64,000 nucleotides of DNA from positions 8,457,501 through 8,521,500 of the forward strand of contig CM072345.1 in assembly GCA_036874045.1 (NCBI GenBank), given 5' to 3'. The translations under genes and the position numbers were made by a program. The DNA is from Cymodocea nodosa. Taxonomy: Eukaryota > Streptophyta > Magnoliopsida > Alismatales > Cymodoceaceae. Below the pieces are notes generated by a model. The model worked only from the letters and a program-made list of their open reading frames with translations. It searched no databases and was not told the origin of the DNA. Position 1 is the first letter of the stretch; each line of letters starts with the position of its first letter. Of the stretch, positions 1 to 64,000 are shown piece after piece.

Positions 1-189
1 ATTCAAGGCGAAATTTTGGTTCTCCGTGGGAAAACTATACAATGCTCCGCCTCTGATTGTGACGACAAACTTGACTTCCGAGGAGGTGAGAGGACAGACA
101 AGAGGCGGAAAAGGAGAGAGACTGGATGAAGGAGGAAGGTGTAGGCTGGTTGGAGTTGCCAGAGTGGAGCGGATCGACGACCTTCTCAT
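1..189 (-). other. possible 5' coding end of a gene running off the left edge
   Basis: On the minus strand an ATG at 189-187 opens a frame that stays open to the window edge (63 codons). The predicted start is rich in Ser, Thr, Arg and Pro and poor in acidic residues, as in an organellar transit peptide. I do not recognise the protein, and the part inside the window is too short for family assignment. The frame is also open further upstream, to a stop near 290. It may be chance. Confidence 0.2.
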
Positions 190-3100
190 GGATTCCTTCC
201 TTGGCCTTCCAACGGAATGCCTTGCTCTCTTGAACGCTAGACTTCTAATATCTGATATCAGCTGATGAGAGGAATAGATGAAAAGATGTTAGTACGAAGG
301 CCCCCCCGCAGCTCATATTCGCGTGTTTAAAGCCGCAGCCACCATTGTTAATATTGTAGACCTTGAAGTTGTAAGCCACCTCCTAACCCTTTTCTTTCGC
401 AATAATGGTAGTATTTTTGTTGCTACCGTTGTAAGACATCTCTAACTACCCTCTTACTGCTGTAAGACACCTCTTGCTCCTGCTTGGCAAATGGGACAAA
501 AACGTCACTTTGAACTTCCCATTTTGAGAACTTGGGATTGTCTTTGATATCGAGAATTTCTGAGATGTTTAGTGAATACCTATTCTGCGGCAAAATGGGT
601 AAAATATACTCAAGTGCTTTATTAGTTTCAGCAGCTGGGCTGGAGTGTATTCTTGAAATGCTGCTTGCTGCACGCGGATCTCAACTTTCACACGAAGCAA
701 AAGATACAAGAAAAAAGAGGCTTTCGAGAATAAATACATACATACATGGATTCACATATGGTATATGTCACTTGTGATGTGTTACATGAAGACACCAGAG
801 CAAGAGAGAGTAACCAGAGCAGGCACATACTCTAGAAAATAAAGAAATACAAGATTGACCGTGTCGTGATTCATGATGCCGAGGGATATGATTACTGATT
901 TTTTCTGTCGAGTGAGAGAGAGAGCAGCAACAGCAGCAGCGGCTAACCAGAAAAAAGTCGGGCGCCAGCTCATCTCAGGTCGTATTGTTCCAGCCCGAAG
1001 AAGAGAAGCAGACGAGTGTGGCCCACGTAAAAGTTTCTGCACTGCATCTGTTCGGCGGAATGTCCAGGTAGCGTCCACCACCACTTACCTCTCTTACATT
1101 TTCGCGCCCGCGTGTTTACTGTTACCTCTATTATGCGGAGGGTCCACGCGTTGCCGCGACAAGAGCATGTGGCGTGCCACGACGGATAGTAGAAGGTCCT
1201 TCCATCGTTGAAAGCAGGGTCATTTATTTACAGAGAAAATTAATATAAATATTCATAGTATTTTTTATCAGAGGTTTTCATATTGATTTAATTTTTGATA
1301 CATAAATTTATCCTTATTTCTTTGTAAATTGCATATGTAATTTCGCAAAGCCGCCATTTGTCTACAATAAAAATGGATTCTCATTTATAACACGTTACTT
1401 GGAAATAGATTTCAATCTTAATCGATTCAAAACTTACTATCGTTAAAAAATTATTATCTATTAAATATTTTTCAATAATAATAATTTTTACCTACTAAGG
1501 TATTGTCACTGATTCAAAAGTATTAATTAATCGTACGCCACTTTCCCTACCTATAAATGGCTGAATAATGCAATCCTTTTATGACTTTCTTCTATTCTGT
1601 CCTATTGTCCAAGTTCGTAGAAAAATATTTTTACTTGTATATCGCTCAAAAAATCACTTTTTCAATGTCGTACGAGAGGAAAAAAGCGGCATGCAAGTAA
1701 TTTAATATTTTCCAAGACCGTGCATTGATACGACGATGAGTGGTAGTTCGGTCGTCTTCTACTTTACTTGAACACCTAGGCATCGTAAATATTTTTTCAT
1801 CAAAATGCATTTCCAAATTTAGTAAATAATTCTTACCTTACGAAAAAGCAATTTCTAACTTTTAGTTCAAATTCAATATTTTTCAGACAAATTAATGAAA
1901 GTTGTTTTAGCATTTTAAAATCGCTTTTAAAACTGTGGTCTTGCCATAGTTTTTTCAGAATTTTTTCCCAAAACGTATCTCCAAATTCACTTTATCGTTC
2001 AATGTAACTTCTACATTTCAGTTGAATAATATATTTATGTAAAATATAAATTTATTTTAGTATTGTAAAACGATGCATGAATACATTAAATTTCGTGGTT
2101 TTAAAATATGATTATCCAATCGACCACCTATCTTCAAAATTGCAATATTTTTGTACAATTTTGCATTTCTGGTCATTTCCTTTATCATATATATATTCTC
2201 TTCGTACAGGCATAATAGGGTCATGTGCTCCACATCCTAGTCTGAGACCGGTGGGACCCATTCGTGGCAGGCGCTTGGCCGCGTTTAAGGATGAGAAAAC
2301 AACTTTTTTTTATATCTACCGTATTAACAGAAAAAAAAAAAAAAAAAAAAACTTTTTTAATGAAAATTTATAAGAGAAACTGTTGCCATCGATTTTAAAC
2401 TTTATCGAAGAAAAGAAAATCACTTATAATTCTACTCCGAAAGTAAATCATAGGATGGAACGAGGGGTGTTGTTCAGAAATACAGAAAATGATGGGCGTG
2501 CATGCAAAATGGGCGCGACAACTCGTAATGATTACGATATTTTAATTGATTAAAAATAATAACATTCGTAGTTTTCTTTAAAATTCGAATGATTATTATT
2601 ATTAATAATTTTCTTTTCTTACGTGGAAACCGTTCGCTTTCTCCAGACGTGCTGCTACGTGGACTACGAATTAACGATAACCGACTCCCCAAGCAATTAA
2701 AATTGGTAAGGTCGCGTGATCAGAATTTAAATCCTAATTTTCAAACAACAACTTGGGTAGGGACGTGTGTGTAGGAGGCGGAGTTCATGTTTCGTCACAC
2801 ATTTTCGAGAAACTCCGATTGAAGATTGGCAAAATGTTCGATCAAGTGTTGAGGTATTCGATCGAACGTAAGAGGTTTCCGACAACCTTGGAAACTTTGA
2901 GACGTAGGAATCTCAAAATTCTGATGTATTTTATATCTGAAAAAGTGGAGAAATAAAATTTTTTACTTTTCGTCAAATACAAATGGTGTGTAAATTATTT
3001 CTCAACTTTCCTCAAAGCACAAACGCACCCTTAATACTAATTTGAGCACACGATTTTATTGTTGTAGAAAAACACAACAATAGTTAACAATACTTTCCTT

Positions 3101-3305
3101 CTTCCAATTCGAGTGTTAATTACCATTATGCCCCTATTTTTTCTTAAAAAAGGGAAAAAAAAAGGATAAGGAGTTGGTTCGTCTTCTTTTGCTTCCTCTG
3201 CGCGCTAATAACCAGAGCCCAGAGGAGAGAGCGGTCAGGTGTGGAGTGGGGAGTTCGATTCGGACGAACTCTTAACTTGCTTTTTTCTCCGGGGAAGAGG
3301 CGAAG
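190..3305. other. intergenic, no supportable gene
   Basis: Mostly AT-rich, with a more GC-balanced patch at about 870-1210 that carries only short overlapping frames with no recognisable protein. A poly-A tract of about 20 bases lies at 2331-2350. The last 150 bases before 3306 are probably promoter and 5' leader of the O-fucosyltransferase gene. Confidence 0.5.
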
Positions 3306-6300
3306 ATGGGGAAGGACGCGCACGGCCGTGCCCTGATGGTGGCGGCGGTGGCGGTGACTTTCCAGAGACGCCGGCATCACGACCGTAGCCTCATTCCCGG
3401 ATGCTCGGCGTCGTCATACGTCGCCGTGGGGGCGTTCCTTCTTCTTCTCTTCCTCGCGGTGCTCTCGTTCCTCGTGCCTCCTCTTCTCGACCACCCTTCC
3501 TTTCCCAATCCCCACCGGGACGGTGGCAGGGCATACGAGGAAAGTCGCCGCGGTTTGAGTCTTGCTCCCCTCCCGCCGCGCCTGGTACCGTTATTTGTTG
3601 CTGTTTATGGTGGAGTGTTTGTGTTTTGCACTGATTCTGCTGATGGATGTGGTTTCAGTTTGTGAACTCGTTCGGGCTTAAGAAGAACATTGTCGCCGCC
3701 GAATCTTTCGTCGTTCCGGTCAGACTTGCCTCATTTGTATAAGTTTCATTCCTTTTTGTTGTCACTTCTTCGTTCTTTATTTTCTTCGTAGGGCTTTAGT
3801 TCGAGATGGACAACTCATAGAGCTCTCTTTGTCTTCAGTTGAGTTCTGTTTTGCTTGCTCATCTTGCTTGATGTGGGTTGTGCAGAGCGGAGGAGAAGTT
3901 TCGGTGCATGACCTATGGAAGTCCAAACGGTCCAAGTATTATTTCGGATGCAGCAATTCCACTGAAAAATTTCCGAGTGCGTATGACCTTTTTTTGTTGA
4001 TTTTGATACAATGTATGTTTGTAAATTTGAATTTCTCTTCGCTTGGATTGAGTTCTGACATCTAATCGTTCGTGCCGTTTTTCCAATTTGCATTGTAAGT
4101 CATGTATCATTTTCTAATTTGGCTGCTACGTCATCACCATGATTTTTATATACAATGATATCAATATCTTCTGTGAGAAAGTTTGGACTCCGAAATGGTT
4201 TATGTATCTGTATTTTCTTTTCTCAAGAAATGTTTTCATGGGTATTTTTCACTCGCAGAAGTGGAAGGAATTACACACAGTAATAGATACTTGATGATTG
4301 CTACAAGTGGAGGATTAAATCAACAAAGAACTGGGGTATGAACAGTCTTCTTGTTTGTCTTTATTTGGCTCTACTACAACTACAAGTCCAGATAGTGGTA
4401 CACTTAAATGCAATGTATTCTTGTAAGATCCCTTTCCAACTGAATAAATCGAAGTCTTTTTCTATGCTAGGCTCTTCTCGTTTTTATTGTTCTATTACAA
4501 ACTTAGCTTAATAGATCATGCAGATAATAATGCACCTAACAAATTATTCTCCTTGGTATTCTTCTACGTCACATTCTCATCATCAAATTATTATTATTAT
4601 TATTTAGGAGTGCATTGTAATTGGAAGAAGCAAGATATATGTATGCAAGTAGCAATCATTAAGATACTAAATCAGTTTCCAAATGGACCTCTACCATGAT
4701 AGCTGTGCCCTGAGCGGCCTTTGAACAAACTGTGATTTCATATATTACACCTTCTCTGAAATAAAGATGCTCTGTCTAATGATGGCTCCGTAGAATCTAT
4801 TTTTCACTTCAATGAATTTCTGATGTTGTCCATGGTTTTTCAGATAACTGATGCTGTTGTTGCAGCACGCATTCTTAATGCAACACTTATTGTTCCCAAG
4901 CTTGACCAAAAATCTTTCTGGAAGGATGCTAGGTCTGTTTTGAATTCCATTGCTAAATCAATTATTTTTTCCATTTAATTGTTTCATCATCCTAACAAGC
5001 TGGCATTTCATGCTTGATCCCTCTGGGTGAATATGCAGCAATTTCACTGAAATTTTTGATGTTGATTGGTTCATTACAACACTCTCAAAAGATGTTAAAA
5101 TTTTGAGACAACTCCCAAAGAAGGGAGGAAAGTATTTTTCTACTCCATATACCATGCGAGTTCCAAGGAAGTGCACTCCAAGATGCTATCAAAATCGTGT
5201 CTTGCCAGCTCTTCTGAAAAAACATGTAAGATCTATAGTCTCCATGGTTATTCTATTAAAATGGCCATTGATTGATATAAGAACCGGCTTTGTTTGTGGA
5301 GTACATAAAAATTAGTTCGTTTTCCACATTCTCTGTGATGTCAAAGTGATTTCTTGTATTGCTGCAAATTTATAATAAGTTTACATGTTCCATTGCCAAT
5401 GTAGGTTGTCCAGCTGACAAAGTTTGATTACAGGCTTGCAAACAAGTTGGAAGTTGATTTGCAAAAGCTTAGATGTAGAGTTAATTATCATGCACTAAAA
5501 TTCACTGATCCAATACTTGAAATGGGAAATATTTTAATTCAGAGAATGAGAAAAAGAAGCAAGCATTTCATTGCTTTGCACCTCAGGTAAATGTCCAGTG
5601 TCATTCATCAAAATAAACCTCTGTTCTTCACATACGTGAAGATCATCATATATTATAGCACCTTCTGGTTTGATTCTAATTTCCTAGCTAAATATTGATG
5701 CCTGTGATTGGAAAAAATTACATAGAAAGATGTTTGTGTTGGTACCACATTTTTGATGCTAGTGCTTTTTATTTCAGATTTGAACCTGATATGCTTGCAT
5801 TTTCTGGATGTTATTATGGTGGAGGAGAAAAGGAAAGAAGAGATCTAGTTGCAATTCGCAAGAGGTGGAAAACCTTACATGTAAGATAGATGGCCTCATT
5901 AGTTCTGTTTTGGTGGAAGAAATTCATCTTGGTTTTTTATTTCTTGATGCTTGGCATATTCCAAATTTAGCAGACAAAAAACCCAGAGAAGGAACGAAGG
6001 CATGGTAAGTGTCCCCTCACCCCAGAAGAGGTTGGTCTTATGTTAAGAGCACTGGGCTTTGGAAATGATGTTCACATTTATGTGGCATCCGGTGAAGTAT
6101 ATGGTGAGGAAGAGACATTAGCACCTCTTAAAGCTCTATTTCCTAATTTTTACTCTAAGGAAACTTTAGCCACCGATGAGGAGTTGGCACCATTTTCATC
6201 ATTCGCTTCTCGTATGGCTGCTCTTGATTTCATCGTATGTGATGAAAGTGATGTTTTTGTGACTAACAACAACGGAAACATGGCAAGAATACTGGCTGGC

Positions 6301-6857
6301 CGAAGGTGTGAATCATTATTCTCTTCCAGTTTACGTGCCTTTCGCACTAATTAATACTAGCGATATATGTCATATGATCTATTTACCATGAATTCTTGTT
6401 ATCGTTGAACAGGAGGTATTTTGGACACAAAAGGACGATTAGACCCAACGCCAAAAAGCTTTACTCACTGTTCCTGAATCGATCTAGCATGACCTGGGAA
6501 GCATTTGCATCCAGGGTACGCACTAATCAAAGAGGCTTCATGGGAGAACCCAATGAAGTGAGACCTGGTAGAGGAGAATTTCATGAGAATCCATCAACGT
6601 GCATATGTGAGACTGCCGAGGTTGCTGTGATGGAGCCAAGATCAAGAAGCAAGTCGAAGGCATTTGATAGAGTCGAAATTGGAAGCTCCAACAGTAATTC
6701 TTTTGAGTCATACGATAATTTTGCCGATGAAGAGCTCGACTGGCCAGACGTGGATGGTAACTCCCTAGAGAAAGGATCTTCCCATGGAACTGAATCTGAA
6801 TACGATGTTTTCATCAGGTCTGAAGAGCCAGAGCTGGATGAGATGCTTTCAGACTAG
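3306..6857 (+). CDS. O-fucosyltransferase family protein, ten exons
   Basis: Exons read from GT..AG borders: 3306-3584, 3659-3718, 3886-3976, 4259-4335, 4844-4932, 5039-5225, 5405-5586, 5778-5880, 5974-6305, 6413-6857. They sum to 1845 nt, or 614 aa. The start is followed by a short basic cytosolic tail and one hydrophobic segment (about residues 38-58), giving a type II Golgi-like topology. Family signatures are SGGLNQQRTG at about residue 160, HLRFEPDMLAFSGC near 320, CPLTPEEVGLMLRALGF, and the C-terminal block GNMARILAGRRRYFGHKRT. Plant members of this GDP-fucose O-fucosyltransferase-like family act in the secretory pathway on cell-wall polymers or proteins; the acceptor cannot be told here. 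An acidic Ser-rich tail follows the catalytic block. The exon 1 donor is the least certain border. GC content falls sharply after exon 2, a common monocot gradient. Confidence 0.88.
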
Positions 6858-7295
6858 AAAGTTGACAGGCCTCGACCGTAAGTTTTGTAGCGGTAAACAA
6901 TATTCTTCCTATGCGAGTCTTTCGGTCGACCATTGTACATAGATCTTAGTGGTTTTCTACCTGGATACGTACAGCGTCGAACTCATTCCACTCCCTCCCG
7001 TTCCTGCTTAAGGTTACAAAAAAAAGAAAAATCCCAGATGGAAATTTTCTAGCTTTTCTCTTTTCTTTTACTTTTCTTTCCATGTAAATTAACTGTACGC
7101 CGAACTTGGTCAAGAAATGTGAGATAAGTATGGGGTATTTCGATGGTATTTTTAAAAGTAAAAACGGTGGTTCAAAAGACAACTAAAATGTTTAACTGTT
7201 TTCTCAACATGTGTTTAGCAAATCTAATAGATAACAATAAGACTTAACAGCCATTTACAACTCAAGTCATCATTTATATATACATATATATCTAC

Positions 7296-7326
<31 letters not shown>

Positions 7327-7604
7327 TGGATCAATATCAGCCGTTCCTCTCAGTCATCATTTTATTGCGATATTCACCCTCGTATTCTTCTACCTGACGA
7401 CGGTTACGTAACACGTTCAATTTTTTTTTCCCCGAATTTTTCAATGCATAACGTAAACTCTTAACTCTACGTACACTCGTTCATTTTGTTTCGAAATTTA
7501 CAGATTTTCCCGGTGCAGGCACTCTTCATCCGTGGTCACATGCACCCACTATGTATTACATTGAATCTTCCAGTAAATGAGCATATATACAACTCTGTGT
7601 GTGG
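6858..7604. other. 3' flank of the O-fucosyltransferase gene and spacer
   Basis: The first part is probably 3' UTR. A pure AG dinucleotide run sits inside it at 7296-7322. No other gene is visible before the duplicated block that starts near 7605. Confidence 0.5.
7296..7322. repeat. (AG)n microsatellite
   Basis: About 13 uninterrupted AG units, followed by a short GATG-type run. Confidence 0.9.
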
Positions 7605-9495
7605 ACATTTATTGAGATACACCTCATCGATGCAAATATATATATACGTTCTGAGAAACGAGGTCGACGATTTACGGCAAGTAAATTCATTAAGAAGCTG
7701 CTCCTGCGGCCAACCCTAAACGACAAATCTCCTCGGATGGGGGCGAATCCCAGCGCGCTGCCTTCCGTTTCATCTCCTCCATATTCTCCACGCACCTATT
7801 CAGATCCATCCACCTCACTCGTTTCCTCAACGCCGCCGCCTCACTCCCGGCCACCTCATCGAATATTCTCTCCCACCCATCCTCCCACTTACCGCGAGCG
7901 TTGCACAACTTCAAACTCCCGTCCCTCCAATCCGTCCAGCACCCACCCGGTTTCGACGTCTTCGCAATGACCGTGACGCAGTCTCCGACGCACGCAGCAG
8001 TGCACGGCCTACACTTGACTCCGTTTAGCGGCCCGTGGCTGGCTATGGAGACCACCGGCACGACGTAGCCCTTGGGAGGGAACGGGTACGTCCGGTCGCT
8101 CAACACGCAAAAGGGTAGTTTTCGGGTCTGGAACGTTACGTTGGACGTGAGCAATTGTGACATGAACGCGGCTTCGGAGTTGAGCCGGCGTTTGCCGGCA
8201 GAGTCAAGCCGAGGGATGAGGGAGAGACGGGACAGGGCGACGGTGGAAGTGTTCCTGTCCCCAATGCCGAACCTATCGTTGAGGCCTAAACAGTGCGCTC
8301 CGGAGGGGATCAAGTAGGTGCCGGGGACGAAGTTGGACGGGTGGAGTGGAGCGGACCAGTAGCCGTCGACGCGGGTGCGGACGATCCAGTCGTACCTTAT
8401 GTTGGCTCGGGTCTCGTGCGCTTCGATCAACGCCAGACATCCCTCCACTAGATTGAAGTACTGCAATAATCCCTGTGGCAATTGATTTGGTCAATATCAA
8501 TAATATATGTGTACGTATGATCGGGGATTCCAGTGTCCAGGAGTCAAACGTACGATTTTGTACATAGCAAAGAAGGGAAGAATGCCGAGGGGGAGAAAAA
8601 AAGGCAAAGAAGAAACATGACCAAAAAAAAAACATAGAAAACGACGTATATACGCGGCTCAGCCGACCGACCTGGATGCCTTTGGGAGAGCCCGTGGAGG
8701 TGAGGACCCGGAAGTGGAAGTCCTTCTCCTCGATGTGCTCCGGCGAAAAGATTCTCACGGTGGCGATACTCGGGGCATGCCGGAGGATGGAGAACTTGAA
8801 GGCGTCCCTATCGAGCGGGCTGTTGAGGAAGAGATCCGCGTCCGGGTACTCCAGGAGGAGGTTGTTGATGATCGACGGGCCCGTGAGCTCAAACCTCCTG
8901 GCGCCACCCACAAGGCAGATCGCCACCTTCGACCCGTTCATCTTCCCATGGACATCGGCGCCTCTCACGTCCTTGGCGTCAGCTGCTGGTTGGGTCGAGG
9001 TGACGCTGGGCTGGATGGGGAAGAACAGAGATTTCAGGGAGGACGAGAGGATGGTACTGGTGGAAGTAAGGGAAGATAAGAGTAGCAAGAAGATGAAGAG
9101 GGAGAGAGGTGTCAGAAGGAAGAGACTGCAGCGACGGTACAAGTCCATAACACGCAACAGCAAGCCAGCTTCTTCACCTGAGCGTTATGGTAATAAAGAG
9201 GTCGATCGATAGCTATGGAGACGAGGAGGAGATATGGGCGGAATTAGGGTTTGGAGCGTCGAAGGTGATGAACACGGTGTTCGCCCGAGATACATGTAGG
9301 CTTCATGCATATTCTATTTATTTTAACAACGATAAATAGCAAATTCTTTCTTTTTGTTTGATATTAACGTTGCTTTAAATAAAATTCGCTTGATGTGGAA
9401 GACGCATCTTATATTTAAATCAAGAAGAATTACGTACTTATTTTTTGTCTATGAATTTTGCAGTTGCATTGGATAAATTTTTTAAAAATAGATTA
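7605..9495. repeat. direct segmental duplication, copy A
   Basis: This block and 14968-16824 are near-identical in the same orientation and about 7.35 kb apart. The match covers about 80 bp of 3' flank, both exons, the intron and about 330 bp upstream of the start codon. Copy A keeps about 30 bp near 9417-9447 that copy B lacks. The edges fade gradually and are approximate. Confidence 0.9.
7690..9163 (-). CDS. glycosyltransferase-like type II membrane protein of unknown function (possibly DUF7796), copy A
   Basis: Two exons on the minus strand: 9163-8672 and 8472-7690, joined in phase 0 (1275 nt, 424 aa). A second ATG five codons in (MDLYRR) is an equally good start. One hydrophobic segment at about residues 12-31 and a Ser/Thr-rich stem suggest a Golgi type II protein. 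The lumenal part starts with [19 protein letters not shown], and exon 2 holds [13 protein letters not shown] (191-203), which resembles a nucleotide-sugar or metal-binding Asp motif, plus a Cys-rich segment at about 318-343. I recall this layout from plant proteins annotated DUF7796, but no reaction is known to me. The intron is T-rich with a weak GTCGG donor. A near-identical copy lies at 15051-16523. The antisense frames over this gene are shadows. Confidence 0.75.
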
Positions 9496-12155
9496 GGTAA
9501 CATTTAAATGTGTCAATTAAACAGAAGAGATGGCGGGTGGATTGGAAGTAACAAAAATAAAAACTTAAGATTAATTCTGTTCCCGATGCTTGGATCTTTT
9601 TGTGTTTTAATTTATTTAGTTTTAATAGAAGAAAATTAGCTTCTATTTTCGAAACATGACATCAAGAATTAATTAAAACAAATCATTCGCACAGTTTTTG
9701 ATAAATGTATTGTGCAATGTACGCAACTATTTATTATTTAAAAATAAACTAACAATTTATACAGACTATCCAAGAATTTCCCAAAATAAGCTACATGTAT
9801 CATTCATTCGCTGCACTACTGTCATCCAATTTATTTACGAGGGATGACAATGAAATTTTGGTAGATCTAGATTTAAGTTGTTTGAGACAAAAATAAATAA
9901 ATTTTACGTAATTTTTCCAATAAATTAATTAAAAATTGGTTGACCTGGAAAGAATCATGCATTTTTACCGCTATCATTCAACTTATTTACAATATGTTTC
10001 GAAAACTAGCATCTGTCCTTAAATCCTAAATTTATTTCTGCAGAGGTGCAATTACAACGTAACCTTTAGTTGGTCTCCCGATGAAATTAAAGAGATCACA
10101 GATTTATCTAGAAGCAGCAAGAAAAAAAGCCATTGTCAAGAACTATTCTTTCTCCACCCAAAAAGATCACTGGAAATCCTTCGTTCCAATTGTAATATTT
10201 ACGTAATACTAAACCGCAAGTCATTAGCGTAGCAGAGAAAAATGCACCTCCTTTGTGTGCCAGCCAAGAAACCAAGGAACGAACCATGTGGCCAGAGTGT
10301 GCGTGCGTCCCTTCACAAGTAAAGGGTCGGTCACCACATATTTAATTTAGGGTTTTAATGCTGATGGATGTACTTTGGTTTTACATGATTTAGACTTGTG
10401 GACCTATACTACGAGCTAACCTTGTGGGTCTCGTGACATGCTCTTTTGATTGCATTTTTTGAGTATTTGAGCTTATCCTAATTGGACCTCAAATATGTCC
10501 CGCTGTTATTATCTAATTTAACTTGTGGAATGTCTTTACATGCTAATTTCATCTACTTTGCAAGTGTTAGTCATATCATCAACTCAGTCACCTCACCTCG
10601 TCACGCCCTCACTTAGGTCAATAATCAAAGTCAATGTAATTAATGGTCAAAGCCAATTGATCAATAGTCAACCACCACATCATCATCTTCTCCGTTTGAC
10701 TACCAAACCTCGTCTATGCCAGCTCGCTCCGATCTCAAGTAGTCGTCGACCTTGGGATGTTCTGCTCGACTAGGACCACCTTCCTCATGTGGATTCCAAC
10801 ACTCCAGTCCTTTGTTGAGCTTTTGTGCCGTTCATTGAGTTTCCCTAGTTGTTTGAGAATTTTAAGTCTCAAGTAATAATAACCATAAGTGTATAATATT
10901 CAATGAAGTACGTTGACAGGTATGGATTAAATCTATAGGAAATTGGAGATTGCAATCTAGGATTTAAGTTATATAGAAAATATCAATATAAAATCATATC
11001 GAAATTGAGTGATTACAGTGCTAGCATGTTCATTGACAGCTTAAAGTATTTGCCTAGATTTCTTCTCTCAAAATCACATTAGAAAATATTTAAAAAATCT
11101 ACAAAAATTTGTAATAAAATCTTGATTAAACCTACTACTAATTCCTACAAGGAAAACTAGTTGAAATCAACTCAAAACTATAAACTAGATCCTATTTTAT
11201 GGAACTCAAAAAACAGAACATAGAAAAAAAAACTACAAAACAAGATAGTGTGAACCTGAAACGAAACTATTGGAAGTATGACTAGAGAATGTGATAATAA
11301 AGACTAAGAATGACAAGATGACATAGTTTATTAACTAGTTAACATGCAAACAATATTTAAAAGTTGGTTACAAGTTGATAATAATTAAGAATACAAACTG
11401 AATCATAAACAATTTACAACATATGATATATATATATATATATATAAATATTGCTTTTGTCATTGATAAAAGAAACTTATATAAACTAAGATAAGTGATT
11501 AAATGAACTTCACTCTCTTCTCCTCTAGTCAGTTGACAATGGAATCCTGGTGTTCCTGCTACTGTGTGACCACTGAATCCTCGCTTCAAGGGAGAAATAC
11601 AGAAGATCATCATGTAGGTCACTACTGCTACTCCTATCAGAAGATACAACTCTATTCGTGTGTCTCACCTCTATTTGAGCTCCTTCTTGACAGTGAAAGC
11701 TTCCTCCTGTTGATCCACACAACCTCTTTGAGTTTTCTTCAATGGTGGAGAAGGACGGTGAAGAGAAAAATGGAAGTGTAGCTACTAGAGAAGTGGATGC
11801 GAGAAAATGTGAGAGAGAGAATGCCATTTGTCTTCTTCCTTTTATCATGTAGCTCAAGGCCTCTCTTAATTGTTGATTCCATGCCTTTTCACCTCTTAGC
11901 CTCCGATCTTCAACTAGATGGTTGGATGGAGATTTGGAAGGGACAAACAAATATTGCATGGTATATTTAGGTGCTCATATTCCCTCTTGAAATATTTGAA
12001 GATAATGTTAGCAATGAAATAACTTATATATGCTAGATGTGATAGATCATATATCACAATTATAAGTAATTACTTAATCATAAAGAATATTCAAATCATT
12101 CTTTCTATCATTAAAAGAAATATTTATTTCATGCATTTTCATAATCCAATGATAG

Positions 12156-12189
<34 letters not shown>

Positions 12190-14967
12190 CTCCTACTTAA
12201 ATTCCCATCTTGCCAAATGCCTAAATTTTATACTATTCATTTTAAAGTTTTTATCAATAAAATTTGCGATTAACTCATTTTTCTCATATCAGTCATCATA
12301 ATTCACATTAGCACAACTATCTCGTAAGATTCATGATTTACTTGTAAATGATTGTAATGAAATATAAATAATCCAATAAATATATGCACTTTTTAACACC
12401 TAACACCAGTCAACCATTGGATTCCGTTGTCATTGGCCTCCCTCGTACAAGCTATAGAGCTCACCCTTCACCAACCGTGTAGCCATGATCGCTCGTTGGG
12501 CCTCTCCACCAATGCAATGCCTCTACCATTTGACGCTCCGTGCAACTCCTCTCCTTATCAACGCGTCAAACTCCTTTGCAAATCGATGCAACCACCTTCA
12601 CTGAATGTCCGTTTAGCTTCCAGTCGCTTAAATCAATGTGACCACCCACATCTCTAGTCACTCACACCCGTCTACCTTCAACACTGTGGTTGTCACCTGT
12701 AAATCATGCAAATTGCTTGCTTCCTCTTGGGAATAAGTGAGCATGCATCACTGTTGCAGATCACTTAAGAATGAGCACTAGATCTATGACCAAGTGATTG
12801 TCCATGGTCACTACTTGACCATCCAATCGATGCACCCACCTACATAGCCATCATCTGAGAATCTTTTGGATACCTTGCCTTGGATCCGTAGCGACGCTGC
12901 TAATCTCTTTCACATAGATCTTTTTGTGCACAACACCAATCAGCCTTGGTTGTTGCTTGTATATGTTGTTGCTTCAAGACCTTGGGAGCTTGCACTAATA
13001 CCTACAAATCCCTCGGAACTTGCGTCATTAGATTCCGCCCTAATCGTCGAAAATCACTATCACAACCACTAAATTCTACTCGAAAACCTCAAAGCTCTCC
13101 CAAACTAGGTACATACCTATAGGTGCCCTTTGTTGTAACTTTTTCTGGAGTACCTACTACACATTTGTTCTAACACACCTTGAGAAAGCCCCACACCAGA
13201 TGTGGACTTGTCGATTAACCCTTTGATCATTACATCTTATTTAGTTAATGAACAACATTAAATAACTTGTAGATCTAAGTTCTTGGGCGTGACGTCTATT
13301 TGGTTTATGGATGTGAGGTCTACACTCTCAACAATATGCAACCCTAAGTATGTTAGAGGCCGACTCATCCAACACTTAGGAATTCTTTCCTTGCATCTAT
13401 GCATCTTGCAAGCTTGTGTTATGCATCTCCATACATAATTTGCTGGTTGTGTTGTCGATGGGTAGTAATGTATTTAGTCATGTTGCCTGATCAACATCGG
13501 GCCTTGACTCATTAAAAGCTAGGCCTATTTAGTCTAGGTCTATCTTCACACACAAATAGTGAATGTTTATACATGAGTATCTCCTAAACTTTTAGTTCTA
13601 TTTGTCTTAGACCTATTGGTCCATCCTCTTTTGGGCCTTTCAGTCAAATTTCTTTTCCTGTATTATACACTTGGATGCACTATATTTGATATACACATTA
13701 ACACCTATTAAGTATTTGAGAGATTTACCTTTGATCAGACATGTAGGGTGTTTAACGCATTTTCCATATATAACTAGAAAACTTACTTATAACTCTCTAA
13801 TTAGACTTGTTGACTTTATTCTCCTTTTTAAAGTACGAATGTCACTTACATGTGTTACATTATATCATATCTTATGGTTTTCCTAGTTTGTCTCTTTAAT
13901 AAATTAGGTGGTGACTTTTTTCTTCAAAATGTGAGAATTTCTAAGCGCCAAGTCAAGACATTAGCCTGTTCATTTCGTCAACAATGTTATCATGTTGTTC
14001 ATAATTAAAAATATTATAGATATTTATTTATATTGACATAATAACTTAAAATCTATCATAAATGCATTTGAAATAAATATTTTAAAAAACTTATTTATTT
14101 TAAATACATTGTTCACTCTTATTAGATTTTAAGTTAATATATTTAACATATATCATGAACATCTATAATATTTTTATATAATCATTGTCTACTATCTCAT
14201 TCTCCTTGGGGAAAAAGTATTGAACTTTTTCTTACTATCATAAAGATAATGGCTTGTGCTTCTAAAATATTGCAATTTATATATAATATGCGCCTCTCAC
14301 CACTCAATATTTCATACTCATTCTTTAAATTCCTTACGTCATACGTATCTTATATATATATATAATTGTATTGTAATAAATGTGAATGTTAGGGGTATTC
14401 TGGTAAAAAAAACCATTTTATTTTTCGCGATCGAGGATCAGAATTTTTCGTTAAAATCCCTATTTTTGCCCGCCTCTTCCTCGAATCTGCGGTCGATGGC
14501 CGTTTAACTCATCGAATCAACGAGCTGGGACGAGAGCCGATGACGAATGGCGAAACTGACGAGGTTTGGAGGTGAAAGAGGCAACGCAATCAACGATTTC
14601 TACATGGGAGAAGAAGTGGCGATCGTTCGTGTTGTAGTCGGGTGTGCGGCACCAGGGTCTCTATAGATCTGCATGTATACATACACATACAACCATTGTC
14701 AAAAAAAGACTAATAAAATCTGAGAGTCAATTAAACTGTTTTATATGCATCATGTAGGTGTTGTATTTGAAGGCTACACCATCTTTAATTTTTCTTAGAA
14801 TTGTCTTACAAAATGTATTCAGTAGGAGGACTTCATTTAGTTGATCATTACAATGATTTGATAGTATATTTGGATGCCACATATCATTTACTTAAAAATA
14901 AATTTTCGTCGGGAGAAGTTTAAAGAGCAAGACCATCTCTCTCTCTCTCTCTAAATATATATATATG
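9496..14967. other. spacer between the two duplicated genes; anonymous repeats
   Basis: No supportable gene. It holds TA microsatellites at about 11427-11446 and 12157-12187 and a hairpin-type element near 14003-14180. Moderately GC-rich stretches at about 10540-10780 and 12400-13100 have only short broken frames; they look like decayed retrotransposon DNA, but I could not place them in a family. A short GC-rich patch at 14440-14670 is unexplained. A (CT)n run ends at 14951, next to copy B of the duplication. Confidence 0.5.
14003..14180. mobile_element. MITE-like imperfect hairpin
   Basis: The left arm (about 14006-14057) and the reverse complement of the right arm (about 14122-14177) share AAAAATATTATAGAT and AACTTAAAATCT blocks in the same order. 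This gives an AT-rich foldback of about 175 bp with no coding capacity. Target-site duplications are not clear. Confidence 0.45.
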
Positions 14968-16824
14968 AACATTTTATTGAAATACACCTCATCAATGCAG
15001 ATGCATACGTTCCGAGAAACGAGGACAACGATTTACAGCGACTTCGATCATCAAGAAGCTGCTGCTGCGGCGGCCAACCCAAAACGACAAATCACCTCGG
15101 ATGGGGGCGAATCCCAGCGCGCTGCCTTCCGTTTCATCTCCTCCATATTCTCCACGCACCTATTCAGATCCATCCACCTCACTCGTTTCCTCACCGCCGC
15201 CGCCTCACTCCCGGCCACCTCATCGAATATTCTCTCCCACCCATCCTCCCACTTACCGCGAGCGTTGCACAACTTCAAACTCCCGTCCCTCCAATCCGTC
15301 CAGCACCCACCCGGTTTCGACGTCTTCGCAATGACCGTGACGCAGTCTCCGACGCACGCAGCAGTGCACGGCCAACACTTGACTCCGTTTAGCGGCCCGT
15401 GGCTGGCTATGGAGACCACCGGCACGACGTAGCCCTTGGGAGGGAACGGGCACGTCCGGTCGCTCAACACGCAAAAGGGTAGTTTTCGGGTCTGGAACGT
15501 TACGTTGGACGTGAGCAATTGTGACATGAACGCGGCTTCGGAGTTGAGCCGGCGTTTGCCGGCGGAGTCAAGCCGAGGGATGAGGGAGAGACGGGACAGG
15601 GCGACGGTGGAAGTGTTCCTGTCCCCAATGCCGAACCTATCGTTGAGGCCTAAACAGTGCGCTCCGGAGGGGATCAAGTAGGTGCCGGGGACGAAGTTGG
15701 ACGGGTGGAGTGGAGCGGACCAGAAGCCGTCGACGAGGGTGCGGACGATCCAGTTGTACCTTATGTTGACTCGGGTCTCGTGCGCTTCGATCAACGCCAG
15801 ACATCCCTCCACTAGATTGAAGTACTGCAATAATCCCTGTGGCAATTAATTTGGTCAATATCAATAATATATGTGTACGTATGATCGGGGATTCCAGTGT
15901 CCAGGAGTCAAACGTACGATTTTGTACATAGCAAAGAAGGGAAGAATGCCGAGGGGGAGAAAAAAAGGCAAAGAAGAAACATGACCAAAAAAAAAACATA
16001 GAAAACGACGTACATACGCGTTTCAGCCGACCTGGATGCCTTTGGGGGAGCCCGTGGAGGTGAGGACCCGGAAGTGGAAGTCCTTCTCCTCGATGTGCTC
16101 CGGCGAAAAGATTCTCACGGTGGCGATACTCGGGGCATGCCGGAGGATGGAGAACTTGAAGGCGTCCCTATCGAGCGGGCTGTTGAGGAAGAGATCCGCG
16201 TCCGGGTACTCCAGGAGGAGGTTGTTGATGATCGACGGGCCCGTGAGCTCAAACCTCCTGGCGCCACCCACAAGGCAGATCGCCACCTTCGACCCGTTCA
16301 TCTTCCCATGGACATCGGCGCCTCTCACGTCCTTGGCGTCAGCTGCTGGTTGGGTCGAGGTGACGCTGGGCTGGATGGGGAAGAACAGAGATTTCAGGGA
16401 GGATGAGAGGATGGTACTGGTGGAAGTAAGGGAAGATAAGAGTAGCAAGAAGATGAAGAGGGAGAGAGGTGTCAGAAGGAAGAGACTGCAGCGACGGTAC
16501 AAGTCCATAACACGCAACAGCAAGCCGGCTTCTTCACCTGGGCGTTATGGTAATAAAGAGGTCGATCGATAGTTATGGAGACGAGGAGGAGATATGGGCG
16601 GAATTAAGGTTTGGAGCGTCGAAGGTGATGAACACGGTGTTCGCCCGAGATACATGTAGGCTTCATACATATTCTATTTATTTTAACAACGATAAATAAC
16701 AAATTCTTTTTTTTCGTTTGATATTAACGTTGCTTTAAATAAAATTCGCTTGATGTGGAAGACGCATCTTATATTTTTGCCTATGAATTTTGTAATTGCA
16801 TTGTATAAATTTTTTAAAGACAGG
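14968..16824. repeat. direct segmental duplication, copy B
   Basis: Partner of 7605-9495. Relative to copy A it has a small deletion upstream of the gene, a 3-bp insertion near the stop codon and a 4-bp difference next to the splice donor. Confidence 0.9.
15051..16523 (-). CDS. glycosyltransferase-like type II membrane protein of unknown function (possibly DUF7796), copy B
   Basis: Exons 16523-16032 and 15836-15051 (1278 nt, 425 aa). The product of exon 1 (164 residues) is identical to copy A, with only two silent base changes seen. Exon 2 carries ten amino-acid changes and one extra Ala: A187V, D192N, R198L, Y202F, Y293C, R319W, L379V, E412V, L416F, G421A. Three of these fall in the conserved-looking block at 191-203, which becomes [13 protein letters not shown]. 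The reading frame, intron and splice borders are intact, so the gene may still make protein, but its activity may differ or be lost. About 330 bp of upstream DNA was duplicated with it, so part of the promoter is shared. Confidence 0.72.
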
Positions 16825-18375
16825 GGGGGAATTGGGAAAACATTTAATTAAATGCGTCAATTCTAAAAATGCTTAAAAGCTAAACCAAAAGGCGAAGACT
16901 TCAATTTGTGTAATAAACGCAATAGGACGATTCAATATTCCAATTTGGTGGGCCAATAATAATGGTTTTGTTTGAATTGATCATCAAGCACCACGATACT
17001 TAATTCACACTTGACCTAATAAATAATATTTCCTCGCAACTTTAAGGCTTAAATGTGTATCTTTCGATAACCTTAGTTCTTCGTGTTCAACAATATTTGA
17101 ACTTTAATTTCATGATTATTATAATATTATTATTCTTAATTAATTAAACTATTAGAATTTACTTGCTGATTCATCTTTTATTTTTGTTTGACAAAGATTA
17201 TTAAATACGCACAATAATGTTCATTTGACTATTAATTGAAGCTTATTTATAATGCATATATTTATATGCCAAAATTAGATAATTATGAAAGAATTTGGTT
17301 CTTTTTCGTGTTATATAAATAATCAACAAATGCATTTAGAAAATACTTAGAATGATGAACTACCAACAAAATTTCTAGAAAGAAAAAAATTCTTTTAATG
17401 GAAGAAGTTTATTTCTATTTTTATATAACATTAATATATATGGAAGAAAAATAAGATTTATGCTTCATTAATGGTGTGACTAAAATGAAGATGCCGGATA
17501 GATTTTATTTTAAACGTGCCGCTTAATCAATAGATATTTAAACAGCACACAAATATATATTCAAGTACATGTGAAAATCACAAAAATTTGTTTTCCCGTA
17601 CAGGAAATCAAAAATTTGTTAAGTTTGCAAATAAGAACTAATTTCCGTTTAATATTGGAAAAAGGACCCCTTTTGTACCTACCTACCTACGACTGACTTG
17701 AGAATTTTGAAGTGAAGGAAAATGATATATATCTTACCTCCAAGGGATGGTATATTACCCAAAGTCATTTGGTACTTTTGTAAAACTACATTTTGGTAAA
17801 AGTGAATTTTAAAAGAAAAACTACAATAGAATCAAACAACAAGTTACACAACTCAAACTAACACGTTTACAACACAAGCTTCCGTAGTTTTTTTTCTGAT
17901 TAAAGGGTAAGGAAGATGTTGCAAATCGAACTCGTGAAGAAGGGTGGTTATTTACCACCAAAGTATCAAGCGTTCCTTTCACGCAAGTATGAATCTTGAA
18001 ACATGCGGTAAATTTCTAATCTTTCAAAGAAAAGAAACAGCTTCACGTTATCAAATTAAATCCTATTTAATTATCATCACTTTTAGCCAAACTAGCAAAT
18101 ATATGGTAATATTTCCGCAGGCGTTTGGGCATCCTTGATATATACGTTTTTCTGTTAAATTTAAATCAACACCTTCTGGCCAAAGATTACATAAATTTTT
18201 CTTCTCAGAGGAGTTTGAATCTCCATATGTATATATATATATATATATATATCCGCAGGAAAAAAAACAAAATCATGGAGGAGATGGATTCTTCTACCAA
18301 GAAGAAGAAGAGAATCCCCCGATCTCTACAAGTGCATATGATTTGATTACAAGAGGAGTTGGATTCGTTCATATA
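16825..18375. other. AT-rich spacer
   Basis: No gene seen. It contains a TA microsatellite at about 18229-18252 and short homopolymer runs. The last bases before 18376 are probably 3' UTR of the DUF241 gene, which is read leftward. Confidence 0.5.
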
Positions 18376-19263
18376 TCACAAGCTGACGGCGTTTAGCAAC
18401 GTCACTCTGTTGCGAACCAGTGCTTGAAACAAGCACTCCAATCCATCCTCAACTTCCGAAACCTTCGACTCCATTTCTTTCAATCGCCTCTGCGCCTCCA
18501 CCGCATCAACACCTTCGCCGGAGATCCTTTTGCACAGGCTAATAAGATCATATGACCAGCTCGTCGCCTTGTCGTGCTTCGACGACGACATCGCTTTGGA
18601 AACCAAGCTCCAGTACCCACTGGCGGTCTTTGGTCGTCTTGGTGTCTTGGACGCCAGACCAGAGAAGACGGAGTCGCAGACCGTGACCGTGAGCTGCCTC
18701 ACTTCCCTCAACGCTCTGATCGCCAACAAAGCACCACCGTCGTCCTGCTGAGGATACATCGTCTTGGTGCCTCTCTCGCCCATCTGCTTCAGCTCCTTCA
18801 ACGACCTGTCGACCTCCTTGCCCATCTCCCTCATGGAACCGGCGCAATCCTGGAGCTTTCTCTCGGTGGCCGCGTCGTCACACCCTCTTCTCCTTCGGAT
18901 CGTGGATTGCAGCTCTACCGCTCGTTGTTTCACCAGAGAATAAGAATCTCTGGCGGAGCAGCACATGTCCAGCAACCTCACCGACCCATCCAACTCCTCT
19001 GCCATCCAACCCTCGTGCTTGCTCCGACCCACCTCGCTCTGGGCTTGTGGCATCTTGAGGATCTCGCCCACGCACGAATGCAACTTTGCCAACCGTCGAA
19101 CGCCGTCGGCCAATGCCGTACCGTTGTCCGACAATGGCGGCCTCCGTGCTTCCTCCAACCATGCCCTCACCTCTTGGAGCTGCTCCTCGAACTGCTGGGC
19201 AATGGGATGAGATCGAGGCGGAAGACTTGTGGATCGAGTGTGGTAAGGCAGCTGTGACGCCAT
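18376..19263 (-). CDS. DUF241 family protein (BYPASS-related plant family)
   Basis: Single-exon gene of 295 aa, GC-rich. I chose the ATG at 19263 (MASQLPYHTRSTSLP) because the family typically starts this way. The frame is open for 120 more codons upstream, but that stretch runs through a TG/TA microsatellite and looks non-coding. The protein is mostly helical: QLQEVRAWLEE at about 29-39, LHSCVGEILKMPQ at about 61-73, a central region of charged heptad-like helices, and a C-terminal helix around VEDGLECLFQALVRNRVTLLN. This fits plant DUF241, whose members are mostly uncharacterised and have been linked to root and shoot growth. No membrane segment or catalytic motif is visible. Confidence 0.78.
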   Translation of the reverse strand: MASQLPYHTRSTSLPPRSHPIAQQFEEQLQEVRAWLEEARRPPLSDNGTALADGVRRLAKLHSCVGEILKMPQAQSEVGRSKHEGWMAEELDGSVRLLDMCCSARDSYSLVKQRAVELQSTIRRRRGCDDAATERKLQDCAGSMREMGKEVDRSLKELKQMGERGTKTMYPQQDDGGALLAIRALREVRQLTVTVCDSVFSGLASKTPRRPKTASGYWSLVSKAMSSSKHDKATSWSYDLISLCKRISGEGVDAVEAQRRLKEMESKVSEVEDGLECLFQALVRNRVTLLNAVSL

Positions 19264-19490
19264 TGATTGAGGTCGATCGGGCTTGATGTGCCTTCTACCG
19301 TCGTGGCCACCACTTATATATATGTGTGTGTGTGTGCATCTGTATGTACAAAAATATATACAAGTAATGGGCAGTATTGAAGGAGACATTGGAGCAAGGT
19401 AACCGCTGCTGATCTGGTCTGATTCCGTTTGTCTCATGTATCGTACGTATATATGCACGAGACAAATGGAATCCTGCATAGATCGATCGC

Positions 19491-19503
19491 CATTTATATA
19501 TCT
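19491..19503 (-). promoter_or_regulatory. possible TATA box of the DUF241 gene
   Basis: On the minus strand this reads AGATATATAAATGG, a good TATA match about 230 bp upstream of the start codon. A second TATATAAG lies at 19313-19320 but would leave a leader of only about 20 nt. Confidence 0.35.
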
Positions 19504-22500
19504 GTTCCCTTGCTCCAGTGTCTCCTTTCCTTTGAAATAAAAAAAGAGAGTAGAAGAATCCACATGACATGCAGAGCTTGATGTATTATTAATTGTTACC
19601 TGTGCATCTCCGACAACATGCACGGAAGTTGTCCATTAAGTCTTCCTACTCTATTCTTAATCCTATGTATTTCGAGTCTTCCTTTACTTTTAGTTTTTTT
19701 ATATACTAATTAATTATTTTCTCTTAATTGGTATATCATTTACCCTCTTAATAATATGATTAAATCGTCTAAGTTAATTTTCTCATACCTTGGTACAACA
19801 AATTACTTTTTTTTTAAGAAAAAATTTAAATTCCTGTAATTTAACCATTGATAAAATGATGTGAAATAAAAGGATACATGTGACAGATCTTACATGGTGG
19901 AATTATAATATAAAAATATCATTATCAATGTTTTGGCATAGATTTAAGTTTAAAATTTCTTTTCTCATGGTAGAAAAAGAATCATCTACATTATCTTTGT
20001 TTAAATTGTTCCAACGATAAATATATATATATTAGTGCAGGTGGATTAGTTAGGCGTGCATATAGATTCTCCATGCATGGTTGTAGGGAGGACAAGACAG
20101 TAGGGTTTTAATTAAAATGAAACACCTCAAACGTGGATGTAAGCAGATTCCATGTGTTTCTGGACAAGCTTTATATCTATATGTACATTTATATCAAGTT
20201 TCGTAATAAGATGTTCATGTCGGCGACTGAAGCCGGCAATACTGGTTGTAATAATTTAAGGACATGGAAGGCACATGATGCTCGAGATCTGCAAGCAAAG
20301 GGGAGGCATGGGGTCTTAGTTGCTGCTAATTAAAATGCCCTTAGCTTCTATCAATTAAAAATTTCCTTAGTTGGTCTGTTGCAAATGTGAAATTAATTAA
20401 ACAGTGGTTAATCAACATTATCTGCTTGCAGTAGAAAGGTGGATTGCAGAGACAAATCTTGAAATGCAAATATATATATCATCAACATTTTCAAAAGTAC
20501 ATGTATGTGCATGTGCATATAAAATTCGTGCCTATTCTTTTATACAATCATGTCATCGATGATACATTAGTCCACAAATATGTGGTTTATATTGTTATTA
20601 TCTAAACCCAATTTGATGTCATGAGGTAGCTACCTTATCCTTAACTCTCTCGTTACGTCGTAAAAATAGATATCATATACGTGCTATTATTCAAGGAAGA
20701 AGAAGAGTGGATCGAAGAACATATTAATCAAGAGGGCCGGTAAAAGTTCTGTTGCTTAAATTTTTTAAAGGAAAAGGTCAACTGTTGAGAAAGATGTTGA
20801 AGTTGTGATCAAAGGATAATGTAAAAAAATAAAATTATATACATAAGTAAAAATACTTCCATATTCATGTCTGTAAATACTTATATGTTTTGGAAACTGA
20901 ATTAAGTTTTGTAAATTTTTTCTTTTTGATTTCTATTATATTATGTATTTTAGACCTACAGTAAGTACTGGTATTTTTGCCTAGTAGAATAAATAGAAGA
21001 GGTTTTCACATTTTAATCTCGAAAATGTGTAAATTTCTTTCTTCTATTTTATGATAATTGTTATCTTTGAATTTATCCAAGACGTAAAAAAAGTAATATT
21101 AAAAAAGGTCTCATGCCAATCCATGTTTGACATCTAAAAGAAATTCGAGATAGAGGATTCTAACATAGCCCAATTTTGTAGACCGTATTAGGCCGCCACA
21201 TGGTACAATTGGGCCGTACTAACACAGCCTAATAGCTTGATTGACCATATCAAGCAGCTCCCCACGCATCTGGGAGCTGAAGATGTGCCCAGCCCAAACA
21301 AGCGCATCCTTAGACATGCGGTTCGACACAACTTATGATTTTTTTTTTTTTTTTTTTTTTTAAAAAAAAATTTGGATGACGAACGTTCACAACCACAGCC
21401 AGCACGAGAGCCTTTTTCTTCAGGTAAGAAACCACCATCTCATAAGCACACATTTGAACAGTCACTAGGCTACAACCAGTTGAATAAAAAAATTGGTTTT
21501 TGTTTTTTTTTTCCTAAGTAATGACTAGTTCAACAGTTTCAGTTTGTTGGTTGATGATAAATTGTAGTGAGGTTTCTATATTTCAATTTAAAAATTATTT
21601 ATCTAAAATAAATTAGTTAATTTTTTTTAAAAAAAAATATTTTTTACTCTTTATCTTTTTAATTTCTTTAAAAAAATTTCTAATTTTTTAAAAATTACAC
21701 TTAAGTCCACCAATAGTCCAAAATGCTTGTTGAAGATTTATAACATGCGAACACATTTTTGGCATTAGTAGAGATGTTTAGTTAAGAAAATTTTAATTTA
21801 AATGTAAATATTTTAAAACTTTAATATACGTTAAAGATAAAGAACTAACTCATACATCATCATGCTTAAGAAGAGCATAATTAAAGATTGGATAAATGAT
21901 TTATGAATATTAAAGCAGTTTAAGAGGAAGCAAATTACTTTTTCCCTTTTATTTTTTGTAAAAATGTAAATTTTCCTTTATTTTGTTTTTTTTTTTCTTT
22001 CTTTTTTTGGTAATTTTTATCAAGAGCAATGTGTTTTAAAATTTGAAATTCAATAAAATAAAAGTTTAATTTTTTTAATATAATTTTAAAAAATAAAATA
22101 ATTTTTATTTTTATTGTCTTATGGTACTTCGACAGTATGTTTAACATGAATTGATACAAAGCACACTACAATTCAACATGATGGGTCGGCATGGCATGAT
22201 TGGGCTGCATTTGGGCCGTGTCATTAAAATACGACCGTGTTGGAGGAATTCTAAATTCTTCGTTTACAAAGAAAAGGAGAATGAGATCTTGACGATAAGG
22301 ATCTGTGGGGTGGTCATTAATTCAAGAAAGAAAAAAAAGGATACCATCACATGAACGTGCAATTCATTGTGAATAGAAGATGTGCTGGACATGGACGGAT
22401 GAATTGATGTACATATTCTATGTTCCAGGAATTTCCTTGATATACTTATTGTAGTTACGAATTCTTGTAGGTTAATCATAAGCGTTGATTTATAAAACAA

Positions 22501-24526
22501 GAATGCACAGCACACCCCCATCTTCTAACAATCCAAGGCTTTTACATATATATATATATATATAAGGATTGCCAACGTATGCAAATCAAGAGGTGCGAGA
22601 GTAAAATTTGAGAGATGACCATATAACAAAGATCCTTCAATTCACCTCAGAAAATCACTTTGTCACGAATAGAGTTTTTGCGTGGCAAAACAAAGTGCGA
22701 AAATCTAACTTAAAATTAATTAGCAGCAAGTGATAGATCTTTCTTACATCAAATAAGCCTAATTTTTCTTTTACATTGATGTGAGACTTTTTCTCAACAT
22801 GCTCTCTCACTTGTGATTTATTTACATGTCAATAAATATTTATACAATGAACTTAATATTATGTGAAATTTTAATTGATCGAGTAATTAATAAGTCCTGC
22901 ATCATATATAATAAGCCTAGATTCTAGTTATTTTCTATGACTGACTTTTACTCAACAAGAATGGGTTCTCTCCATTCATGTACTTCTTTCTCTCTATCCT
23001 TCCATCCCAGGTGAGTAAAATGATTAACCGGCGCCTCATCATTTTCACCCACACATTCCCTCGGTAGCCGACCACCATAACCTCCATTTTTGTCACACTT
23101 GACGAGTACACGAGAGAAAGAAATAAGGACGGAACCCACAAAGGAGGGGGATCCACAAAAAAGGAAAAGGGGGTGGGGTACGTGTAAATTAAGGATGAGA
23201 GGTCAGATGTGGATATGGATGAGTATAGTTCATTTGGCAGCGTAGACCATTGCTTGGTTCATCTGTAGTTGGGAGCATAGATAGTGAAACCCCCAGGACA
23301 CCATGGCTTCTCATGCCTGTGCACCATCTTGTGTAAGTAAACAACTTATGACCATTGCTGCTGCAAGTCTTAGCCGTCAATCATGCATGTAGCCTTGTCG
23401 ACAACTAACGATGACTCCTCCTGTGTCGAACTGCATGCAACCAATGGTTGATTACCTTCGCCAGTTTGCCACCACATCGTCATTACATATGTAGGACGAC
23501 CTTTGAGTTTTATAAAGTTTGTCTCGCTAATTGCCAAGATGCCAATGATCTAAAATATCATATTTAAGCTATAATGGCATGCTTGCACTCTTGGAAACAC
23601 ACTTCGATCGGCTATTTAACTATGGTTTTGCCAAAGATATTTGGCCCTTATGCGTGCACGCTTTAGCCAGTTACGTACTCACGCATGTATATGGTCTTTC
23701 GTCCTTTTCAATAATGCACACTTTGACCAGCCATCCAAATATATATGGCTGTGTCGGAGATCGAAGCTTAGGGTTTCTTTGCACTCAGGTTATCCAACTA
23801 TAATCATGTTGAATAAGACGCTTGCTCTGTTGAGCACACGGTCAGGATATATATATAATGGTTGTGTTAGCTACTTTTAGACGGTTGTACCTTTCAAATG
23901 ACATACTATTAAATTAGTATTTTACCATAACAAATTTGTGATAATACGACGTTTTAGTGTGAGACAAAATTTTAAAAAAAAAAAATCAAAATATTGGAGA
24001 GAACTAAGTATAAATATTCCATGTAAAGATTTGATGATCTTATGTAAAATATAACTACAATGGTAACCAATTTAACCAGAAATTTTTCCATGGTGGAAAC
24101 GATGTAAAAAAAAGAAAAATCAAATGTATTATTTTAGGTGGCGTTGGGTTATATTCTTTAGATATATACCCACCCCTTCTCCTAGCATTTTAAAAAGAAA
24201 TCCCAATACTAGAAAGAAGGTTCCTACAACGACATTAGGTTTACATACATACAGAAAAATTAAATTGCATAAACTACACCATCTAAAAAATCAAAGAGAT
24301 TTTAAGATATAATTTGTAGAAAGCACACCTGTCGAAAAGGCAATTATGGATTATCAAAAAAGGGCAGTTGTGGTACTTCCTTGACACCGGTTGCTTGTCA
24401 AGTGATCTGCCGAACAAAGGCTTTCGTCAAGAAGGAAAATTTGCGCAACACCAAGCAGAAAAAGGGCCACGTTTCCTGACACGAGACGGACGGCGCAGAG
24501 GTGCGTGGGATACACCACCGTTTGGG

Positions 24527-24803
24527 TATATATACCACCCTTCTGCCTTCTCTGATACCATCGTATTATTTATCCGAATTTATAATCTCCGGTTTTTGAG
24601 GATGATTTGGATTTCTCGAGATCTCTTCTCTCACATCGATTAAGAAAAAAAGACTGACTACGTTAGCGCTGGAGGAAGAGATGGTTATCGGTCTCTTAAT
24701 TAAGACACGCAGATCCGTCAATTTATCTACTTGCAGAACGCATTGGGAAGGACTCTGTCGCCGGGCGCCATCGATCCACGAAGATCTTCCTCGGAACTAA
24801 TAA
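24527..24803 (+). other. TATA-like site followed by a 39-codon ORF, possible small gene
   Basis: TATATATA at 24527-24534 is followed, about 150 bp later, by an ATG at 24681 opening a 39-aa frame that ends at 24800. AATAAA overlaps its stop region. A 12-codon upstream frame starts near 24602. The predicted peptide is basic with two Cys and matches nothing I know. Chance is quite possible. Confidence 0.15.
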
Positions 24804-25616
24804 AAGCCAATGTTTATGGAAAAAGACCCCCTGATTAGTTAATCCATATGACATCTGCGGATGAGAGAATGATTCAAATTTTTTTAATAGATTCTCGTGG
24901 TTAATTGGAGGGAGTAGGAATCGCGTGTCTGTCTTTTTGGCCTATGACGATATCGATTTATTTATACCCTTAATTGTGTTATTTGAAAGGCGACCCAAAA
25001 AGGTCCATGTCCCATCTTAATTGAACTTAGAAGCAAACCAACACGACTCGACTTCCAAGGAAGAAGAAGGAGAAGACCTGGCCGTTCGTTACGACAGGAT
25101 CTTTTGGGCAAGCCATCATTGAGGTTTTTAGCAAAACCACATCGACCTTTGCTTCTAAACATCTGTGCCATGCACTTCACAGTGAAAGAAACTTTGCTGC
25201 TTCACTTCCAAACACTTCAATAATCGTCACACATTTTACACGAAAACAACAAGCTAGCTATCTATCGTATCTTCTTGTAACTCTCTTTTTCACTTAAGCA
25301 GTGTTTATAACACCCAGAAAGCAAGCAGGGGGGAGGGAAGAAAGAAGGAAACAGATGCATACAGGCGATATGGAATTGGTGGGCAAGGACGGCCAAAGCT
25401 GTTTGTGATTGTAAAAGGAAGAAACAAGCAGACAAAAGGAGGAACAGAAGTGGTCGGTCAAGTCACACAATTGCCATCATTCATCAGCAGTGTAGCTTGA
25501 ATCCCACTCCTCTTCATCAATCATTTTCCTCCGACAAAAAACCCAAGCTGGACACCTCACAAAATGCCACAAAATGATCCTTCCTTCACCCCCCATCATC
25601 TCTTCCTGCTTCATCC

Positions 25617-27068
25617 TCACCGACCAATTTCTGCGAGGAGACCGGAGCTGTATCCAGGGTGCTCGATCTCCCAAACCAGCTTTGCCACAATATCATCCTG
25701 CACGGGGACGTACTCCTGCATTGAAAGAAAAAAAAGCAACAGAACCAACCATGTAATCAGTTTTGCAAGAATTTGAATCAACGAGAAAAACCAGAGCCAA
25801 GCATTTTGTAGCCATAGCGCGAGGATGGCAACGAAGATCACGGCATTTTTACAGTGTCGGAAACAGGAGAGATCAAAAAGTTACCTCAAGCTTCTGGACA
25901 AGCTCCTTGGCGTTAGGTGCGGAGACGAATATGTGGCGTTGATAGGGCTTGATGAAACCCTCGTCCACGGCTTTGTCGATGAAATCCAGCAACAAGTCGT
26001 AGTACCCATTCACATTCAGCAGACCCACCTGATTAATCCACCAGAAAGAAAATTTCTCATGTATGCAACAGAATATAGACTTCTGACAAACATGTTTTGT
26101 TTCTCTATCTAAATAAATGGCAGAGCACACTCACAGGCTTCTTGTGGATCCCCAGCTGTGCCCAGCTGATTACTTCCAGGAGCTCCTCCATGGTTCCGAA
26201 TCCACCTGGAGGTAGGGAGGGAAGATCATGTCGATTAGGTAGCGGTCAAAGGAGGGGTAAGAGAATGTAACCAAGATGGTGCTGGTGTACCTGGCAAGGC
26301 AATGAACGCATCAGATTGGCGACCCATTTCGTCCTTTCTCTCGTGCATGCTCGAAACAGCTTTCACCTCTCCAATGGACTCTCCAGTTAACTGTATGAAA
26401 TTAAACATGAAATTAGTACGACCAGCGGAACAAGAAGAGGAAGTAGACGATGGTCGTGATATCTATTTTCACCTCTTTCGCCATCAGAGCCCTTGGTATG
26501 ATCCTACGGAAGAAAGGGAAGCATGAAGAAGGTCAGAGAATCACAAGGACAAAAGAACTTCCAAATTTACCATTCGTGAAAGAAAACTTATTGAGCACCC
26601 AAATCGGAAGATTGGTTGAATAAATGATAAAATTCTAGGGGAAATCTACAATATGCTTGTCAATGAATTTGAGGGCTCTCACCCTAGAACATAACCTCCT
26701 CCTTCGTGAACAATCTGAGACACAAGACCCATTAGTCCAACGCTTCCACCTCCATACACAAGGTCCACCTTTCTTGACACCTGTAATTTTAACAAAAAAG
26801 TTGAACAAAAACGCAACAGACCCAATAGCCATAGCAAAACAGAGAATCATGGGCAGTTAACTCAGAACACAAGAAGGAAGAATGGGAAGGGATAGTCTTT
26901 GGCAACATATACCAGCTCCTTGCCAAGCTCAATGGCGGCGTCCTGGTACACATCACTCTTACCAGAGCTACTCCCGCAGAACACACATATTCGCTTGAAT
27001 TTCGAACTTGGCTCTTCAATTTGCGATGGCTTCAACTCCTCCCCTACCTCTGTTGCCACGTCTCCCAT
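25617..27068 (-). CDS. LOG: cytokinin riboside 5'-monophosphate phosphoribohydrolase (LONELY GUY family)
   Basis: Seven exons on the minus strand: 27068-26913, 26780-26683, 26503-26473, 26390-26291, 26205-26135, 26028-25885, 25715-25617. The sum is 699 nt, or 232 aa, normal for the family. The enzyme releases free-base cytokinin and ribose 5-phosphate from cytokinin nucleotides in the cytosol and nucleus. Signatures are [18 protein letters not shown] at about 28-45, the glycine loop GGGSVGLMG (62-70), [11 protein letters not shown] (109-119) and the diagnostic PGGFGTMEE (128-136), all intact. The tail ending GLLAEIGR is typical of a plant LOG. Exon sizes such as the 31-nt third exon also match known LOG genes. 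Which LOG paralogue this is cannot be told here. Confidence 0.95.
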
Positions 27069-27308
27069 TCGAGCGACGACTTCCCCCGCACTCCTCCCCT
27101 AAACCTTTTAACCCTTTCGACACCGCTCCTGTACTGTCCCCCCCAAATTAACCGTACGTACCCTCCTACGAGGGGGAAGGGACCGGGACCCCAGATGCTG
27201 AAAGCTACAAGCAGAGCAGAGCGACGCACGGTAACACCAGTCGAAGACGAGGAGGATAAGGAAGACGGTCGACGGAAGGAACAACGGCGAGACCAACTTG
27301 TTGGATAA

Positions 27309-27316
27309 TATTTATA
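27309..27316 (-). promoter_or_regulatory. probable TATA box of the LOG gene
   Basis: TATAAATA on the minus strand, 241 bp upstream of the LOG start codon. It would give a leader of roughly 200 nt that is CT-rich on the sense strand. Confidence 0.45.
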
Positions 27317-27830
27317 CACACCAGTCAAGTTATTAAACTAATGTTTTACCTTGCGAGAACGCAGTGGTACTTTCAAATCATGGACGAGATTGAGACGCCA
27401 GGCTGGGGGAGACGTTGGGAACTGGAGTGTATTAATGCGAATGAAAGAACACTAGGAAGCAGACATTCTGGTTATTTCAAATCAAGAAATCCTCCACCGC
27501 CAGCTTCGGTCTTGGCAGCGGCAAGCAATCATGATTCCTCCGTCCAAATCATCCTTTCCCTCTCACCCTCAATCGCGCTCGCGTTGCCTACTGGTGATCA
27601 CACGTGTGAACCGTCCGTTTTCCTGGGATCAAAGACACGTAGCGGTGGTACCAAGCGGACCTTCCTCATCGATGTAGCGCTTTCCGTTCTTCTGGTTCCT
27701 ATTCTACCCTTTCGCCACTGTTGTACCCACACCCATTTGGCAATTCGGCCGCTTTCCCCAACCCCACTGCCAGTGGGACTACCACTCACCTGTCGAGATC
27801 GTCACTGTACACCTCTGCTGGAGGTGTGGA

Positions 27831-27852
27831 GGGGGGGGGGGGGGGGGGGGGG
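27831..27852. repeat. 22-base G homopolymer
   Basis: An uninterrupted run of G, flanked by a purine-rich AG stretch, about 760 bp upstream of the LOG start. It can form G-quadruplexes and is also prone to sequencing-length error. A second G-rich stretch, interrupted by two A, is at 28231-28251. Confidence 0.85.
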
Positions 27853-30800
27853 AAGAGAGAGAGAAAGAGAAGAACTTGTTATTTTGGCAGAGAAGACACG
27901 AATCAATAATGCGTGTAATTACATTCTAGCGGTTACTGTACACGACCACCCATCCACTCCTACATTATAGCATACTGCACCGCTAGTATGCTGTGCGTTG
28001 CCGCCGCGGTGATTAAAGCTCGGTGGGTAAACTAGAAGCTGTTGCTGCTGTTGTCATTCTTAGGACGGGTCCTGCTCTCACTGCCACGCAGCGGATTCAG
28101 CATTGTCGACTAGCAGTCGTAGCATATCATCATGTGCTCTGCCGACTCTGAGGGCCGGGGAGAAGGAGACACGGACATGATACGAAAGCAGGCAATCGAG
28201 CAAGTAAGCAAGCGCGCACGCCGTTAAGGCCGGGGGAGGGGGGGGGGAGGGTATGTGTGGAGACGGAGATCATCATCGACTCACGTCCGAGCTGTGCCAC
28301 CGGCCCTGCGCGCGGAAGAACGGTGGTCGACGGTCGACGGTCGACGGGCGGCCAGAATTAAATGCGCGCACGGGGTCCACCTTGTGTTGCTGATGCGTAC
28401 GGAACACACGTGTCGGTCCCGCCACCGTCGGATTCCGACGGAATGATTGCGTCGCATGGGTCCCACAGGTTTGGTGACGTCGGTTTCTTCCTTATCTCAA
28501 ATATTTCGCGGTCGGCTCGTAGCGGGGACGTCGAGATCGTCGGATGGTATTTTCCGCTTCGGGGTTCGAGGTTTGCAAAGAATTTATTTACTGAAGATTT
28601 TCTTTCAGATTTTAAATCTTAATTTTTTTCCACAAATTTTTAATTCATTGTAAGACAGTGAAAGATTTCGCTATTTATTTAAAATCTTTGACCTTGACTT
28701 ATGGTAGCGACTCACGTAAGCAAGAGAGACCAAACAAATGCAGGCCACAGCTCTGTCAAACATGCATGTTTAAGCTATTGCGTATGAGGTCTTCTCTCTC
28801 GATGATTTTTTTAATTTTTCGAAGGAACCGTTTAAATATTTAAGCTAAATTATGGTGAGAAATCAATCCAAAACTAGGCAACGAATTAATCATCGTTGGA
28901 AGGGTGGATAAGGTTTTTGCTGCATTCAGATTACACTAGGCTACGGTGGTGTTGTTTATTTTAGTTTGTTTGTGGAAAAAAAATTTCGAAAAATTTTGGT
29001 TTGTGCGATTTTTAAGCACCACGGAAGGTGACAATAACTTTTTATAAAAAGAGAAAAATTTTGTAGATGTCAACGATGAAGAATAAAATTAAGAAATAAA
29101 TATACTTTGACTGACTCTTTCTTTTAGCATTATTCTCACTTCATTGTATTCCATACGATTCTCATTTTCTAAATCACTTCCGCTCCTTGTTCAATTCCTA
29201 TATTTTTCTCTCGCTACCATTATTGATTATTGTCATTATCGATCTTATGCTATTACCTTTTGCTCCAACCATCATTCACGCAAAACATTTCCCTCTACTA
29301 CTTCTATTATCGACCTCATAAATTACATGGTTCATATGAATCGTACAAAGTTTTCACTCTGCTCACAATTCTATTACTTTCGCTTATCAATGTCGTGAAT
29401 CACATCATGCTTATGTTTCTTTATTTTTCTTATAGATTATAAAAATGGTATATCAAAGTAAAATTCAGAATATCATTTTAAGTACCTGTAGCAGAAGAAA
29501 AAAGTTAATAGTAAGCACCCTAGTACTCGTAGTAAAAATAGAATGTTGTAGAAATTTATAAAATCATGCTGGGAAGGTATTGGTCCTGGACCGTACCAAA
29601 GAGTAGTAGCCCAACGCGTGGGTTAATTCCGTAGGCCGTTGATCTCAATCAATGGGCTGGGCTTTAGGCCTTTCGATTAAGCAAGTCTGCAGATATATCT
29701 CCATCCATCAATGATGGAAAAGACAAGAAGAACACGGAAGGAAAAAGATTGAAAATGACAGGGAAAAAAGAAAGAGACAGAAGGAAAGAGAGTGGTGCGT
29801 ACACAACCCAAATCCTCATGGACCAAAAAAATAAAAGATTTGTTCTCAAAATTGAAAATTGACTAAAAGAGTTCACCATCATCAACCACCGTAATTTGAT
29901 AGATTTTTTATCACACCCTCTTCTGCAGTTTGACCGAGTCTTCCAAACTTGTGCGACAGACCAGTTCAAATTTTTGATTTCTTGTTTGAGTTTCGTATTG
30001 ATTTCAACATAATCCTAACGTTCCGGCCGGATGGGTCTTTAAAAAATCTTCGTAGATGTGTTTTTACTTTTCCTGTAAAAAGATATACGTAACTGTATGA
30101 ATTTCAAGGTTAAATTACTATTAGAATGCATGGTAAGAGTTTCGCTTAAACTGGAAAAAATAATGATTCCCAATCTAAATATTTCAAAATTCGTCCCTTT
30201 TTGCTGAATTTCATCTGCTACTTTTTAAATCAGAAAATCTTAATGAATATAATCTAGATTAAGAGTTTAGCACGTAGCAGATCTCGACTATATTAATATA
30301 GATTATATGATTAGATTTTAGTTTTCCCAGAAAAAGAAACCCTAGAGAATAAGAAACATACTTCTGTTTGTTATTTTAAAAACGATTGCTCCTAAAAAGA
30401 TTATTCTAGTAAAAACCAAACAAAAATGAAAAGGGCGAAATAAACTGTAAATATAAATCAGAGCAAGAAACCATCACACAAGGATGATATGCAACAACGT
30501 ACACCCCCACCGCCACATTTCTTCTTCGATTAGAAATATTAGTTGATATATCATCATATTCTCTAAAATTCTGAACTTAATCGATTTTAGCATTTCTTTA
30601 GGTGTGAAGGTGAATAAGCTCAATGAGGTTTAATCTATTTAGGACCATCAAGTTGCTAAAAAATATCAAAATATGGTTGCTCCAGCAATGTTAAAAATGA
30701 TCACTTCCACTCTGTGCCTTCTATTTTATCGTTGAAGGAACGTTCTTTCTACTCCTATCTTCTTGTCTGCCTTCTATTTTATTTTGTGTGTCTATCTTTA

Positions 30801-31693
30801 TACCTGTATGGCCTCCGTTGGACTTGTATTTTTATTATTTTAATTTACTTCAAGCTTGCCTGTAGCAGTTGTCAATGAAAGGTTTATAGCGAAAGGTTTT
30901 GTGAATGATACGTACCTCTTGTATTTTGAAAAACACATCTCTCTGACCGCTAATAACGAAACGCGTTCCAAGGGAATATATATTCTAAATTTCAATCCAA
31001 ATAAAAGATAAAAGACCCTTAAGAAGCGATTCGTGGAATTAACCCGTTGTCTTTCTCTTTTGGCAAGTCGGGTGATTCCACTGCTGACTCCATGGCGTTC
31101 GAACAAACGACCTGGTGTGCGCAAAAGTAGAGGAGAAATCAAGGAAGCACATGCACTTGTTGTTTTCTGCAAACCATGGACCATCACCTGTACACTAAAT
31201 TAAGCATTACTGGAAAATCGCACCACCATTTGACCCCTTCCAACCTTACATATCTGCCGTATCTGTAAATCTCGATCATCCGATCCAAATCCTCTTTATT
31301 TCTTCCTTTTGCGCTTGAATATTCACAACTGAGCTCTCTCTTCTCTTCGAGAAATCAAAGAGCGCACTACTACAATTGTTCAAAGCTGGCAGCCACACAG
31401 GCTTGACTTCATGTCATCCAACTCCATCCCCTTCCTTCCATCAATCAATCTCAAGACCGATACCACCCATTAGACAAGGATGTTAAGATGCTCCCAATCA
31501 TATGTTTTTGCTCTTGGTTTCTATATATTATTGTCTAGAAGAAAACTTTAGATGTAACTTCCTCTGCATTACTCAAGTTTATGGAAATGAGTTCGTAATT
31601 TAATAATTTTAGATGGCAATTTAGAAGAGGCTATAGCCTATATTATAGGTTGCGAGGGGACATATATAGATCATGCTGAAATTTTAATTCAAA

Positions 31694-31966
31694 ATTGATA
31701 ATGAATGAAAGGAATCGACGTATATAAGTTTAGGTTTAATTTTCAATATTTTAACGTAGGATTGTTTTCAATAAATTATATTATTTTCACTTATAATTTA
31801 TTTATACGCCTACAGCTATTAACAAGTAACTGAACTTGTTCTAATATTATATTATAATTTCAATTCAAATTTAATTGATCATCACTAGAGAGAATTAACA
31901 TCTATAAGTTCAGATTTAGTCTCCACTTATTCAATGTGAGATTATTTCCAATAAATTAGACTATCT
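31694..31966. repeat. degenerate direct repeat, about 180-bp spacing
   Basis: Two blocks, 31694-31787 and 31874-31966, share an ordered series of words (ATTGAT, ATCTATAAGTT-like, GAGATTATTTCCAATAAATTA-like) with many mismatches. This looks like an old local duplication or repeat element. Confidence 0.4.
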
Positions 31967-34257
31967 CAAAGATGTCTAACGACCAAGAAATATCTTTTTT
32001 TTTTACAATGTTAGTAGCTTTTACATTCGCCAAGACTTGTATTATTTCAAAAACAGTGAATAATGTTGCTGTTGGTGAACTGGATAATATTAAGATTATT
32101 TCCTCATTTGAAAGGTGAGAAAATTTGAGGAGAAATTCTTTGACATCTATTTATAAATGATATACATTATTAGCAAGGTTGTCCTTTAAGTTGATCAGGC
32201 TTCCTCTTTTTTAACGGGGAAAGCAAAGCCTCCTTAATAGAAACCTAATGGTTAATTTTGTTAGAATAATTATAATCATCTCAAGGTGTTCCACTATTAT
32301 CTCAACAAATAAGTTTGAAATGGGTGCATTTCAACATCCAATTTCCACGACAGCAAATTAATAGTTATTTCAAGAAAAAATAGGGGGACAATTAATAAAC
32401 TCAAGTTTCCAGCAAAAAGAGGATAATTTCATGATATTTAAATTAACCCAACATTTTCTCATGCAAGTTATTATTTATTCATAATGATCGTGATTACATG
32501 ACATGTGACATAAAGCATGCAATTAATGGAATGAGCGTAGAAATTCACATGTAAACCCAAGTAAATTGTAATTTAACAAAGCTGACTTATTTACTAGTTC
32601 GAGGTAAAATGTTATTCAGACCGCATATATTTTGTTCCCAACAAAATATGACTTTGCTTTTAAGATCAAAGAACTTTAGTAGCTTAAACAAGAACGGTGT
32701 TAAAAAAATTACAAAAGTTAGATTACAAGTTGATGTCGTAGGCATTAAATGAATGACTGTAAGAGATTGCTTGAAAAGAAATTAAGTTATAAGTTGATTT
32801 GGATATATTATTTTATAAATAATATAATAATGATTTAAACCTTACTCTTTATAAAGAAATTGTTATACCATTTTTATAAATAATATAATTCTTATGCATA
32901 ATTTGATGTAAAAACATCTAAATGTTAAAAATAAATTATTAAAATTAAAAATATTTTAGATACAAAATAAAATAAAAGTATCTAAAATGACAAAGGAACA
33001 CCAACCTTTGGACGTTGTGAAAAATTGTATGTTTTTAACATTAAAAGAAGACAATAAAAAATTTCTTTAGGATATTTTACGAGTATTATCAATGAACATT
33101 ACAAGTGGTCTGGTCTTCCCTTTTGATTGTTTAGTTCAAATTTAGTCGTATTATGCCATCGATGATCTTCATGGTGGCGAAATAGTTAACGTCTGAAAGG
33201 TAATGTAAAGAAAATTTCAAAAAGTTACAAAAGGTCAATAGAAAACATAGATATTTGTATATAATCAAGAAAGTGATAGAGAATAAAAAAAAAAAAAATA
33301 GAATATAAATTGAATAAAAAAATATTTATAGTAAATTTATGAAAAAATTCATAAGTTAATAATATTTACATTTTTATAATAATACATCATACATTATATT
33401 TTTTCTACATAAATAACATCATTTGATTATACATATTATCGATTATTTCTTTCTTTTATTATTGAGTTAATCTAGATGTAATTACTTTTTCAACTTCTTC
33501 TGTAATTTCGTAAGTTTGTTTATAATGATAAAATATAATTTTTATAATTTATAATAATAACATATGATTTATAAAGAAATTAGAAGAAATTTTTTTTCAA
33601 TATACAGTAAGATGAGTTGTCACTTTCTAATTCTTTTATATCTCTTAAATTTGAAAAAAAAAAAAAAAATACAAAGAAAATTTTTTTTTGTACATAAATA
33701 TTTTATATTTTACCTTAAATTCCTGTTATTTTCTTTTCAGTGACTTTTTATTTTGTACATACCCTTCTTTACTGTATCTCATCGTGGAAAGGATCCATAA
33801 AAATGATCTCCTTTCCCGTTACAAATAGTTTTAAGCGGTAAGCTTGCAAAAAAAATGTTTAAGCGGTATGATCCGTCGTAAGTAGAAAGAAGGAAATAAT
33901 TAATATTAACTTCTTCCCCTTCCCGTGTTCTTGTCCCCTCGATGTAGTTTCATAGGATGAAATTTTTCTTTAATTTCTCTTTAAAGAAAAAAAGGGTATG
34001 GTCAGTCGTCGCACCGGACACCGCAAAGTTCGCGGAAGACGACCAACCGCTCTTTTCCTCCTTCCCATCCCCGTCGCCATTTCATTCCTTTCCAACCGTG
34101 TGGGTCACCCCCTCGGACCTTTCTCCATCCAAAATAAAGTTCAAGCCCCCATCAACTCCACTTCTATTTCCAGTCCTGTCTTTAATTCGGCCATGTATGT
34201 ATGTATAGCCGGTATATATATACATGTATGTGTGATTATAGCGGTACATCTGAGGAG

Positions 34258-35305
34258 ATGAGCTCCATGGAAGGAACGACGTCTGACCAGTACCGGGAAC
34301 TTCCAGGCTTCAGGTTCCACCCTACCGAGGAAGAGCTACTGGGTTTCTACCTCAGGAAAGCCGCCAACAGTGAGAATCTCAACATCGGCATCATCCCCAC
34401 CCTCGACCTCTATCGCTTCAACCCTTGGGATCTACCAGGTAATCAATTACTTAATTAATTGCTTCATCTCCTTCATGCGACCATGCATGCTTGTAATTTG
34501 TTAATATGCTATATATATGTATATGTTGCGTGGTGATTATATATGTTTTTCGGAACTTAGATATTAAGAGTAATGAGAATTGCCTGCTACTTGGTTGTGT
34601 GTTGGTGATAATATACGTTGGACCATTGGAGAATGTTCAAATCTTGACGAGATTTAGTCCTTTTTTCTTGTTGTTGTCGTTGAACTTGCAGAAAAGGCGA
34701 CGAATATAGAGGAGAGGGAATGGTACTTCTTCGTGCCACGACATCGGAGACAAAGCAACGGCGGGCGGCCAAACCGGACAACGGAGAAAGGGTTCTGGAA
34801 GGCCACCGGCTCCGACCGCCGTATACGGAGTGTCAATGAGCCCAAGCGTGTGATTGGGTTGAAGAAGACGCTTGTGTTCTACCAGGGGAGAGCACCCCAT
34901 GTAACCAAGACCGACTGGATCATGAACGAGTACCGACTACCAGACGACGCGGCCATGAGTGCGGCAGAGGACATCGTGCTGTGCAAGGTATACAGAAAGG
35001 CGACGACGATGAAGGAGCTAGAGCAAAGGGCGGCCGTTGCGGAGCAGGAGAAGCACCCGATGGCCCCAGCACCAGCAGTAGTGGGTCTGGAAAGGGATCG
35101 GCAGGTAAAGCAGACGGAGTTGGAGTCGTCCTCGTGCTCCTCCGTCGGGGAAGCGAGGCCACTGAGGAGGGGCGTGGTGCCGGAGTTGGAGCTGCCAGTG
35201 CCCAAGACGAGCTTGGACTGGACGATGCAGGATTCCTTCTTGATGCAGATGAGGAGCCCGTTGATGGAGCACTGGTCTCCTTACGCCAATTTGCTCAACT
35301 TCTGA
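34258..35305 (+). CDS. NAC domain transcription factor
   Basis: Exons 34258-34438 and 34692-35305 (795 nt, 264 aa). I chose the ATG at 34258 because it gives a short MSSMEGTTSD leader before the NAC domain; the in-frame ATG at 34201 would add an unusual Cys/Tyr-rich stretch. The NAC subdomains are in order: A LPGFRFHPTEEELLGFYL (15-32), B TLDLYRFNPWDLP (48-60), C EREWYFFVPRHRRQSNGGRP with TTEKGFWKATGSDRRI (90-105), D LKKTLVFYQGRAPHVTKTDW (118-136), and E DIVLCKVYRKA (155-164). It most resembles the plant NAC022-like group. The first intron sits at the conserved DLP position; the second intron common in NAC genes is absent. The C-terminal half is Pro/Glu/Ser-rich and ends MEHWSPYANLLNF, a probable activation region. 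It should be nuclear and bind CGTG-core DNA. Confidence 0.92.
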
Positions 35306-37667
35306 GAAGATCCCGTGCTTTCTTTTCCTTTTCCCCTTCCCCTTTCTTTCTTTCTTTCTTTGGTTCTGTGAGATGAAGGCTGAAGTTCGTCTTGTCGCTC
35401 GCCATGTATGTTTTTACTTCCTCGGGTTTAAATTTATCCTTACCAGATTAAATCTAAAATAAATAAATAAATAAATATGACGTAACAGATGATGTATAAA
35501 TCTCATTCAAGTGTGTGTGATTTGCTGTAAATCTTTAAGACCAATTTGACATTTACGTTCATTTAATTATGTTGACTTTAAACCCAACATTCTCGCAAAT
35601 CTTGATATTCTCGTATTCTCGATCATCATAGATCTCTGTCAGACGAAACGGATTTTAAGACGATGATCATGAGCATGAACGTTGCACGTTCGTACGTTTA
35701 TTTACTGGTATTTTCGTCCATGGAGACCAACATCATCAGCTGCATCGCTAATTATATTTCAGTCGTCCTGGCATGATGGCATCGTCCAAAGTAATGCTTC
35801 GAAAAATGTAAAAATACGGAAGCCCGGTATTTATCATTAATTGATTACGAGATATAATTTTTACATAATGTTAAAATAAATTTACATTAACGCATTTGTA
35901 ATTTTAAAATAAAGTAAAAGCATAGAGAAATGTGAAAAAATCTAACGTCAGAAGATATCAGGACAGAGCGTAAATTAATACGCGATGGAGCTCTTCATTT
36001 ATATAAATAAGTTTGAGTTGAAATAATATTTCACATGATATCTTGTTAGAAAAAATATTAATTTTATAATTAAGGTAATTATAATATTAATAGGAAATAT
36101 ATGGAATAATCTGTTTATTTAATGATCACCGCAAACCATCAACGTTCCACGGCTACGTCGTTGAAGTATGCAGCCCATCCGACCCCTTTTTCATTCATTC
36201 CTACACTAAAAGCATGTACGGTCATTTGAAATGTTGTCTTGCTTTCCATTTCAAGGGAAAAAAAACAAATCATTAGAGTTAAATAATCATCTATGCATCA
36301 TTAATTTGTATGTATAATATTTAAACTCTTTTCAAGTTCCACTTTCCTTGAGGCTCTGGACCCATTTTAGGTACGAAGAGACTTAAGACCCGTGAAATTT
36401 GATGGACGACTCTGACCGACAACAAATAGAGAATAAATGACTAAAAATCTTAATGTCGCTTGCCAAGAGGATAATTTTCCACTAATCTAACGTTGAACTA
36501 TTGGTGGAAAATAAGGAAAGATGACGTCAATAGTTTTTGGAGTTATAGCATGATAAAGTTAGCAAAAGAAAATCTTCAGAATCTATTTTCATGACTTTTA
36601 GACTAAAGAACGTAGATGCTCCTAATAAAAGAGATGATCTGACAATTTGCTGCATGACTACATACATTGTGGACTGTGATGCATGACTTTTCGCTGATCA
36701 ACGTTGACTGCATATCAAGTAACCGCCTAGGTATTTGATTCCACAAAGATTTGCAAGCTTTGATCATCTGGCATCATAACACAAGCCCTAATTCATCAAG
36801 CCAAACCTTTGAACAGCTCGGATGCATTTTCTAGGGTCCAAAAACCCACAGGACAAGTGGCCTCTCTACAGAAAACTGATATAATATCTGTTTTACATTC
36901 CACAACGTCATCTTCATCTGGATTGCACGGGGACAAGATACATAATTTAGCCATACTCCTCATAAAATTTACCAATGCAGATCCTTCTTTTACACCAGGT
37001 GGATCTGCATCGGATGGATACCATCCACGTTGGTATCTATGGAAAAAGTTCAATGGAAACAAAAATTATATCTTTTCATTGTTATAATATGTAGAAGCAT
37101 TCCAATCGCTGGAGACAGTCATTAAGGTGACCAACATGTTTTAATTAATGGCGTGAAGCCGGTGATACTATTTCTTCCTGTTCTACTTAGACATCTTGTT
37201 TACTAAATATGCCCATCACAACTCAAAAGGTAACTTGCCCGCACAAAAGATGCATGTCTTTTGGTACTCAGTACTGCAGTCCCCTTCTTCTGGAACCAAA
37301 GATCATTCTTATTTGGAAGGCCGGGTGGATTCAACCCTCAGATAAGCATAGGAGGGAAAATTTCTCAGTAATGAACACGACCGCCAGAAAAGCTGCTTGC
37401 ATGCTTGGCATTCCTTGCAATAATTTGTATATGATTGGCTTCTTTCCTCAAGGGACCAGTTCATGTTAAACATCAACATAGAACAATTTTGTATGTCCCC
37501 TTCGATCAACCGATCCTCCTGCATTTACTAGCCTCGATCGTTGATGGGTAACGTCAAACCTTTTGTCCATCTGCAATTCCTCTTCAACTTTGAAGAGCAT
37601 GTCTGTCACGTGTTTGAAGCAACGAGACGAGAAACAACAATGGCAAGTCCTAATAATCACAATTCTA
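35306..37667. other. intergenic between NAC and the DUF630/632 gene (converging)
   Basis: The NAC 3' UTR probably covers the first 100-200 bases. The rest is AT-rich with no recognised gene, except the exon-like minus-strand frame at 36796-37036. The 3' UTR of the DUF630/632 gene lies at the right end. Confidence 0.5.
36796..37036 (-). other. exon-like open frame of unknown origin
   Basis: A minus-strand frame of about 80 codons begins just after a CCATAG acceptor-like site and has a balanced, non-repetitive composition (GSALVNFMRSMAKLCILSP is one stretch). It could be the last exon of an unrecognised gene, a pseudogene piece, or part of the downstream transcript of the DUF630/632 gene. I do not recognise it. 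Confidence 0.2.
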
Positions 37668-40600
37668 TCATGCCCTTGCATATTCCTCTTCAAATTGTAC
37701 ACCAAGTTCCTCATAAACTTTCATACAGCTCTCAGAGAATCTTTTCATCGCTTCAAAGGTTTCTTGTAAAGTCCTTTGAAGACCACTTACCTCAGTAGCT
37801 TGGTTCAGATGGATAATTTCACCGGCACAAGGGATACCACTTTGGCTAGCAACGATGGCTAGCCTTCTATTCAGTGCTTCCATTGCCTTGTGGATCTTCT
37901 GATCGTCCTTTTCTAGGGCTTTTAAGTGCCTATCCATTTCTCGATTTGTCAACATTCTACGATGGCTATCCTCATAACGCCGCTGCCAAACTTGCAGAAT
38001 GCCTGAGGTGAATGACCACATAGATTTGACAACCTCCCTCTCTGAGATTTTATCTATGATTTGTGACCAATGGTGGCAAATCACAAAAACTGGAGGGGCG
38101 CCAAGTCTTCCAGGAGAGAAAGGAGCAATTCCATCAGTTGTTTCTTCTGTCTCCTCTGGCAGACATTTCATAAGCCAGCCATTTAAGGTTCTTACATAGC
38201 ATTTCTGGGCATCAAACCAACTAAAAAAAATATTTATCCAATTCAAAAGCTCCAACCCTAAATGCATTGTAGCATCCATATGTGCATCAGGAATATTTCC
38301 AGCAAATGCAGACACAACAGCATCCAAACTTTTTGATTCGATTACAGCATGGCACTGATTCCTGTGACATTCTGACATTACTTTCCACATTTTTATTAAC
38401 CTGCAAAGAATAATATAAGTATCATAAATCTGGATTTGACTTGAGGTATAGACCAACACGAGTGCAGATATTTCAGGATTAGGATAAATATCAAAGGTAC
38501 CATTCGAGGAGTCAAATTGCTTGAATCAGGTTTTTGCTATCTCTACTGAGCATAATGTTTCATGAAAAATTCTATACAGACAGGTTGCCCGGAAGGGGAA
38601 ATCAATAACAAGATCAATTGCTTCATATAAATACAGCAGTTTCTTGAATAATTTGAAAGAAATTGCATTAAACAAGTTCCATTGAATTTACATTCTTACT
38701 TCTAAAACTATAGCCAAACACACTAAAGCATCTAACAATCAACTGTTAGTCTGCCATTGTAACAGCATAATAAATAGCATATTAATCTACAATCACAAGA
38801 TGAAGAAAGGTGTACCATCTCATAGATAAGCCGATGAGAAATATTTGGCATAAAAACAAGGCTCCAGTGCACCACATGTCAAAATAAAGAGGGCCAAGAG
38901 CAAGTCACGTACATAATTTCAAACTGAAAAGTCTCAAATAAAGTAAGTCTCTTCACTTAAAGACTACCATCACTTCATATATAATTGCTCCAACGTTTGG
39001 AACCAAAGGGGTTTCCCCATTACACAGAAAAATTGAACATACACGTAGGCATTCTAGAGTGACAAAGGATAGGGTACCAAGATAAGATTGCCCTTCATTG
39101 CTTGATAAATTCAACATAAAGAAGCCACTGGTGATAAATTTTAATGAACACTCTATTTAAATAATGAAATTTGAGTAGGATTTAGAGATTTATTAAGTAA
39201 ATTAGAATATGCTTAAAAGCTAATATATTAAAGGCTTAATTCAGTCAAAATCTTCTAAAGTGATGACTCATGGACTTTACTACCGTTTCTTGGTTTATTC
39301 ACCAGCAAAACAAAAAATAGCTATGGTGACAAATATATTTATAAACTAAAGAAATAGGCTCTTTTTGAAATATGGAAAGATAGTGGCAGCTTTTACCGAG
39401 GATATTTTATTCTGCTACACAAAGTTAAATGTATAGTGTATCTTTCAGATATTAGTTGACGAATTGGTCGAAATAGGAACTTGAAAGTGATGATAAATTA
39501 ATTGCTGATGTTACCCTTTGGTTAGTGAAAACTTCATACAAGTCCGCAGTACCTTACATTTAATACACATGCTTATATAATAATATGCAATTGCTTGATG
39601 TGCAGAAAGGAATAGTAAACATACCCTTGAATTAATTCGTAGAGCTGAGGCCAGAGCTCTTCATCCCTCAGTTTACCTATCCTATTTGATATTGAGTCAA
39701 CAACTTCAATTGCTATTCTAATTTTTGAAGACAACTTCATAACAAGTCCTCGAGTCAAATCTATTTTGTGATTCTCTGCACCCTTGCCACTCAATCGCAT
39801 CAACCGCTTAGACTTTCTATCATAGTGCAGCCTCATCGTTTCCTCAGCCTAGAACATATGTCTTAATTACATTTTAGTATGCAATAATAATAAAACAGAC
39901 AAAAGGATAATGACAATTGTACAGAAGCAACAGACATTGAAAGATGATATGTTTGAAGTCTTGAAGATGGCTTTGTAATGACTGTAATGAGCAGTCCTAC
40001 AGTTGATCTTTTCTTGCAAGATACATGAAACCCTATCAACTTATACTTGTAAATTTGGAAGGCCAAATCTATTTATATGTATCTAATGGCAAAAAAAGTA
40101 ACAGACTAGATATCAAAATAACAGGGCATGATAAAATTTATAATGTAAAACTATATTGCTGAAACAATTATAAATTCATTAAGACAAAAACTTGAGTGTA
40201 AACTACATGGAGGAGAAAAAAATGAGGAATCGACACTAAGGTTGAAATAAAAAATCAGGTAAAGAAGCAAAGATATGTGAGAGAAAAAAATGAGGAATCG
40301 ACACTAAGGCTATAAACTAGCAGCATAGGAAAATTAAAACAGGATGTAAGAGAATCAAGTTTTCGAGAAATGCAAATTAAGATACTTAAACATATGCAGG
40401 ATTCTATGATTTTTTATAACTTTCTCGTCCATCAACTGAAAGCTTGGCTTTTAAAAATTGATGCTTGAATCAATGTATTGCATTTTTATGTTATCAAATT
40501 TCAGGGCTTATCATTTTAATTCACTCATTTCTTAAATACTGCCTTGGCTCATTTGAATTTAGGAGATCAAAAATGACGAAACACCAACATGTTCCAGTAA

Positions 40601-42874
40601 TTATTCTAGATTCAGAATAAATTGACAATAATAATAACCTGACATGAAAAACAAGATATGCATGGTTTCTTTGAGCCATTTCATAAACCAGTCAATAAAG
40701 GTTGTCACATCACTCTTCTATTGGTCCAATAGTTTTTGTCTAATGATGGAATTTTTGCCTGAAAATAAACCCATAAACTAAACTAATATTTACCACTGGT
40801 GCGCTTGTTTTTCTCTGAAATTTACAATACCAGAGTGGTCGTTTTTGCAGCAATTCTTGATGCTTAGTTCACTTAAATATCGATCAATAGAGCATCATCA
40901 TGTCATTAAAATAAAAGAAGTATTAAAAACTATGACAACCATGAGAAAATAATACCTTGACTTCTTCAAGGAGCTTCTTCTCCCAAATGTACAGCTTTTG
41001 CAATGTGGAAGAATGACTCCCAGACTTCACTCCTTTCTCGTCATCAAAATCCAAATGCAGCAAACTGGCACTGTCAGGATGGTTGCTGGTATTGGATGTG
41101 GAAATCAGTGAAGTGGCTGTTGTTGTAAGGGAAGAAATAATTGCATGCCATGTTTTTGTTGGCGCAATTGCTACGGACAATTAGTTGTGTAAGTAAAATC
41201 TTTTTAAGGTCAAATGACCTAATTTAACTCAAAATCATACGAAAAAGAGTGAAAAATCAACTACAAGTATTTTCCTTTCTCTGTTAAGGTAAAGTGTTCA
41301 AATTGATAAACAATTTACAAAGTACGTGTAAGGTCCTAATGCTCAAATAACATATTATATTTAATTGAAAATCATATGAAAACGAGTGAACACATTATAA
41401 GGTCCACAATCTGTACATCTTACTCGGTGTAGAATATATCCAATAAGATATACCTTTACTTGGTGATTTACATAAAAAAAAGACAAGTTGAATTTTGAAT
41501 AATTGATATACCTTCGTACTTCCTCCTGTGATATGGGAGCTTTTCCACTTCAAGCATCTTGGACATCTCTTCACAAGATGCAGAAGCCCTGTCAAACTGT
41601 GCCCTGATTTCATGCACCGCGTCTGGAACCGACCTCGACCCTGGGACAGCCTTCCTCCACAACCCACCCTCCGACTGCCGCTGCAGGACTTCATCAGCCA
41701 CAGCATTCTTTTCTGTGAGATGCACCTTACCCTCTCCGGTGCCACTGCTTCTAGCCTGATAATCCATCTCCTCTCCAACACTCCTCCCACCCTCCTCCAC
41801 TGCCACACTTTCACCGGTGGAACGCAAATCGCTGCCTTTGGTAGCAGAAGTGGAGGCGCCAGCCGCATATTTCTCGTCGCCATAGGCTTCGTTGATGACT
41901 TCCTGTTCCTCATCCTCCAGATCAGGAACCCCTTCTTCCTCTCCCAGATCCCTAGAGCTTAGGCTAGGCGTGTATGTCTGCCGATAATTCTCGTACGTTT
42001 CGAAGGGGTTCAAAAAGTCCCAACTCGAAGTGCTCGGTGGCGAGGGAGGCTGTGGTGGTGGAGTCCGTGACGATGGAGAAGTTGCAGCTGGAGGTGGTGG
42101 TGACATAGTTGGGGGCTGAGAAGACCCAAACAATCCATCTCCCGTGGCACCATAACTGGGTGGATAAGGATGAGAGTAAACATATGGATAGCCACTACCA
42201 CCACCGTAGTAATTCTGATTCTGGTTGAAATAGGGGTCAGCGTGGTGGTAAGGATAAGACAACCCTGGCGGCACTGCCGTAGGATCACCACCGCCAACTT
42301 GCACAGGATTGACGTCGGTGCTGAAAACGCGCTGCTCATAAGTGGCGGCGGACGCTGGAGGCCCCTTCCGAACAAAGTTGAAGTACGTTTTAGTAGTGGC
42401 GGTAACGCCCTCGTGGACGATGTCAAGATTGTGATGCAAAGGAGAGGAATGTTCCGAATATCGTAATGACCCGTCGTCGTCATCCTCATCCCCCGATGAA
42501 CGGAACTGCAGATGCGAGCTAGAGTTCGAGTGCCAGAGCCGATGCCCTGTCTCCGGAGCAACCGCAGTACCGGAATCAGGAATAGCAGCAGGACGCGGGG
42601 AAGGGGGAGGGAGATGGTAGATGAGGGAGTGCGGGGGGAGGGGGTCACCCTTCCGCTGGGGTGGAAGCGTGAGCACGGGGGAGGGCGGGGTGACGTCAGT
42701 GACGAGGAAGAAGCGGTGGAGCGAAAGGCCGATGGAGCGTAAGGAGCGGACGTAAGAGGCATGCGCATCGGCAAGGGCGTATCTGTGCTCGATTGCTTCT
42801 GCGAGGTATCGCAAGCGGTGACGGCAGAGCGCCACCGCCTCCAGGTCGTCCAGCTTGGACCCGGCACATCCCAT
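37668..42874 (-). CDS. DUF630/DUF632 protein (NRG2 / ROLLING AND ERECT LEAF 2-like)
   Basis: Four exons on the minus strand: 42874-41512, 41170-40956, 39848-39625, 38400-37668 (2535 nt, 844 aa; phases 1, 0 and 2 agree across the joins). The N-terminus MGCAGSKLDDLEAV gives a classical N-myristoylation plus palmitoylation signal and the start of DUF630 (about 1-60). A long Pro/Ser/Tyr-rich and acidic middle follows, including SSWDFLNPFETYENY. DUF632 begins near residue 419 (EIRAQFDRASASCEEMSKML) and runs to about 740 with LYIWEKKLLEEVK and the WFIxWxxxQ-like helices; a coiled-coil tail ends in FEEEYARA. Arabidopsis NRG2 of this family takes part in nitrate signalling and rice REL2 in leaf shape; which role applies here is inference. 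The protein probably sits at the plasma membrane or shuttles to the nucleus. Confidence 0.88.
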
Positions 42875-43140
42875 GACGGCGGCAGGAGGCTACGACGGGG
42901 CTGCGAGTGTAGGACGAGGACGGAATGGTAGAGTCGAGCGTAGAGCGGCGGGAAAGGACAAACGGGGTTTTTGATTTTGATTTTTTTTCCTTGAAGATGA
43001 TATTTTTTAATCATTAATTTAAATTATTATTTATAATTTATAAACAATAAATTTTAAATTTAAATTCATGTAAAAATATTGTCGAACAAATGAAAAAATT
43101 CCGACACTGGGAAACTTTTCAGAGATGGAAAAATGAAATC

Positions 43141-43141
<1 letters not shown>

Positions 43142-43169
<28 letters not shown>
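43142..43169. repeat. (AG)n microsatellite
   Basis: About 13-14 uninterrupted AG units roughly 270 bp upstream of the DUF630/632 start codon. Confidence 0.9.
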
Positions 43170-43172
<3 letters not shown>

Positions 43173-44455
43173 AAGAAGTGAATGAATTCCAAGTAATTAT
43201 TTTGACGAACATCGTGTAAATTTATATTTTTATACTAAGATTTAAAATTTAATAACTTTCTTCTCCTATTCATCGAAAAAATAAAGGGTTGAGTACGATC
43301 CATACGCTGATATATCTGTGGTGCCGTTGAATTTATTCATTTATTTTTATAATTTTCTAGGCATTGATACTGTTTCAATTTTTTTTATCTTGTCTCTTTT
43401 AATTAGTTTTATTCTTAAATTTAGATGACCACGTGATCGAATGATCGATGATGTTGACGAACGATTAATTAACCAGCGCGTGCATGCTTCTCAATTATTT
43501 ATCAAGTTGTTGTTGTACTCAATTATGAATAAATAAATAATCAAACTTTTTGACTTGAGTGGATCAGCTACTTTGAAATGTGATAATATTGTGGCCCAAA
43601 GCCTGTCAACATTGGCACGTAAGTGATTGAAGAAGAAAGAACTTTAAATTTGACTTGCAATAAAAATAATCAAGGATAAATATAAAGCGAGAAAAAGCAG
43701 GAATGAAATGCATGAAATTCTATAGCTCGTGAACCACAACATACTTCCCTTTTCAATGAACAGTAAGCAGTTGGTAGGGATTAATAATGAATTGATTACG
43801 TCAACAAACCATGGGTATATTTAAATAATTAAACAGAAGAAAGATGGATTATTTAAATAACACAAAAATGACCCTAATGATGCGCGCCACCAAAAACCTT
43901 TCCAAGCGGCACCATCATTTTTGTTAATTTTTTTTTAAAAAAATATAAATAAATATATAATTAGTTAATCTTATATGGTATAATCCACTATGTATTAAAT
44001 TTTTGTATTAATCTGAATTATATAAGTATATATTATTATAAATTTACTTTAAAAATTTTCTGTTAAATTTTCATGCAAGTGGTTTCTTACATGCATTTAG
44101 TATAAAATTATCATGAATTCCATATGATAGATTTCTCCGTGGAATCAAATTAACGCGTTGAAATAATAACCTTACATGACTAATTCAAAATAAAATATAT
44201 ATTAATATAGAAATAGAACTCATTGTGTATAATCTATTAATTTTGAATTAAATATTCACATTTCAATATTACAGTAACAAGACCACAACGAATCCATCTA
44301 TATACCCGAAAAAGGAAAAACACTTGATATAAACAACAAGTGGATAAAAAGACTACTTAAGCGATCATAAACAGTTTTAAAATAATAATTCTATATAAAT
44401 TAATTTAAAATAAAGCATGCATCGATATATACATAAAAATAGATGTCCCCACGCA

Positions 44456-44723
44456 GTTGGATCTTAACGGGTGGCATTTTAATTATAATATTGCGATGAC
44501 CGATGCGATATTTCCATCAAAATGTCCATGTCAGTTAGAGCTTTGTCTCCACTAATTTTCTTCGTCTCAGCCAATTAATCGAGTTGGAAGAAAGCAAGCA
44601 AGCCACATATATAATTGCGTCACGCATCCAACCACCGCCATCTTAATTTAAGAGATGAGCGATGGAAATATCGCGTCGATCATCGCAATATTATAATTAA
44701 AATGCCAACCGCTAAGATCCAAC
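44456..44723. repeat. near-perfect inverted repeat, 63-bp arms, 142-bp loop
   Basis: The left arm 44456-44518 and the reverse complement of the right arm 44661-44723 match at all but about four of 63 positions, with no gaps. Both begin GTTGGATCTTA and end GATATTTCCATC. RNA from either strand would fold into a long hairpin. No coding capacity and no transposase is seen. It could be a foldback/MITE element or a young MIRNA or hairpin-siRNA locus. Confidence 0.8.
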
Positions 44724-45329
44724 AAGATCGCATGCATGGGTACGTATTAGGGAATTTACCTTTATTCGATCATTTATAATTCTTAAACATTTTTATTAAG
44801 GGATTAAGTAATAAATGGGCGAGGATAAAATAAAATGTCTTTGCCTTCAGATAACTCCTGCCATGGCCACAGATCCTCGTAAATGTTCATGCTATATATA
44901 TATATATATATATATATATGTTCCTGGTTACGCTAGCCGTGTGTGGAAGATGAGTTTTGGGAGAAGATAACGAGGACAATTGTTGATAAAAAATCCTTGC
45001 AAAACTTTAGTCAAATGAAACTTTACTCAAAATGAGTTTTGAAATGGTGATCCCGTTTCCTTATAATGTCCTCATCTAGTGTTCTAGTCAAATGAAATTG
45101 TCCTAGCAAAATTTGAATTTCCTTGTAGTAAGCTGCTTCCTCCCCTTCCCCTCACATTAATATTCCACCACCCTCCTCCATCCAAGTGTCCATACAAATG
45201 ATAGCAAGGAGAATTAACTCTCTTCTCCTCTACCTCCTACATCCCAATCAATGGACTTATATTCTATGGATTTCTTAGATCCAGAAAACAAATTCTCATT
45301 AATAATAACAACCCACCACAAAATCTCAT

Positions 45330-45530
45330 CATGTGTGATCCAAATTATATAAATATTTAGTTAAATTACTTTTCATAATTACTAACCAAGTGGTTTTGGG
45401 TCTTCTTGTACTTCTTTTAAGTTTTTCTACAATAATTAATTTTTCAGTTTTAGTGGTGCATCCTTTAGCTCCTTAAGGACATGACTAAGTCCATTTTTAG
45501 TTATCTTATCATCAACTCATGTAGCTCATA
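45330..45530 (-). mobile_element. RTE-type LINE fragment, 3' end of ORF, decayed
   Basis: Minus-strand translation, with a frameshift, gives KDAPLKLK and then RSTRRPKTTW, which matches the DAPVRR..RGRPKKTW region at the C-terminus of plant RTE-clade LINE polyproteins. It abuts the gypsy relic at about 45530. Confidence 0.45.
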
Positions 45531-46630
45531 ATTTATTTTTAATAAAATTATTTTTTAATTTACGAATAACTAATAAGTTTTTCTTAGTAGTTGTGTAATT
45601 TACTTAAACATCATTTAGAGTTTTGCTAGTATAATAAATCACTTTAGGAGATTTTTCTATTTTCTTACTTAGCACAACTTTTACAACAAAATTAGATACA
45701 TCACATGTTAACTCAAATGAGTGACTCTAATTAAAAGCTTGTATTATAGGAGTTGTAATTAGACTAGTCTTAAGCTTAAAGAATGATTTCTTACAATTTC
45801 TATTTAAGTTAAATGACACATCCTTTAATAAATTGGTTAAATGTCTAGTTATCTTGCTAAAATCTTTGATAAATCTCATATAAAACTCTACATGTCCTAA
45901 AAAGAATCTAATATCTTTTATTATTTTGGATTCTAGTAAATTTGAAATAACTTCTATTTTGCTTTATCTGGCTCCAACCCTTTCATTCAAATGACATGTC
46001 CTAAAACTATTTCTTTCTTAACCATAAAATGACATTTTTCTCAATTCAAAACTAGATTTTTTTCTAAACAACGAACTAATACTAATTCTAAATTTTTCAA
46101 ACACACTTCAAATGAAACTTCATATACTATAAAATCATCTATAAATATTTCAAGAAAATCATTTTCCATTCTTGTGAAAATACCTTGCATGTACATTTGA
46201 AAAATAGTTGGTGCATTACATAACTCAAATGACATTCTATTAAAAGCATATGTATCATTAAGACAAGTGAAAGTTATTTTCTTTTAATCTTCTAATACTA
46301 TTGGAATTTGGTTATATCTTGAATACCTATATAGGAAACAAAAATACTCTTAGCATGCTAATTTTTCTAGCATTTGATCTATAAATGAAAAAGGAAAATA
46401 TTTTTTCTTAGTTACAGCATTTAGCTTCCTATAATTTATACATACTCTCTAGTTTATTTGAATTCTTGTGGGTATCAAGTCTTAACTTTCATTCCTAATT
46501 ACTGTTATCCTAGATTTCTTTGAAACTACATAGATTGGACTCACTCATGAACTATCAGAAATCAAATATATGATATCATTATCTAACCATTTCACTATTT
46601 CCTAACTATGTAACTTAATGGACTCAGCCA
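45531..46630 (-). mobile_element. Ty3/gypsy pol relic (RT to RNase H), broken
   Basis: On the minus strand, broken by stops and small frameshifts, the reverse transcriptase reads in order: SPIYVVSKKS, INYRKLNAVTKK, FIDQMLEKLA, ELCNAPTIFQ, then FIDDFIVYEVSF as the active-site block, and EKNLVLN. The RNase H start (YYTSKTLND) follows near 45620. The order and wording fit Athila/Tat-like Ty3/gypsy elements. The 5' side of the element is cut exactly where the tandem array begins at 46631. Dead copy. Confidence 0.8.
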
Positions 46631-47849
46631 ATCCTGTAAAATATAATAAAACAATTCACATATAAATACTACACAAGTGTACACAACATTTATTAATATT
46701 TAAAAAGGAAATTTTCAATCATTTAGAAATGATATTTAATTAACGTTAATTTATTTCAAATTATACATATTCTTTAATTAAGTCTCAAGTTTATGTAAAT
46801 GTAGCATAATGACCTAATTCTCTTCTAATAAGCTAAATAACATGTCATGTACTACTAATATTATGTATGTTTTCATTTTAAACATGTAGCACAATAGAGT
46901 TGTTGTCTAAGGGGAGGTGTACACGTGACAAATGTACATTGTTTAGAATGAAAAAATGTATAATATTAATGATTAATGAATGGTTAATTACATAGTATTT
47001 AACTTATCATATAATAATTAAGTCATTATATCACAATTATAAGATTGCATGTCTTAATTAAAGAATATACATAATTTCAAAGAATTAGTGATTAATTATC
47101 ATTTATAAATGAATTAAAAATTACTTCTTTCGCATATCAAGTGTTAAATGCTATATAAATATTTATTTTACTAAATTACAAAACTGAATGAATCTATTAA
47201 GTTAAGCTTAATTCAATGAGGTCGGTCCGTTGAGTTATAATTAAGTGAACGAAGTAAGTCCGTTGAGTTACACTAACTCTACAGATTAGTTATTTTCTAA
47301 TATTTGATTAAGAATAGTTATAGGAAATTTGAAGAAAATTACATTACATGAATCATGCCATATAAAATAGGTGTGTCCTAGTTTGACCCTAAAAAAATAG
47401 ATCGCCACACATTTTCTTGGAAAAAAAAAGATTTACAATAGTTATGATTTAAAAAAAGAAATATATATATATATGATAATACACGTCACACTTCTATATA
47501 AAAAGAATCAAACTATAACAATGACGAAAAAAGAAAAACATTGTCACACTTTTCTCAAAAATGAGATCGACTTACGATGATAATTTTTTAAAAAATGAAT
47601 GAACGTTATGATAGTAAAATGAAGATGAAAATGAATGAACATTATGATAATTAAAAAAAAAAGTCATTCGCCACACTTCTCATGTAAAATGAATTCAAAC
47701 TATGATAGTAATGAGTTGAAAATATACTTATTTTCTTGGAAAGACGCCACTGGAAATAATGAAAATGAATGAACGTTACTTGAGAAGATGAATGGTAAAC
47801 TTTTCACTAATATGTAATTATAAACTAAACTATCCAAAAAAAAAATTTA

Positions 47850-48345
47850 ATAATTTTTCTTAAACTTAATTGTATCACATATGCTCTAATTATATTACCT
47901 CATTTCCTATCACAAATTTGATCATATAATTCTATCTTTTATCCTTATTACCTCAATAACTTCGTCTTCTAACTTTTATACTTCATTCCCACACTTATCT
48001 GTTCTTATGTATCGTAATTTAAAACCACTGTCTTTAATTAATTTAGAATATTCTCCAATAAATTTAATTTCTTACAAACATGATGCGTGAATTTTCCATC
48101 TTATCATTATACTTACTAATTTCACTCTTATCAATCATGGTTCCTAAATTTCAAGTTGCTAACGTAACTTTAGTGTTTTGGATCAACTTATTTATCGACA
48201 CGGATCCATTAACGTGTGAAAATCCTCGTTTATTTTTATCTATATTCAAACATTGATGCAAATACTCTACTTTAAGAATACGCACCTAAGATGTACAACG
48301 TTTTTCTCGTATTTTCTTTTCATTATGCTCGAAGTCCAATATTTA
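47850..48345 (-). mobile_element. RTE LINE endonuclease fragment in U, unit 1
   Basis: Minus-strand reading gives SKLIKDSGFKLRYIRTDKCG followed by a broken LEDEVIEVIRIKDRII. This aligns with the endonuclease domain of RTE-type LINEs and with the better-preserved relic at 51430-52885, including their shared 5' flank. Confidence 0.6.
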
Positions 48346-48579
48346 AGTCTTATAAATAATTTAATTCTACCATATGTTAATCCTCCTTTATTTGAGTCTG
48401 AAATTAGCTACGATACTCTGCAGGTAGAGTTAAGTACTATATTACATAAAATATTTATATTTATAAAGTCTATTACAACATAAAATATATCATGTAATAA
48501 CATGAAGATTATTACAATTACTTTACGTAAAATACAGATAAAAGATAATGCACTAATCAGACATCATCATCCTTTATTC

Positions 48580-48930
48580 AAAAATGTTTAAAAAGCGCCG
48601 GCTGAGAGACGCCAAACACAAAAGGCAACTTAATTGAAAAACCGTCGAAGAAAACGTCAAATCAAATGCATAGGGGAATGACTAGATTGCTTACACGGAG
48701 AACATTGAAACCATTGGAGGATAAATCTAATTTTTCACAAATGCATTAAATAAAAGCCGAAGATCGAGTACAAGTTGATTTCTCCTCCGTCCCAGGACTA
48801 GAATCGCAGAACCCACATTGGGAAAAATAATTGTACAAAGCCAAACACACCTACCAATCGACGGTAACGAAATGCGCCCACGATGAACCAGCCGACCAAC
48901 CCACGTGAACGGAATAAATCGGGTCGGTCG
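48580..48930. other. GC-richer, exon-like island in U, unit 1
   Basis: About 350 bp with near-balanced base composition inside otherwise AT-rich DNA. The minus strand has a short frame rich in hydrophobic residues that ends at a TAG near 48801. It resembles a last exon plus 3' UTR, but I recognise no protein. The island recurs in units 2 and 3. Confidence 0.3.
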
Positions 48931-49677
48931 TGAACCGAAATAGGTTAATATTAGTTAAGGACTAGAAAGTTATAGGTGTATATCAAATATTAAAATTATA
49001 TTATAGACTTTAAAAGTGTGTTTGATAACATTTGTTTTGAAAGTAGACTTTTTTGAGAATGAAATTGTAATTGTAAATTAAAAGAATATTTAAAAAAAGA
49101 AATCAAAAGTGATATTTTATAAAATGAGTAGTATTATTTTTCTTTTCAAATTTATCTTAGGGGTGAAGCGTTTTACAAGTATAAATGAATATGCTATTTG
49201 TACATATAATGAGTATTTATTATTAATTTAATAATTAACATAATACGTAATAATGAAGTTTATAATATGTAAGCATAATACATAATATCGATAACTTTTA
49301 TGATACGTATGATTAATAATACATGTTATTTTGGTTCATATGTAATATATTTTAATGTACATTATATTATATAATTAATGATTAAATCTTATAATTTAGT
49401 GAATAAAATTTTATTTTTAATGATGACAAAAAATACATAAATAATTTTTTTTTTTTTGAGTATGATCGACGTTTCACGCAAAAATCAATCAATCCTTTCC
49501 GTCACGAGCAATCATTCGCACCTTCTTCTCTTCTTGGTCTACGTTAATATTTGCAGGTGTCACATGTACTTAAAAAATACTCAATACTTCAACATGATGC
49601 ATTAAAATATAACACAACCAATCTGTCCAGCCACAATTAGAAAGGATTCGCGTAGCCACCTTCCTTTCTTTACCCTG

Positions 49678-49690
49678 CACGTGCCTATAA
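49678..49690 (+). promoter_or_regulatory. G-box next to TATA box, first GNAT gene
   Basis: CACGTG at 49678-49683 is followed after two bases by TATAA at 49686-49690, about 165 bp before the start codon. The overlap-like spacing suggests that a bHLH or bZIP factor at the G-box could affect TBP access. This segment is absent upstream of the third gene. Confidence 0.45.
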
Positions 49691-49854
49691 GGAAAATGCA
49701 AGCTACCGTAAAGCATCTTCGTCCTCGTCCCTCTGGATCAAGCCTATCAGCCTATCACCACGATGCAGAATACCTATCAAACACACCTTAAGATTATAAC
49801 CCTTTTTAGATACGATTCGTAAAGCCACCCACCGGCACCGTCAAGCCTATCGCC

Positions 49855-50517
49855 ATGACGTCCCCTACCGGCTCCATCGTCTCCGCCCGCGTCCGCCTCG
49901 CCACCAGCGAAGACATGCCTCACCTCTACAGCATGATCCTCCAACAGAATGAATTCCATCGCTCGTCGCATATCTTCTCCGCCGACGAGGCCCAGCTCTC
50001 CTCCTCCCTCTTCCCCAAGACTCCCGACGCCGCCTCACCGTTTCACTCCGTCACCGTCCTCATCATCGACCTTCACCCACAGATCGACTCCCCTCCCTCC
50101 AACCCCAACCCACACTTCCACCCCATCCTCCGCCGGATCGATCTGGGCCGCCCGGTCGAGGACGACGACGAAGAAATCTCCTTCTTCGAGAAGGCAGACG
50201 GATGGGTGACGGCTGGATTCGTTACGTTCTTCCCCAACTACTCGACCTTAAATGCGAAGAAGGGCTTCTTCGTGGAGAACTTGTTCGTAAGGAGGGCCTT
50301 CAGGAGGAAAGGGTTGGGGAGGATGCTGCTGTCCGCGGTAGCGAAGAAGGCGGCAGACATGGGGTTGGGACAGATGGAGTGGTGGGTGCTCGACTGGAAC
50401 TCCAATGCCATCGGCTTCTACAAGGAGATGGGGGCGGACGTCATGCCGGATTGGAGGACCTGCCGGCTCACCGGCGACTCTCTCCAGGCCTACCGTTCCG
50501 CCGGTCAAGGTGATTGA
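49855..50517 (+). CDS. GNAT N-acetyltransferase, NATA/SSAT-like, paralogue A copy 1
   Basis: Intronless, GC-rich, 220 aa. It matches plant GNATs related to ornithine/diamine N-acetyltransferase (NATA) and tyramine N-feruloyltransferase, which move an acyl group from CoA to an amine. Seen: ARVRLATSEDMP at 11-22, AGFVTFFPNYS (120-130), the CoA pyrophosphate loop RRKGLG (150-155), EWWVLDWNSNAIGFYKEMGA with the expected catalytic Tyr189, and CRLTGD. The insert at about 57-110 is longer than in SSAT. Odd points: the usual FERLTHLF is FHRSSHIF (34-41), FLAK is LNAK, and the acidic pair before the CoA loop is EN instead of ED (N142). A poly-A signal is at 50618. No targeting peptide is seen, so it is probably cytosolic. 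Its substrate is unknown. Confidence 0.9.
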   Translation: MTSPTGSIVSARVRLATSEDMPHLYSMILQQNEFHRSSHIFSADEAQLSSSLFPKTPDAASPFHSVTVLIIDLHPQIDSPPSNPNPHFHPILRRIDLGRPVEDDDEEISFFEKADGWVTAGFVTFFPNYSTLNAKKGFFVENLFVRRAFRRKGLGRMLLSAVAKKAADMGLGQMEWWVLDWNSNAIGFYKEMGADVMPDWRTCRLTGDSLQAYRSAGQGD

Positions 50518-51429
50518 GGGTTTGTTTATTTTAGTTGTAAGGGTCGAGTGATTTGCAAGTTTGTAGTGACTTTTTTAAGTGTGTGTCTTTTTAGTATGAC
50601 TTTTATGGTAGCCGTGAAATAAAAGAAGTAATAAATTAAAAGTGATATTTGCTATGTAGTTTTAACTTTCCTTCTCTTTTCTAACTTTATCAGTGAAGTT
50701 AAAAAATATATATAAATTTATATATTATTAGCATATATAATAAACAATTAGTAATAGTAATTAATCTACATGTATATATTAATAATTTTTGTAATTAACA
50801 TCAATACATAATAATGATATGGTAATTAATATATTACATATATTACTAATAATATTGTAATTAATAAATTACATATATTAATCTTAATTAATTAATAATA
50901 TATAAATTACATATATTATCTATGTTATTAATAATACGATAATCAATATAGTAATAGTAATATATTTCATTATCTAATATAACTATGACTAAGACATATA
51001 ACATTTTGTACTAAGGTCTAATTATCACGTATTTCTTTGAAACTAGAATTTAGAAAACCTCGAATACTGAGACTAAGCCAAGTATATCATTTTATTTCTA
51101 TTGTGTATATAATAATACAGTATTGTGACTGGGTTTTATATTTAAAATATTCATTCATTATTAATTTATGTTAATTCTCACATTTGACCAAGAGTCATAA
51201 CAACAATATGCATAGCTTACAATGATTACCTTTCATTTTCAATAATTTACATGTAAAATAAATAAGTCTTCTACGATCAAGTTAAACATCTATACAATAT
51301 ACAATAATTATGAGTTTCTTATAAATGTTATAAAATACATAAGTCTTAAAAATGCATGAATAATGACATATTAACTTATAGTTAACCAAGTTTATGTCAA
51401 TAACAAATAACATACATTAAGATATTTAT

Positions 51430-52885
51430 CCTTGAATTTCCTTAGTTATTTCATTCATAACTAAAGCAAATTGATATGGCCTTAGAGGACCATATACTGA
51501 TGTAAACCTGTTTCTATTGAAAATTCTTTAATTTCTCCTCTAATAATTTTACTACTAATAACTTCTCTTTCATATATGTTCTTTATAATATCAATATATC
51601 TTATTGATACACTTTGTCTTTCCAAAACTCATCAGAGTAGGTTTCTAGGCACTTTAGTATAAGTTTTTTTTTCTAAATCAATGAATCATATAGAGGTCCG
51701 TTTTCTTAACTTTAAAATTTTCTTAGCATTCTTTCTCGTTAGCCTATACTTCTCTATATTTTCTTCAATTTTAAATTTATGATAGGTTTTATAGCATTCT
51801 TTTTTGTCTTTTCTTATCCTTTGTATATCTTCATTTTCACTACTAGGAGCTTTCCTACGTAATTGTTCTAAATTTTCCTTAGTAATCTTTTTTATATAAG
51901 TAGTCATTTCATTTCAAAGTTTATTTATCTCACCATCTAATTTCCATTTTTCTTCCTTTAACAACTTATCTTTTAATATCATTTCCTTGTCTTCTTTAGA
52001 TTCCACCACCTAATTCTTGAATTCTTATGAACTTTAATATTTTTCTTCTTAATCTTAATATTAACATCTAATACTAACAACCTATGTTGTGTAATTAAGG
52101 TTTCTCTTAAAATAATGTTATAATCTTTAATCATTTTTATCAATTTTTTATAGCATTTGAACCACATCTAAATGTGATTAAATGTTCCTCTTTTTCTAAA
52201 GTATTTACCACTAAAGAGTTGGAAGCTATGCCAAAATCTAAGATTAAATTTCTCAAAAAAAAAATCCTCTATTTTCCTCTCCCACATGATCATTTAGATC
52301 TTTCCAATAAAGAACTCTTCACTAATAGACAAACCATGAACTGAACTATCCAAATCATTTTAAAATTTCTATTTAATAACTTCTCCTAAACCTACTTGTG
52401 GAGCACATACACTAATTATATTAACTTTCTCATTTCTTAGTCATTATAATTACATCTTCTATCCTTATTTCCTTGATAACTTGGTCTTTTAAAGTTTTAC
52501 CAACTATTATTACAACTTCATTTTTACATCTATCGTTTTTAGAATAACACAATTTAAAACCACTTTCCTTGATTAACCTAGATATTTTTTCTCGCCCATT
52601 TAATTTATTGCAATCATAATATGTTAATTTTCCTTTTTATCGTTATACTCGTTGATTTCACATTCTTACTAGCTAAGGTTCCTTCATTCTAAATTACTAG
52701 CCTAATTTTAATATTTGGAATTAATGTTTTTACCCACACCTATCTATTAAGGTGTAAAAACTTAATTTTTTTTATTTTCACCTACATTAATTCAAGCTTC
52801 AATAATGTAGAATCTCTAATTTAAGAATGTTAAACCTAGAGTGTGCAATGTTTCTTTTTTTCTTTCTTTTCGTTACATTTGAGAT
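51430..52885 (-). mobile_element. RTE-type LINE relic (endonuclease and RT parts), unit 1
   Basis: Minus-strand translation runs from SGFKLCYSKNDRCKNE through VNIISVCAPQVGL and TQHRLLVLDVNIKIKKKN with RIRWWNLKK (endonuclease end), a Lys-rich linker, then DLEKTYTKVPRN and a LLWVLE..SIRYIDIIK-like RT segment. The order matches plant RTE LINE polyproteins, with an internal deletion before the RT and several stops. Dead copy. Confidence 0.8.
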
Positions 52886-54192
52886 CTAACATAAGGCCTC
52901 GTCAAGAGGGTTATTCTCCGGTGAATATTTTGGATTTATGTTATGAAGGATTAACATGTATTTACAACCGACTATCCTGTAAAATATAATAAAACAATTC
53001 ACATATAAATATTACACAAGTGTACACAACATTTACTAATATTTAAAAAGGAAATTTTCAATCATTTAGAAATGATATTTAATTAACGTTAATTTATTTC
53101 AAATTATACATATTCTTTAATTAAGTCTCAGGTTTATGTAAATGTAGCATAATGACCTAATTCTCTTCTAATAAGCTAAATAACATGTCATGCACTACTA
53201 ATATTATGTATGTTTTCATTTTAAACATGTAGCACAATAGAGTTGTTGTCTAAGGGGAGGTGTGCCCGTGACAAATGTACATTGTTTAGAATGAAAAAAT
53301 GTATAATATTAATGATTAATGAATGGTTAATTACATAGTATTTAACTTATCATATAATAATTAAGTCATTATATCACAATTATAAGATTGCATGTCTTAA
53401 TTAAAGAATATACATAATTTCAAAGAATTAGTGATTAATTATCATTTATAAATGAATTAAAAATTACTTCTTTCGCATATCAAGTGTTAAATGCTATATA
53501 AATATTTATTTTACTAAATTACAAAACTGAATGAATCTATTAAGTTAAGCTTAATTCAATGAGGTCGGTCCGTTGAATTATAATTAAGTGAACGAAGTAA
53601 GTCCGTTGAGTTACACTAACTCTACAGATTAGTTATTTTCTAATATTTGATTAATAATAGTTATAAGAAATTTGAAGAAAATTACATTACATGAATCATG
53701 CCATATAAAATAGGTGTGTCCTAGTTCGACCCTAAAAAAATAGATCGCCACACATTTTCTTGGAAAAAAAAAGATTTACAATAGTTATGATTTAAAAAAA
53801 GAAATATATATATATATGATAATACACGTCACACTTCTATATAAAAAGAATCAAATTATAACAATGACGAAAAAAGAAAAACATTGTCACACTTTTCTCA
53901 AAAATGAGATCGACTTACGATGATAATTTTTTAAAAAATGAATGAACGTTATGATAGTAAAATGAAGATGAAAATGAATGAACATTATGATAATTAAAAA
54001 AAAAAGTCATTCGCCACACTTCTCATGTAAAATGAATTCAAACTATGATAGTAATGAGTTGAAAATATACTTATTTTCTTGGAAAGACGCCACTGGAAAT
54101 AATGAAAATGAATGAACGTTACTTGAGAAGATGAATGGTAAACTTTTCACTAATATGTAATTATAAACTAAACTATCCAAAAAAAAAATTTA

Positions 54193-54688
54193 ATAATTTT
54201 TCTTAAACTTAATTGTATCACATATGCTCTAATTATATTACCTCATTTCCTATCACAAATTTGATCATATAATTCTATCTTTTATCCTTATTACCTCAAT
54301 AACTTCGTCTTCTAACTTTTATACTTCATTCCCACACTTATCTGTTCTTATGTATCGTAATTTAAAACCACTGTCTTTAATTAATTTAGAATATTCTCCA
54401 ATAAATTTAATTTCTTACAAACATGATGCGTGAATTTTCCATCTTATCATTATACTTACTAATTTCACTCTTATCAATCATGGTTCCTAAATTTCAAGTT
54501 GCTAACGTAACTTTAGTGTTTTGGATCAACTTATTTATCGACACGGATCCATTAACGTGTGAAAATCCTCGTTTATTTTTATCTATATTCAAACATTGAT
54601 GCAAATACTCTACTTTAAGAATACGCACCTAAGATGTACAACGTTTTTCTCGTATTTTCTTTTCATTATGCTCGAAGTCCAATATTTA
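54193..54688 (-). mobile_element. RTE LINE endonuclease fragment in U, unit 2
   Basis: Counterpart of 47850-48345. The inferred crossover interval (53857-54336) ends inside it. Confidence 0.6.
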
Positions 54689-54922
54689 AGTCTTATAAAT
54701 AATTTAATTCTACCATATGTTAATCCTCCTTTATTTGAGTCTGAAATTAGCTACGATACTCTGCAGGTAGAGTTAAGTACTATATTACATAAAATATTTA
54801 TATTTATAAAGTCTATTACAACATAAAATATATCATGTAATAACATGAAGATTATTACAATTACTTTACGTAAAATACAGATAAAAGATAATGCACTAAT
54901 CAGACATCATCATCCTTTATTC

Positions 54923-55273
54923 AAAAATGTTTAAAAAGCGCCGGCTGAGAGACGCCAAACACAAAAGGCAACTTAATTGAAAAACCGTCGAAGAAAACGT
55001 CAAATCAAATGCATAGGGGAATGACTAGATTGCTTACACGGAGAACATTGAAACCATTGGAGGATAAATCTAATTTTTCACAAATGCATTAAATAAAAGC
55101 CGAAGATCGAGTACAAGTTGATTTCTCCTCCGTCCCAGGACTAGAATCGCAGAACCCACATTGGGAAAAATAATTGTACAAAGCCAAACACACCTACCAA
55201 TCGACGGTAACGAAATGCGCCCACGATGAACCAGCCGACCAACCCACGTGAACGGAATAAATCGGGTCGGTCG
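54923..55273. other. GC-richer, exon-like island in U, unit 2
   Basis: Identical by eye to 48580-48930. Confidence 0.3.
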
Positions 55274-56020
55274 TGAACCGAAATAGGTTAATATTAGTTA
55301 AGGACTAGAAAGTTATAGGTGTATATCAAATATTAAAATTATATTATAGACTTTAAAAGTGTGTTTGATAACATTTGTTTTGAAAGTAGACTTTTTTGAG
55401 AATGAAATTGTAATTGTAAATTAAAAGAATATTTAAAAAAAGAAATCAAAAGTGATATTTTATAAAATGAGTAGTATTATTTTTCTTTTCAAATTTATCT
55501 TAGGGGTGAAGCGTTTTACAAGTATAAATGAATATGCTATTTGTACATATAATGAGTATTTATTATTAATTTAATAATTAACATAATACGTAATAATGAA
55601 GTTTATAATATGTAAGCATAATACATAATATCGATAACTTTTATGATACGTATGATTAATAATACATGTTATTTTGGTTCATATGTAATATATTTTAATG
55701 TACATTATATTATATAATTAATGATTAAATCTTATAATTTAGTGAATAAAATTTTATTTTTAATGATGACAAAAAATACATAAATAATTTTTTTTTTTTT
55801 GAGTATGATCGACGTTTCACGCAAAAATCAATCAATCCTTTCCGTCACGAGCAATCATTCGCACCTTCTTCTCTTCTTGGTCTACGTTAATATTTGCAGG
55901 TGTCACATGTACTTAAAAAATACTCAATACTTCAACATGATGCATTAAAATATAACACAACCAATCTGTCCAGCCACAATTAGAAAGGATTCGCGTAGCC
56001 ACCTTCCTTTCTTTACCCTG

Positions 56021-56033
56021 CACGTGCCTATAA
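56021..56033 (+). promoter_or_regulatory. G-box next to TATA box, second GNAT gene
   Basis: Same CACGTG and TATAA arrangement as at 49678-49690, in the identical promoter of the second copy. Confidence 0.45.
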
Positions 56034-56197
56034 GGAAAATGCAAGCTACCGTAAAGCATCTTCGTCCTCGTCCCTCTGGATCAAGCCTATCAGCCTATCA
56101 CCACGATGCAGAATACCTATCAAACACACCTTAAGATTATAACCCTTTTTAGATACGATTCGTAAAGCCACCCACCGGCACCGTCAAGCCTATCGCC

Positions 56198-56860
56198 ATG
56201 ACGTCCCCTACCGGCTCCATCGTCTCCGCCCGCGTCCGCCTCGCCACCAGCGAAGACATGCCTCACCTCTACAGCATGATCCTCCAACAGAATGAATTCC
56301 ATCGCTCGTCGCATATCTTCTCCGCCGACGAGGCCCAGCTCTCCTCCTCCCTCTTCCCCAAGACTCCCGACGCCGCCTCACCGTTTCACTCCGTCACCGT
56401 CCTCATCATCGACCTTCACCCACAGATCGACTCCCCTCCCTCCAACCCCAACCCACACTTCCACCCCATCCTCCGCCGGATCGATCTGGGCCGCCCGGTC
56501 GAGGACGACGACGAAGAAATCTCCTTCTTCGAGAAGGCAGACGGATGGGTGACGGCTGGATTCGTTACGTTCTTCCCCAACTACTCGACCTTAAATGCGA
56601 AGAAGGGCTTCTTCGTGGAGAACTTGTTCGTAAGGAGGGCCTTCAGGAGGAAAGGGTTGGGGAGGATGCTGCTGTCCGCGGTAGCGAAGAAGGCGGCAGA
56701 CATGGGGTTGGGACAGATGGAGTGGTGGGTGCTCGACTGGAACTCCAATGCCATCGGCTTCTACAAGGAGATGGGGGCGGACGTCATGCCGGATTGGAGG
56801 ACCTGCCGGCTCACCGGCGACTCTCTCCAGGCCTACCGTTCCGCCGGTCAAGGTGATTGA
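56198..56860 (+). CDS. GNAT N-acetyltransferase, NATA/SSAT-like, paralogue A copy 2
   Basis: 220 aa, identical in protein (and, as far as I can see, in DNA, promoter and 3' flank) to the gene at 49855-50517. All features noted there apply, including N142 and the altered 34-41 block. Identity over coding and non-coding DNA alike means a very recent copy or an assembly duplication, not selection on the protein. If real, it doubles the dose of paralogue A. Confidence 0.9.
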   Translation: MTSPTGSIVSARVRLATSEDMPHLYSMILQQNEFHRSSHIFSADEAQLSSSLFPKTPDAASPFHSVTVLIIDLHPQIDSPPSNPNPHFHPILRRIDLGRPVEDDDEEISFFEKADGWVTAGFVTFFPNYSTLNAKKGFFVENLFVRRAFRRKGLGRMLLSAVAKKAADMGLGQMEWWVLDWNSNAIGFYKEMGADVMPDWRTCRLTGDSLQAYRSAGQGD

Positions 56861-57772
56861 GGGTTTGTTTATTTTAGTTGTAAGGGTCGAGTGATTTGCA
56901 AGTTTGTAGTGACTTTTTTAAGTGTGTGTCTTTTTAGTATGACTTTTATGGTAGCCGTGAAATAAAAGAAGTAATAAATTAAAAGTGATATTTGCTATGT
57001 AGTTTTAACTTTCCTTCTCTTTTCTAACTTTATCAGTGAAGTTAAAAAATATATATAAATTTATATATTATTAGCATATATAATAAACAATTAGTAATAG
57101 TAATTAATCTACATGTATATATTAATAATTTTTGTAATTAACATCAATACATAATAATGATATGGTAATTAATATATTACATATATTACTAATAATATTG
57201 TAATTAATAAATTACATATATTAATCTTAATTAATTAATAATATATAAATTACATATATTATCTATGTTATTAATAATACGATAATCAATATAGTAATAG
57301 TAATATATTTCATTATCTAATATAACTATGACTAAGACATATAACATTTTGTACTAAGGTCTAATTATCACGTATTTCTTTGAAACTAGAATTTAGAAAA
57401 CCTCGAATACTGAGACTAAGCCAAGTATATCATTTTATTTCTATTGTGTATATAATAATACAGTATTGTGACTGGGTTTTATATTTAAAATATTCATTCA
57501 TTATTAATTTATGTTAATTCTCACATTTGACCAAGAGTCATAACAACAATATGCATAGCTTACAATGATTACCTTTCATTTTCAATAATTTACATGTAAA
57601 ATAAATAAGTCTTCTACGATCAAGTTAAACATCTATACAATATACAATAATTATGAGTTTCTTATAAATGTTATAAAATACATAAGTCTTAAAAATGCAT
57701 GAATAATGACATATTAACTTATAGTTAACCAAGTTTATGTCAATAACAAATAACATACATTAAGATATTTAT

Positions 57773-59228
57773 CCTTGAATTTCCTTAGTTATTTCATTCA
57801 TAACTAAAGCAAATTGATATGGCCTTAGAGGACCATATACTGATGTAAACCTGTTTCTATTGAAAATTCTTTAATTTCTCCTCTAATAATTTTACTACTA
57901 ATAACTTCTCTTTCATATATGTTCTTTATAATATCAATATATCTTATTGATACACTTTGTCTTTCCAAAACTCATCAGAGTAGGTTTCTAGGCACTTTAG
58001 TATAAGTTTTTTTTTCTAAATCAATGAATCATATAGAGGTCCGTTTTCTTAACTTTAAAATTTTCTTAGCATTCTTTCTCGTTAGCCTATACTTCTCTAT
58101 ATTTTCTTCAATTTTAAATTTATGATAGGTTTTATAGCATTCTTTTTTGTCTTTTCTTATCCTTTGTATATCTTCATTTTCACTACTAGGAGCTTTCCTA
58201 CGTAATTGTTCTAAATTTTCCTTAGTAATCTTTTTTATATAAGTAGTCATTTCATTTCAAAGTTTATTTATCTCACCATCTAATTTCCATTTTTCTTCCT
58301 TTAACAACTTATCTTTTAATATCATTTCCTTGTCTTCTTTAGATTCCACCACCTAATTCTTGAATTCTTATGAACTTTAATATTTTTCTTCTTAATCTTA
58401 ATATTAACATCTAATACTAACAACCTATGTTGTGTAATTAAGGTTTCTCTTAAAATAATGTTATAATCTTTAATCATTTTTATCAATTTTTTATAGCATT
58501 TGAACCACATCTAAATGTGATTAAATGTTCCTCTTTTTCTAAAGTATTTACCACTAAAGAGTTGGAAGCTATGCCAAAATCTAAGATTAAATTTCTCAAA
58601 AAAAAAATCCTCTATTTTCCTCTCCCACATGATCATTTAGATCTTTCCAATAAAGAACTCTTCACTAATAGACAAACCATGAACTGAACTATCCAAATCA
58701 TTTTAAAATTTCTATTTAATAACTTCTCCTAAACCTACTTGTGGAGCACATACACTAATTATATTAACTTTCTCATTTCTTAGTCATTATAATTACATCT
58801 TCTATCCTTATTTCCTTGATAACTTGGTCTTTTAAAGTTTTACCAACTATTATTACAACTTCATTTTTACATCTATCGTTTTTAGAATAACACAATTTAA
58901 AACCACTTTCCTTGATTAACCTAGATATTTTTTCTCGCCCATTTAATTTATTGCAATCATAATATGTTAATTTTCCTTTTTATCGTTATACTCGTTGATT
59001 TCACATTCTTACTAGCTAAGGTTCCTTCATTCTAAATTACTAGCCTAATTTTAATATTTGGAATTAATGTTTTTACCCACACCTATCTATTAAGGTGTAA
59101 AAACTTAATTTTTTTTATTTTCACCTACATTAATTCAAGCTTCAATAATGTAGAATCTCTAATTTAAGAATGTTAAACCTAGAGTGTGCAATGTTTCTTT
59201 TTTTCTTTCTTTTCGTTACATTTGAGAT
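57773..59228 (-). mobile_element. RTE-type LINE relic, unit 2
   Basis: Identical counterpart of 51430-52885 with the same stops and deletion, so it was copied with the unit and did not insert independently. Confidence 0.8.
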
Positions 59229-60535
59229 CTAACATAAGGCCTCGTCAAGAGGGTTATTCTCCGGTGAATATTTTGGATTTATGTTATGAAGGATTAACAT
59301 GTATTTACAACCGACTATCCTGTAAAATATAATAAAACAATTCACATATAAATATTACACAAGTGTACACAACATTTACTAATATTTAAAAAGGAAATTT
59401 TCAATCATTTAGAAATGATATTTAATTAACGTTAATTTATTTCAAATTATACATATTCTTTAATTAAGTCTCAGGTTTATGTAAATGTAGCATAATGACC
59501 TAATTCTCTTCTAATAAGCTAAATAACATGTCATGCACTACTAATATTATGTATGTTTTCATTTTAAACATGTAGCACAATAGAGTTGTTGTCTAAGGGG
59601 AGGTGTGCCCGTGACAAATGTACATTGTTTAGAATGAAAAAATGTATAATATTAATGATTAATGAATGGTTAATTACATAGTATTTAACTTATCATATAA
59701 TAATTAAGTCATTATATCACAATTATAAGATTGCATGTCTTAATTAAAGAATATACATAATTTCAAAGAATTAGTGATTAATTATCATTTATAAATGAAT
59801 TAAAAATTACTTCTTTCGCATATCAAGTGTTAAATGCTATATAAATATTTATTTTACTAAATTACAAAACTGAATGAATCTATTAAGTTAAGCTTAATTC
59901 AATGAGGTCGGTCCGTTGAATTATAATTAAGTGAACGAAGTAAGTCCGTTGAGTTACACTAACTCTACAGATTAGTTATTTTCTAATATTTGATTAATAA
60001 TAGTTATAAGAAATTTGAAGAAAATTACATTACATGAATCATGCCATATAAAATAGGTGTGTCCTAGTTCGACCCTAAAAAAATAGATCGCCACACATTT
60101 TCTTGGAAAAAAAAAGATTTACAATAGTTATGATTTAAAAAAAGAAATATATATATATATGATAATACACGTCACACTTCTATATAAAAAGAATCAAATT
60201 ATAACAATGACGAAAAAAGAAAAACATTGTCACACTTTTCTCAAAAATGAGATCGACTTACGATGATAATTTTTTAAAAAATGAATGAACGTTATGATAG
60301 TAAAATGAAGATGAAAATGAATGAACATTATGATAATTAAAAAAAAAAGTCATTCGCCACACTTCTCATGTAAAATGAATTCAAACTATGATAGTAATGA
60401 GTTGAAAATATACTTATTTTCTTGGAAAGACGCCACTGGAAATAATGAAAATGAATGAACGTTACTTGAGAAGATGAATGGTAAACTTTTCACTAATATG
60501 TAATTATAAACTAAACTATCCAAAAAAAAAATTTA

Positions 60536-61031
60536 ATAATTTTTCTTAAACTTAATTGTATCACATATGCTCTAATTATATTACCTCATTTCCTATCACA
60601 AATTTGATCATATAATTCTATCTTTTATCCTTATTACCTCAATAACTTCGTCTTCTAACTTTTATACTTCATTCCCACATTTATCTGTTCTTATGTATCG
60701 TAATTTAAAACCACTGTCTTTAATTAATTTAGAATATTCTCCAATAAATTTAATTTCTTACAAACATGATGCGTGAATTTTCCATCTTATCATTATACTT
60801 ACTAATTTCACTCTTATCAATCATGGTTCCTAAATTTCAAGTTGCTAACGTAACTTTAGTGTTTTGGATCAACTTATTTATCGACACGGATCCATTAACG
60901 TGTGAAAATCCTCGTTTATTTTTATCTATATTCAAACATTGATGCAAAGACTCTACTTTAAGAATACGCACCTAAGATGTACAACGTTTTTCTCGTATTT
61001 TCTTTTCATTATGCTCGAAGTCCAATATTTA
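60536..61031 (-). mobile_element. RTE LINE endonuclease fragment in U, unit 3
   Basis: Counterpart of 47850-48345. Both unit-3 private bases lie in this fragment. Confidence 0.6.
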
Positions 61032-61265
61032 AGTCTTATAAATAATTTAATTCTACCATATGTTAATCCTCCTTTATTTGAGTCTGAAATTAGCTACGAT
61101 ACTCTGCAGGTAGAGTTAAGTACTATATTACATAAAATATTTATATTTATAAAGTCTATTACAACATAAAATATATCATGTAATAACATGAAGATTATTA
61201 CAATTACTTTACGTAAAATACAGATAAAAGATAATGCACTAATCAGACATCATCATCCTTTATTC

Positions 61266-61616
61266 AAAAATGTTTAAAAAGCGCCGGCTGAGAGACGCCA
61301 AACACAAAAGGCAACTTAATTGAAAAACCGTCGAAGAAAACGTCAAATCAAATGCATAGGGGAATGACTAGATTGCTTACACGGAGAACATTGAAACCAT
61401 TGGAGGATAAATCTAATTTTTCACAAATGCATTAAATAAAAGCCGAAGATCGAGTACAAGTTGATTTCTCCTCCGTCCCAGGACTAGAATCGCAGAACCC
61501 ACATTGGGAAAAATAATTGTACAAAGCCAAACACACCTACCAATCGACGGTAACGAAATGCGCCCACGATGAACCAGCCGACCAACCCACGTGAACGGAA
61601 TAAATCGGGTCGGTCG
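61266..61616. other. GC-richer, exon-like island in U, unit 3
   Basis: Identical by eye to 48580-48930. Confidence 0.3.
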
Positions 61617-62264
61617 TGAACCGAAATAGGTTAATATTAGTTAAGGACTAGAAAGTTATAGGTGTATATCAAATATTAAAATTATATTATAGACTTTAAA
61701 AGTGTGTTTGATAACATTTGTTTTGAAAGTAGACTTTTTTGAGAATGAAATTGTAATTGTAAATTAAAAGAATATTTAAAAAAAGAAATCAAAAGTGATA
61801 TTTTATAAAATGAGTAGTATTATTTTTCTTTTCAAATTTATCTTAGGGGTGAAGCGTTTTACAAGTATAAATGAATATGCTATTTGTACATATAATGAGT
61901 ATTTATTATTAATTTAATAATTAACATAATACGTAATAATGAAGTTTATAATATGTAAGCATAATACATAATATCGATAACTTTTATGATACGTATGATT
62001 AATAATACATGTTATTTTGGTTCATATGTAATATATTTTAATGTACATTATATTATATAATTAATGATTAAATCTTATAATTTAGTGAATAAAATTTTAT
62101 TTTTAATGATGACAAAAAATACATAAATAATTTTTTTTTTTTTGAGTATGATCGACGTTTCACGCAAAAATCAATCAATCCTTTCCGTCACGAGCAATCA
62201 TTCGCACCTTCTTCTCTTCTTGGTCTACGTTAATATTTGCAGGTGTCACATGTACTTAAAAAAT

Positions 62265-63115
<851 letters not shown>

Positions 63116-64000
63116 GGGTTTCTGCCTTGTAATCGGGTCGGATCTTTCCTTGAACTTTTCGCGTCGTTGTTGATTTATTTCCTTCTCGGATCTGTGGTTG
63201 ACGCCTCCGTTTAAGTAATCCATTCATGACACCAGCCTTCTACCGGCACTGGTAGATATCATGTTTGCTTGTGTTTTAGGATGAAATGTTGTCATTTCTA
63301 ATCTTCGGAGATGTTCCTGAAATTTTTGTTTCTGGGCTTGTTGATGCCAATAAAGGATAATCATCAATATCACTTTGAGATGGTTGCTTTTTTTAATCTC
63401 TCCAGATGCTATTTTTATGTTGGTATTATAATTGTCTTGATTGAAATATAAAATATTATTTTCTCGTAAATTTTACAACAAAAGATCAATTATACTATAT
63501 ATTTTTTATGTAATTCTTGACAACATCACTCCTAAGTTTGCTTGAGTCACCTCCAAGGTGGTCTCACATGAAGCAAAATACTGTTGAAGTGGTTTGTTCA
63601 ATTCTGTAACTCAAGCTGCATGCTTCCTTCGTAGGTACTCATTAGCAAATCAGCATCATTTGAGAGCATATAGGGAATGAAAGCAAAAGTCGAATGGCTA
63701 AAATAATAATAGTGTGGAAACAAGAAACAACACACATAGTAACACAAAACTCTAACAAATAACATCAACAAAAGTCAAACCAGCGTTGGTTGAGATAAAT
63801 GCCAACACCACCCAGGTCCATAGATAATTATTTACTCAAAGATTTAAAGAACGTAGGTTTTATAAGAAAGGGTGGCCAAACAATAAACCAATTAAATTTA
63901 AAGTAAGTTCTAAAGATATCATACCACAAATTTTTTTGAATTTAGGTATTTCTTTGGAAGATTAAAGTAAGTTCTGAAGTTATCATAAAACTTGAGAAGG
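63116..64000. other. 3' flank of paralogue B and spacer
   Basis: 3' UTR to about 63370, then AT-rich DNA with no gene or recognised element. It is unlike the downstream segment of units 1 and 2. Confidence 0.5.

Follow-up and report, generated by a model that had tools for sequence, protein, structure and literature searches.

A chimeric repeat copy beside an exactly duplicated NATA1-like gene in Cymodocea nodosa suggests a recent unequal exchange

The window analysed here is a stretch of 64,000 nucleotides of Cymodocea nodosa (C17:8457501-8521500; contig CM072345.1 of assembly GCA_036874045.1), and searches covered the whole genome of 374.6 Mb in 28 contigs. As assembled, the window holds an array in the order U1-A1-U2-A2-U3-B, with all members on the plus strand. 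U is a repeat of 2,948 bp, whose copies lie at 46631..49578 (U1), 52974..55921 (U2) and 59317..62264 (U3), and a genome search finds it at full length at these three places only. From the first to the last, the three copies reach over 15,634 bp. A1 (49855..50517) is a NATA1-like GNAT acetyltransferase gene with a single open frame of 220 aa; A2 (56198..56860) is the same in sequence, and B (62444..63115), a diverged paralogue with a single open frame of 223 aa, is 86.9% identical to A at the DNA level over 670 bp. The lag between units is exactly 6,343 bp, and alignment of 46631-55921 with 52974-62264 gives 99.86% identity over 9,291 bp with 0 gaps.

An earlier note on this DNA, made from the letters, had called the genes acetyltransferases, and the label holds: A and B match the Pfam GNAT family (PF00583) with E-values of 2.8e-15 and 2.8e-16, above the curated cut-off, and their nearest PDB chains are those of Arabidopsis NATA1/GNAT8 (8xbn, 8rmz), with alignments that cover almost all of both proteins. 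A six-frame search of the genome with A returned four places, namely A1, A2, B and a fourth NATA1-like gene, C, which lies 50 kb downstream on the same strand as the array (C17:8570460-8571122, at ~113 kb in window coordinates). Its identity is 93.7% with A (701 bp) and 88.3% with B (678 bp), and it is nearer to A than B is. The similarity of A and C extends into their flanks (0 of 200 shuffles reach the score). No match of U length is found near C, where the 70 kb downstream of the window yields only pieces of 76 to 175 bp at 78-88% identity. It should also be noted that, judged by eye, a short stretch present once in C apparently occurs twice in the 5' flank of A (49647-49854). When B serves as reference, 14 amino-acid changes belong to A alone and 5 to C, and two methods put dN/dS for the A-C pair at 0.65 and 1.16; from these values the duplicated gene A seems to evolve fast. 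The 'ED' pair, which may matter for catalysis, is present in B, while A has EN and C has DN. A and C thus carry N where D stands in the five alignments shown among eight matched PDB sequences, five sequences that appear to represent two proteins, NATA1 and GNAT8.

A base-by-base comparison of the three U copies, 2,948 bp each, finds differences at 13 sites and 0 indels. U2 agrees with U3 at 11 of the 13, all in the 5' part (offsets 38 to 882, 0-based in U), the first at 46669/53012/59355 and the last at 47513/53856/60199 in U1, U2 and U3, respectively. At the other two, in the 3' part, U2 agrees with U1 (47994/54337/60680 and 48263/54606/60949; offsets 1363 and 1632). There is no site at which U1 and U3 agree against U2. 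The count, the division into 11 and 2, and every coordinate given in the earlier note are thereby reproduced, and the two classes are not intermixed along U: a single switch separates them, with 0 exceptions. The switch falls in a 480-bp interval of U2 in which U1 and U3 do not differ (53857..54336), again as had been proposed; it is the second longest run of unbroken U1-U3 identity, the longest being the 1,315 bp after the last variant site. All other positions of the 9,291 aligned bp are the same, and every base of 47514..54336 equals that of 53857..60679 at the lag of 6,343 bp, over 6,823 bp.

This stretch includes the A genes with their tails, which are the same at 3,395 of 3,395 bp. At the rate by which U1 and U3 differ, ~15 differences between A1 and A2 would be expected as against the 0 observed (P 3e-7); the 3' part of U, with its lower rate, gives an expectation of 3.3 (P 0.04). 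The order of the two site classes, 5' and then 3', has a chance of 1/78 from order alone. Because the class order and the lack of A1-A2 differences occur together, the pattern is not a chance one.

Every variant site is, however, a singleton of U1 or of U3 in the bare alignment, and for this reason the alignment also fits three U copies that were identical at the start and of which the two end copies later acquired private mutations, with no chimera at all. The two accounts differ in the ancestral base, which could be inferred from same-genome family copies of dispersed repeats that lie inside U. Three such repeats cover 9 of the 13 sites, and masking of the variant sites in the query kept them from influencing the alignment. 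The first is a fragment at 46637..46884 of U1 (U 7-254), listed at 37 further places with 78-85% identity, of which 17 were used; it covers 46669, 46693, 46788 and 46850. The second, of ~420 bp at 46940..47361 (U 310-731), which we take to be MITE-like, is listed at 37 further places with 82-88% identity, of which the best 25 were used; it covers 47234, 47312 and 47323. The third is a LINE-like fragment at about 47798..48324 (U ~1168-1694; minus strand, judged only from motif words), which covers 47994 and 48263. Among the 40 candidates scored of 418, it is found at 37 further places and as two short pieces; 37 copies were used, the one in the window's own A tail included, and they align at about 67-75% identity only.

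At four sites on the 5' side, the base of U1 is the one most frequent in the family, and U2 and U3 have a different one in common. The family base is C in 16 of 17 copies at offset 38, where U2 and U3 have T, and G in 24 of 25 at offset 603, where they have A; at offset 681, 23 of the 25 copies cover the site with G 18, A 5 and T 0, and U2 and U3 have T, while offset 692 shows G 17 and A 6 in 23 copies. Offset 157 is not polarised (G 8, A 7, T 1, gap 1). Offsets 62 and 219 lean the opposite way, toward U1 as the derived copy (0.88 and 0.75), with few counts to go by, since A, the base most frequent in the family at both (14 and 16 of 17), is present in neither U1 nor U3. On the 3' side, 27 of the 37 copies cover offset 1632 with G 17, A 6, C 2, gap 2 and T 0; U3 has G, and U1 and U2 have T. 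Offset 1363 is not polarised (C 22, T 15 of 37). The 3' side of the mosaic therefore consists of two sites, one of them well polarised (offset 1632), and the chance that at least one derived base is common to U1 and U2 on this side is 0.98 on the counts before the extra LINE-like copies were added.

Most likely, then, the 5' part of U2 has derived bases in common with U3, and its 3' part has one in common with U1. Private mutations in the end copies would require the ancestral base in U2 at each of the nine polarised sites; the probability of this is 9e-8, with priors taken from the family frequencies, sites treated as independent and the counts before the extra LINE-like copies. Under a clock, it would also be odd for all 13 changes to fall in U and 0 in A (P=6e-4). 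Insofar as the family copies give the ancestral base, the account by private mutation is very unlikely, to the point of being barely credible, in spite of its agreement with the singleton pattern. With derived bases of the U3 type before the switch and of the U1 type after it, U2 is a U3/U1 chimera, as a statement on the assembled sequence. The same had been claimed from the singletons; polarity by family copies gives the claim stronger support.

The earlier note had further placed the exchange next to a LINE relic. A dispersed repeat does overlap the last ~196 bp of the 480-bp interval, and a related relic stands at the end of the A1 tail (51393..52966, minus strand, likewise judged only from motif words), ending within 10 bp of U2. 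The LINE label, which we presume from reverse-transcriptase-like words, found no counterpart in Pfam: five pieces, picked by length and motif words, gave no reverse-transcriptase match, and only two unrelated matches below the cut-off were seen.

Two other ideas about U were dropped. U does not look like a mobile element, given that no matching terminal repeats or clear target-site duplication could be seen by eye and that it occurs in full only three times in the genome. Nor does it appear to share its ancestry with the A/B duplication, an idea that had arisen from the similar spacing, about 105 bp by eye, between the end of U and TATA-like words: the first 105 bp after U in A and in B are unrelated (80 of 200 shuffles reach the score), and from the end of U to the start codon a weak similarity of A and B (6 of 200 shuffles) is confined to a 20-bp piece. 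As to other repeats in the neighbourhood, one at 45570-46603 stops 28 bp before U1 and is 80% identical over 1,040 bp to a site ~54 kb downstream on the same contig. The window also contains a second tandem duplication, 7602-9416 and 14966-16776 (1,819 aligned bp, 97.0% identity, 12 gap positions), which bears a DUF7796 gene on the minus strand (Pfam, on the first copy) and is more diverged than the U array.

What kind of event would make such a chimera is suggested by the frame of the duplicated unit. It is bounded by long direct repeats (U1 and U3 are 99.56% identical over 2,948 bp), its junction lies at homologous positions with no base gained or lost (0 indels in 9,291 aligned bp), and the junction repeat combines both parental types, the 3' type by one well polarised site. 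The switch joins the two parents at one and the same position, with the register exact and nothing added or lost, as homologous exchange of U1 with U3 would give; by end joining, the register would probably have been lost. In the proposed course of events, two chromatids with the parental haplotype U1-A-U3-B would have been misaligned, so that U3 on one lay against U1 on the other. Inside the 480 bp where U1 and U3 are the same, the two would then have undergone a homology-directed exchange, in the simplest case a non-allelic crossover. Its product would be U1-A-(U3 5'/U1 3')-A-U3-B, that is, a 6,343-bp tandem duplication with one more NATA1-like gene and a chimeric U as its footprint. We consider it probable, from the evidence in the assembled letters, that a recent homology-mediated unequal exchange of U1 with U3 within the 480 bp duplicated the 6,343-bp unit. 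Of the single unequal crossover between U1 and U3 that the earlier note had envisaged, homologous exchange stands as the simplest source. The narrower wording does not stand as well, given that crossover between sisters, crossover between homologues and template switching in repair all give the same product, and given that an earlier exchange is likely as well.

The sign of such an earlier exchange is the uneven divergence of U1 and U3: 11 of their differences fall in the 5'-most 883 bp, as against 2 in the remaining 2,065 bp (p=8e-4, 20,000 random placements). One crossover leaves this clustering unexplained. It would follow from an earlier exchange, from conversion, or from a round of gain and loss in which U3 took over the 3' part of U1, and the strong unevenness makes at least one earlier exchange or conversion between U1 and U3 likely. 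A more far-reaching version, that U keeps recombining, with the array gaining and losing A units by exchange in U and successive cycles passing U1 sequence to the 3' part of U3, is possible, if rather doubtful. It would account for copies of U that are 99.6% alike, and most so toward the genes, beside A and B that are 13% apart.

The same unevenness suggests that some conversion or exchange has been at work at this array, which bears on whether conversion could have made the chimera itself. In this case, conversion in an older array of three units would have copied U3 into the 5' part of U2 and U1 into its 3' part, or the other way round, and would have homogenised A1 and A2 too. Conversion between tandem genes is known in plants, as at HMA4 of Arabidopsis halleri (PMC3749932), and mixed repeats from conversion occur alongside some Arabidopsis duplications (PMC5101643). 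However, the 6,823 identical bases would need at least two tracts, or one of more than 6 kb, meeting at one switch point. The earlier note had ranked gene conversion as the less simple alternative, and on the number and length of tracts we agree that it would be less economical; as the origin of the present array it is decidedly improbable.

A source of the same letters that the earlier note did not consider is the assembler. If the plant had U1-A-U3-B, and the U-A loop were walked twice, or overlapping contigs or haplotypes misjoined at the wrong U, the middle U would be entered from the tail of A, like U3, and left into A, like U1, so that an assembly loop would write the same chimera; exact register and exact identity of A1 and A2 are predicted as well. 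False duplications on the same scaffold are documented, and gaps between the copies are given as one of their marks (both in PMC9516828). Here, in contrast, there is 0 N in the 144 kb around the copies and hence no gap between them. The 374.6 Mb in 28 contigs would also resemble a long-read, scaffolded assembly, a two-unit parent would have been directly visible in reads that exceed U-A-U (9,291 bp) plus anchors, and an allelic false duplication usually leaves heterozygous differences between the copies, of which A1 and A2 have 0. With these points on both sides, we regard an artefact as unlikely, albeit with a weight that cannot be neglected. A feature of the assembly seen in passing is that 13 of the 20 contigs whose length was looked at are sized at multiples of 2,500 bp, as if cut on the grid of a Hi-C map. 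Observed are the mosaic with its polarity, a register kept to the base and a duplicated unit with 0 differences; we infer the place of the event in the plant rather than the assembler, its nature as a crossover and the partners, sisters or homologues.

Under unequal exchange in the plant, the duplication is probably very young. The 0 differences in 6,343 bp set an upper bound near 0.05% divergence, or ~18,000 to 59,000 years under three substitution rates, a rough dating with assumed rates.

The mechanism is a textbook one, and if the assembly is right the array is a clear case of a familiar process. Among the best literature matches listed, none deals with this array, which says little. A close precedent is the MSH2-AT3G18530-AT3G18535 locus of Arabidopsis thaliana, where copy-number variation by NAHR has been described (PMC5101643). 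As in C. nodosa, two near-identical direct repeats flank the genes there (1,238 bp, 99%, with 11 variable sites mostly in one half), the junction switches repeat type, mostly within 537 bp of unbroken identity, and the repeat, like U, is found nowhere else in its genome. The Arabidopsis work covers many accessions, reciprocal deletions and junction PCR, and includes some patchy junction repeats, whereas our case comprises one assembly, a 2,948-bp repeat with 13 sites, one clean switch and one duplicated gene. The HMA4 triplication of A. halleri, with its ectopic gene conversion, is similar to our array in that tandem copies of a plant are partly homogenised; there the coding sequences are the homogenised part (99-99.3%; PMC3749932), while here it is the upstream U that is 99.6% alike, with the coding sequences of A and B 13% apart.

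If the preferred reading is right, C. nodosa has a tandem duplication so young that 0 mutations separate the copies; the exchange is located to within 480 bp, and both parents are still present next to each other. Dispersed repeats inside a recombining repeat would also offer, by way of polarity, a route to a chimera from a single assembly, where singletons alone fail. In Arabidopsis, NATA1 acts on putrescine and ornithine (PMC13317450). Should exchange in U be recurrent, the copy number of the NATA1-like gene would be a standing polymorphism in the species, and if copy number does vary, exchange in a defined repeat would be linked to the dosage of a NATA1-related gene.
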